Positions 1-64,000 of a stretch of 64,000 nt of DNA are shown here, piece after piece (within the stretch, counting starts at the first letter, position 1; every line of letters starts with the position of its first letter). The stretch lies in assembly GCA_958430865.1 (NCBI GenBank), contig CAUDNR010001702.1:1-64000 (forward strand), given 5' to 3'. Position numbers and translations under genes: made by a program. The DNA is from Entrophospora sp. SA101. Taxonomy: Eukaryota; Glomeromycota; Glomeromycetes; Entrophosporales; Entrophosporaceae. The notes under the pieces are model-generated. The model did no database searches, had not been told where the DNA came from, and was given only the letters and a program-made list of their open reading frames with translations.

Positions 1-392
1 AGGCAATTTTCTTTTGGTATTTATATTTATTACAAAGAAATGGACAAGATTTTAACAAATTATTAGTCTTTTATTTAATATTATTACAATTATTATTGTG
101 TGTGTTACAGCTATTTCTTATATTTATTATAGGTTTGATATGTTTTATAAGTGATGGGAAAACTACTTTTGACTTTACAAGTTTTTTTAAAAGAACCTTC
201 TAACAAGACATCAAAATTTTATCACAATACGATTGGATAGGTTCTGAAAAAGGATTTTGCAATAGTAAACATCTCACAAAAATTGGTTTTTGGAATACTT
301 ATGTATGAGGCTAACAACTCAGAGTGTTATGTAATTTTTTTTATCAACATTATCATAGTGAAATTCGTGTTACCTACACTCTACACTTAAAT
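1..392. other. Upstream region without a recognisable gene
   Basis: I see no coding sequence here. The stretch is AT-rich with short T and TTA runs and probably holds the promoter and leader of the Crinkler-like gene that begins at 393. Confidence 0.4.
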
Positions 393-2715
393 ATGTCTTC
401 AAGAAGCATCAACAAAAGAAAAGCTGAAAGAAATGTTGCAGAAGCAACAAGACATGAGTAAGTGTTTTAAGGATGGTGGTGGTGGTTATTGCCCGCCACT
501 CATCGTCACTCTAGTTTATCATAAGAATGGTGGTTATTGCAATCGTTGCCACACGTCATCACACTAGTATAAACTTTTTTTTTTATCAGTGAAAATAAAG
601 AAAATGAAGATGAATGGGTATTTATTCAATAAATTATTATTTTAGTATTCAATATTGTAAACACTAATTCAACATAAAATAATTTTATTCTCTGCACAAA
701 CAATCATCCTCTTTAGAGTTGGAAAAGGAAGGCTGAGGAGTTGGAATTGGAGGTTATAGATTTGAAAGAAAAACTAAAAAATTTGGAGAAAGGTAAAGAT
801 CTTGAATGTAAATGTTGGGTTATACATTGAAGGCTGATAAATATTCTAGTTATTATAAAAAATGTCATTCACTGGTTCATAGGCGAATCACCAATATACA
901 AAAAATTATTTTCTGTTCATTCCATTTTGTTTATTTATTTATTCATTTGAGAGAACATTTAGTATACTGTATACAACTTTAATTAACTTATATTTCTTTG
1001 TTTCTGTTCATTTATTTTTGGTTGTTACTTCCTGTTGATGCCACAGAAGGCGTTGTTGAAAAAAATAAAGGTAAACATCATTATGTGTAAACTTAATAAT
1101 TTCTATTATTTATTCTCAATTTTTCATTTTCTTACTACTTACTATTTTTAGGAGTAAAACGTAAAGCTGAAGGTAAATCTATTTTGAAATATGTTAACAG
1201 TTTGTTGCTTTTTTTTTGTAATGTTATTTCAACCTATTCACAATAGAAAACACATGGACTCAAACAAAAAATCAAAGGTCAAGAATAATAAGCATGAGAC
1301 CACCATCAACTTATTGTAAAATACATGAATATGATCCTGATGTAATATGCAATTACCGACCAAATGGTTCAAACATCCCAATATCTGTATACAATCACAT
1401 ATTTGGAAATTTCAAAGATAGACTTTCTGCAAAAGAAGTCAATATTGGAAATTATAAAATAGGTGGAGAAGATGGAGTAATTGAATATCTTGGACGTTTG
1501 GCAAAGGTTTATTCTAATGAAGATGAAAAAAACTTTTCCGAAATATGGTGAATGACCTTTTTGGATATGAAATGTGTCCATTTTCAATTACAGATGGATG
1601 TACTGCAGATGGTGCGATTTTATACACTGTTGGAAGAGGTCAATGTGCTCTTCTGATCTTAGAAGTAAAGAATGAAATTGGATCAGGAGGTGATCCACAT
1701 AGACAAGCTTGTGGCTCTTATTGAAAATATCTTCCAATGGTACCAAATTGTAAGAGATATCTTAATCCTTGTTTTCTTTTGCACCTTGCAGGACCATGGC
1801 TTGGGATCTCTGGTGCAGTTTTTGGGGAAAAAATTATAATTGAGCCTCTTACTCCTATGATACCTTTTGGTGCCTATTCTATGCTATCATGATCACTTCA
1901 TAAATATCCTTGTCATGTTTGATGCATTAAAATCTGGGTTAGCTGAACTAAAAACTTATTACAATTCAGTGCAACCAGACCAACTAGATATTGAATGACA
2001 ATCTCATTTTCCTTATCCCCACTCCTTCAAATGCTGTGATAATAAAGATTATCAACTTATTTATAAAAAGCAATTATATAAGACAAAGCTTCTTTTTCTA
2101 GTAGAGGAGATACAACAAGATAATACAGAAAATAAAATACCCCAACAGTGGGTTGTCAAATTTGTGCAAAATTATTATGGTAAAGAAGTTCATGAATTTT
2201 GTTATCAAAAAAAATTGGCACCAAGATTATTTGCTGTCCAAAATCTTTGTGATAATTGGAAGATGGTTGTGATGGAATATTTACTACCTGATAAATTTGA
2301 AAGTCTTGATTCTTATGTTTCTAATTTACAATATAATGAAAAAGAAAAGATTAAGGGAAAAGTCATGAAAGTTGCCAAAATCTTACATGACGAAAACTAT
2401 GTGCATGGAGATTTACATCTTATTAACATGATGATTTCTATAACAAATTTAGATGAATATGAATTAAGAATTGTTGATTTTGATTGGTCTGGGAGAGATT
2501 CTAATGTAAAGTAAGTTTTTTTGAATGACTAAAGTCTACTCTGTATGCATTTATTTCTAAAGAATACCAATCAATTCAATAGATATCCATTATTGATTAA
2601 TTCTGAAGTATCATGGCATCAAGGTGTGACTGGTGGAGCACCAATTAAAAAAGAACATGATATCCAACTTTTAAAAAATGGTTTTAAGTCTCTTGGTTTT
2701 GAAATATTGGATTAA
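393..2715 (+). pseudogene. Decayed Crinkler-like nuclease-kinase gene
   Basis: Spliced host-type gene. Proposed exons are 393-457, 590-617, 717-792, 1047-1070 (24 nt), 1152-1172 (21 nt) and 1247 onward, with a last intron at 2511-2582 (GTAAGT...TAG). The N-terminal part is Lys/Arg/Glu-rich with KRKAE-type motifs and a short coiled coil. The middle (about 1550-1900) looks like a PD-(D/E)XK restriction-endonuclease fold: an Asp in TADGA, then LEVKN about 25 residues on. The C-terminal part (2164-2715) is an atypical protein kinase with HGDLHLIN as catalytic loop and VDFDW where DFG is expected. This nuclease-kinase pairing is known from CR (Crinkler-type) effectors, which are abundant in these fungi. 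It is broken: a frame change near 1546, TGA at 1722-1724, and further stops and frame changes between about 1880 and 2160. It could be a silent relic or a source of a kinase-only product. Family assignment is fairly secure, activity unlikely. Confidence 0.7.
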
Positions 2716-3084
2716 TTCTGGAGAATTGGGTATTACAATGAATTCATAGTTATCAAAGACATTATTAACATACATGTTGAAATTTCACACTTATAATTCC
2801 TTTGACAACATTATTAAGTTCTATATTTTAAAATAAAAATATTATTTTTACACTTTTATATTTTGCTGTGTAGCTAGAGAGAAATTAGTGCTAGTCTTTT
2901 ACTCTTGTCAATTTTTAAATCAAGTTAAATAAAAATACATTTAAACTTTTTTGTTGTATGCTTTGTTAATAATGTTTGTGATTTACATAATATGCCAACT
3001 CATCTGTTGTTTCAGAGATATGCCTTTAAATTATAAAAAACTACAAAGTGAACTTAAAATAATTATATATAGGATTATAGGTAT
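2716..3084. other. Intergenic, AT-rich
   Basis: No gene seen. It separates the spliced Crinkler-like gene from the intronless TGA-rich cluster. Nothing here resembles the leader found upstream of the same cluster in the other two copies (14558-14890 and 45928-46260). Confidence 0.4.
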
Positions 3085-4993
3085 ATGAAAATTAATAATG
3101 AAAATAATGGTTCTAATGAATATCAAGAAGCAATTGATTTTTTAGAAAAAGGATGTAATTGTGGTTGTTCTTCCAGAATTCCCAAGAATGAATTTGCAGA
3201 ATTAAAGGAATCCTTTCAAGCACTTTCCAAGTCTGAACAAGACATATTTTTAATGGCACAGATTAAAGCAATGGATGGAGGGACAGTAAGTGCCAGTAGA
3301 CACTTTAAAAAGAAAAATAGATCTAACAAAAGAACTTTCTATCATTGAGATCACAATACACTACTTTGTCAAGAAACTTATTTCAAAATGCTAGGAATTG
3401 GTAGAACTTATTTTGAAAATGTTAGAAATTATCTGATAAACTATGGCCTTCTACCAAGAACTCATGGTAATATTAAAAGGATGCCTCAATGGAAAACAAA
3501 GATGGTGATTGATAAAAGTGTTGCTGAAGTAGTAAAGAATTTTCTAGAGAATTATGCTGAAGTTCATGGATTACCAAGCCCAGGAAGAAGTAACAATAGA
3601 ATAACACAATCAGTTATTTTTCTACCAGCTGAAATGGGTTATAAATCAGTACATAGAGATTTTCTGGCTGGTCTGGAAGAAAACAGCAAATTGAAATCTT
3701 TAAAATATGATTCATTCAGAAAGTTATGACATCAATTGACACCAGAAATTCAAATTATGAGTCCAAGGACTTACTTGTGTGATACTTGTCAACATTTTAG
3801 AGATGGTTTACATTACAATGCTCGCCAGGAGGAAGAAGCCAAAGATTTTCTTAAAAGATTTAAAAAACATCTGTCCAAGGCCAAATTAGAAAGAAGTGAT
3901 TATAATAAAAATATCAAATTAGCAGAAGAGCAAAGAAAACTGGTTGATCAAAATTATTCCCAAGGCAAAACACAGTATTGCAGTATTGATGCTATTGCTC
4001 ATTATAGTTATGATTGAGCCCAAAATGTTCATGTACCCCATTCTGATCAAGTAAGTAAAATCTATTATCTCAGTCCATGTTAAAGTTCATTTATTTGGTA
4101 TTCAAAGATGAAGCAGTAAGGGAACAAATTAATTATGTTCTTAATGAAAATGAAATTATAGGAAAAGGTCCTAATGGCACTCTTAGCATGATTTTTGATG
4201 GAATTAAGAAATTGAATAAATGTGAAAAGCATTTAAAGATTACTTGTGATAATGCTGGGGGACAAAATAAAACCAATGTAACAATTTTGTTTTATTTATA
4301 TTTGGTAAGTTGTGGTTATTATGAAAGCATTGAATTGAATTTCATGGTTCCAGGACATACCAAATTCAAATGTGATCATCTGGAAAATATAAAAAAATTT
4401 TACACATGTCAATTGTAAGTTTAATAATAAAAAAGTGTAAAACTTACGTCGGCACTGTAAGATTTACACAATATTACGTCGGCATCGTAAGATTTATGCA
4501 ATTTTACGCTAAATTAATTTCCTGATGATGGTAGTTTTGGCTTGATTAAAAAACTTTATAGAAAGTCAAGGGTAGATTGTCTGGACCATGTAGTTGATGT
4601 AGTGAAAAGATCTAGTCCAGCAGAATTGAATAAAGCTCAATGCTACAAGACAGGAAAAGGTTTTCAATACTTAGATATTAAAGCAATTTTGGGAATTTAT
4701 TTTAAGAAATTACCAAGTATACAGAAATATCAACATTTTCTTTTTAAGACATCTAATCTTGGTATAGTAAAAGTTCAAGAAGTTGCTAATGGACTTTTGC
4801 TGAATTCAATTTATTGAAAACCAAGAAAGCAGATATCTTTGAAGAAATTAGAGCTTTATCTATTTTAGTGTTAACACCACCTCCTTTGGGTTACAAAAGG
4901 CAAGAATATCTTTATCAGAATATTTGCCCTTTTGTCAGAGATGAATTCAAAGATATTACATGCCCAAAACCATTCTATACTGGCAACAAATAA
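3085..4993 (+). pseudogene. Transposase-like protein with in-frame TGA, copy A
   Basis: One reading frame runs from 3085 to about 4075, interrupted only by TGA at 3346, 3727 and 4015. Features in order: a Cys-rich N-terminus (CNCGC), the segment LLPRTHGNIKR, a PRTYLCDTC motif, a helical KRFKKHLSKAKLERSD region, then TCDNAGGQNK followed by ELNFMVPGHTKFKCD. The last two motifs are hallmarks of a widespread eukaryotic transposase-like family (DNxGGQNKN...GHTKF, similar to DUF7869), with the Asp residues as candidate catalytic acids. The TGA at 3727 lies just before HQL.P.I.I in a motif where relatives carry Trp. Further damage: a frame change near 4075, an inserted 151-bp element at 4377-4527, and a one-base deletion near 4797 that creates an early stop. 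The mature C-terminus ends at 4993. No introns. Probably non-functional. Confidence 0.6.
4377..4527. mobile_element. Miniature inverted-repeat element (151 bp)
   Basis: Ends are CATCTGGAAA and, on the other strand, CATCAGGAAA: a 10-bp terminal inverted repeat with one mismatch. It is flanked by AT on both sides (4375-4376 and 4528-4529). It splits the transposase-like reading frame after GHTKFKCD. The copies at 15440 and 46810 have the uninterrupted sequence, so the empty site is seen. Inside is a 30-bp tandem duplication (TTACGTCGGCA..GTAAGATTTA) absent from the 121-bp relative at 5190. No coding capacity; superfamily not determined. Confidence 0.7.
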
Positions 4994-5189
4994 AATATTT
5001 AGAACGCCTTCATTACTTTATCATACTTGTTAATTTGTCCCCCTACTGTCATTAAGTTTAATAAGTTTAGCTTTTTCCACCTTTAAAGTAAAAAAGTACT
5101 AAAATAAAGTTTATATACTTAATATATCATCATAAAAAGGATATAAGTATAGTATATTAAAAAGAATAAATAAAAAAAGGAACAAACAA

Positions 5190-5310
5190 CATCCGGAAAA
5201 TATAAAAAAAATTTGCACATGTCAATCATAAGTTTAATAATAAAAAAGTGTAAAACTTACATTGACACTGTAAGATTTATGCAAATTTATGCTAAATTAA
5301 TTTCCTGATG
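5190..5310. mobile_element. Miniature inverted-repeat element (121 bp)
   Basis: Same family as the element at 4377-4527. Ends are CATCCGGAAA and CATCAGGAAA (reverse strand), with AA on both sides. It lies directly in front of the coiled-coil ORF and its last three bases supply a spurious in-frame ATG. In the diverged cluster at 47440 the sequence AATAAGAAAATCATG is uninterrupted, which marks the insertion point and points to ATG 5320 as the native start. Confidence 0.7.
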
Positions 5311-5319
5311 AAGAAAATC

Positions 5320-6200
5320 ATGACAAGCATCATAAATGAACAACAAAATGAAAATAAAGAACTTTTAAATGAAATAGAAACACTAAAAAAGCAATTAGAA
5401 AACAAAGATGATTTTAAACTAAGAATTTGAAATGCTATTTGCAATGTTAAGGAAAATGAAAGTCCAGAAATTGCTGGAACTTTAATGACCTTAGAACAAC
5501 ATTTTTGACCTAAGGATGATTGAGTAAGGATTCAAAAAGAAAATGGAGTTGAGAAAGTTATTTTTGGCAACAATTTCACTCTTGAAAATGTGGTTAAGGC
5601 TTTAGTGAATGAAACTGAAATAGTTCAAATTCTTTTGATTTTATTTACAAAAAAAATAAAGAACTTGAAGAAAAGATTGCTGAGTTAGAAAAAGGGAATG
5701 CCAAGTTAAAAGAAGAGTTAGAAAGGAATAAACTCCTTGTTGAAAAATGAAAAACAAGAGCAGAGAAGGCTGAAATAGATAATGAAATTCATTTAGAGGC
5801 TTTAGAAACAGGAGGGAAAGAAAGATGAACTCAGAAAGAAGCATCAGCAAAGGAGATAGCAGAGAAAAACCAAAAGTTAGAAATTTCTAGTAAGATAATT
5901 GAGAATAAAGGTGCAAGAATTGGTGAATTAGAATGAGAACTAAAACAAGAAAGGGAAAAAGTAGAGGTGTCTAATAAGATAATTTCAGAAAAAGAATCAC
6001 AAAACAAAAATCTCACAGAAGAAAACAAAGGATTGCAAAATCAATTGCATTTAGCTGAAAAGGATTTACCTGCTTTACCCAAAAAGCAAAGCAAATTTAG
6101 ACAATTAAGAACAAAATTAAAAACTGAATTCCATCAACTGGTGGAAAACAAAAAACACCAAATCCAAGAGTTAGTTGCTAGAATAGAGGTAAGTAGATAA
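5320..6200 (+). pseudogene. Coiled-coil protein with eight in-frame TGA codons, copy A
   Basis: Function unknown. Long Lys/Glu/Leu heptad-rich protein beginning with a KELLNEIETLKKQLENK-type helix, then a short globular part (AGTLMTLEQHF, VEKVIFGNNFTLEN), then about 180 residues of coiled coil, a DLPALPKKQ linker and the C-terminal motif QELVARIEV. In-frame TGA lies at 5428, 5506, 5521, 5610, 5616, 5748, 5826 and 5934, with no TAA or TAG before the terminal TAA at 6198 and no TGG codon. A one-base deletion near 5597 (GTTAAGGC against GTTAAAGGC in the 47.7-kb version) is the only other damage. This is the codon pattern of an organism where TGA means Trp. In a fungal nucleus it cannot give the full protein. 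Confidence 0.65.
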
Positions 6201-6203
6201 TTA

Positions 6204-6646
6204 ATGAGAGAACTAACTTACACACTTTAGATTTAGAAAGGTCAAGTTGGAAAACATGTGATTTTTGTTTTAATTGTTATGGAGAGGATAATAAATCTGT
6301 TAAACAAATAGTAGCTCATGTTAAGGTAAATGGTAAATATGTTGCATATGATGTAGTGTGTGAAAGTTGTAAGGAGAAATTCGATGTTTGTGGTGATAAA
6401 TATGTTTGTTTTTGTATTAGATATGAAGAAGACATGGAAGAAAAGGAACTCCCTCTTTTGCCTAGTGAGGAAATAAGTCAGTCTGATTTTTATGAAAGAC
6501 AAATAAATGGATTACAAGAAGAATTAGCCACTGCTGAAGAAGCATTAACAATTGAAAGAGAGGAAATAGCCAAGTTTCAGGAAAAATCTGAAGAGTGAAG
6601 TAAAAAGCAAAAACAGGAATTATTAGATAAAGAATTAAACAACTAG
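6204..6646 (+). pseudogene. Cys-rich coiled-coil protein, copy A
   Basis: Function unknown. Starts 3 nt after the previous ORF. The N-terminal half has paired cysteines (CDFCFNC, CESCKEKF, CGDKYVCFC), consistent with a zinc ribbon. The C-terminal half, after KELPLLPSEE, is a coiled coil (LQEELATAEEALTIEREE). A one-base loss in a T run near 6229 breaks the start region; the 48.3-kb version has the intact run. TGA at 6596 follows EKSEE and is read through in the same frame to TAG at 6644. This gene uses TGG once (SSWKTCDF). Its linkage and shared TGA habit suggest it belongs to the same unit as the two ORFs before it. Confidence 0.5.
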
Positions 6647-6804
6647 AAGAGGAAAACAGGAAATTAAAAGATCAGCAGAATGGTCAAATTGTTCAAATTG
6701 AAGTTAAAGAGACTAAAAGATGATCTTGATTGAAAATGAGAAAGTAGTTTAAAGAATATTCTATATAAATTGAAATTCATTCTAACTATCAAAGAAAATG
6801 GTAG

Positions 6805-7080
6805 TTATTTTCCTTTTAAAGATTTTTGCTTTTTATTAGGTAATAATGCATCATCATGATGTTTTCTTTTTCTAACACTTATTATTTTTCTTTCTTCTTG
6901 GTAAATTTCATAGGTAATACTTTCTTTTCTTAGATAAGCTTCCAGTGTCTGAACACCATTCATTTTGAAAACATAAGGAGAAATTTTTTCACCTTGTTCT
7001 TTTTTTAAAATGCTTTTGATAGTGCTATAATTCTTGGATTCCATAGTAGATCTGATGTAAATGAGTTTCATATGTTTCAT
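6805..7080 (-). CDS. Small basic hypothetical protein, copy A
   Basis: 91-residue ORF, unrecognised. It has a central region MNGVQTLEAYLRKES and a very basic C-terminus (RKRKHHDD, NKKQKSLKGK) that could be a nuclear-localisation signal. It is identical in the copies at 17718 and 48970, so conservation says nothing about selection. It lies convergent to the TGA-rich cluster and upstream of the SUN gene on the opposite strand. A fragment at about 25570-25690 (minus strand, GEKVAPDK...TIEEYL) looks distantly similar, so both may be remnants of one repeated gene family. It may not be a working gene. Confidence 0.35.
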   Translation of the reverse strand: MKHMKLIYIRSTMESKNYSTIKSILKKEQGEKISPYVFKMNGVQTLEAYLRKESITYEIYQEERKIISVRKRKHHDDALLPNKKQKSLKGK

Positions 7081-7510
7081 ATTAACTATTTTTATATAGG
7101 AGTAGTACTATATATCACTTAAAATAAATGGGATATTATAAAGCTGTTGATTATGATCACATTACAAATGACTAAATTTTGATCACTGTAACCTTTGGTA
7201 ATACCAATGTTCACTTTTTCTGGTTTTGTTGCAGCATGCCCCATATTAAGTGCGACAATATGATGTTTGTCGGTTTTATCCATTTTTAGATTAATCACGT
7301 GAAGGATTTGGGAGAAATATCAAAAAAAAAAAAGTCTTAAAGTTCTGTCTAATTAAAAAAAAAAGGTATTATTGTATAAATATATCAATAATAAGAATAA
7401 ACTCTAACAATACGCCACCAACAAGTGTAAAGCTTGCTTTACGGTTTATTTTAATTTTAAAACAAGCTCACTATTTGTATTTTCTTTTATTTATTTAATA
7501 TTTAAGAGAT
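7081..7510. promoter_or_regulatory. Promoter region of the SUN-domain gene, copy A
   Basis: AT-rich stretch with A runs, a CACGTG E-box palindrome at 7296-7301 and a T-rich segment just before the start codon at 7511. No coding sequence is convincing. A minus-strand stretch at 7190-7285 (HIVALNMGHAATK) vaguely recalls the N-terminus of ribosomal protein eL36 but is too short to call. Confidence 0.35.
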
Positions 7511-9834
7511 ATGTCAAGAAGAAGATCTCCAAGATTAAACCAGGACGAAACACCAATTAAAATAGAGGAAGAAAGTAACGAACAATTTAGCGATACTTTG
7601 TGTCGTAAAGAACAAAAACCTAAAAATGAAATTAAAAAAAGGCAGCAACAACAAAAGCATCCCAAACAACTGTATGACCAAAAACATAATCAAAAACAAC
7701 AGCAGCAATCCTCCCCACCAACACCACCTTCTTCTGATCCAAGTCATAATTGTGATAACGACGATTATTTAAAACATGAAGATATTCCTCGATCATGTAA
7801 ATTTTTACCTATTTATCCTGTTGATACCATTAATCATTCTTCTAGCTAAATAACACATAAAATTTTTAATAAAGGGCCGTATGATCAAAATGGAAATAGT
7901 TCTTACAACGGTTCAAGACGTGCATCTATTGAGTCAACAACTACCTTAGCATCAATTATATCAGAATCGTCAGTATTTAGATCATCCAACAATTCACAAA
8001 TTAATCCTTCCAGTAATACCAGTTCACTTACCTCAAATACTTCTATAAATTGTTTTAACCATTACAACAAAAATAACAACGATAATAATAATAATCATAA
8101 TATATTTAATGAATGTATTAAACCTACTTTAGATAATCATGATGATAACAATGCAGGTTCTTCTCTTAGTAGAATGGCTAATGACGAGAAAAGCATGCAA
8201 AGTCAATATAATTTAAGACCCAGGTTTAACATTGAAAAAAATAATAACCAGAAGAAAAGAATCGAGAAACCAATTAATAAAACTAAACATAAAAGCGATG
8301 CTAAAGCTAGAGGAAAAGAAGACATTGATAATAACGGCAGCAAAGACAACAACAGTAATAATATAGATCATAATAATATAGATCACAATGATATAAATCG
8401 CCATGATACAGATCACCATGATATAGATCGCAACGATATAGATCGCAATGTCGTTATGGATCGCAATGATGACGCTATGGATCAAGTCATTGATAATGAT
8501 GATGATAATACACGTCAAGAATTAGACAATGATAAAAATAAGATTGTGTATGTAATACGTTTATATTACTTATAAGAATTTTTTAAACTATGAATATACC
8601 TTTAATACTATTAGTAATATATTAATATTATTATTTATTTAGGATATTGGCTAAAGCGATTTTCGGGTTATTAAACGCTAAATGGGTTGTGGGTACAGCA
8701 GTTATGACGTTTATATTGTTTCTAGGTTTCTTTTGCATTTGTCGATTGTCATATATAAGTGATCGATGTCAATATTGGATAGTTAAAGACAGTGATCTCA
8801 ATTCGGAATATACAAATTATGTAGATGCTGGTAGCGATATTAAATATGAACATAGCGATGTAATAATTCGAGCTGCAGTTGCGGAACAAGTTAGAAGCTT
8901 GTGTGCGGCAGAAATCCAAAAACGTATTCAACCTGAAAACAATGAAATGGCTAGATATCAAAAATATATTCTCGATGATGTAGTTGCCGAAATTATTAAA
9001 AACGAGATTCACAAAGCGGTAGAAGAAAAATTGTATATTTATTCACAGGATAGGTTAAATAAGGCAGATTATGCACTTTCCTCAGGTGGTGCAAAGATCA
9101 TTAGTCCGTTAACATCTCCAACGTATGAAATGTGGCCTACGCAATGGCATCAACGAATTATGGCAGCAATAACTGGTCATGGAATCACGAGAGGCAAGCC
9201 ACCAATAACGGCTCTTCAACCTGAGACTCATGTTGGCCAGTGTTGGCCTTTTGCTGGACCGAAAGGTCAATTAGCGGTATTGTTGAGTAGAAGAATCTAT
9301 GTTACAGCTATAACTTATGATCATGTGAGTAAAGATATAGCAATGGGTGTCACAAGTGCACCAAAAGAATTTGAAGTATGGGGATTTGTTGATGATGTTC
9401 CAGAAGTGATTATCGATAATTCATATCCAAAACAAGGACATGAACCATTATTATTGAAACAAACAGATGATGTCATTCAAGAAGAAAAACAAGAAAGTAT
9501 TTTTGGCGATCATTCCGCCATTCCAAGTGATCTAAACGATACAAATGACACAAGCAATCCAAATGACGCAGCAAATAATCCAAGTGAATCAAGTTCAGAT
9601 GAAAAAAATGGCGACGAAAGAGATTTAAAGCTTGGCTCGTCACCAAATCATTTATTTTTGGGGAAATTTACTTATGATATAAACGGATCCACCATACAAA
9701 CCTTTGAAGCGCTTAGATACAGTAAACCGATAATAGCTGTTTTAATGAAGGTAAATAGCAATTGGGATAATCCACAATATACTTGTCTTTATAGATTTCG
9801 TGTTCATGGAATACGATCGAATTATCAATCTTGA
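7511..9834 (+). CDS. SUN-domain (Sad1/UNC-84) inner nuclear membrane protein, copy A
   Basis: Builds the LINC complex that couples the nuclear envelope to the cytoskeleton by binding KASH proteins in the perinuclear space. Exons 7511-7796, 7875-8547 and 8643-9834 splice in frame through GTAAAT...AAG and GTATGT...TAG introns, giving 716 residues. Without the first intron a TAA at 7847 would stop translation. The N-terminus (nucleoplasmic) is Asn/Gln/Ser-rich, begins MSRRRSPRLN and includes a degenerate IDRND/IDHND repeat. One membrane segment lies in WVVGTAVMTFILFLGFFCIC. A helical region follows, then the C-terminal SUN domain from about YALSSGGAKI through GQCWPFAGPKGQLAVLLS to CLYRFRVHGI. 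The GQCWPF core and the W-x-F-V-D segment are typical of SUN folds. An acidic Asn/Asp insert (DTNDTSNPNDAANNPS) interrupts the domain. Confident. Confidence 0.88.
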
Positions 9835-11470
9835 TTTATATATATAATACACACACATACATACATACATATATGTACATATTTAGGTGATTATATAATT
9901 TATTTATAATTTATTTATTTTGTAAATATATTTATTTTTTTTTCATAAATTATTATTTAAAAATTGTATATTTTTTTTTAATAAATTTGTTAATTCCATT
10001 TTTTTTTCACTTAAAAAATATATTCCAATATATATTTTTTAGATTTTAGAAAAAGTTTTATTTTTATTTTGTAAGGACAATTAATATAAATAAATATATA
10101 ATTTGTAAAAAAAAATTTATTTAATAACTTCCTGTTCTATGATATCTACTCTACCTTATCATTGTATTATTAATTAATTATCTCTTGCAGTCGAGTTGAA
10201 ATGAAAATTTAATTTCTCCAAAAATAACGGTTCTTCTTGACTGAGAACTGCAAAACAAAATGTAGATATTAAAAAAAATATAAATTGCATATATTTTGTG
10301 TTTAGCGATCTTTCTCGCCTATGTGGTGATTGGTGGTAGTGTGAACTGCACGATAGGCACAAACATTGAATTTATGTTGTACCTGTCATCACTCATTTCT
10401 TCTTTTTTGATGAGATGCCCATGATGTAGTAAGCTTTTTTTCTATCATAAGTACCGACACATTCACATGCAGATTAGTCATATCTCCCAAGGTCGTTCAT
10501 GCTTTGCTTGCATTGCTCCATATACTGCTTGCTTTATTAATATCGGGACTTTACAAAAAGGCAAAGTCGGATAAGAATAACTTCACAGAAAGTCTAATCG
10601 GGTGAAAATCAAGATCAAAAGACTTGAACAATATCCTCGTCGAGCTATACTGTTCTTTTTTTTTATTATATATATTACTACATTGTCACGTACCCCATTA
10701 AGCTATAATGTTTTTCAGATAATTGCGCGCTTTACCCGCTTACTTTATGCTTGAATACAATTCTACCACTTTTAAATAACTAAGCTACTATCTAATTAAT
10801 TAGACCAAAAGGCTGTCTTTTTACTTTCCCTAGGCATGAATACGAAGGACTTTAACTGACACTCGCGTTGATCACGTGAGACTACCAATATGTATGCGCA
10901 GTTACTATCATCTTGTAAATTTTTAAAAAGATGATAATTAAGAAATTGGTTTTATCAAGAATGAAGATTCAAGCAATGAACGATTAAAAGATTTGGTAAT
11001 TATCAATTGATTATTCAGAGATATAAATCCGAATTTTAAAATTTTTTATAGAAATCCAATTCGGATGATTTTTGAATTAGAGCAAATTGTAAAGCAAAAT
11101 CTCTAATTTCTGTCAACGTAAATTGAGCTGTTTTCTAAACTTGATTTTTCAAATCAAATTGAGGTGACTAACAATCTTATTTAAATTGACTTATCAAAGT
11201 GGAGCAGCTCATAGGGTCCAACTAACGATGAAAACACCAAACACCAACGATATACAAATCAAATGCTCGTTGAATAAAGTCTTGTAACAAGCATTGTTTG
11301 TTTCAATCCCATTTTTGAAATTAATTGACGATTGTTTTTGGTAAAAAAAAACTACTGTGATAAAATTTATATATAGTAATAAGAATACATATATATGAAA
11401 GAAAAAAAGGTGAATAAGATGGTATGAAAAAAGCCACCCATCCTTTATAAATGGGTTGTATGGCTATTCG
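9835..11470. other. Intergenic region, copy A
   Basis: The first 300 bases are very AT-rich and probably hold the SUN transcript end. From 10130 to 11400 there is mixed-composition sequence with a CACGTG E-box near 10876 and short inverted repeats around 11030-11070 (AATCCGAATTTT / AATTCGGAT). I see no convincing gene. Copies B and C differ from A here by a handful of bases. Confidence 0.35.
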
Positions 11471-11860
11471 GCCAAGAAAAGTTTTCTGAACTGCATGAAG
11501 CTTTTCGAGCTCTTTCCAAAACAGAACAAGGCACATGCTTGATGGCGTAGCGTACCTCAGTGGATAGTGGAGCAATGAGGATGAGCAGATTCCTCAAAAA
11601 GAAAATTAGTGCAATAAGAAAGATCATAATATTTCTGCTAACAAACATGCTATGAATTGGTCATGAAATCATCAAAAAGTTCATGGTAATTACTAAAAAA
11701 ATGTCACAATGAAAAGCAAAATTGGGAATTGACAAAAAGGTTACTGAGACTATGAAAATTTTTCTCTTTGAATTATGCAGAAGTTCATGGATTATCAAGT
11801 CCTTGAAAGAAATGTAAATAGAACAATCTATTCATTTATATTTTTACCAAACAATTGCTT
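11471..11860 (+). pseudogene. Relic of the transposase-like family, copy A
   Basis: Fragment matching the N-terminal third of the protein at 3085. Segments such as KFSELHEAFRALSKTEQ and KAKLGIDKKVTETMK parallel EFAELKESFQALSKSEQ and KTKMVIDKSVAEVVK. It has TAG, TAA and several TGA stops and frame changes. TGA at 11710-11712 (in MSQ-KAK) aligns exactly with TGG at 3490-3492 (MPQWKTK), direct support for TGA having meant Trp in this family. Confidence 0.6.
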
Positions 11861-12181
11861 AGTATTTACAAAGTAATATGTGCATTGCTAGCTTTTTTTT
11901 TTTTAATTATTAAATTTACATATACTTCTTATTCTTATAATTGATTAAGTAATTAAATAACAAAATAATAATATTTTACCTTAATAAATTAAGAAGGAAA
12001 AAAATAAATTATGAAATAATAATGAGAAAGTTATCATAATTCAAAAAAACATTTATTTACTTTTTCTTTCTATATAATTTTTCCGAATAATAATAATAAT
12101 AATTAATGATATTGACGACAGATAATATATATTATTAGGTTGATTTAATTAATTAATTTGCTTGCTTGTTTGTTTGTTTGT

Positions 12182-13025
12182 TTACTCTTCATCATTCATA
12201 TGATCAAAAAGATAATTTGCTGCCATTTCTTCATTTTTGTCACAAGCAAGATACGCTTCAATTGCAAGTGCTCTATCAAATCCTAAAGCTTCCAACTACC
12301 AAAAAAATATATTTATCATTATTAATATTAATAAAAAAAAACAATAAGGTTGAAAATTGAAAATTGAAATTATTGTTGAAATTATTATTTAATTCATTTA
12401 CCCTGTCAATTGCTTCTTTTTCTTCCTGTGTCACAGAAACATATTGTGGTGGTGGAAGATTGCCCTCACCACCTTCATCCGGTTCTTGTAAAAGTCTCAT
12501 AAATGTAGCTTGATTCGAATTTATAAGCTAAACCAAACAATAATTTATTATTATCATTGTTAAGAAAGTAGCGTTAATATATTATAAATATGATGATGAT
12601 ATACCTGCAATAATTCAGGATTTTGAGCACCAATCTGTTGGAGTAATGGTTGCAATAAACTTGGATTTTGTTGAACAAATTGTCTTAAATTTCGAAAATG
12701 TGGTTGATTTCTCAAAAAATTCAAATCATCCATATTCCCTCCTCCTTGTCCACCACCACCGCCGCCACCTTGGGTTGCTCTTTGTCTTTGTTGTTGTAAA
12801 TTTTGTGCTTGTTGAAAAAGATTTAAATGTTGTGTACCTAATAGATTATATTATATAATTACATTATTAAAATTAATTTTTTATTATTTACTTGTTTCTA
12901 TGTTATAAAAACTTACTTAAATTAGGAGCACTATTGGTACTAGTAGGGTTTGTAACACCTGGTGCTGGCGTAGCAGAAGTAGTATTTCCGCTTGGGGTAT
13001 TGGTTGTTGTTGTTGTTGTTGTTGG
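12182..13025 (-). pseudogene. RAD23: RAD23, 3' part only, copy A
   Basis: Carries the C-terminal UBA domain, the XPC-binding (STI1-like) domain and the Gln/Gly-rich linker of the complete gene at 23095-25210. The ubiquitin-like domain and first UBA are missing. The sequence leaves RAD23 inside its ACA/TTG triplet repeat and continues directly into inverted HIR1 sequence, with the 7-bp TTGTTGG (13019-13025) shared at the join. Not functional as it stands; either a rearrangement or an assembly chimera. Confidence 0.8.
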
Positions 13026-14472
13026 ACTATTGTTGTAGTTGGTTTATGTGCTGATAAATCTGACATATGCGATGTTTGTGACGATAGAGTAGATTGTGAT
13101 AAGATTTGATCACCACCCATTAAAGCTGCTATTCTAGAAGAGGAAATTATTTTTTTTGATATTGCATTCTCTTCTTCCATAGCAAGTTGAGTAGTATTTT
13201 CAATAATTACTGGTTCTTTTGGTTTGTAACCATGTTTCGATAAAATTCTTTCTTGTTCTTCAGGTTTCAATGGTTCACCAAATTGATTTTTTTTAAATTC
13301 CAGTATTGTGGCAGTTCCATCATATGAACAAGCAAAAAGAAATCTTCCATCAGGTGACCACGATAAATCTAAGATACAATGTGTGAATAATTGTTTAAAG
13401 ACTAATAATGGGTGAGAAGAAGATGTTGCCCAAATGGATACACCATGATCTTGACTTCCAATTGCACAAACACCACCAACAATGGTTCCACGATCTTGAT
13501 CTCGAATATGATAAAGAATTGGACTAAAACACTTTTTTAAAAAATAAAAATTTTTATCAAATTATAATTTCCCCCTTGAAATTTTAGTTAATATATTACT
13601 ATTTACTATATATTCATACATATACAATGATACTTACAACAACTTCTGTTGGAGATTCGTGGCCAATCATTGAAACATCGATTTTCCATTCATCTCTACG
13701 GAGAGCTATTGCAACAGGCACAGACCCCTGACAAGCATTAGGAATTGCTAGATGAGAACCTTCTGGTGACCAACTAAATAACGAATCCATTAATATTAAA
13801 TTAGAAATTTTATGATAAAGTATTTTTAACAATAGATAAATAAATGAAATGAAATGAAAATTAGTGCCTTAATCTGCTAAAGAAAGTTGTTATGGGAGAA
13901 TTTAAAAATGGTTCATTTATTTCTGTCTGAACTTTCCAATCACTAGTTCGCCAAATCTTAACTGATTTGTCATCAGCCTAGTAATAATATTAATAATTAA
14001 TAATGATTGACATGTGTATAATAAATTTAATTATCAAATACCTGTGTAGCCAAGTATTCACCGATAGGATCCCATGAAACACCTTTTACAAAAGCACTAT
14101 GACCTTCCAGTTTATGTAGTCTCTCTTTTCAAATGATAAAAGTTTATGAATATAAAATTTTTTCTTTAAAAATATTTATTTTATAGATTGCTATTCACCA
14201 GAAGTTTGACAATTCCATATATAAACTGTACTATCAAATCCACAGGAAGCCAAATATGTATTATCAGGTGACCAAGATAAATCTGCTACATCTTCATTTC
14301 CCCAAAAAAAAAATCATAAATTTTTTGAACTGTTACAAGTAAAGATAAATATTATTCAAAGGATAGATTTTCTTTACCTGATTCATGACCAGCTAAACGT
14401 CTAATTGGTTTCCAAACTTCGATATTTTGTTCACCGCTTCCAAAAGTACTACCGCCTCCCCAACTAACTGCA
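13026..14472 (-). pseudogene. HIR1: HIR1 fragment, inverted, copy A
   Basis: Reverse complement of about 28588-30035 of the complete HIR1 gene (paired positions sum to 43060). It holds WD40-repeat exons, including the GC-AG intron, and the start of the Ser/Thr-rich linker. Both ends are missing. A few base differences from copies B and C (for example SDLSAHK against SDLSSHK) show it is a distinct allele, not a duplicate read. Convergent to nothing; abuts truncated RAD23 on one side and a scrap of the Asn-rich gene on the other. Confidence 0.8.
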
Positions 14473-14547
14473 GCTCTTCTCTATAACATTTTTTTTTGAT
14501 TACCAAGTAAATTATATTTGTTTAATAAAATAATAAAATATATTTTT
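14471..14547 (-). pseudogene. Scrap of the Asn-rich fungal gene, copy A
   Basis: Matches 27452-27524 in direct orientation (the exon edge and intron of the Asn-rich gene). The change from inverted HIR1 happens at CAGCTCT (14471-14477), 7 bp shared by both parents. The contig ends at the gap right after. Confidence 0.7.
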
Positions 14548-14557
14548 NNNNNNNNNN
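14548..14557. other. Assembly gap (10 N)
   Basis: Ten N bases join two contigs. The true distance and order are unknown, so relationships between sequence before 14548 and after 14557 rest on the assembler. Confidence 0.99.
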
Positions 14558-14890
14558 ATTATTATCGCTAATAAAACACATAACATATTTTACCCTAAAT
14601 AATAATCTCTAATTAATTAATAAACTACAAAGGGTAAACCTTTGCTGTACTTAATAAGTAACCAACATTCTAATCATTGAGAAACATCTCAAGGGGACGC
14701 CTTTGGGATATAATTAAATATATAGAACCTAGGGACCCTTTTATCTGAAAAGATAAAAGTTATATTTTATTGATTTTTGACCGTAAGTCAGTGAGTAGGC
14801 TGTGTAACACTAGAATCAACCGTAAGTCAGCGAGGAGGCTGTGTGTTGAACCATAAATAACCTATTAATTAGGAAACTCGGATTGCACGC
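14558..14890 (+). repeat. Leader repeat upstream of the transposase-like gene, copy B
   Basis: Nearly identical to 45928-46260. No coding capacity. It holds two 26-bp direct repeats, 14780-14805 and 14819-14844 (ACCGTAAGTCAG.GAG.AGGC). It fuses to the transposase-like reading frame in mid-protein, so it comes from something else, perhaps the 5' part of an LTR-type element (see 45802). Confidence 0.45.
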
Positions 14891-15906
14891 TTGCACCAGC
14901 ATTTTAGAGATGGTTTCCATTATAATGCTCGCCAAGAGGAAGAAGCTAAAGATTTGCTCAAAAGATTTAAAGAAAATTTGTCCAAGGCCAAATTAGAAAG
15001 AAATTATTATAATAAAAATACAAAATTAGCAGAAGAACAAAGAAAATTAGTTAATAAAAATTATTCAAAGGGTAAAACATCATATTGCAACATTGATGTC
15101 ACTGCTCATTATAGTTATGATTGAGCCCAAAATGTTCATGTGCCCCATTCTGACCAACAGGTAAGTAAAATATATTATCTCAGCCCATTTAAAGTCCATT
15201 TATTTGATATTCAAGATGAAGATGAAATTATAGGAAAAGATCCTAATGGTACACTTGGTATGATCTTTGATGGAATTAAAAAATTGAACAAAGTGAAAAG
15301 CATTTAAAGATTACTTGTGATAATGCTGGAGGACAAAATAAAAATAATCTAACAATTTGATTTTATTTATATTTGGTAATTTGTGGTTATTATGAAAGGA
15401 TTGAATTGAATTTCATGATTCCTGGACATACAAATTTAAATGTGATGTTAATTTTGGGATGATTAAAAAACTCTACAGAAGAATAAGAGTAGATTGTCTA
15501 GACCATGTGGTTGATGTGAAAAGATCTAGTCCAGCAGGATTGAATGAGACTCAATGTTATGAAGATGGAAAGGTTTCCAATACTTAGATATTAAAGCAAT
15601 TTTGGGAATTTATTTTAAGAAATTACCAAGTATACAGAAATATCAACATTTTCTTTTTAAGACATCTAATCTTGGTATAGTAAAAGTTCAAGAAGTTGCT
15701 AATGGACTTTTGCTGAATTCAATTTATTGAAAACCAAGAAAGCAGATATCTTTGAAGAAATTAGAGCTTTATCTATTTTAGTGTTAACACCACCTCCTTT
15801 GGGTTACAAAAGGCAAGAATATCTTTATCAGAATATTTGCCCTTTTGTCAGAGATGAATTCAAAGATATTACATGCCCAAAACCATTCTATACTGGCAAC
15901 AAATAA
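14891..15906 (+). pseudogene. Transposase-like protein, truncated and mosaic, copy B
   Basis: Begins at the HFRDG position of the family, so about the first 230 residues are absent. In-frame TGA at 15122 (SYD-AQNVHV) is shared with copy A at 4015. From 14891 to about 15590 it matches copy C; from about 15583 it is identical to copy A (offset 10913), including A's one-base deletion that ends the frame near 15731. The site of the 151-bp element of copy A is empty here. Not functional. Confidence 0.6.
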
Positions 15907-16102
15907 AATATTTAGAACGCCTTCATTACTTTATCATACTTGTTAATTTGTCCCCCTACTGTCATTAAGTTTAATAAGTTTAGCTTTTTCCACCTTTAAA
16001 GTAAAAAAGTACTAAAATAAAGTTTATATACTTAATATATCATCATAAAAAGGATATAAGTATAGTATATTAAAAAGAATAAATAAAAAAAGGAACAAAC
16101 AA

Positions 16103-16223
16103 CATCCGGAAAATATAAAAAAAATTTGCACATGTCAATCATAAGTTTAATAATAAAAAAGTGTAAAACTTACATTGACACTGTAAGATTTATGCAAATT
16201 TATGCTAAATTAATTTCCTGATG
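16103..16223. mobile_element. Miniature inverted-repeat element, copy B
   Basis: Identical copy of the 121-bp element at 5190-5310, carried along by the block duplication rather than a separate insertion. Confidence 0.7.
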
Positions 16224-16232
16224 AAGAAAATC

Positions 16233-17113
16233 ATGACAAGCATCATAAATGAACAACAAAATGAAAATAAAGAACTTTTAAATGAAATAGAAACACTAAA
16301 AAAGCAATTAGAAAACAAAGATGATTTTAAACTAAGAATTTGAAATGCTATTTGCAATGTTAAGGAAAATGAAAGTCCAGAAATTGCTGGAACTTTAATG
16401 ACCTTAGAACAACATTTTTGACCTAAGGATGATTGAGTAAGGATTCAAAAAGAAAATGGAGTTGAGAAAGTTATTTTTGGCAACAATTTCACTCTTGAAA
16501 ATGTGGTTAAGGCTTTAGTGAATGAAACTGAAATAGTTCAAATTCTTTTGATTTTATTTACAAAAAAAATAAAGAACTTGAAGAAAAGATTGCTGAGTTA
16601 GAAAAAGGGAATGCCAAGTTAAAAGAAGAGTTAGAAAGGAATAAACTCCTTGTTGAAAAATGAAAAACAAGAGCAGAGAAGGCTGAAATAGATAATGAAA
16701 TTCATTTAGAGGCTTTAGAAACAGGAGGGAAAGAAAGATGAACTCAGAAAGAAGCATCAGCAAAGGAGATAGCAGAGAAAAACCAAAAGTTAGAAATTTC
16801 TAGTAAGATAATTGAGAATAAAGGTGCAAGAATTGGTGAATTAGAATGAGAACTAAAACAAGAAAGGGAAAAAGTAGAGGTGTCTAATAAGATAATTTCA
16901 GAAAAAGAATCACAAAACAAAAATCTCACAGAAGAAAACAAAGGATTGCAAAATCAATTGCATTTAGCTGAAAAGGATTTACCTGCTTTACCCAAAAAGC
17001 AAAGCAAATTTAGACAATTAAGAACAAAATTAAAAACTGAATTCCATCAACTGGTGGAAAACAAAAAACACCAAATCCAAGAGTTAGTTGCTAGAATAGA
17101 GGTAAGTAGATAA
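16233..17113 (+). pseudogene. Coiled-coil protein with in-frame TGA, copy B
   Basis: Same as 5320-6200, with the same eight TGA codons and the same one-base deletion. This shows the lesions predate the duplication of the block. Confidence 0.65.
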
Positions 17114-17116
17114 TTA

Positions 17117-17559
17117 ATGAGAGAACTAACTTACACACTTTAGATTTAGAAAGGTCAAGTTGGAAAACATGTGATTTTTGTTTTAATTGTTATGGAGAGG
17201 ATAATAAATCTGTTAAACAAATAGTAGCTCATGTTAAGGTAAATGGTAAATATGTTGCATATGATGTAGTGTGTGAAAGTTGTAAGGAGAAATTCGATGT
17301 TTGTGGTGATAAATATGTTTGTTTTTGTATTAGATATGAAGAAGACATGGAAGAAAAGGAACTCCCTCTTTTGCCTAGTGAGGAAATAAGTCAGTCTGAT
17401 TTTTATGAAAGACAAATAAATGGATTACAAGAAGAATTAGCCACTGCTGAAGAAGCATTAACAATTGAAAGAGAGGAAATAGCCAAGTTTCAGGAAAAAT
17501 CTGAAGAGTGAAGTAAAAAGCAAAAACAGGAATTATTAGATAAAGAATTAAACAACTAG
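17117..17559 (+). pseudogene. Cys-rich coiled-coil protein, copy B
   Basis: Same as 6204-6646, including the T-run frame change. From about 17471 onward this copy is base-for-base like copy C (offset 31252); before that point copy C is a diverged version. Confidence 0.5.
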
Positions 17560-17717
17560 AAGAGGAAAACAGGAAATTAAAAGATCAGCAGAATGGTCAA
17601 ATTGTTCAAATTGAAGTTAAAGAGACTAAAAGATGATCTTGATTGAAAATGAGAAAGTAGTTTAAAGAATATTCTATATAAATTGAAATTCATTCTAACT
17701 ATCAAAGAAAATGGTAG

Positions 17718-17993
17718 TTATTTTCCTTTTAAAGATTTTTGCTTTTTATTAGGTAATAATGCATCATCATGATGTTTTCTTTTTCTAACACTTATTATTT
17801 TTCTTTCTTCTTGGTAAATTTCATAGGTAATACTTTCTTTTCTTAGATAAGCTTCCAGTGTCTGAACACCATTCATTTTGAAAACATAAGGAGAAATTTT
17901 TTCACCTTGTTCTTTTTTTAAAATGCTTTTGATAGTGCTATAATTCTTGGATTCCATAGTAGATCTGATGTAAATGAGTTTCATATGTTTCAT
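17718..17993 (-). CDS. Small basic hypothetical protein, copy B
   Basis: Same 91-residue ORF as at 6805-7080. Unrecognised; may be a remnant. Confidence 0.33.
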   Translation of the reverse strand: MKHMKLIYIRSTMESKNYSTIKSILKKEQGEKISPYVFKMNGVQTLEAYLRKESITYEIYQEERKIISVRKRKHHDDALLPNKKQKSLKGK

Positions 17994-18423
17994 ATTAACT
18001 ATTTTTATATAGGAGTAGTACTATATATCACTTAAAATAAATGGGATATTATAAAGCTGTTGATTATGATCACATTACAAATGACTAAATTTTGATCACT
18101 GTAACCTTTGGTAATACCAATGTTCACTTTTTCTGGTTTTGTTGCAGCATGCCCCATATTAAGTGCGACAATATGATGTTTGTCGGTTTTATCCATTTTT
18201 AGATTAATCACGTGAAGGATTTGGGAGAAATATCAAAAAAAAAAAAGTCTTAAAGTTCTGTCTAATTAAAAAAAAAAGGTATTATTGTATAAATATATCA
18301 ATAATAAGAATAAACTCTAACAATACGCCACCAACAAGTGTAAAGCTTGCTTTACGGTTTATTTTAATTTTAAAACAAGCTCACTATTTGTATTTTCTTT
18401 TATTTATTTAATATTTAAGAGAT

Positions 18424-20747
18424 ATGTCAAGAAGAAGATCTCCAAGATTAAACCAGGACGAAACACCAATTAAAATAGAGGAAGAAAGTAACGAACAATT
18501 TAGCGATACTTTGTGTCGTAAAGAACAAAAACCTAAAAATGAAATTAAAAAAAGGCAGCAACAACAAAAGCATCCCAAACAACTGTATGACCAAAAACAT
18601 AATCAAAAACAACAGCAGCAATCCTCCCCACCAACACCACCTTCTTCTGATCCAAGTCATAATTGTGATAACGACGATTATTTAAAACATGAAGATATTC
18701 CTCGATCATGTAAATTTTTACCTATTTATCCTGTTGATACCATTAATCATTCTTCTAGCTAAATAACACATAAAATTTTTAATAAAGGGCCGTATGATCA
18801 AAATGGAAATAGTTCTTACAACGGTTCAAGACGTGCATCTATTGAGTCAACAACTACCTTAGCATCAATTATATCAGAATCGTCAGTATTTAGATCATCC
18901 AACAATTCACAAATTAATCCTTCCAGTAATACCAGTTCACTTACCTCAAATACTTCTATAAATTGTTTTAACCATTACAACAAAAATAACAACGATAATA
19001 ATAATAATCATAATATATTTAATGAATGTATTAAACCTACTTTAGATAATCATGATGATAACAATGCAGGTTCTTCTCTTAGTAGAATGGCTAATGACGA
19101 GAAAAGCATGCAAAGTCAATATAATTTAAGACCCAGGTTTAACATTGAAAAAAATAATAACCAGAAGAAAAGAATCGAGAAACCAATTAATAAAACTAAA
19201 CATAAAAGCGATGCTAAAGCTAGAGGAAAAGAAGACATTGATAATAACGGCAGCAAAGACAACAACAGTAATAATATAGATCATAATAATATAGATCACA
19301 ATGATATAAATCGCCATGATACAGATCACCATGATATAGATCGCAACGATATAGATCGCAATGTCGTTATGGATCGCAATGATGACGCTATGGATCAAGT
19401 CATTGATAATGATGATGATAATACACGTCAAGAATTAGACAATGATAAAAATAAGATTGTGTATGTAATACGTTTATATTACTTATAAGAATTTTTTAAA
19501 CTATGAATATACCTTTAATACTATTAGTAATATATTAATATTATTATTTATTTAGGATATTGGCTAAAGCGATTTTCGGGTTATTAAACGCTAAATGGGT
19601 TGTGGGTACAGCAGTTATGACGTTTATATTGTTTCTAGGTTTCTTTTGCATTTGTCGATTGTCATATATAAGTGATCGATGTCAATATTGGATAGTTAAA
19701 GACAGTGATCTCAATTCGGAATATACAAATTATGTAGATGCTGGTAGCGATATTAAATATGAACATAGCGATGTAATAATTCGAGCTGCAGTTGCGGAAC
19801 AAGTTAGAAGCTTGTGTGCGGCAGAAATCCAAAAACGTATTCAACCTGAAAACAATGAAATGGCTAGATATCAAAAATATATTCTCGATGATGTAGTTGC
19901 CGAAATTATTAAAAACGAGATTCACAAAGCGGTAGAAGAAAAATTGTATATTTATTCACAGGATAGGTTAAATAAGGCAGATTATGCACTTTCCTCAGGT
20001 GGTGCAAAGATCATTAGTCCGTTAACATCTCCAACGTATGAAATGTGGCCTACGCAATGGCATCAACGAATTATGGCAGCAATAACTGGTCATGGAATCA
20101 CGAGAGGCAAGCCACCAATAACGGCTCTTCAACCTGAGACTCATGTTGGCCAGTGTTGGCCTTTTGCTGGACCGAAAGGTCAATTAGCGGTATTGTTGAG
20201 TAGAAGAATCTATGTTACAGCTATAACTTATGATCATGTGAGTAAAGATATAGCAATGGGTGTCACAAGTGCACCAAAAGAATTTGAAGTATGGGGATTT
20301 GTTGATGATGTTCCAGAAGTGATTATCGATAATTCATATCCAAAACAAGGACATGAACCATTATTATTGAAACAAACAGATGATGTCATTCAAGAAGAAA
20401 AACAAGAAAGTATTTTTGGCGATCATTCCGCCATTCCAAGTGATCTAAACGATACAAATGACACAAGCAATCCAAATGACGCAGCAAATAATCCAAGTGA
20501 ATCAAGTTCAGATGAAAAAAATGGCGACGAAAGAGATTTAAAGCTTGGCTCGTCACCAAATCATTTATTTTTGGGGAAATTTACTTATGATATAAACGGA
20601 TCCACCATACAAACCTTTGAAGCGCTTAGATACAGTAAACCGATAATAGCTGTTTTAATGAAGGTAAATAGCAATTGGGATAATCCACAATATACTTGTC
20701 TTTATAGATTTCGTGTTCATGGAATACGATCGAATTATCAATCTTGA
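18424..20747 (+). CDS. SUN-domain inner nuclear membrane protein, copy B
   Basis: Same three-exon structure as copy A (18424-18709, 18788-19460, 19556-20747) and the same 716-residue product: disordered Asn/Gln-rich N-terminus, one membrane span and a C-terminal SUN domain. No amino-acid differences from copy A were noticed. Intact. Confidence 0.88.
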
Positions 20748-22383
20748 TTTATATATATAATACACACACATACATACATACATATATGTACATATTTAGG
20801 TGATTATATAATTTATTTATAATTTATTTATTTTGTAAATATATTTATTTTTTTTTCATAAATTATTATTTAAAAATTGTATATTTTTTTTTAATAAATT
20901 TGTTAATTCCATTTTTTTTTCACTTAAAAAATATATTCCAATATATATTTTTTAGATTTTAGAAAAAGTTTTATTTTTATTTTGTAAGGACAATTAATAT
21001 AAATAAATATATAATTTGTAAAAAAAAATTTATTTAATAACTTCCTGTTCTATGATATCTACTCTACCTTATCATTGTATTATTAATTAATTATCTCTTG
21101 CAGTTGAGTTGAAATGAAAATTTACTTTCTCCCAAAATAACGCTTCTTCTTGACTGAGAACTGAAAAACAAAATGTAGATATTAAAAAAAATATAAATTG
21201 CATATATTTTGTGTTTAGCGATCTTTCTCGCCTATGTGGTGATTGGTGGTAGTGTGAACTGCACGATAGGCACAAACATTGAATTTATGTTGTACCTGTC
21301 ATCACTCATTTCTTCTTTTTTGATGAGATGCCCATGATGTAGTAAGCTTTTTTTCTATCATAAGTACCGACACATTCACATGCAGATTAGTCATATCTCC
21401 CAAGGTCGTTCATGCTTTGCTTGCATTGCTCCATATACTGCTTGCTTTATTAATATCGGGACTTTACAAAAAGGCAAAGTCGGATAAGAATAACTTCACA
21501 GAAAGTCTAATCGGGTGAAAATCAAGATCAAAAGACTTGAACAATATCCTCGTCGAGCTATACTGTTCTTTTTTTTTATTATATATATTACTACATTGTC
21601 ACGTACCCCATTAAGCTATAATGTTTTTCAGATAATTGCGCGCTTTACCCGCTTACTTTATGCTTGAATACAATTCTACCACTTTTAAATAACTAAGCTA
21701 CTATCTAATTAATTAGACCAAAAGGCTGTCTTTTTACTTTCCCTAGGCATGAATACGAAGGACTTTAACTGACACTCGCGTTGATCACGTGAGACTACCA
21801 ATATGTATGCGCAGTTACTATCATCTTGTAAATTTTTAAAAAGATGATAATTAAGAAATTGGTTTTATCAAGAATGAAGATTCAAGCAATGAACGATTAA
21901 AAGATTTGGTAATTATCAATTGATTATTCAGAGATATAAATCCGAATTTTAAAATTTTTTATAGAAATCCAATTCGGATGATTTTTGAATTAGAGCAAAT
22001 TGTAAAGCAAAATCTCTAATTTCTGTCAACGTAAATTGAGCTGTTTTCTAAACTTGATTTTTCAAATCAAATTGAGGTGACTAACAATCTTATTTAAATT
22101 GACTTATCAAAGTGGAGCAGCTCATAGGGTCCAACTAACGATGAAAACACCAAACACCAACGATATACAAATCAAATGCTCGTTGAATAAAGTCTTGTAA
22201 CAAGCATTGTTTGTTTCAATCCCATTTTTGAAATTAATTGACGATTGTTTTTGGTAAAAAAAAACTACTGTGATAAAATTTATATATAGTAATAAGAATA
22301 CATATATATGAAAGAAAAAAAGGTGAATAAGATGGTATGAAAAAAGCCACCCATCCTTTATAAATGGGTTGTATGGCTATTCG
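20748..22383. other. Intergenic region, copy B
   Basis: Corresponds to 9835-11470 with scattered base changes, for example around 21105-21150. No gene seen. Confidence 0.35.
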
Positions 22384-22773
22384 GCCAAGAAAAGTTTTCT
22401 GAACTGCATGAAGCTTTTCGAGCTCTTTCCAAAACAGAACAAGGCACATGCTTGATGGCATAGCTTACCTCAATGGATAGTGGAGCAATGAGTATGAGCA
22501 GATTCCTCAAAAAGAAAATTAGTGCAATAAGAAAGATCATAATATTTCTGCTAACAAACATGCTATGAATTGGTCATGAAATCATCAAAAAGTTCATGGT
22601 AATTACTAAAAAAATGTCACAATGAAAAGCAAAATTGGGAATTGACAAAAAGGTTACTGAGACTATGAAAATTTTTCTCTTTGAATTATGCAGAAGTTCA
22701 TGGATTATCAAGTCCTTGAAAGAAATGTAAATAGAACAATCTATTCATTTATATTTTTACCAAACAATTGCTT
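22384..22773 (+). pseudogene. Relic of the transposase-like family, copy B
   Basis: Equivalent of 11471-11860, including the TGA that aligns with the TGG of copy A's full-length member (here at 22623-22625). Multiple stops; dead. Confidence 0.6.
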
Positions 22774-23094
22774 AGTATTTACAAAGTAATATGTGCATTG
22801 CTAGCTTTTTTTTTTTTAATTATTAAATTTACATATACTTCTTATTCTTATAATTGATTAAGTAATTAAATAACAAAATAATAATATTTTACCTTAATAA
22901 ATTAAGAAGGAAAAAAATAAATTATGAAATAATAATGAGAAAGTTATCATAATTCAAAAAAACATTTATTTACTTTTTCTTTCTATATAATTTTTCCGAA
23001 TAATAATAATAATAATTAATGATATTGACGACAGATAATATATATTATTAGGTTGATTTAATTAATTAATTTGCTTGCTTGTTTGTTTGTTTGT

Positions 23095-25210
23095 TTACTC
23101 TTCATCATTCATATGATCAAAAAGATAATTTGCTGCCATTTCTTCATTTTTGTCACAAGCAAGATACGCTTCAATTGCAAGTGCTCTATCAAATCCTAAA
23201 GCTTCCAACTACCAAAAAAATATATTTATCATTATTAATATTAATAAAAAAAAACAATAAGGTTGAAAATTGAAAATTGAAATTATTGTTGAAATTATTA
23301 TTTAATTCATTTACCCTGTCAATTGCTTCTTTTTCTTCCTGTGTCACAGAAACATATTGTGGTGGTGGAAGATTGCCCTCACCACCTTCATCCGGTTCTT
23401 GTAAAAGTCTCATAAATGTAGCTTGATTCGAATTTATAAGCTAAACCAAACAATAATTTATTATTATCATTGTTAAGAAAGTAGCGTTAATATATTATAA
23501 ATATGATGATGATATACCTGCAATAATTCAGGATTTTGAGCACCAATCTGTTGGAGTAATGGTTGCAATAAACTTGGATTTTGTTGAACAAATTGTCTTA
23601 AATTTCGAAAATGTGGTTGATTTCTCAAAAAATTCAAATCATCCATATTCCCTCCTCCTTGTCCACCACCACCGCCGCCACCTTGGGTTGCTCTTTGTCT
23701 TTGTTGTTGTAAATTTTGTGCTTGTTGAAAAAGATTTAAATGTTGTGTACCTAATAGATTATATTATATAATTACATTATTAAAATTAATTTTTTATTAT
23801 TTACTTGTTTCTATGTTATAAAAACTTACTTAAATTAGGAGCACTATTGGTACTAGTAGGGTTTGTAACACCTGGTGCTGGCGTAGCAGAAGTAGTATTT
23901 CCGCTTGGGGTATTGGTTGTTGTTGTTGTTGTTGTTGGTGTTGTTGTTGTTGGTGTTGTTTGTGCTGCTGGAGGAGCTGTTGTTCCTGAACTATTATCAA
24001 AATTCTCTGGAATTCCCTATTTTTAAAATTGTTTCAAAAAAAAAATTTATTACAAACAAGTACGTGTATATGTAAAATAAAATAGATATTTTAATTACTA
24101 TAGATATATATACGTACAGTCATAAGATATTCAACAGCCCTGTTTGGATTATTAAAACTTGCCCGCATGGCGCTTACAGCTGATTCACGATCGAATCCCA
24201 TCTCCATCATATATTGAACTGATTTTTCATAATCAGCCCCAGTAACTTTGAATTTTGTAATAATAAAATAATAATTGTTATTATTATAATTAATGGTTAA
24301 TATAAAATCAATCATTAAAAATATTTCAATAAGCAAATAACAATTTCTTTTTCTTTTTTCAATAAATACCTAAAGCATTAGGATTATTGAATAATTCTGA
24401 CATTTGAGAAGCATCAGATGCTGGATTAGATTCTGCTGCACCAGTATCGGCAGTGGTAGTGGTGGTTGTTGTGGTAGCTGGTAATGGTATTGTAGCGGTA
24501 GATGAAGTTTCAGTTGTGACGACAGTGTTAGTAGTGGCTGTTGTAGGCGATGTTGGAAGTTTTACAGCATCTGAAGTTTCGCTAGATTTAGTTGTTGATG
24601 ATGGAGTAGATTGGCGTTTAGATTGTGGCTATAATCATTTATAATCATAATTATGATAATAATAATTAGTAAGGTGACGATAGATGGATGATATTGTCAT
24701 AATAGTGTAGTAATGGTAATAGTAATAGTTATGTTAAAGTAATAATCAATCGGGTAATTTCTAGTCACCTTCGTAACCACGAGCACCATGAAATCTTTTT
24801 CTGTAATATCATATTCTGATAATTTTTTATCATCTGTCAAGATTTTTCCTGTTTAAAAATGATGATGGTGAATTATTTATTTATCGATTGATTTTTGTTA
24901 GATTAAAAAAAAACCAAAATAAAACTTATGCCATAAAGAATATTGTTTAAGTTTTAGGAGGAATACCTGAATAAATAAGTTTTTGGGTAGGAATATCGTA
25001 TTCTTTAATTTCTTGAATCTTCTCTTTAATATTAAGCACCTAAAATGTACAACGTAAAATGAACAATAATGAGTAATAAGAAAGTGGACGTAAGCTAAAT
25101 CAACAACAGTAAAAACAAGATTAATAACGATAAGGTCAACATACTGTATCCTCTAATTCAACATCTAATTGAAATTGATCTTGTTTTAAAGTTTTTATTG
25201 TAATCTTCAT
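23095..25210 (-). CDS. RAD23: UV excision repair protein RAD23, copy B
   Basis: Shuttle factor that brings ubiquitinated proteins to the proteasome and stabilises the XPC/Rad4 damage sensor in nucleotide excision repair. Start codon at 25208-25210, with first exon 25145-25210 and second 24967-25039; in all about eight short exons. Domain order: ubiquitin-like domain ([13 protein letters not shown]... to DFMVLVVTK), a Thr/Ser/Ala-rich linker, UBA1 ([22 protein letters not shown]), a Thr-rich and Gly/Gln-rich linker, XPC-binding domain ([24 protein letters not shown]), and C-terminal UBA2 ([18 protein letters not shown]). This is the complete standard layout and near the usual length. Its neighbour on the left is the dead transposase relic; the 1-kb region on the right separates it from another minus-strand gene. 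Confidence 0.92.
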
Positions 25211-26227
25211 TTTTATTTATATATATATATAATGCTTTAAAAAATATTTATTTATTAAAATTTGATCACAGACTTGAATAATGAAATTAGAAATTGAAAT
25301 ATTTCATTTACTTGATAAAATTTTTTTTAAAATAATATATTAGTGATGACGACTTGTATGATTACGAGTTGAGTTTACGTTTTATGTGTAACAATCATTA
25401 CTACAAATAAGGAAATGATTAAATTTATTTATATTACTATTCACTATATTAAAGCTTGATCATTTCCTGTATCGGGTATCTTTAGAATAATACTTGCCAT
25501 TTTGTCAGAGATATATCACTCGTAAGCCAACACAGATGTTTGACGACTAATTTAAGATGGCTTCAATCATTTTCTCTTTTATTTCTAGACTCTGTGTTAA
25601 TATTGGTTTATGATTTTTCGTTTCTCTGGTAAATCTCATAGGTAAAACTAATAAATATTCTTCAATAGTTTGGTACAATTTATCTGGAGCGACTTTCTCC
25701 CCTTATCCTTTCATACTCTGAAGTATATTTCTCTGAATCACCTATATTAATATTAATATTAATATTAATATAATAATAATAATAAGGGAGGAAAAATGGC
25801 CAAACAGCCAAGCAGTTAAAATGGCCAAAATTTTCCCGATTTTTTTGTCCATTTTGGCCAGATGCTAACACTGTATTAGTTGAGTAGTTATTTATGATTT
25901 TTTTTTATTGTTATAAGTGGTAATGCTAATTTTAATGATGAATATTTTCCAATCGATGTATTAAATTAAACCAGACTAACTATTTAATATTTAATGGTTT
26001 TAGATTATTAACAATAATGATAATTTTGGAGAATAATAAGAATGATATAATAATAATGAAAGAATTCATCTTTTGAATTATGTTATTGACCATATTTTCT
26101 GGATCTCTAGATACAGTGGATATTACCATTGTAACCAATATATGTCCATTATATCATTTCCATTTTTTAATGATTAATGAATAAAATATTGTATACAAAT
26201 ATAAATATACACACAAAAATTACTAAA
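25211..26227. other. Intergenic region with hairpin and coding relic, copy B
   Basis: Contains the RAD23 promoter, a minus-strand relic at about 25560-25700 (GEKVAPDK..., TIEEYLLVLP) distantly similar to the ORF at 6805-7080, an ATT repeat near 25745-25790, and a 10-bp perfect inverted repeat TGGCCAAAAT/ATTTTGGCCA (25822-25831 and 25851-25860) that could form a hairpin or be the end of a lost DNA transposon. Confidence 0.4.
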
Positions 26228-27710
26228 TCAAGATTTAGAATCTAAATCAGATGAATGAACATTATTAAATGGTGGTAATTGTGGATGAGTTGGTGAATGA
26301 AGTTTTGAAAATGACAAGGAATCAACAGGAGATAATGATTTTTGTTTAATAATTTGTTGATTATTATTATCATCATCACCATCATCACCATCACCATTGT
26401 TATTATTACTATTATTATCACTATTACAATGATGATGATTAGATATATTAGCATTTCTAGGTTTTAACACATTCATGAATTTTTTTGCATAATGATTATC
26501 TTCTTGATTTCTTTGAACTTTAGCCCTTAATGCTTCCATAACATATTCATGATCAACTTCATTATTATTATCAGTGCGTTTATTGCTAATTGCACTATTT
26601 GGACTTTGTAAATAATGATGGTGATTTAAAGGGGATGCTGAATGATGAGAATATTCTATACCACTATTAGGAATTGAAAATGATTGATGATTATTCGTAA
26701 CAGTTGGTGATGAAGAAATGGTTGGGAATGAAGGAATAGATAGTGTAAGTGAAGGTCTTTGATTCGTAGTGATGGCAGCACTACTACTAGCAGTATTATC
26801 AGTATTATTATTATCATATGATGATGATATATGATTATGTACAAGATTATTGTTGTTATAATTGTTATCTGATCGTGGGGGTGAAAGGCATGTGGTAGTA
26901 GCACTTGTAGGTAGAGTATTAGAGAAATGAGAACCTGAAATAATTATATTTTGAGAGTGAGTGAATGAACGAGTAATGAATGACTGATAATAATAATGAG
27001 AATAATGAGAAGATTTAATTTACCTAATGGCTGTGGAATAATATCTGGAGATTTACTTTTATTTCATGTAATAAAAATTATTAATTAATTAGTAATTAAA
27101 TAAAGATATTGATATTGATATCGATCATATAATACATACACATTAAAGTTACTACTAGTAGTTGAAGATGCATTATTTATTATTGCTATTAAATTTATAT
27201 AAACTTGTGTTAGTAAAAAATATTAATATTATTTATCCTTTTTTATTATTATTGCTAATACTGCTATACATTATTATTATTATTATCATTATTATTATTA
27301 TTATCATTATTATTATTATTATCATTATTATTATTATTACATGGTGCTCCTGTGAAAATTGTGGGTAGTTTCTTTTGTTCTCTCAACATTTCTAAATCAA
27401 CTTGTCTGTGTTGCAGTCTAAACCTTTCAGCTTTACATTTTTCTTCTTCAGCTCTTCTCTATAACATTTTTTTTTGATTACCAAGTAAATTATATTTGTT
27501 TAATAAAATAATAAAATATATTTTTCCATTTTCTATTTTTGATATTGAGAAAATAAAACTTGCCTTATCTTCTTGAGCTTTTGCTACTAAAATTAGTTTT
27601 AGTAAATCATTGTCTTCACGATATGTATCTAATATTTCACGAAGGGTTATATCTGTTTTCGTAATTATTTGAGCTAGCGTAGGATAAGAATAAACAGACT
27701 GTTCTGGCAT
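26228..27710 (-). CDS. Conserved Asn-rich fungal protein, copy B
   Basis: Function unknown. About five exons, from ATG at 27708-27710 to the stop at 26228. The N-terminal exon (27564-27710) encodes a helical segment EILDTYREDNDLLKLILVAK. The first intron, 27459-27563, has a GC donor (AAG|GCAAGT) and AG acceptor. The next exon is a charged helix (RRAEEEKCKAERFRLQHRQV), then an Asn/Asp tract encoded by an AAT repeat, a Ser/Thr/Pro/His-rich middle, the motif HEYVMEALRAKVQRNQED and an Asn/Asp-rich tail. The two helices and the EALRAKVQRN motif look like the conserved parts; the rest appears disordered. It is divergent from HIR1, whose start codon is 221 bp away, so the two share a promoter region. 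Middle exon borders are uncertain. Confidence 0.65.
27266..27340. repeat. ATT/AAT trinucleotide repeat in coding sequence, copy B
   Basis: ATT units with regular ATC interruptions. On the minus strand this encodes a patterned NNNND tract of the Asn-rich gene. Confidence 0.75.
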
Positions 27711-27931
27711 ATTGTTTTATTTTTTTTTAGAATCATATAATTATTTATTATTTATATATTCACATTTTCAAATTCCATTTTTGTGATACTAACACTAACA
27801 CTGATACATAGCAGATCTCAAATGTATCCCATACTTTACTTTTTTAAAAAAGTAAACAATAATTAAAATCTTGAATTTTTTTTTTTAAAGTTTTTTTTGC
27901 TGATAAAAAAATTTTTTAATACATAAAAATA
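27711..27931. promoter_or_regulatory. Bidirectional promoter, Asn-rich gene / HIR1, copy B
   Basis: The 221-bp spacer between two divergent start codons. It contains T and A runs and a TTTACTTTTTTAAAAAAGTAAA palindrome-like core near 27836-27857. No other gene fits. Confidence 0.45.
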
Positions 27932-30900
27932 ATGCAAATTCTAAAACCAGAGTGGCTTGCTCATTTTGGTAAATTTTTTTTGATTTTTAGATTTTAATTT
28001 TTTTAAAAAACAATAATAATTCCCTCAAATTTTTTTAAAAAAAGATGATAAAGGGCAAAGGACTATAATTTTTACATTACATGTACATCCTGATGGATCA
28101 AGGATAGCGACTGGAGGACTTGGTATAATATCTTTTATTAAAGATGTTGATTGATTAAACCTTGTTTTGATTGATTTAAGGCTGTATGACTAACCTTTTT
28201 TTTGAATATGTGTTTTTAGATAACACAATAAAATTATGGAGTACTGAAGCAATAATGAATCCAAATACAACTTCTCCAAAATTATTATGTACATTAGGAA
28301 TTCATACTGGTCAATATTAATGATTATATCTATATATAGAAGAAAGTAAAAAAAGCTATAAATTTAGGATCACGATGATAATTATATATATACCTTTTTT
28401 ACACATATATGAAACATAGGATCAGTACTCTGTGTTAGATGGTCTAATCGTAATGGACATTTTTTTGCATCAGGATCTGATGATGACCTCATCCTTATAT
28501 GGCAATTAGATGCGTGAGTTTTTTTTGGGGGAAAAATAATAAGAAATATTTAAATATTTAAATATTAAATTATTTGACGATTAGAGCTGCAGTTAGTTGG
28601 GGAGGCGGTAGTACTTTTGGAAGCGGTGAACAAAATATCGAAGTTTGGAAACCAATTAGACGTTTAGCTGGTCATGAATCAGGTAAAGAAAATCTATCCT
28701 TTGAATAATATTTATCTTTACTTGTAACAGTTCAAAAAATTTATGATTTTTTTTTTGGGGAAATGAAGATGTAGCAGATTTATCTTGGTCACCTGATAAT
28801 ACATATTTGGCTTCCTGTGGATTTGATAGTACAGTTTATATATGGAATTGTCAAACTTCTGGTGAATAGCAATCTATAAAATAAATATTTTTAAAGAAAA
28901 AATTTTATATTCATAAACTTTTATCATTTGAAAAGAGAGACTACATAAACTGGAAGGTCATAGTGCTTTTGTAAAAGGTGTTTCATGGGATCCTATCGGT
29001 GAATACTTGGCTACACAGGTATTTGATAATTAAATTTATTATACACATGTCAATCATTATTAATTATTAATATTATTACTAGGCTGATGACAAATCAGTT
29101 AAGATTTGGCGAACTAGTGATTGGAAAGTTCAGACAGAAATAAATGAACCATTTTTAAATTCTCCCATAACAACTTTCTTTAGCAGATTAAGGCACTAAT
29201 TTTCATTTCATTTCATTTATTTATCTATTGTTAAAAATACTTTATCATAAAATTTCTAATTTAATATTAATGGATTCGTTATTTAGTTGGTCACCAGAAG
29301 GTTCTCATCTAGCAATTCCTAATGCTTGTCAGGGGTCTGTGCCTGTTGCAATAGCTCTCCGTAGAGATGAATGGAAAATCGATGTTTCAATGATTGGCCA
29401 CGAATCTCCAACAGAAGTTGTTGTAAGTATCATTGTATATGTATGAATATATAGTAAATAGTAATATATTAACTAAAATTTCAAGGGGGAAATTATAATT
29501 TGATAAAAATTTTTATTTTTTAAAAAAGTGTTTTAGTCCAATTCTTTATCATATTCGAGATCAAGATCGTGGAACCATTGTTGGTGGTGTTTGTGCAATT
29601 GGAAGTCAAGATCATGGTGTATCCATTTGGGCAACATCTTCTTCTCACCCATTATTAGTCTTTAAACAATTATTCACACATTGTATCTTAGATTTATCGT
29701 GGTCACCTGATGGAAGATTTCTTTTTGCTTGTTCATATGATGGAACTGCCACAATACTGGAATTTAAAAAAAATCAATTTGGTGAACCATTGAAACCTGA
29801 AGAACAAGAAAGAATTTTATCGAAACATGGTTACAAACCAAAAGAACCAGTAATTATTGAAAATACTACTCAACTTGCTATGGAAGAAGAGAATGCAATA
29901 TCAAAAAAAATAATTTCCTCTTCTAGAATAGCAGCTTTAATGGGTGGTGATCAAATCTTATCACAATCTACTCTATCGTCACAAACATCGCATATGTCAG
30001 ATTTATCATCACATAAACCAACTACAACAATACTCCAACAAAACCAACTACCATCTTCCTCCTCCTCTTCTTCTCCGTCATCATCATCACCTTCTCCGCA
30101 TACAGAATTAGAAATTGATCACATGAATGACGAAAATAACAGTACCCAACAAACTGATAAAGCTTCACAAATGCAAATCTCAAATGATTCTTCTTCTGCT
30201 CAATCTTCTAATCAAGTGGCAACAGCAACAATAATACCTCCTTCTTCTTCTTCCAATAATATCACCACAACTAAACCTGTAAATCAGATCCAACAACACA
30301 TTACGATTACAAAAGATGGTAAAAAACGTATTCAACCCAATTTTTTAAGAAGGTATTAAATAAATAAATATATTATAGATACTTATTTCTCAAATAATAA
30401 TATTAATTATAACCACTGAAAAAATTTTGTAATTTTTTACTCTTCCTATTCTTCTTTAGTACAAGCTCTTACACAGGTCCTTCACCATTCTTTAGTACCT
30501 CGTCTTCTTCATTTTCGGAAGTTACTACGAACATTAATATTTCATCAACATCATCAAATAATTTCAATCCGCTAACAAATCCCGATATTGATCCACCAAA
30601 TCGTGAAATAAGTATGGAAACTCTACCGCTTGTTTTCATAGGAACTAAAAGAAAAGAATCTGCAATTTCAGATTCTAGTAATAATACAGCCAATGCCAAT
30701 GCTTCACCGAACAAAAGGCCAGCATTACTTCCTGCTGCTGGTGGTAGTGGTAAAGTGAATGGTGAAATACAAAATCTATCAACAACAATAACATCATCAC
30801 CATCAAGACTAAATAACAATAATACAAGGCCATCAATGATAACTCCATCAGTTGTCACGTCACAAGTTCGATTGTCTTCTCATAAAGTCAAAGATTATCT

Positions 30901-32374
30901 TTCCAAAGATTTATCTGAATTTAAAGCTCTTAAAGTTGAATGTCATAATAACCATCAAGGTAAAGTTCTTTTTAAAAGAAAAGAATATATATTGCGCATG
31001 TATATATAGCATGTATTATTATATATATAATTATCCCTATTAGGTCTTTCAAGAATCGTTTGTTCTCTTAATAAAATAAATCTTTGGAGTGATATTGTTC
31101 CAAATGCAGTAACGCTAATTGCTGGTAATGATAAGTATGTTGCTATTGGATGTGAAAATGCTAGTGTTATAATATATGATCACAGTGGTTTAAGGTAATC
31201 GATTTTGGTTGAGGTGTTTGATAATCTATCTGTGCTATATTAATTTTTTTGCCCAATAAATACTTTTTTTTTTATGATAGATTACTACCTAATATCAGAC
31301 TTGACTCAGCTGCATCATATATATTGATGTCAAGAGAATATTTATTATGTTTATCTCAAACTGGAATAGTTAATGTTTGGTGAATAGTTTAATCATAGTA
31401 ATAATATGTTTTTGAAATACATCAATTAATTATTTTATTTTTATTTAATAGGAAATTACCAAAATTAGAGTCAGTAGTATCATCTGTTTCTATAACGCCT
31501 ATTATTCAACCATCCAGTTTATCATCAGCAGATTTTCATTATGCATCGATTGAAAGAGTATTTATCAGACCTAATGGGGTACCAATACTAATGACTGATA
31601 CTAACGAAGCATGGTGTTATCACCTTAGTGCAAAAGCATGGATACAGATTTATGATCCACGCTACTCATCAAAAGAAATGAAAACTTCCACAGAAGGGTA
31701 CGGTAATGATCCAAGGAGAATATTGAATTCAATAGAACAAATTGCGAGAAATAAAGGTGGTAATTATGGTACATTGTCGTATTTGGCTCAGGGTGAAAGT
31801 AAACTTGGACATTTGTATAATCAATTGCTGGCGGCTGAATTGGTTAATTCACCTAACGAATATAAGAAAATTTTGTTAAATTATGCTCAAGCGTTGGCTG
31901 ATGTTGGCAACGAAGAGAGGATAAATATACTCTGCTCAAGACTTTTAGGCCCATTAGATAATGTTGGGTACAGTAATAACAATATCATCATTAATTTTTT
32001 ATTTGTTTTCGTTTAACCTATTATTGTTAATTGTTTATCTATTGTTAGTGCAAACAGTGCAAACAGTGCAAATTGGGATCCTTTTGTAGCAGTAAGCGAT
32101 ACACAAACATATCTATTTATTTATTTGTTCATTTATTACTAATATATTTACTCCTAATAACATTCTATTTAATAGGGGATGTCCAAACATGAATTATTAA
32201 AAGATGTATTGGCTATTTTATGTAAAGATCAAATAAAATTTTAAATTTTGGGATTTTTCAATTCTCTAAAACTGACTATATATTTGTTTTATACATTTAG
32301 CCACTAATCGATCTCTACAAAAAATCATTCAAGAATATTCTCAGACACTATTCAGATTTACAAATGGAGATTAG
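27932..32374 (+). CDS. HIR1: Histone regulator HIR1/HIRA, copy B
   Basis: Subunit of the HIR histone chaperone complex, which deposits H3-H4 independently of replication and represses histone genes. Start [12 protein letters not shown] matches the family; about 17 exons (for example 27932-27968, 28045-28122, 28420-28516, 29083-29192, 29287-29422, 29529-30352). N-terminal WD40 propeller: [77 protein letters not shown]. Then the B-domain-like region ([19 protein letters not shown]), a Ser/Thr/Asn-rich linker, and the C-terminal Hira domain ([21 protein letters not shown]... to [14 protein letters not shown]), ending FRFTNGD. One intron, 29193-29286, uses a GC donor. Complete and in frame. Confidence 0.92.
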
Positions 32375-33185
32375 TTAGCGTAAGAAAAAAAATTAATTAC
32401 GTAAAAAAATTTTTGATTTTTTTTTTGGTACTTATATAAATAAATAAACAGATTGACAATCATAAAAATAATTTAATCATGTCCATGTGACCTCGCTTTT
32501 CTGCTTACCATAAAAAGCCTCTATTGATTTTTCTTTTCGTATTAGTATTAATATTAATAATATACTTTTATAGGCATTTGGAACATCCGATTTTCGTTCT
32601 TTTCAATAACCAATTATATAATCATCTAAATCATCTAAATGAAATTGTTTTTAAATTCCGATAAATGTTCCGATTAAAAAATTATCCCAACGATTAATTT
32701 AAATAAATTAGTAAATAAATAAATAAATCACAATGAAATATTATTGATATTGATAATTGATGATGATAATGAGAGTTTGGATTTATTCTTTTATAAACAA
32801 CAATTAGCTTTTTCAATCAACTTCTTTCTTACACTAACATGCTTTTTATGTGTAACTTCTAATGTTTCACGATCTCTAGCTCTACCAATTGAAACCCAAC
32901 AAATTACTTGATAATAATAAACAATAATATATAATAATAATATAAACAATAATAATAATAGTAATATTAAAAGATTTTTTTTTTTCTTCTCTCCCTCCTT
33001 CTTTATTTCTATTATTAATTGTTATATATTATCGCTTCACTTCTGCTTATTTGTCTATTTAAAAAAAATCTTACAAAAAAAAAAAAACCCAAAAAAAAAT
33101 AAATTTTCTCCCTTTTATATTGTTTCTATTTTCATCATATAAGTATATCGTCATCATCATTATAAATATTCATTCTCTTATATAC

Positions 33186-33219
<34 letters not shown>

Positions 33220-33725
33220 TAAATACCTCTTTTTGAAACGAGGAAAAAAAAATTCTTTTTTAATTTCTGTTAACGATATAATTTTAAATATTTTACATAC
33301 ACACACACACACATATATATATTGTATATTATTACAAACATCACATATTCACAATTAATCTTCCTTCCACGCACGCTAACTTGCATATCTCTAACAACAT
33401 ATTCCACAACATCTTTAGCAACATCTTTAACATCACTTTTAAAATTCCATTTAGCATTTACAACCATCTATAAATATATAAATATATTATTTCTTGTTAA
33501 ATATTTTGTTTTCTATAGATTATTTTTATATTGTTTTTTTTATAAATATATAAATATTTTCTTACATATAGACAATTTTAATTTTATTATTGTTTAATAT
33601 AATAAATAAAATTATCATATATTATCATATATTAAAAAAAATTCTCCACTCATCTCACAAAAAAAACTTATACATATAATATAGATTTTCTTTATAAAAT
33701 TTCCTATAACAATATCAATAACAAA
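32375..33725. other. Intergenic region downstream of HIR1, upstream of the poly-Gln gene
   Basis: Mostly AT-rich, with A/T runs, a TA repeat near 33183-33208 and a CA/TA repeat near 33298-33320. The part to 32748 equals the end of the window in copy C. A possible small minus-strand gene is listed separately. Confidence 0.4.
32806..33467 (-). CDS. Possible small two-exon gene, product unknown
   Basis: Two minus-strand stretches without stops look coding. The first (33345-33467) starts MVVNAKWNFKSDVKDVAKDV and continues VVEYVVRDMQVSVRGRK. The second (32806-32905) reads ICWVSIGRARDRETLEVTHK, then KHVSVRKKLIEKA. Codon choice and charge pattern are gene-like and unlike the surrounding T/A runs. 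I could not find splice sites that join the two in a clean phase, so the structure is tentative. It would be divergent from the poly-Gln gene at 33726. Confidence 0.3.
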
Positions 33726-35365
33726 ATGACATTATTTTATACTTCTCAACAACAACAACAACAACAAAATCATAACATTCATGGTGGAAATTTAAACAAC
33801 ATTACTCAAAGAACCTCACCTACAACAACCACCTCTATTGCGACCTCTGAATCTACCTTAAACATGTCTTCTGCTGCTGGTGGTGAGGCAACTTCTGCCA
33901 ATGCTGCTACTACTGTTACTACATCCGCTACAACGAACTTAGTTGCTGCTTCAACCACACCCACTACAACTGATTTGCCGGATATCATTGCACCATTTCC
34001 AAAGAAATTTTTATATGCTTATGCTGGTCATTTATTAAACAACGGCAACAATAATAACTTTATTTCTACCCAGGTTGCACCTACTGCTGCCAATGCTAAT
34101 AATATCAATGATCAATCACTATTGACTACTTCATCTTTATTGCAATTACAACTACAACATCAACAACAACATCAACAATTACAACAACAATTGCAGCAGC
34201 AGAAATTGCAATTACAGCAAATTCAACAAAAAATGACTTCCCATACTACCACCACTACAGCTCCAACCACAGACGTTACTAATGATAGTCCTTGGGGTCT
34301 TTCTGCTGTGCAGGAGGATAGTGAAGATGATAACCTCAACAACAACATTAATAATAATGGTGACACCTTGGAATCAATGTAAGTGATTATTTTTTTTTTG
34401 CGATTTATTATGATTTGTTTCAATGATAAATCAACAGTCACTAAATTCTAATATTTAATCTTTGTATAATTAGGTCTGATGAGGCTCTTGCATGTGCAGA
34501 ATTGATGGAAATCATGGGCAATTCTAGTCGTGGATCCAGTAGACCTGTTTCTTTGTCTGGATCACCTGATCGCTTTAGTAGTAGCACTATCAACAGTAGT
34601 AATATTAGTAATATTAATAAAAAATTTATCATGAAGAGTACTACTAAATCAATGGAAGAGTTGAAGATCAGCGATAATAAAAATAATATTATTAATGATT
34701 TTTATGATGACAATGATAGAAATGAAAATATCGTTACCGCTAATGTTAGTAATAGTTACGATGAATTGAAAGCAATTGAAATTGAAAAGATGCGTCAAAG
34801 ACCGTTTACAATTTCTACATCCACTTTAAATGCTTCTTCTTCCTCCACATCTGGATCAACAACAACGTCACCCACAACGATTCGTCCAAGTCGTCTTGCA
34901 GTTGATAATTCCCATTTATTATTTGGTTCATCACCAATTACTCGTGCCCATAACCCATTACCAATGGACTCGTACTTTTCTCCAACTAAGCAACGTTCTA
35001 AACAATTTCCACATAATCATAATCAACAACAACTTTTAAGACCAACTAGTCTTTACCAAACGAATAATTATTACTACGACAACAACAACAAGAATGATAG
35101 TGGTATTGAAGGAGAAACTAATTTCTATGATGGTGATCTTAATAATGAAAATGCTGCTAGTGATATTACCAAAGTTGGTGGTATTAGTAGAATGATTAAT
35201 AATCTTAATGATAATTCGTTTGAAAATGTTTCTAAAATTCCTCATAATTTGTCCAAAGCATCTAAAACTGCAATTTTCATGAGTATTTCTGAAGGTGGAA
35301 GACGTCGATCATTGTCTGTCGGAAGTGCTGGGCTCAAAACTGGTAGTAAAATAATTGGTTGTTAA
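33726..35365 (+). CDS. Poly-Gln/Asn/Ser-rich protein, function unknown
   Basis: Two exons, 33726-34378 and 34474-35365, with a 95-nt GTAAGT...TAG intron; 514 residues. The N-terminus starts MTLFYTSQ with a short Gln run, then a Thr/Ala/Ser-rich part, the segment LPDIIAPFPKKFLYAYAGHL, a long Gln/His/Leu tract and an acidic stretch (VQEDSEDDNLNN). After the intron come MSDEALACAELMEIMG, MKSTTKSMEELK, YDELKAIEIEKMRQRPFTIS, RAHNPLPMDSYFSPTKQRSK and a C-terminal basic serine cluster GRRRSLSVGSAGLKTGSK. The RRRSLS and SPTKQR motifs resemble kinase target sites. No membrane segment or enzyme motif. Could be a regulatory or RNA/cytoskeleton-associated scaffold; I do not recognise the family. Confidence 0.7.
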
Positions 35366-35731
35366 ATATAAGAATTGTAATTATTATAATTGTGGGGTAA
35401 AATTTTTTATTTTATTTAGTTTTAGCAATAGTTTTTAATTTATCTGGTAGTGCAGTAGTTTTCTTTTCTTCTTTATAATTATTTGTATATAATTTTCTCT
35501 ATTTTTTTTTTAATTGCACATAATTTTTCTTTTTCATTATATATTATTACTTTACATATTTTTTTTTATATAATTTTATATATTTTTTTCGCTAGTAGAT
35601 TGTACACACACAAAAAATATATATATATTAAAAATTTAAAAATTTAAAAAATAAAATTTATCCTAGTAATCTTAATAATAATTGTTAGCTTATAAAATTT
35701 TCTTTATTTTTTCATATCATTAATGTATTAT

Positions 35732-35737
<6 letters not shown>

Positions 35738-35792
<55 letters not shown>

Positions 35793-35810
35793 CAATAATA
35801 ATTGTTTAAT
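35738..35810. repeat. (AAT)n microsatellite
   Basis: About two dozen AAT units, turning into AAC units at the right end. Non-coding. Confidence 0.9.
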
Positions 35811-36099
35811 AATTGTTATTCAAAAATGTAATATGTGAGACAGACCAAGCAAAGTGAAGATAGCAATAATAATAATAATCACCAAATGATCGGTAAGTCT
35901 TCAAGTATTTGCTTTTAATCAATGCTTTTTATTCATATAATTTTCTTGGTCTTCTTAAGATTTTTCAATCCTATAATTAGTCCTCCAAATGTTAGCAAAT
36001 TTAGCATCAATAAACTAACCAATAAAACAATCAAAATTATTCTTTCCTTTCCGTGTTTAACAATCAGTCAGTTGCTCTTTGGTTTTAATGGATTCATTG

Positions 36100-36830
36100 C
36101 TTGATGGTAGAGGCTTTGAGCAACCTTTTCTTTTAATATAGGGGAACAATTTTCATTCCTTAGACTTGACTGCTTCAATAAAGTTTTTCTCTTCCATTTT
36201 GGTGAATATTTTCTTGAATCAGGCCTTTCCTCTCTTGTTTAAATAATTGTTGTTGAATTTCCTGTAAACCATTTTGTAATTTTGTAACTATTATCCTCTC
36301 AGAGGTTTTTGAATTAGTTGCTGGATGATTTTAATAACTTTCCCTATGGCGGCATCTTTTGTATCTAATTTATCTAGTTTAAATCAGTAATGAACATTTC
36401 AATAATTTATCATTTCTTTCCAACTCAACCTTTTTGATTAGCATTAGTAATTTGTTCTTTCAATTACCACATTAGTTTGTTGGTGGAGGTTGTTTGTTTT
36501 AATATTTTAGTTAGCAGAATTAAAAGGTCTTTGCTAACCCTATTTGCTATTTTGTGCACTTGTTTTTACTTTTTTTAGTTCTTCAAATTTTTGTCTTTTC
36601 ATTAATAGTTTTCAGTTTATTTTTCGTTTTGGCTTTTATGGCTTGGATGCACTTTCTGAAAGAGTCCAATTGCTTCTTTAGAGATTGATCAAGAGATTGA
36701 GTTTTGACTAATTTTTTATTTAAGTCATTATAACTGTTTTTTTTAATCAGCATCAGTTTAATTCATGGAATAGATTATCATTGTTTTGATTATCATTTTT
36801 GGCCTTGGTTGGTTATATATCTGCAAGTTC
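36100..36830 (-). pseudogene. Decayed coiled-coil gene
   Basis: Minus-strand Lys/Gln/Leu-rich frames, for example DLNKKLVKTQSLDQSLKKQL and SFRKCIQAIKAKTKNKLKTI, then KFEELKKVKTSAQ and DTKDAAIGKVIKIIQQLIQ in shifted frames. Composition resembles the coiled-coil ORFs of the TGA-rich cluster, but here TAA and TAG stops occur as well as TGA, so it is simply dead. Relationship to the cluster is a guess. Confidence 0.4.
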
Positions 36831-37215
36831 TATATTACACTAAAACTTTCATTTATTTCTCTGTTTGTTTGTAATTTGCTCATATATTTGTTGATATTTT
36901 TTACAAATATTTGATAATTTGTAAGAGGATCCATATATATTAAGTTTATAAGAATGGTTCAAAGTTGATTCAGAAAACAAGTGTCAAGTCTATGACTACA
37001 TAAGTTGTAACTTCTCTAATTTTTGGTAATGGGAGTAAATTCATATCTATATTTGGATAGAGTATTGATTTTTCTAAAAAAGTCATCTTCTACAAATAAA
37101 CAATTAATTAATATTTTAGTGAATAAAATAGGAATTTTCTTGTATTGGATATATTTTTTTTAACCAAAGTTCAAATTTTGTTACACACATTTTTTCTTTC
37201 AAAAAATAAAATAAA

Positions 37216-38131
37216 ATGGGAGTAAGTTAATTTACATTTTACATATGAATTGTATGAATTCAAATATTCACAAATTATAATATTAACGTTTGACTAGATT
37301 AAGTATGTTTTATTAGTGAGTAGACAAGGTAAATTGAGACTTGCAAAATGGTTTAATACATTATCAACGAAAGAGAAACAAAAGATAGTCAAAGAAGCCA
37401 CTCAAATGGTTCTTTCAAGAAGAACAAAAATGTGTAACTTCTTGGAATATAAAGGTTCGACTTTCTAAATTATCATAATTGAAATAATAATAATATTTTT
37501 TGTTTGCATATGTAAGTAAATCTAATGTTAATAATGAATTTGAATTTTTAAAGATGAAAAAATTGTTTATAGAAGGTAATAAAATTAAAAAATAAAAATA
37601 ATTAAATAACATAAATAATTTTAATTAATTAATATTCTATATTTTGTAGATATGCAAGTTTATTCTTTGTTACAGGAATTTCTGATACGGATAATGAACT
37701 TTTAACGCTTGAAATTATTCATCGTTATGTGGAGATTTTAGATCGTTATTTTGGAAATGTAAATTATTTTGATTATTTGTTTGATTATTTGTTTGATTAT
37801 TTTTATTTTATTTATATTTGTATTAATATTATGTTTGTTATTAATATTAGGTTTGTGAATTAGATTTGATTTTTAATTTTCAAAAGGTGAATAAATATAT
37901 TAATTCAACATATATTTAGATATATATTAGACATATATTAACCAATTACTAATCAATGAATCAATTACTGAATCAACCAATCAAAAGGCATATTTTGTAT
38001 TGGATGAATTAATTATTGCAGGAGAAATGCAAGAATCAAGTAAAAAATCAGTATTAAGAGTTATTGGTCAGCAAGATTCTTTAGAAGAAGGTGAAAATGG
38101 TGAAAAGGGTTGGCCAGAGAAAAAGTCATAA
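37216..38131 (+). CDS. APS1: AP-1 clathrin adaptor complex sigma subunit
   Basis: Small subunit of the AP-1 adaptor that sorts cargo into clathrin vesicles at the trans-Golgi network and endosomes, on the cytosolic face. Six exons: 37216-37221 (only 6 nt), 37304-37454, 37554-37575 (22 nt), 37650-37758, 37851-37886 and 37988-38131, joined in frame to 155 residues, the usual family length. Family motifs: [62 protein letters not shown] and [20 protein letters not shown]. The [12 protein letters not shown] segment favours sigma-1 over sigma-2 and sigma-3. The tiny first exon (Met-Gly) is the least certain part. Confidence 0.9.
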
Positions 38132-41100
38132 CTATAATAATTATAATAACAATAGTAAATATAAGATTATAATATAATAATGTAATAATATTTATTAATT
38201 ATTTAAATTTGTATAAAAATAAAAATATTTAGAATATAACAATTAAAAAATATAAATCTAAAATTAAAATTAAAATTAATTAATTAATTAATTATGAAAT
38301 ATTCAGGTTTTAGATTTTTAGAATTAAGTCACGAAAATTATATGCATACATATTTCCATACTTTGCCTCTTATAAATAAATTTTATCAGCAACTCTTGAA
38401 TCACCAACAGGAATAGATTTATTAGATGATCTTATATCTTTGGCATTTTTTCTTAATATCTATCTATCTATTCATCCATAATAAATTTTACCTTCAACCA
38501 TCAATGTTAATACAAGTTAGCAGTAATGCAAAAAATTTACATAAAAATTACAAGTTTTAGAAAAAGACCATAATAATAACATGGCAAATTTTCAACTTTT
38601 TATTTGTGTTAATTAGTATGGTCTGATTTGGCAAATGAATTGAAATGATTGATTCTTTTTTTCCAAAAGTCATTTTGGCAAACTATTATAGTTTTGACAG
38701 CCCTTTTCAACCATTGCTCTCTAAGCTTAACAATATATGCTATTCGAATAAGTTTCTTGATTTTCTACAAATTGCTTGATGAAAGAGTGATCGAATTTCC
38801 TCAATACTGTATCACAGGATCTCTAGAGTGGGCAAATGTTCACTTTGTTGCATAGATAAATATATATATTGTATATACCATTTCCTGAAATTATTGTTTT
38901 TTGATTTCTTTTCAATGGTCTACATCCAATTTTCACTAAGGACATGTCATATATTAGCTGAGATGTTAGGCTTTATCTATTGAATTATAAAAAGATAGAA
39001 GAACAACGCTAAATATAAAAAAGATTCTATTAACAATTTGAATTATTTAATTTACCCAGTTTACATTTAAACATTGTGAGATAGTGTCCGAGTCTCAACC
39101 AAAATTTCAATATTCTATTTATAACAACATTCTAATTAAATAATACAAATACGATTTCAATATTCTTCAACTTTTAATCTTTTAATATGCAATTGCTTTT
39201 CTTTACAAATATAGAATTTCAATAGCGTCTTTCGCTATAAATCTCTGGCAATAATTACTATTACCCTCAATCACGCTTTTCCCAGCAGATACTCTTTGTT
39301 ATCTGTCTGAGTCGGAAACGTCCAAATTCTTAATTTATTTTTATCCTGCTCTTTGGGCTTTACTTTTATATCTTCGGCTCAGCTTCTACTGGCCCTACCT
39401 AGGTTTACACTGGTCTTAGGTATCTCCCTAAGTTCTGTAAAGTAAAATAAATAAATAAATATATACAACTATACTTAGCAAAGGCATCCACTGGTAAGAT
39501 AGTAATTAATTAAAAAAAAATAGTGACAAACATAAAACAAGAGAAAGTAATTATGCACGGAATTAGTATGAATTCATAGTTAAAGAGATATATTTATTAT
39601 CATTACGAAAATATAAAATTCGAAGGCAACAACAAGGACAAGGACAAGGACCGTTTGTTATTTATTAAATGGTTATGATTATTCTTATAATATGATATAT
39701 GTTAAAGATTCAATCATCTAGCTCTCTGAACTTTCCATGTAGGATTATTTCAAGTTATTTCTAGAGAATTAAAGGGTCTGTTACAATTTAGAATTCTTTC
39801 TCAATAATTTCTGTGAGTTATTATTTTACTGTTTTATTAGTAATACTTTATCAAATTGGACTGGTTTGAATTCTTGATCAGTTTTCTTTTCGTGCAACTT
39901 TTATTGATTTTCCGTGATCCATAAATTACTATTACTATTACCATTTTACATAAGAAATTAGATCTCTTAATAATAAAAAACTTTTACTTAGCAATAAAAA
40001 GTACAGCGAAACTTTACTAAGTAATAAAGGCCATTCAAATTTAGACATCTGTTTAACATCATTTTGGGAAAAATATGAGGGGGGGTTTATAATAGGTCAT
40101 TACAATTACAAATTACTATTACTCAAAAAATGCATCCGTTGGATTTCACCGGATATCCGATGGACTCTAAAATTTAAATCCGTAATCCGTCAGTCTTTTA
40201 AAAAGCTATACGTCAATCCGTATTGATATATTAATATGACCGAATTGTTTTACGGATATCCGAATTGGCCATCCACGGATCGCCTCACTTCATTTTAATC
40301 TCGCGTTCCAAAAAACTTTGCACAACCCTACGCATAAAAACATTATTGAAATGTTAAAAAGTAATTAATCTTGAATCAATATACATGAATGGATGAATGA
40401 ATGTATTATCTTTTAAAATTCAAAGAATATAAACAATTATTTTTAAAAAAATTCATTTTATAAGAATCCACATGTTAATAATTTATTGACAAGCATATTC
40501 AAAACAAATAGAGCTTGATGATTATACTGGTCGTCAGTTTTATCTGGTAAGTTTAATATAAAAATTTAAAAAAATTATACATATAATTATTGAAAATTTC
40601 AACCACCAATGGATCAATTGATCATTTATTTAAACATATTAATAGGATTGCTAAAACTTGAGATAAATATGATGGTGATTTTATCTCAAGGTCAAAAAGA
40701 TTAAGATATATCTTAAAAGCAATTTACGAATTTACGATTGATCAATTTAAATACCAGAACTTACATATCAAACAGTGTATTCACAATCTCCAGAGCTTGG
40801 AAATTCTAATGATGTTTTGTGTCCGTCATGTAATGTGATAATTTTGAATGTCAGTCCAAATCAAAAGCCTACCATTACTATGTTTAATGCTGCCGTTTCT
40901 TTGTCACTATCATGATCTATATCCCGAACCTCAACATCTCGGTAATTGTACATTGGTGGTTTGCCCTTGTTGTTCACCCGGTCCATCGCATTGATCAATG
41001 CTTCTGTTCTCAATACCTTTTTTTGTTTGCTGCTTCTTCCTTATCGCACCGTGCTCGTGATCTTTCATTCAACAACGAGTTTGATGATGTTGTTGCATTC

Positions 41101-42719
41101 GTCAGTGTTGAGGATGACGACGGTGTTGATTTTTTTGCTGATGATCTGTTGCTCAAATATTTTCTTGGCCTTGATGATTGAGGCTTTGCTTTGTGTCATT
41201 CGAGACCGTATAGGTACACAGGATCATCAATTTGTTACAGTGAACGAATTGTAGACATTCCTCTCTGTGATGAAGTAGTTTTGCTGATCTCGTTCTCCCT
41301 TTGCTTGTCCTCCTCTTTGCAGGGAAAAGAGAAAGAGATGCTACCAGCAGATCGTTCGCGTCGGACCATTCAATCGCTTGAACAACAGTCACCTATGCAA
41401 AGAAAAATGTCATTTGATACATGTTTAATAAAACCATTTAAAACACATATTAATCAATATACTTTCATATGTCGACGAAATGAACGATCGTAAAAAAAAC
41501 ACTTACGAATAATTCAGATCCAACGTTAAGGAACTTTCCAACCATCAACATGACCATGTTCCCTCTGATTCCTTGAATCATATCTTCAGAGCTCCTGCCA
41601 AAACAATTTGAAGTTTAACTTTCATTGACATCCTGCCATATACAATAACCGTGTAAACCTTCTCACTACTCACAGTCTTGACGAGTGCAACCAACGATAT
41701 GATAGAGGCCTTTTTTTTAAAAAATAAGGCAAAAAAAGATGATTATATGGGGTTTGGACAATAGAAACGGATCATCTATGTTTCAAGATTGAAGACATCT
41801 CAAAATTTTATTAAGCAAAGTGGGTATATTTTCTAAGCCAAAAATTCTCTACATGAAGAGTTACATATAGCAATGGTATTAACTCAAAATTGCTTTTTCA
41901 CAACATCACGTTTGTGATTATATACACACAACTAGGATGACAAAGAAAATATTCTATTATAGAACAATATGACACCAATTATAATTATCCAGGATCCTCC
42001 TTAATTAACACTGATGATGATTTGAGGCTAGTTCGCAAAGTTTAAAAGTGCAAGTCATTGGGCGGTGATAATCATCAAGGATATTGAATTGAAAGGAAAG
42101 AAATTGGATAAAAAACTGAGGAATATGTTTTGCCTACCAAAAAATAGCTTATTGATAATTACAAAGATGAAAAGAAAAAAATATTGATAAAGCTATTTAA
42201 AAAGCAATTAAGAAAGAACAATTTACCATCTAAAAACCAAAATAGAAAAACCTTATCAGCAAAGTGATACTCCAATTATCTGTTGAACAATTAAAAAGTA
42301 ATACAAATGTTTTACTTTGCCACACACACATATATATATATTAAAAATTTAAAAGATTTGACCAGTTTGAGGTACATTAATATGCAAGCATAAACTTCAC
42401 AGTTCCATACCAATATTGATCGCAAAACTTTGAAGAAATCTCGTTTTTTTGCATTGTTACTGCTGGTTTTTCCTCCCTTTGATTATTTGAGTCATACATA
42501 AAATCTGGATGGAGATCCTTAACTATTGCTGATGTATAGTCTAAAATTTATAGAAGATGATTAATTAATCAATAATATCATCATTTTATTCATTCATTAT
42601 TTTGTGGTCTTTAAAAATACAAAAGTGCATATATGTGTATCTATCTATATATATGAGTGTGATTTTTCAAGCGCGTTGTTACAAATAAATAAATAAATAA
42701 ATAATAAATTCTAATGATT
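38132..42719. other. Long gene-poor region
   Basis: No convincing intact gene. Notable pieces: a moderately GC-richer stretch at 39180-39440; a cluster of GGATATCC palindromes and ATCCGT motifs at 40130-40290; a GC-richer patch at 40900-41700 with minus-strand coding-like fragments; and a Lys-rich plus-strand fragment near 42085-42240. These look like relics of genes or transposons. Confidence 0.4.
40905..41720 (-). pseudogene. Coding-like patch on the minus strand, product unknown
   Basis: Base composition is clearly less AT-rich than its surroundings. Minus-strand frames read SIISLVALVKTVSSEKVYTV, then MIQGIRGNMVMLMVGKFLNV, VTVVQAIEWSDANDLLVASL, TKQSLIIKAKKIFEQQIISK and ALINAMDRVNNKGKPP, in different frames. 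Some joins look like introns (TTC|GTAAGT near 41510). It could be a real spliced gene whose structure I cannot resolve, or a decayed one. No family recognised. Confidence 0.3.
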
Positions 42720-44166
42720 CTAATAAACCAAAAATTCAAAAGCAACTTCCTTTTGCCAAGTTCCGATATTTTTCACTAGGTACATGCTTGGACAAAAAAA
42801 ACACAATGCAAATGGTAAAGAAAATGTTATAGATATAACCGAGATTATGAATGTGAGTATTGAGAGAGAGATTTTAAATATTAAAAAATATATTAAACAT
42901 CTCCATGTATATTCATCTGCAATGTAATTCAATGTTGATTTAAGAAAATTTGATACTAATGAATAAAATGAATAATTATTATTAGTTGTTGATGATGATG
43001 AAATGGAATTAATGATTACTGAATTATCTAAACAAAATACTGGTGGATAATAAATTTGATAATATCTATTCTCATGGTAAAACTTTGGTTGTCCTCCAAA
43101 AAAACTTTGGGTTGCGAGTTCTATACGAAAGGTAGAAAGTATCAAAGTGAGTTTTTCTTGAGTCAAGTCAATCAAAAAACCATTATATAAAAAGCGATTA
43201 ACCTTACCAATACGACCTAACATTCTTTAAAAGTAATGATAGCATTAATTATAACAATAACATAAATAAATAAAATAAAATAAAATAAAATAAAAAAAAT
43301 AAATACTAATACTTTCATACCTGTAAGATGCTGCTGTTATCAAGAAAATTATATACGCTAGTGGCGGATTTAATAAACTCACCAAACAAACAACACTGGT
43401 TACTATTACCCACGAAAAACAAAAAAATCCAAATGGCAAAGAAAAAAATATTAAATAAATTAAACAACCCCATGTTTTTAATTCACAAGGTGCAAAACAA
43501 CAAGAATCATCCTCATCTAATTCTTGTTGAAACCTAGATGTTATATCTCCTCCTTGCAAAAAGTTCATTCTCGCCCCATGTCTTCCAGACATTCTATTTA
43601 ATGATAGCGATGAAGATGTCGATGAGAGTGGTTGAGATATAGTTGAATTGAATATTTGAAAAAAAGGATTATTATTTGAAACTGCAATTGATGATGATAG
43701 TGGCTGAGGTGGTGAATAAACTAAAGGTGCATGCATATTGGCATTGTGATATGACGAAAGTTGAGGAGTAATTCTCATTGTAGAAAGAAAGGATGTGGTT
43801 GATAAGGAGGATCTTGAAAGGTCATTGTGATTAGGTGGTTGTGATCGTGAATTGTGCGAGACAATTTGCTGGCCATAATTATTTGAAGAATTAACAGCTT
43901 GATGTCTATTTTGAACTACACTGTTAGTTACAAGCGGGTATTCTGAATACTATATTTATTATTTATTAAACAAAAAAATTAAAAAGAAATTTGAAACGTT
44001 CATTAGTTTTATAAGAAATAAATTAACCTGAAAATCGAATAAATTAACATTTACTATCAAATAAATAATTTATAATCGTTACAGGAGGTGGTGGTTCATT
44101 CAGTATCTCATCGTTCGATAAGAGTTCTTCTTCAGTATAAATAGTTCTTTCAATTGCTGGCGGCAT
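42720..44166 (-). CDS. Multi-pass membrane protein with duplicated hydrophobic module
   Basis: Exons 44083-44166, 43321-43949 and 42720-43224 join in frame to 405 residues. The N-terminal 170 residues are soluble and Ser/Asn-rich (start MPPAIERTIYTEEELL). A first membrane module follows: CELKTWGCLIYLIFFSLPFG, then a long hydrophobic stretch with LLNPPLAYIIFLI. A central region (MLGRIGKVNRFLYNGFLIDL, ILSTFRIELATQSFFGG) faces one side. A second module repeats the pattern: YTWRCLIYFLIFKISLSILT ... FCPSMYLVKNIGTWQ. The two W-x-CLIYF modules look like an internal duplication, similar to putative sensor-type membrane domains (PF13796-like). Function unknown. Gene limits are fairly sure. Confidence 0.72.
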
Positions 44167-45775
44167 TTTAAAAATAAGAATATATAAAGCAGATTGTGAA
44201 CATTATAATAATATGGGTTCAAAAATTACGTGTCACAAAAATATTGGATGCTGCACAAAAAAAATAATTTGTACGAGCACTTTCAATAGTAATAGTAATA
44301 GTACTTATAGAGCGGATTTCTACGAAACTGTCAACATTGAATATTTGTACGAAAAGTAGAAAGTTTTTTTCCGTATATAATTACCCATTCCTTCATTAAT
44401 CAACTTTTCACAAATAACTTTTTTTTTTTTTTGCTTCCTTCCCAGCAAAATGAGTTCAATTATTCCCGTTAAATGTAACCAAAAAAAAAAAAACTAGAAA
44501 ATGGAAAAATTCAATACAAGTCAGGATTTCTCGTAGCACTTTTACCGTTTTCGAAAATCATAGGAATATTCTTGACTTCGTACGGAAAATGTGAAAGAAT
44601 TAACGAAATATTGAGACGTTTCAAGTTCGCTACCGCAGAGGAATACGCACGGGGAGCAATCGATGAAGATGTAAACTGTCGTTCTTCTGTGTTTAGCTCG
44701 CAATAACAATAAGAATGGCAGTAATGAGAGAACATCTACCGAGATGAGTATAAGGATAAACCTTAATTCAGACAGTGCTAGGAATTTGGTTTATGTAGTT
44801 AGCCTATATTTCAAAAAGAAAAATAGAGAAAAGCTTTTCTTGAATAAACTAGATATTTCCTTTTCATATAACGGAAATAAAATAACCTAATAAACTATTT
44901 GAAGCGAAAATTTCATTGATATTATACATTCAATCAAGGTTCTACTAAAATACAATAATAAATCTTTCTCCCGCTATTCAGAAAGTGGTGAAAGTCTATA
45001 GAAGGATTTTAAACACTCGTTTAATAAAAAGGCTGGGCTAAATTCGAGCTTTTATTTAACAAAATGATAGTTGAAACCCATAAGTTACGAAGAAGTTTTA
45101 TTTTTCATGATTCAGTATCTTCCTTGTCGATGTTATTGCTATTTTTTAATCACTAATTTTCTAGATATGAAATTTCATATATTTATTCTTCAAAAACAAT
45201 AGCCTTCGTTTATATAAAATTTACAATTTTTTATTATGTAAATTGAATTTTAGTTTTTTTTGTTAATCTTGATACATGAAAGCTAGCAACGCGAAATTTC
45301 GAATATATTGTTATGTAGATTTTTTACTAATTAGTATAAACGTGATGTGATCAAATATTTTGTCTAGCTAATCGAATAGTAAATTTTAATTAATTGTTAA
45401 AGAACAATTACTCTGACCAAAAAAGATGATGACTTGCGGGTTCTTTTTTATAAAGACCAATTGACGCCTAACCTTCATCTGCATCCAAACTATCTCTGAG
45501 GATCAACTCAACTGTAAACTAGAAATATAAGAAGAAACAAATTAATTTATCCGAAAAGATTATGAAACGATTTCTGTCAAATCATAGTTTACTCCATACA
45601 GAATGGAAATAAAGGTATTCATTCACATACAAGGAAAGGTATAGAAAGATAAGCCATGTTTTATTCAACCAGTACAATGGAAAATGTACAGAGAAATTAC
45701 GGTAGGGAGAGATTCAGTATGGTATAACTCTTGCAGAACGTATGGTATGGTATGGTATAGCCCATATTTTTCCAT
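44167..45775. other. Gene-poor region up to the second gap
   Basis: Starts with the promoter of the membrane-protein gene. The rest has no supported gene. GGTAT pentamer repeats lie at about 45740-45759 just before the gap. Confidence 0.4.
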
Positions 45776-45785
45776 NNNNNNNNNN
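45776..45785. other. Assembly gap (10 N)
   Basis: Ten N bases. Together with the gap at 14548 it bounds the contig that carries copy B. Confidence 0.99.
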
Positions 45786-45801
45786 ACTAGAGTAAAAGTC
45801 A

Positions 45802-46260
45802 TGTTATTTGTAATACCCCAAGAGGTATAAAAGGACTTGGTTTTAGACCAAGTCAGAATCATGTTCATGACAATCTTTTAATTATTGATCTAATAATTAA
45901 TACTTCCTAACACATTGTAATAATAATATTATTATCGCTAATAAAATACATAACATATTTTACCCTGAATAATAATCTCTAATTAATTAATAAACTACAA
46001 AGGGTAAACCTTTGCTGTACTTAATAAGTAACCAACATTCTAATCATTGAGAAACATCTCAAGGGGACGCCTTTGGGATATAATTAAATATATAGAACCT
46101 AGGGACCCTTTTATCTGAAAAGATAAAAGTTATATTTTATTGATTTTTGACCGTAAGTCAGTGAGTAGGCTGTGTAACACTAGAATCAACCGTAAGTCAG
46201 CGAGGAGGCTGTGTGTTGAACCATAAATAACCTATTAATTAGGAAACTCGGATTGCACGC
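45802..46260 (+). repeat. LTR-like leader upstream of the transposase-like gene, copy C
   Basis: Begins TGTTATTTG, has a TATAAAA box at 45826-45832 and, two bases later, a perfect hairpin GACTTGGT-ttaga-ACCAAGTC region (45834-45854); TAACA follows at 45908-45912, mirroring TGTTA. The later part (45928-46260) repeats 14558-14890 and carries the two 26-bp direct repeats at 46150 and 46189. This could be a promoter end of an LTR element or an unknown repeat. No ORF. Confidence 0.35.
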
Positions 46261-47277
46261 TTGCACCAGCATTTTAGAGATGGTTTCCATTATAATGCTC
46301 GCCAAGAGGAAGAAGCTAAAGATTTGCTCAAAAGATTTAAAGAAAATTTGTCCAAGGCCAAATTAGAAAGAAATTATTATAATAAAAATACAAAATTAGC
46401 AGAAGAACAAAGAAAATTAGTTAATAAAAATTATTCAAAGGGTAAAACATCATATTGCAACATTGATGTCACTGCTCATTATAGTTATGATTGAGCCCAA
46501 AATGTTCATGTGCCCCATTCTGACCAACAGGTAAGTAAAATATATTATCTCAGCCCATTTAAAGTCCATTTATTTGATATTCAAGATGAAGATGAAATTA
46601 TAGGAAAAGATCCTAATGGTACACTTGGTATGATCTTTGATGGAATTAAAAAATTGAACAAAGTGAAAAGCATTTAAAGATTACTTGTGATAATGCTGGA
46701 GGACAAAATAAAAATAATCTAACAATTTGATTTTATTTATATTTGGTAATTTGTGGTTATTATGAAAGGATTGAATTGAATTTCATGATTCCTGGACATA
46801 CAAATTTAAATGTGATGTTAATTTTGGGATGATTAAAAAACTCTACAGAAGAATAAGAGTAGATTGTCTAGACCATGTGGTTGATGTGAAAAGATCTAGT
46901 CCAGCAGGATTGAATGAGACTCAATGTTATGAAGATGGAAAGGTTTCCAATACTTAGATATTAAAGCAATTTTGGTAATTTATTTTAAGAAATTACCAAG
47001 TATACAGAAATATCAACATTTTCTTTTTGAAGCATCTAATCTTGGTACAGTAAAAGTTCAAGAAGTTGCTAATGGACCTTTGGCTGAATTCAATTTATTG
47101 AAAACTAAGAAAGCAGATATTTTTGAAGAAATTAAATCTTTATCTATTTTAGTGTTAACACCACCTCCTTTGGACTATAAAAGACAAGAATATCTTTATC
47201 ATAATATTTGCCCATTTGTGAAAGATGAATACAAAGATATTACTTGCCCAAGACCAATCTATACTGGCAATGAATAA
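46261..47277 (+). pseudogene. Transposase-like protein, 5'-truncated, copy C
   Basis: Starts at the HFRDG position after the leader repeat, as in copy B. TGA at 46492 (SYD-AQNVHV) and in NNLTI-FYLYL (about 46727). Frame changes near 46670 and 46800-46945. The C-terminal third (46972-47277) is intact where copies A and B carry a deletion: VQEVANGPLAEFNLLKTKKA through PPPLDYKRQEYLYHNICPF. No miniature element. Confidence 0.55.
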
Positions 47278-47450
47278 AATATTTAGAATAAAATCACCTC
47301 CAGTATTTCATTGTCATTAAGTTTAATAAGTTTAATCTTTCAATAAATATTGCTAGCTTTTAGTAAAAAAAATACTAAAATAGTTATATACTTAATATAC
47401 TCTCTAAAAAGGATATAAGGATTATTAAAAGAATAATAAATAAGAAAATC

Positions 47451-48297
47451 ATGGTAAACATCCTAAAAGAGCAACAAGAAAAAAATAAAAACTTATTAGA
47501 AGAAATCAAAACATTAAAAAAGCAATTAGAAAACAAAGAAGATGATTTTAAACTAAGAATTTGAAATGCTATTGACAATGTTAAGGAAAGCAAAAGACCA
47601 GATATTGCTGGCACTTTAATGACTTTAGAACAACATTTTTGACCCAAAGATGAGTGAGTAAAGATTCAAAAAGAAAGTGGAGTTGAAAAAGTTACTTTTG
47701 GCAACAATTTCACTCTTGAAAACATTGTTAAAGGCTTTAGTGAATGAACATTACTTAGTTGTAATTCTCTCAGTTATGTTTCTGAACAAAATAAAAAACT
47801 TGAAGAAAAGAATGCTGAGTTAGAAAAATGTAATGTTGAGTTGAAAGAGAGTATAAAAGAAAAAGAACTAATTATTGAAAAACAAAAAGAAACAAATTGT
47901 GGCAGCAGAATTAGATGCTAAAATCCATTATGACTTTATTGGAGCTTTGCAAGGGTTAAATGGTAAAGTAAGAGATAAGTTACATGCAGAGATAGCAGAA
48001 AAATCATTAGAAATTGAGACTGCTAATGAAAATCTTGAAAAAAGGGATGAAAAAATCAGGGAAATCCAAGCTGATCGAGATGAAAAAGTGGAAGAATTGG
48101 AGAAAATTAATGAAGGATTCAGAAAGTTGAAAGCAGACTACAAAAAATTAGAAGATTTGCTACATTTATTTAGAAAACCTTTACCTAATTTACCTAAAAA
48201 ACAACATAATAATAAGTTCCAAAACTTAACAAAAAAGGTGAAACACCATAATAATAAGCAAGAAATGGTTGCTAGAATAGAAGTTAAAAATAAATAA
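47451..48297 (+). pseudogene. Coiled-coil protein with in-frame TGA, diverged version
   Basis: Homologue of 5320-6200. ATG 47451 is preceded by an uninterrupted AATAAGAAAATC, the empty site of the miniature element. In-frame TGA at 47562, 47640, 47655 and 47745; the first three sit at exactly the same protein positions as 5428, 5506 and 5521 (LRI-NAI, QHF-P, -V.IQK). No TAA/TAG until a single frame change near 47890, after which the frame from 47875 runs to TAA at 48295. C-terminal coiled coil, LPNLPKKQ linker and EMVARIEV end match the A version. Confidence 0.62.
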
Positions 48298-48316
48298 TTT
48301 TTACACTTTACAATAA

Positions 48317-48811
48317 ATGAAAGAATTAAGATATACACTTTTAGATTTGCCATGAGAGTATAGGAGTAGAACTTGTGATTTTTGCTCTAATTACAGTGAA
48401 AATAATGGATGTGCTAATCTAATAAAAACTCATCATGAGATGACCAATAAGTTAATTGCAGCTGATGTAATCTGCAAAAATTGTAAAGAAAAATTCGAGA
48501 ATGATAAATTGCCCAAGTGTGAAAAATGTGGCAAATTGCAGACCAAAACTGACTTAGATTTGTTTAGTGGTAAGTATACTTGCAACTGTAGGGAAATGGC
48601 AAAGGAGAAAGAACTTCCTAATTTACCTAATCAAAGGGAAAGCATGACTACTTTTTATGAGCAACAAATAAACAGATTACAAGAAGAATTAGCCACTGCT
48701 GAAGAAGCATTAGAAGTTGAAAGAGAGGAAATAGCCAAGTTTCAGGAAAAATCTGAAGAGTGAAGTAAAAAGCAAAAACAGGAATTATTAGATAAAGAAT
48801 TAAACAACTAG
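48317..48811 (+). pseudogene. Cys-rich coiled-coil protein, diverged version
   Basis: Starts 19 nt after the preceding ORF. One continuous frame from ATG 48317 to TAG 48809, interrupted only by TGA at 48353 (DLP-EYRSRT) and 48761 (KSEE-SKKQ). The Cys pairs are CDFC, CKNC, CEKC and CNC, a better zinc-ribbon pattern than in the A version, followed by the LQEELATAEEALEVEREE coiled coil. Under TGA=Trp this is an intact 164-residue protein. Confidence 0.55.
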
Positions 48812-48969
48812 AAGAGGAAAACAGGAAATTAAAAGATCAGCAGAATGGTCAAATTGTTCAAATTGAAGTTAAAGAGACTAAAAGATGATCTTGATTGAAA
48901 ATGAGAAAGTAGTTTAAAGAATATTCTATATAAATTGAAATTCATTCCAACTATCAAAGAAAATGGTAG

Positions 48970-49245
48970 TTATTTTCCTTTTAAAGATTTTTGCTTTTTA
49001 TTAGGTAATAATGCATCATCATGATGTTTTCTTTTTCTAACACTTATTATTTTTCTTTCTTCTTGGTAAATTTCATAGGTAATACTTTCTTTTCTTAGAT
49101 AAGCTTCCAGTGTCTGAACACCATTCATTTTGAAAACATAAGGAGAAATTTTTTCACCTTGTTCTTTTTTTAAAATGCTTTTGATAGTGCTATAATTCTT
49201 GGATTCCATAGTAGATCTGATGTAAATGAGTTTCATATGTTTCAT
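48970..49245 (-). CDS. Small basic hypothetical protein, copy C
   Basis: Same ORF as 6805-7080 and 17718-17993. Unrecognised. Confidence 0.33.
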   Translation of the reverse strand: MKHMKLIYIRSTMESKNYSTIKSILKKEQGEKISPYVFKMNGVQTLEAYLRKESITYEIYQEERKIISVRKRKHHDDALLPNKKQKSLKGK

Positions 49246-49675
49246 ATTAACTATTTTTATATAGGAGTAGTACTATATATCACTTAAAATAAATGGGATA
49301 TTATAAAGCTGTTGATTATGATCACATTACAAATGACTAAATTTTGATCACTGTAACCTTTGGTAATACCAATGTTCACTTTTTCTGGTTTTGTTGCAGC
49401 ATGCCCCATATTAAGTGCGACAATATGATGTTTGTCGGTTTTATCCATTTTTAGATTAATCACGTGAAGGATTTGGGAGAAATATCAAAAAAAAAAAAGT
49501 CTTAAAGTTCTGTCTAATTAAAAAAAAAAGGTATTATTGTATAAATATATCAATAATAAGAATAAACTCTAACAATACGCCACCAACAAGTGTAAAGCTT
49601 GCTTTACGGTTTATTTTAATTTTAAAACAAGCTCACTATTTGTATTTTCTTTTATTTATTTAATATTTAAGAGAT

Positions 49676-51999
49676 ATGTCAAGAAGAAGATCTCCAAGAT
49701 TAAACCAGGACGAAACACCAATTAAAATAGAGGAAGAAAGTAACGAACAATTTAGCGATACTTTGTGTCGTAAAGAACAAAAACCTAAAAATGAAATTAA
49801 AAAAAGGCAGCAACAACAAAAGCATCCCAAACAACTGTATGACCAAAAACATAATCAAAAACAACAGCAGCAATCCTCCCCACCAACACCACCTTCTTCT
49901 GATCCAAGTCATAATTGTGATAACGACGATTATTTAAAACATGAAGATATTCCTCGATCATGTAAATTTTTACCTATTTATCCTGTTGATACCATTAATC
50001 ATTCTTCTAGCTAAATAACACATAAAATTTTTAATAAAGGGCCGTATGATCAAAATGGAAATAGTTCTTACAACGGTTCAAGACGTGCATCTATTGAGTC
50101 AACAACTACCTTAGCATCAATTATATCAGAATCGTCAGTATTTAGATCATCCAACAATTCACAAATTAATCCTTCCAGTAATACCAGTTCACTTACCTCA
50201 AATACTTCTATAAATTGTTTTAACCATTACAACAAAAATAACAACGATAATAATAATAATCATAATATATTTAATGAATGTATTAAACCTACTTTAGATA
50301 ATCATGATGATAACAATGCAGGTTCTTCTCTTAGTAGAATGGCTAATGACGAGAAAAGCATGCAAAGTCAATATAATTTAAGACCCAGGTTTAACATTGA
50401 AAAAAATAATAACCAGAAGAAAAGAATCGAGAAACCAATTAATAAAACTAAACATAAAAGCGATGCTAAAGCTAGAGGAAAAGAAGACATTGATAATAAC
50501 GGCAGCAAAGACAACAACAGTAATAATATAGATCATAATAATATAGATCACAATGATATAAATCGCCATGATACAGATCACCATGATATAGATCGCAACG
50601 ATATAGATCGCAATGTCGTTATGGATCGCAATGATGACGCTATGGATCAAGTCATTGATAATGATGATGATAATACACGTCAAGAATTAGACAATGATAA
50701 AAATAAGATTGTGTATGTAATACGTTTATATTACTTATAAGAATTTTTTAAACTATGAATATACCTTTAATACTATTAGTAATATATTAATATTATTATT
50801 TATTTAGGATATTGGCTAAAGCGATTTTCGGGTTATTAAACGCTAAATGGGTTGTGGGTACAGCAGTTATGACGTTTATATTGTTTCTAGGTTTCTTTTG
50901 CATTTGTCGATTGTCATATATAAGTGATCGATGTCAATATTGGATAGTTAAAGACAGTGATCTCAATTCGGAATATACAAATTATGTAGATGCTGGTAGC
51001 GATATTAAATATGAACATAGCGATGTAATAATTCGAGCTGCAGTTGCGGAACAAGTTAGAAGCTTGTGTGCGGCAGAAATCCAAAAACGTATTCAACCTG
51101 AAAACAATGAAATGGCTAGATATCAAAAATATATTCTCGATGATGTAGTTGCCGAAATTATTAAAAACGAGATTCACAAAGCGGTAGAAGAAAAATTGTA
51201 TATTTATTCACAGGATAGGTTAAATAAGGCAGATTATGCACTTTCCTCAGGTGGTGCAAAGATCATTAGTCCGTTAACATCTCCAACGTATGAAATGTGG
51301 CCTACGCAATGGCATCAACGAATTATGGCAGCAATAACTGGTCATGGAATCACGAGAGGCAAGCCACCAATAACGGCTCTTCAACCTGAGACTCATGTTG
51401 GCCAGTGTTGGCCTTTTGCTGGACCGAAAGGTCAATTAGCGGTATTGTTGAGTAGAAGAATCTATGTTACAGCTATAACTTATGATCATGTGAGTAAAGA
51501 TATAGCAATGGGTGTCACAAGTGCACCAAAAGAATTTGAAGTATGGGGATTTGTTGATGATGTTCCAGAAGTGATTATCGATAATTCATATCCAAAACAA
51601 GGACATGAACCATTATTATTGAAACAAACAGATGATGTCATTCAAGAAGAAAAACAAGAAAGTATTTTTGGCGATCATTCCGCCATTCCAAGTGATCTAA
51701 ACGATACAAATGACACAAGCAATCCAAATGACGCAGCAAATAATCCAAGTGAATCAAGTTCAGATGAAAAAAATGGCGACGAAAGAGATTTAAAGCTTGG
51801 CTCGTCACCAAATCATTTATTTTTGGGGAAATTTACTTATGATATAAACGGATCCACCATACAAACCTTTGAAGCGCTTAGATACAGTAAACCGATAATA
51901 GCTGTTTTAATGAAGGTAAATAGCAATTGGGATAATCCACAATATACTTGTCTTTATAGATTTCGTGTTCATGGAATACGATCGAATTATCAATCTTGA
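49676..51999 (+). CDS. SUN-domain inner nuclear membrane protein, copy C
   Basis: Same 716-residue product as copy B (exons 49676-49961, 50040-50712, 50808-51999). All features are retained: disordered N-terminus, one membrane span, SUN domain with GQCWPFAGPKG. Intact. Confidence 0.88.
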
Positions 52000-53635
52000 T
52001 TTATATATATAATACACACACATACATACATACATATATGTACATATTTAGGTGATTATATAATTTATTTATAATTTATTTATTTTGTAAATATATTTAT
52101 TTTTTTTTCATAAATTATTATTTAAAAATTGTATATTTTTTTTTAATAAATTTGTTAATTCCATTTTTTTTTCACTTAAAAAATATATTCCAATATATAT
52201 TTTTTAGATTTTAGAAAAAGTTTTATTTTTATTTTGTAAGGACAATTAATATAAATAAATATATAATTTGTAAAAAAAAATTTATTTAATAACTTCCTGT
52301 TCTATGATATCTACTCTACCTTATCATTGTATTATTAATTAATTATCTCTTGCAGTTGAGTTGAAATGAAAATTTACTTTCTCCCAAAATAACGCTTCTT
52401 CTTGACTGAGAACTGAAAAACAAAATGTAGATATTAAAAAAAATATAAATTGCATATATTTTGTGTTTAGCGATCTTTCTCGCCTATGTGGTGATTGGTG
52501 GTAGTGTGAACTGCACGATAGGCACAAACATTGAATTTATGTTGTACCTGTCATCACTCATTTCTTCTTTTTTGATGAGATGCCCATGATGTAGTAAGCT
52601 TTTTTTCTATCATAAGTACCGACACATTCACATGCAGATTAGTCATATCTCCCAAGGTCGTTCATGCTTTGCTTGCATTGCTCCATATACTGCTTGCTTT
52701 ATTAATATCGGGACTTTACAAAAAGGCAAAGTCGGATAAGAATAACTTCACAGAAAGTCTAATCGGGTGAAAATCAAGATCAAAAGACTTGAACAATATC
52801 CTCGTCGAGCTATACTGTTCTTTTTTTTTATTATATATATTACTACATTGTCACGTACCCCATTAAGCTATAATGTTTTTCAGATAATTGCGCGCTTTAC
52901 CCGCTTACTTTATGCTTGAATACAATTCTACCACTTTTAAATAACTAAGCTACTATCTAATTAATTAGACCAAAAGGCTGTCTTTTTACTTTCCCTAGGC
53001 ATGAATACGAAGGACTTTAACTGACACTCGCGTTGATCACGTGAGACTACCAATATGTATGCGCAGTTACTATCATCTTGTAAATTTTTAAAAAGATGAT
53101 AATTAAGAAATTGGTTTTATCAAGAATGAAGATTCAAGCAATGAACGATTAAAAGATTTGGTAATTATCAATTGATTATTCAGAGATATAAATCCGAATT
53201 TTAAAATTTTTTATAGAAATCCAATTCGGATGATTTTTGAATTAGAGCAAATTGTAAAGCAAAATCTCTAATTTCTGTCAACGTAAATTGAGCTGTTTTC
53301 TAAACTTGATTTTTCAAATCAAATTGAGGTGACTAACAATCTTATTTAAATTGACTTATCAAAGTGGAGCAGCTCATAGGGTCCAACTAACGATGAAAAC
53401 ACCAAACACCAACGATATACAAATCAAATGCTCGTTGAATAAAGTCTTGTAACAAGCATTGTTTGTTTCAATCCCATTTTTGAAATTAATTGACGATTGT
53501 TTTTGGTAAAAAAAAACTACTGTGATAAAATTTATATATAGTAATAAGAATACATATATATGAAAGAAAAAAAGGTGAATAAGATGGTATGAAAAAAGCC
53601 ACCCATCCTTTATAAATGGGTTGTATGGCTATTCG
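52000..53635. other. Intergenic region, copy C
   Basis: Equals 20748-22383. No gene seen. Confidence 0.35.
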
Positions 53636-54025
53636 GCCAAGAAAAGTTTTCTGAACTGCATGAAGCTTTTCGAGCTCTTTCCAAAACAGAACAAGGCACA
53701 TGCTTGATGGCATAGCTTACCTCAATGGATAGTGGAGCAATGAGTATGAGCAGATTCCTCAAAAAGAAAATTAGTGCAATAAGAAAGATCATAATATTTC
53801 TGCTAACAAACATGCTATGAATTGGTCATGAAATCATCAAAAAGTTCATGGTAATTACTAAAAAAATGTCACAATGAAAAGCAAAATTGGGAATTGACAA
53901 AAAGGTTACTGAGACTATGAAAATTTTTCTCTTTGAATTATGCAGAAGTTCATGGATTATCAAGTCCTTGAAAGAAATGTAAATAGAACAATCTATTCAT
54001 TTATATTTTTACCAAACAATTGCTT
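53636..54025 (+). pseudogene. Relic of the transposase-like family, copy C
   Basis: Equals 22384-22773, with the same stops. Confidence 0.6.
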
Positions 54026-54346
54026 AGTATTTACAAAGTAATATGTGCATTGCTAGCTTTTTTTTTTTTAATTATTAAATTTACATATACTTCTTATTCT
54101 TATAATTGATTAAGTAATTAAATAACAAAATAATAATATTTTACCTTAATAAATTAAGAAGGAAAAAAATAAATTATGAAATAATAATGAGAAAGTTATC
54201 ATAATTCAAAAAAACATTTATTTACTTTTTCTTTCTATATAATTTTTCCGAATAATAATAATAATAATTAATGATATTGACGACAGATAATATATATTAT
54301 TAGGTTGATTTAATTAATTAATTTGCTTGCTTGTTTGTTTGTTTGT

Positions 54347-56462
54347 TTACTCTTCATCATTCATATGATCAAAAAGATAATTTGCTGCCATTTCTTCATT
54401 TTTGTCACAAGCAAGATACGCTTCAATTGCAAGTGCTCTATCAAATCCTAAAGCTTCCAACTACCAAAAAAATATATTTATCATTATTAATATTAATAAA
54501 AAAAAACAATAAGGTTGAAAATTGAAAATTGAAATTATTGTTGAAATTATTATTTAATTCATTTACCCTGTCAATTGCTTCTTTTTCTTCCTGTGTCACA
54601 GAAACATATTGTGGTGGTGGAAGATTGCCCTCACCACCTTCATCCGGTTCTTGTAAAAGTCTCATAAATGTAGCTTGATTCGAATTTATAAGCTAAACCA
54701 AACAATAATTTATTATTATCATTGTTAAGAAAGTAGCGTTAATATATTATAAATATGATGATGATATACCTGCAATAATTCAGGATTTTGAGCACCAATC
54801 TGTTGGAGTAATGGTTGCAATAAACTTGGATTTTGTTGAACAAATTGTCTTAAATTTCGAAAATGTGGTTGATTTCTCAAAAAATTCAAATCATCCATAT
54901 TCCCTCCTCCTTGTCCACCACCACCGCCGCCACCTTGGGTTGCTCTTTGTCTTTGTTGTTGTAAATTTTGTGCTTGTTGAAAAAGATTTAAATGTTGTGT
55001 ACCTAATAGATTATATTATATAATTACATTATTAAAATTAATTTTTTATTATTTACTTGTTTCTATGTTATAAAAACTTACTTAAATTAGGAGCACTATT
55101 GGTACTAGTAGGGTTTGTAACACCTGGTGCTGGCGTAGCAGAAGTAGTATTTCCGCTTGGGGTATTGGTTGTTGTTGTTGTTGTTGTTGGTGTTGTTGTT
55201 GTTGGTGTTGTTTGTGCTGCTGGAGGAGCTGTTGTTCCTGAACTATTATCAAAATTCTCTGGAATTCCCTATTTTTAAAATTGTTTCAAAAAAAAAATTT
55301 ATTACAAACAAGTACGTGTATATGTAAAATAAAATAGATATTTTAATTACTATAGATATATATACGTACAGTCATAAGATATTCAACAGCCCTGTTTGGA
55401 TTATTAAAACTTGCCCGCATGGCGCTTACAGCTGATTCACGATCGAATCCCATCTCCATCATATATTGAACTGATTTTTCATAATCAGCCCCAGTAACTT
55501 TGAATTTTGTAATAATAAAATAATAATTGTTATTATTATAATTAATGGTTAATATAAAATCAATCATTAAAAATATTTCAATAAGCAAATAACAATTTCT
55601 TTTTCTTTTTTCAATAAATACCTAAAGCATTAGGATTATTGAATAATTCTGACATTTGAGAAGCATCAGATGCTGGATTAGATTCTGCTGCACCAGTATC
55701 GGCAGTGGTAGTGGTGGTTGTTGTGGTAGCTGGTAATGGTATTGTAGCGGTAGATGAAGTTTCAGTTGTGACGACAGTGTTAGTAGTGGCTGTTGTAGGC
55801 GATGTTGGAAGTTTTACAGCATCTGAAGTTTCGCTAGATTTAGTTGTTGATGATGGAGTAGATTGGCGTTTAGATTGTGGCTATAATCATTTATAATCAT
55901 AATTATGATAATAATAATTAGTAAGGTGACGATAGATGGATGATATTGTCATAATAGTGTAGTAATGGTAATAGTAATAGTTATGTTAAAGTAATAATCA
56001 ATCGGGTAATTTCTAGTCACCTTCGTAACCACGAGCACCATGAAATCTTTTTCTGTAATATCATATTCTGATAATTTTTTATCATCTGTCAAGATTTTTC
56101 CTGTTTAAAAATGATGATGGTGAATTATTTATTTATCGATTGATTTTTGTTAGATTAAAAAAAAACCAAAATAAAACTTATGCCATAAAGAATATTGTTT
56201 AAGTTTTAGGAGGAATACCTGAATAAATAAGTTTTTGGGTAGGAATATCGTATTCTTTAATTTCTTGAATCTTCTCTTTAATATTAAGCACCTAAAATGT
56301 ACAACGTAAAATGAACAATAATGAGTAATAAGAAAGTGGACGTAAGCTAAATCAACAACAGTAAAAACAAGATTAATAACGATAAGGTCAACATACTGTA
56401 TCCTCTAATTCAACATCTAATTGAAATTGATCTTGTTTTAAAGTTTTTATTGTAATCTTCAT
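54347..56462 (-). CDS. RAD23: UV excision repair protein RAD23, copy C
   Basis: Same complete gene as 23095-25210: ubiquitin-like domain, UBA1, XPC-binding domain, UBA2. I found no base differences from copy B in the parts compared. Confidence 0.92.
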
Positions 56463-57479
56463 TTTTATTTATATATATATATAATGCTTTAAAAAATATT
56501 TATTTATTAAAATTTGATCACAGACTTGAATAATGAAATTAGAAATTGAAATATTTCATTTACTTGATAAAATTTTTTTTAAAATAATATATTAGTGATG
56601 ACGACTTGTATGATTACGAGTTGAGTTTACGTTTTATGTGTAACAATCATTACTACAAATAAGGAAATGATTAAATTTATTTATATTACTATTCACTATA
56701 TTAAAGCTTGATCATTTCCTGTATCGGGTATCTTTAGAATAATACTTGCCATTTTGTCAGAGATATATCACTCGTAAGCCAACACAGATGTTTGACGACT
56801 AATTTAAGATGGCTTCAATCATTTTCTCTTTTATTTCTAGACTCTGTGTTAATATTGGTTTATGATTTTTCGTTTCTCTGGTAAATCTCATAGGTAAAAC
56901 TAATAAATATTCTTCAATAGTTTGGTACAATTTATCTGGAGCGACTTTCTCCCCTTATCCTTTCATACTCTGAAGTATATTTCTCTGAATCACCTATATT
57001 AATATTAATATTAATATTAATATAATAATAATAATAAGGGAGGAAAAATGGCCAAACAGCCAAGCAGTTAAAATGGCCAAAATTTTCCCGATTTTTTTGT
57101 CCATTTTGGCCAGATGCTAACACTGTATTAGTTGAGTAGTTATTTATGATTTTTTTTTATTGTTATAAGTGGTAATGCTAATTTTAATGATGAATATTTT
57201 CCAATCGATGTATTAAATTAAACCAGACTAACTATTTAATATTTAATGGTTTTAGATTATTAACAATAATGATAATTTTGGAGAATAATAAGAATGATAT
57301 AATAATAATGAAAGAATTCATCTTTTGAATTATGTTATTGACCATATTTTCTGGATCTCTAGATACAGTGGATATTACCATTGTAACCAATATATGTCCA
57401 TTATATCATTTCCATTTTTTAATGATTAATGAATAAAATATTGTATACAAATATAAATATACACACAAAAATTACTAAA
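56463..57479. other. Intergenic region with hairpin, copy C
   Basis: Equals 25211-26227, including the TGGCCAAAAT/ATTTTGGCCA inverted repeat at 57074-57112. Confidence 0.4.
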
Positions 57480-58962
57480 TCAAGATTTAGAATCTAAATC
57501 AGATGAATGAACATTATTAAATGGTGGTAATTGTGGATGAGTTGGTGAATGAAGTTTTGAAAATGACAAGGAATCAACAGGAGATAATGATTTTTGTTTA
57601 ATAATTTGTTGATTATTATTATCATCATCACCATCATCACCATCACCATTGTTATTATTACTATTATTATCACTATTACAATGATGATGATTAGATATAT
57701 TAGCATTTCTAGGTTTTAACACATTCATGAATTTTTTTGCATAATGATTATCTTCTTGATTTCTTTGAACTTTAGCCCTTAATGCTTCCATAACATATTC
57801 ATGATCAACTTCATTATTATTATCAGTGCGTTTATTGCTAATTGCACTATTTGGACTTTGTAAATAATGATGGTGATTTAAAGGGGATGCTGAATGATGA
57901 GAATATTCTATACCACTATTAGGAATTGAAAATGATTGATGATTATTCGTAACAGTTGGTGATGAAGAAATGGTTGGGAATGAAGGAATAGATAGTGTAA
58001 GTGAAGGTCTTTGATTCGTAGTGATGGCAGCACTACTACTAGCAGTATTATCAGTATTATTATTATCATATGATGATGATATATGATTATGTACAAGATT
58101 ATTGTTGTTATAATTGTTATCTGATCGTGGGGGTGAAAGGCATGTGGTAGTAGCACTTGTAGGTAGAGTATTAGAGAAATGAGAACCTGAAATAATTATA
58201 TTTTGAGAGTGAGTGAATGAACGAGTAATGAATGACTGATAATAATAATGAGAATAATGAGAAGATTTAATTTACCTAATGGCTGTGGAATAATATCTGG
58301 AGATTTACTTTTATTTCATGTAATAAAAATTATTAATTAATTAGTAATTAAATAAAGATATTGATATTGATATCGATCATATAATACATACACATTAAAG
58401 TTACTACTAGTAGTTGAAGATGCATTATTTATTATTGCTATTAAATTTATATAAACTTGTGTTAGTAAAAAATATTAATATTATTTATCCTTTTTTATTA
58501 TTATTGCTAATACTGCTATACATTATTATTATTATTATCATTATTATTATTATTATCATTATTATTATTATTATCATTATTATTATTATTACATGGTGCT
58601 CCTGTGAAAATTGTGGGTAGTTTCTTTTGTTCTCTCAACATTTCTAAATCAACTTGTCTGTGTTGCAGTCTAAACCTTTCAGCTTTACATTTTTCTTCTT
58701 CAGCTCTTCTCTATAACATTTTTTTTTGATTACCAAGTAAATTATATTTGTTTAATAAAATAATAAAATATATTTTTCCATTTTCTATTTTTGATATTGA
58801 GAAAATAAAACTTGCCTTATCTTCTTGAGCTTTTGCTACTAAAATTAGTTTTAGTAAATCATTGTCTTCACGATATGTATCTAATATTTCACGAAGGGTT
58901 ATATCTGTTTTCGTAATTATTTGAGCTAGCGTAGGATAAGAATAAACAGACTGTTCTGGCAT
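57480..58962 (-). CDS. Conserved Asn-rich fungal protein, copy C
   Basis: Same gene as 26228-27710, including the GC-AG first intron (58711-58815) and the AAT-encoded Asn tract. Divergent from HIR1 copy C. Confidence 0.65.
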
Positions 58963-59183
58963 ATTGTTTTATTTTTTTTTAGAATCATATAATTATTTAT
59001 TATTTATATATTCACATTTTCAAATTCCATTTTTGTGATACTAACACTAACACTGATACATAGCAGATCTCAAATGTATCCCATACTTTACTTTTTTAAA
59101 AAAGTAAACAATAATTAAAATCTTGAATTTTTTTTTTTAAAGTTTTTTTTGCTGATAAAAAAATTTTTTAATACATAAAAATA
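58963..59183. promoter_or_regulatory. Bidirectional promoter, Asn-rich gene / HIR1, copy C
   Basis: Same 221-bp divergent spacer as 27711-27931. Confidence 0.45.
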
Positions 59184-62100
59184 ATGCAAATTCTAAAACC
59201 AGAGTGGCTTGCTCATTTTGGTAAATTTTTTTTGATTTTTAGATTTTAATTTTTTTAAAAAACAATAATAATTCCCTCAAATTTTTTTAAAAAAAGATGA
59301 TAAAGGGCAAAGGACTATAATTTTTACATTACATGTACATCCTGATGGATCAAGGATAGCGACTGGAGGACTTGGTATAATATCTTTTATTAAAGATGTT
59401 GATTGATTAAACCTTGTTTTGATTGATTTAAGGCTGTATGACTAACCTTTTTTTTGAATATGTGTTTTTAGATAACACAATAAAATTATGGAGTACTGAA
59501 GCAATAATGAATCCAAATACAACTTCTCCAAAATTATTATGTACATTAGGAATTCATACTGGTCAATATTAATGATTATATCTATATATAGAAGAAAGTA
59601 AAAAAAGCTATAAATTTAGGATCACGATGATAATTATATATATACCTTTTTTACACATATATGAAACATAGGATCAGTACTCTGTGTTAGATGGTCTAAT
59701 CGTAATGGACATTTTTTTGCATCAGGATCTGATGATGACCTCATCCTTATATGGCAATTAGATGCGTGAGTTTTTTTTGGGGGAAAAATAATAAGAAATA
59801 TTTAAATATTTAAATATTAAATTATTTGACGATTAGAGCTGCAGTTAGTTGGGGAGGCGGTAGTACTTTTGGAAGCGGTGAACAAAATATCGAAGTTTGG
59901 AAACCAATTAGACGTTTAGCTGGTCATGAATCAGGTAAAGAAAATCTATCCTTTGAATAATATTTATCTTTACTTGTAACAGTTCAAAAAATTTATGATT
60001 TTTTTTTTGGGGAAATGAAGATGTAGCAGATTTATCTTGGTCACCTGATAATACATATTTGGCTTCCTGTGGATTTGATAGTACAGTTTATATATGGAAT
60101 TGTCAAACTTCTGGTGAATAGCAATCTATAAAATAAATATTTTTAAAGAAAAAATTTTATATTCATAAACTTTTATCATTTGAAAAGAGAGACTACATAA
60201 ACTGGAAGGTCATAGTGCTTTTGTAAAAGGTGTTTCATGGGATCCTATCGGTGAATACTTGGCTACACAGGTATTTGATAATTAAATTTATTATACACAT
60301 GTCAATCATTATTAATTATTAATATTATTACTAGGCTGATGACAAATCAGTTAAGATTTGGCGAACTAGTGATTGGAAAGTTCAGACAGAAATAAATGAA
60401 CCATTTTTAAATTCTCCCATAACAACTTTCTTTAGCAGATTAAGGCACTAATTTTCATTTCATTTCATTTATTTATCTATTGTTAAAAATACTTTATCAT
60501 AAAATTTCTAATTTAATATTAATGGATTCGTTATTTAGTTGGTCACCAGAAGGTTCTCATCTAGCAATTCCTAATGCTTGTCAGGGGTCTGTGCCTGTTG
60601 CAATAGCTCTCCGTAGAGATGAATGGAAAATCGATGTTTCAATGATTGGCCACGAATCTCCAACAGAAGTTGTTGTAAGTATCATTGTATATGTATGAAT
60701 ATATAGTAAATAGTAATATATTAACTAAAATTTCAAGGGGGAAATTATAATTTGATAAAAATTTTTATTTTTTAAAAAAGTGTTTTAGTCCAATTCTTTA
60801 TCATATTCGAGATCAAGATCGTGGAACCATTGTTGGTGGTGTTTGTGCAATTGGAAGTCAAGATCATGGTGTATCCATTTGGGCAACATCTTCTTCTCAC
60901 CCATTATTAGTCTTTAAACAATTATTCACACATTGTATCTTAGATTTATCGTGGTCACCTGATGGAAGATTTCTTTTTGCTTGTTCATATGATGGAACTG
61001 CCACAATACTGGAATTTAAAAAAAATCAATTTGGTGAACCATTGAAACCTGAAGAACAAGAAAGAATTTTATCGAAACATGGTTACAAACCAAAAGAACC
61101 AGTAATTATTGAAAATACTACTCAACTTGCTATGGAAGAAGAGAATGCAATATCAAAAAAAATAATTTCCTCTTCTAGAATAGCAGCTTTAATGGGTGGT
61201 GATCAAATCTTATCACAATCTACTCTATCGTCACAAACATCGCATATGTCAGATTTATCATCACATAAACCAACTACAACAATACTCCAACAAAACCAAC
61301 TACCATCTTCCTCCTCCTCTTCTTCTCCGTCATCATCATCACCTTCTCCGCATACAGAATTAGAAATTGATCACATGAATGACGAAAATAACAGTACCCA
61401 ACAAACTGATAAAGCTTCACAAATGCAAATCTCAAATGATTCTTCTTCTGCTCAATCTTCTAATCAAGTGGCAACAGCAACAATAATACCTCCTTCTTCT
61501 TCTTCCAATAATATCACCACAACTAAACCTGTAAATCAGATCCAACAACACATTACGATTACAAAAGATGGTAAAAAACGTATTCAACCCAATTTTTTAA
61601 GAAGGTATTAAATAAATAAATATATTATAGATACTTATTTCTCAAATAATAATATTAATTATAACCACTGAAAAAATTTTGTAATTTTTTACTCTTCCTA
61701 TTCTTCTTTAGTACAAGCTCTTACACAGGTCCTTCACCATTCTTTAGTACCTCGTCTTCTTCATTTTCGGAAGTTACTACGAACATTAATATTTCATCAA
61801 CATCATCAAATAATTTCAATCCGCTAACAAATCCCGATATTGATCCACCAAATCGTGAAATAAGTATGGAAACTCTACCGCTTGTTTTCATAGGAACTAA
61901 AAGAAAAGAATCTGCAATTTCAGATTCTAGTAATAATACAGCCAATGCCAATGCTTCACCGAACAAAAGGCCAGCATTACTTCCTGCTGCTGGTGGTAGT
62001 GGTAAAGTGAATGGTGAAATACAAAATCTATCAACAACAATAACATCATCACCATCAAGACTAAATAACAATAATACAAGGCCATCAATGATAACTCCAT

Positions 62101-63626
62101 CAGTTGTCACGTCACAAGTTCGATTGTCTTCTCATAAAGTCAAAGATTATCTTTCCAAAGATTTATCTGAATTTAAAGCTCTTAAAGTTGAATGTCATAA
62201 TAACCATCAAGGTAAAGTTCTTTTTAAAAGAAAAGAATATATATTGCGCATGTATATATAGCATGTATTATTATATATATAATTATCCCTATTAGGTCTT
62301 TCAAGAATCGTTTGTTCTCTTAATAAAATAAATCTTTGGAGTGATATTGTTCCAAATGCAGTAACGCTAATTGCTGGTAATGATAAGTATGTTGCTATTG
62401 GATGTGAAAATGCTAGTGTTATAATATATGATCACAGTGGTTTAAGGTAATCGATTTTGGTTGAGGTGTTTGATAATCTATCTGTGCTATATTAATTTTT
62501 TTGCCCAATAAATACTTTTTTTTTTATGATAGATTACTACCTAATATCAGACTTGACTCAGCTGCATCATATATATTGATGTCAAGAGAATATTTATTAT
62601 GTTTATCTCAAACTGGAATAGTTAATGTTTGGTGAATAGTTTAATCATAGTAATAATATGTTTTTGAAATACATCAATTAATTATTTTATTTTTATTTAA
62701 TAGGAAATTACCAAAATTAGAGTCAGTAGTATCATCTGTTTCTATAACGCCTATTATTCAACCATCCAGTTTATCATCAGCAGATTTTCATTATGCATCG
62801 ATTGAAAGAGTATTTATCAGACCTAATGGGGTACCAATACTAATGACTGATACTAACGAAGCATGGTGTTATCACCTTAGTGCAAAAGCATGGATACAGA
62901 TTTATGATCCACGCTACTCATCAAAAGAAATGAAAACTTCCACAGAAGGGTACGGTAATGATCCAAGGAGAATATTGAATTCAATAGAACAAATTGCGAG
63001 AAATAAAGGTGGTAATTATGGTACATTGTCGTATTTGGCTCAGGGTGAAAGTAAACTTGGACATTTGTATAATCAATTGCTGGCGGCTGAATTGGTTAAT
63101 TCACCTAACGAATATAAGAAAATTTTGTTAAATTATGCTCAAGCGTTGGCTGATGTTGGCAACGAAGAGAGGATAAATATACTCTGCTCAAGACTTTTAG
63201 GCCCATTAGATAATGTTGGGTACAGTAATAACAATATCATCATTAATTTTTTATTTGTTTTCGTTTAACCTATTATTGTTAATTGTTTATCTATTGTTAG
63301 TGCAAACAGTGCAAACAGTGCAAATTGGGATCCTTTTGTAGCAGTAAGCGATACACAAACATATCTATTTATTTATTTGTTCATTTATTACTAATATATT
63401 TACTCCTAATAACATTCTATTTAATAGGGGATGTCCAAACATGAATTATTAAAAGATGTATTGGCTATTTTATGTAAAGATCAAATAAAATTTTAAATTT
63501 TGGGATTTTTCAATTCTCTAAAACTGACTATATATTTGTTTTATACATTTAGCCACTAATCGATCTCTACAAAAAATCATTCAAGAATATTCTCAGACAC
63601 TATTCAGATTTACAAATGGAGATTAG
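59184..63626 (+). CDS. HIR1: Histone regulator HIR1/HIRA, copy C
   Basis: Same complete gene as 27932-32374: WD40 propeller, B-domain-like region, disordered linker and Hira domain, with the GC-donor intron at 60445-60538. No differences from copy B noticed. Confidence 0.92.
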
Positions 63627-64000
63627 TTAGCGTAAGAAAAAAAATTAATTACGTAAAAAAATTTTTGATTTTTTTTTTGGTACTTATATAAATAAATAAA
63701 CAGATTGACAATCATAAAAATAATTTAATCATGTCCATGTGACCTCGCTTTTCTGCTTACCATAAAAAGCCTCTATTGATTTTTCTTTTCGTATTAGTAT
63801 TAATATTAATAATATACTTTTATAGGCATTTGGAACATCCGATTTTCGTTCTTTTCAATAACCAATTATATAATCATCTAAATCATCTAAATGAAATTGT
63901 TTTTAAATTCCGATAAATGTTCCGATTAAAAAATTATCCCAACGATTAATTTAAATAAATTAGTAAATAAATAAATAAATCACAATGAAATATTATTGAT
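63627..64000. other. Downstream of HIR1, copy C, window end
   Basis: Equals 32375-32748. AT-rich, no gene seen. Copy C runs off the window, so the right-hand limit of the duplication is not visible. Confidence 0.4.

Follow-up and report, generated by a model that had tools for sequence, protein, structure and literature searches.

Mollicutes-related endobacteria (MRE) of arbuscular mycorrhizal fungi, such as Candidatus Moeniiplasma, read TGA as tryptophan. DNA from endosymbionts and organelles also occurs in nuclear genomes, as Wolbachia and mitochondrial inserts illustrate. Here, we describe a repeated element that resembles such inserts in being foreign-code or bacterial DNA in a nucleus, but differs from them in being a defined repeat with a conserved 3′ end rather than random chromosome pieces. 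Its transposase-like protein belongs to the DUF7869 family. Two Moeniiplasma DUF7869 proteins fall in the same clade and come from a host that reads TGA as Trp, but they form a separate sister group and enter the comparison as protein sequences. The standard-code DUF7869 genes of Rhizophagus and Gigaspora share the domain and the location in fungal genomes, whereas their identity is about 36–40% and they need no TGA=Trp reading. Our literature search found no paper on the DUF7869 family and no title or abstract that describes a fungal nuclear transposon written with TGA=Trp; subscription papers lay mostly outside this search.

We analyzed a 64-kb window, the start of contig C1269 of Entrophospora sp. 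SA101, and searched the 101-Mb, 2123-contig assembly of the same genome. Pairwise homology between the window and 20 other loci, together with a 3′ end motif, delimited a decayed element copy at 3028–7242 on the forward strand, with an approximate 5′ edge and a 3′ edge given by the conserved terminal motif. The element is therefore larger than the 3085–6646 proposed in a first-pass annotation made from the sequence alone. All genes below lie on the forward strand unless stated otherwise. The N-terminal part of the transposase-like gene (3085–4083) is broken by TGA only, as that annotation had read it, at 3346, 3727 and 4015 (Trp columns 88, 215 and 311 of the family alignment). The DUF7869 domain continues in another frame at 4077–4418 (PF25273, 40.6 bits, cut-off 26), and the C-terminal part, recognized from the ORF list and by-eye comparison with intact copies, occupies 4542–4992. 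Within the gene, about 150 extra bases (4376–4525) are absent from the C1419 copy L009, and frameshifts were seen by eye at about 4075–4110 and near 4795.

The coiled-coil gene CC1 (5308–6200) contains all eight TGA codons listed at first pass (5428, 5506, 5521, 5610, 5616, 5748, 5826 and 5934) and no TGG, but it runs in two frames rather than in the one ORF then described, since a frameshift at about 5597–5600 leaves three TGAs in 5308–5688 and five in 5598–6200. Closely spaced with it is CC2 (6197–6646), a second coiled-coil or Cys-rich gene with one TGA (6596), one TGG and an apparent frameshift near 6228 (by eye). A predicted 91-aa ORF on the reverse strand (6805–7080) lies near the 3′ end, in a region kept between copies (homology to about +3988). 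At the other end, 3043–3055 (forward strand) carries a variant of ACAAAGTGAACAT, a motif inverse to a segment of the 3′ end; the window version has two differences and was not among the motif matches.

The flanks of the window copy are of fungal type, and both neighbors agree with the first-pass description. One is a SUN gene (Sad1_UNC, 107.8 bits) with seven TGG codons and a terminal TGA. The other is a decayed gene with weak kinase matches in Pfam, which we take to be Crinkler-like; its stops fall opposite I, M, R and G rather than Trp. Own-genome matches identified two further forward-strand copies in the window, a partial one at 14873–17559 whose CC1 and CC2 are identical to those of the first copy, and a partial, diverged one at 45928–48811. 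The window also contains long near-identical blocks, 17400–32748 versus 48652–64000 (99.94%) and 4526–13043 versus 15443–23954 (99.5%). The left edges of both block pairs lie inside element copies, pointing to either recombination between copies or an assembly artefact.

The element is present in high copy number. Its transposase-like gene gave 125 matches in the assembly, with 121 of 987 candidates scored and with single copies in part split over more than one match, and CC2 gave 178. More than 40 near-full matches, several percent apart, are spread over many contigs of up to 246 kb. Five of the 20 fetched loci (L011, L016, L020, L022 and L023) encode a full-length protein of ~584–607 aa, and the one in L016 matches PF25273 at 67.6 bits, above the cut-off of 26. 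We infer that this protein is the transposase of the element. A DDE/RNase H-like transposase would have an acidic triad, and invariant acidic columns are present in the alignment; a search for related solved structures yielded none, its single match having an E-value of 0.47.

Eight fetched loci and the window have a common 3′ end, ...TTTTGTTGCAG[C/T]ATGCCCC, with at most two mismatches. In the window this end lies at 7200–7242 on the forward strand. It has the form ...TGTTCACTTT(G/T)TCTGGTTTTGTTGCAGCATGCCCC, and ATAT comes next in seven of the nine sequences. A scan of 21 sequences located its inverse partner, ACAAAGTGAACAT, upstream of the gene in 14 of them. The 5′ edge differs between copies, and some copies have common upstream flanks of 100–840 bases, which argues that part of the copying took place inside the fungal genome. 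Locus L027 is a deletion derivative that keeps both ends; searching the own genome for its empty site returned only L027 itself and a 77-base piece on C2, and no target-site duplications were resolved at the element ends. The leader contains a TATA-like stretch (by eye), and L010 has a short insert in its leader upstream of the transposase, which may be a small transposon.

Of ten ORFs scanned in the flanks of element copies, four had no assigned family; the others were a kinesin, a SPOC protein, two kinases and two transposases. No MRE gene was recognized among the flank genes examined, which speaks against a piece of an MRE chromosome. A phage or plasmid identity was rejected, as PHROGs had no match for five proteins, phages none for the coiled-coil protein, plasmids none for the transposase and viral contigs none for the transposase alignment.

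The gene family of the element is written in a TGA=Trp code. We fetched and aligned 61 copies, 60 of them distinct (one duplicate). Trp column 88 holds 41 TGG, 14 TGA and 3 other codons, column 136 holds 43, 14 and 3, column 215 has 59 TGA and 1 TGG, and column 311 has 52 TGA and 1 TGT. TGA and TGG exchange at two of these four columns (88 and 136), and neither TAA nor TAG occurs at any of them in the 60 distinct copies. A hand count over the first 48 match rows gave 122 in-frame TGA versus 4 TAA/TAG. In 50 better copies, chosen among high-scoring matches so that broken copies are under-represented, just 3 TAA/TAG and 2 TGA fall off the Trp columns; ten diverged copies (L073–L075, L077 and L081–L086), nine of them with TAA/TAG or TGA elsewhere, were left out of the rate estimates. 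Both the excess of TGA beyond random decay and the TGA=Trp code, suspected from the window alone, are thus confirmed across the family.

We also aligned 45 relatives, among them four from the TGA clade and others that use the standard code. At column 215 every one of the 44 relatives covering it has Trp; at column 311, 27 of 44 have Trp and 15 have F or Y. On a tree built without the columns concerned, at least 10 TGG/TGA state changes are needed at column 88 and 9 at column 136, counts to be read with the star-like, weakly resolved shape of this tree and with recombination, which could inflate them. In CC1 and CC2, likewise, the same Trp columns hold both TGA and TGG, in few and noisy alignments that contain TGA and TAA/TAG elsewhere too. 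A single element ORF contains up to 11 TGA codons.

Selection was assessed by pairwise NG86 under code 4, using 1225 pairs from the 50 copies. Median values were 0.344 for dS, 0.055 for dN and 0.163 for omega, and past purifying selection under the TGA=Trp reading is well supported. Recent release from constraint after insertion is only weakly indicated. The four pairs with dS <0.05 have mean dN 0.010 and dS 0.020 (dN/dS 0.5), but the next four (dS 0.05–0.06), all among the same four copies, have mean dN 0.009 and dS 0.055, a ratio of about 0.16. A straight fit to pairs with dS >0.15 gave dN = 0.032 + 0.070 dS, with an intercept of 0.021–0.044 when copies were resampled; such a positive intercept could reflect relaxed recent change or mildly harmful variants. 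Two calculations were set aside: a split of private versus shared change (omega 0.81 vs. 0.12), because variants can look shared merely through recurrent synonymous change, and a Fisher test of young pairs against a distant pair (p 0.013), whose distant-pair counts were estimated, not computed.

The best 120 of 562 transposase relatives included sequences from Ambispora, Diversispora, Gigaspora and Geosiphon, which points to an arbuscular-mycorrhizal-type fungal host; a Geosiphon relative sits on a 1.19-Mb contig. The same search found Candidatus Moeniiplasma glomeromycotorum I3273_02745 (52% identity over 55% of the query), and a search with that protein reached a second DUF7869 protein, I3273_07265. 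These Moeniiplasma relatives are ~52–65% identical to the copies in this genome. In a 43-row tree, 27 rows form a TGA clade (support 100/97) with two groups. The group of 10 (100/99) contains both Moeniiplasma proteins, metagenome proteins and one protein each from Ambispora and Cetraspora assemblies; the group of 17 (100/99) contains the copies of this genome together with Gigaspora rosea, Ambispora, Diversispora, Geosiphon and metagenomes. The Ambispora, Diversispora and Geosiphon copies are separated by short branches, which suggests that the element spread recently among distant hosts. The neighbor of the TGA clade is a group of eight (six Rhizophagus/Gigaspora, one Gigaspora margarita and one archaeal-labelled MAG protein) and is mainly standard-code fungal DUF7869. 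The fungus-to-bacterium-to-fungus path once suggested for the locus is compatible with this topology, but the tree has a midpoint root only and gives no direction. A mitochondrial origin, already disfavored then, found no support, as the relatives are nuclear, bacterial and metagenomic.

Bacterial relatives, 31–39% identical to the Moeniiplasma protein, were identified in 11 loci (L033–L043) by a genome-contig scan with an alignment; the first such scan, before the alignment query, gave none. These loci comprise DUF7869 genes of sulfate reducers, Thiomargarita, Legionellales and others, and fish and sponge records also occur, making this a cross-domain family.

MRE contigs within fungal assemblies are already known (PMC11423566), and the present assembly contains them. 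Bacterial replicases with internal TGA were found on four contigs, DnaE on C293 and C792 and PolC on C1734 and C1669, which is consistent with two MRE phylotypes. Integrases with TGA raise the recognized Mollicutes-type MRE contigs to 17, these four and 13 others. With best candidates only scored, none of the 17 was among the matches listed for the transposase, DUF7869, CC1 or CC2. The presence of these contigs and of Moeniiplasma proteins in the same clade upholds the tie to MRE drawn at first pass.

Tentatively, and at a little less than an even chance, we favor a DUF7869 transposon that is kept functional in a TGA=Trp endobacterium and repeatedly yields nuclear copies in the fungal host, where they decay. 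The transposon, a transposase-like gene with closely packed coiled-coil genes, would be maintained in a Moeniiplasma-like MRE. Copies would repeatedly arise in the nuclear genome of an arbuscular-mycorrhizal-type host, entering presumably by transposition and with the bacterium as the presumed continuing source. There TGA would be a stop, so that full-length protein should not be made, and the copies would drift, gaining TAA/TAG and frameshifts. Segmental duplication would multiply them further, and some copying may also occur in trans. Of the two options raised at first pass, endobacterial DNA or a mobile unit adapted to an endobacterium, the mobile unit in a fungal-type nuclear context is the one supported; the window carries one frameshifted copy of a repeated family, not a single insert of bacterial DNA.

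In favor of the bacterium is that all 50 lineages show divergence under constraint, a pattern not easily produced by trans-acting copies in one nucleus. The TGA/TGG exchange at Trp columns, the Trp of all covering relatives at column 215, the different reading of TGA in host genes, the sister position to the Moeniiplasma group, the MRE replicases with TGA and the close spacing of CC1 and CC2 likewise favor a bacterial source. Against it stand the 17 recognized MRE contigs missing from the matches listed, the limited identity to the Moeniiplasma relatives, the weak sign of relaxation after insertion, the upstream flanks common to some copies and the TATA-like leader. A broader proposal, possible but decidedly tentative, is that of a cross-domain transposon. 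A TGA=Trp endobacterium would translate it and provide the selection, yet it would integrate repeatedly into the fungal nucleus, leave a large foreign-code graveyard there and have moved between distant fungal lineages with bacteria as the vehicle.

We consider it somewhat less likely that the element is instead a resident nuclear transposon translated in the fungus by UGA recoding, through a suppressor tRNA or efficient readthrough inserting Trp. The many nuclear copies, the constraint on each lineage in the omega data and the recognized MRE contigs without any copy would fit this explanation, but the number of TGA codons in one ORF, up to 11, counts against it, as does the host code. Among 150 matches to host WD40 exons (scored of 788 candidates, with many duplicates), none had TGA and seven had TAG. 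In a search with the Moeniiplasma protein, 22 rows that are 36–43% identical to it belong mainly to another DUF7869 clade; 12 of these rows have no stop, six one TAA, two one TGA and two twelve mixed stops. Because no WD40 match has TGA and these rows are mostly open, the host appears to read TGA otherwise. Six places in the genome, on contigs C253, C845, C1348, C1365, C1427 and C2085, resemble a TCA-anticodon arm, in line with recoding; all six have the same 20 bases, which look like a tRNA D-arm and TCA-anticodon loop. A reversed control pattern matched twice and a stricter tRNA pattern matched nowhere in the genome, including the six places. The window contains no tRNA and the 20 element loci a single tRNA-Val; a general search found no suppressor tRNA among the 63 of 4483 candidates scored, which makes this absence weak.

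Less probable still, a few old transfers from the endobacterium could have been followed by nuclear spread in trans through resident standard-code DUF7869 transposases. A second DUF7869 clade with mostly open frames does reside in the same genome, some copies have common flanks, and L027 is a deletion derivative with both ends; untranslated passengers, however, would not be expected to keep omega at about 0.16 with dS at 0.34, or to have TGA at Trp columns only. We regard as very unlikely an assembly artefact in which endobacterial repeats were misjoined into fungal contigs. MRE reads are in the sample, and the long near-identical blocks of the contig start inside element copies, but the more than 40 near-full matches are several percent apart and scattered over many contigs, the 17 recognized MRE contigs lack the element among the matches listed, and a Geosiphon relative is on a 1.19-Mb contig. 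Ordinary decay of a standard-code transposon, to which the frameshifted window copy and the decayed kinase-like neighbor might point, is practically untenable given so few stops off the Trp columns in the better copies, no TAG at those columns and an omega of 0.16.

The finding bears on annotation in other mycorrhizal fungi. By eye, the segment surrounding Trp 311 is missing from the predicted proteins P0004, P0007, P0012, P0014 and P0015, and in P0007 and P0012 so is the one surrounding Trp 215, as though splicing had removed the TGA codons. If the fungus reads these TGAs instead, its nucleus would harbor a recoding that was not expected there. Gene transfer from the fungal host to these endobacteria has been reported (PMC10507103). 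If the bacterial source that we favor is true, a mobile element entering the host nucleus in bacterial code would represent traffic in the opposite direction, and the direction and rate of such transfer would become testable, as each copy bears in its code a mark of where it evolved.
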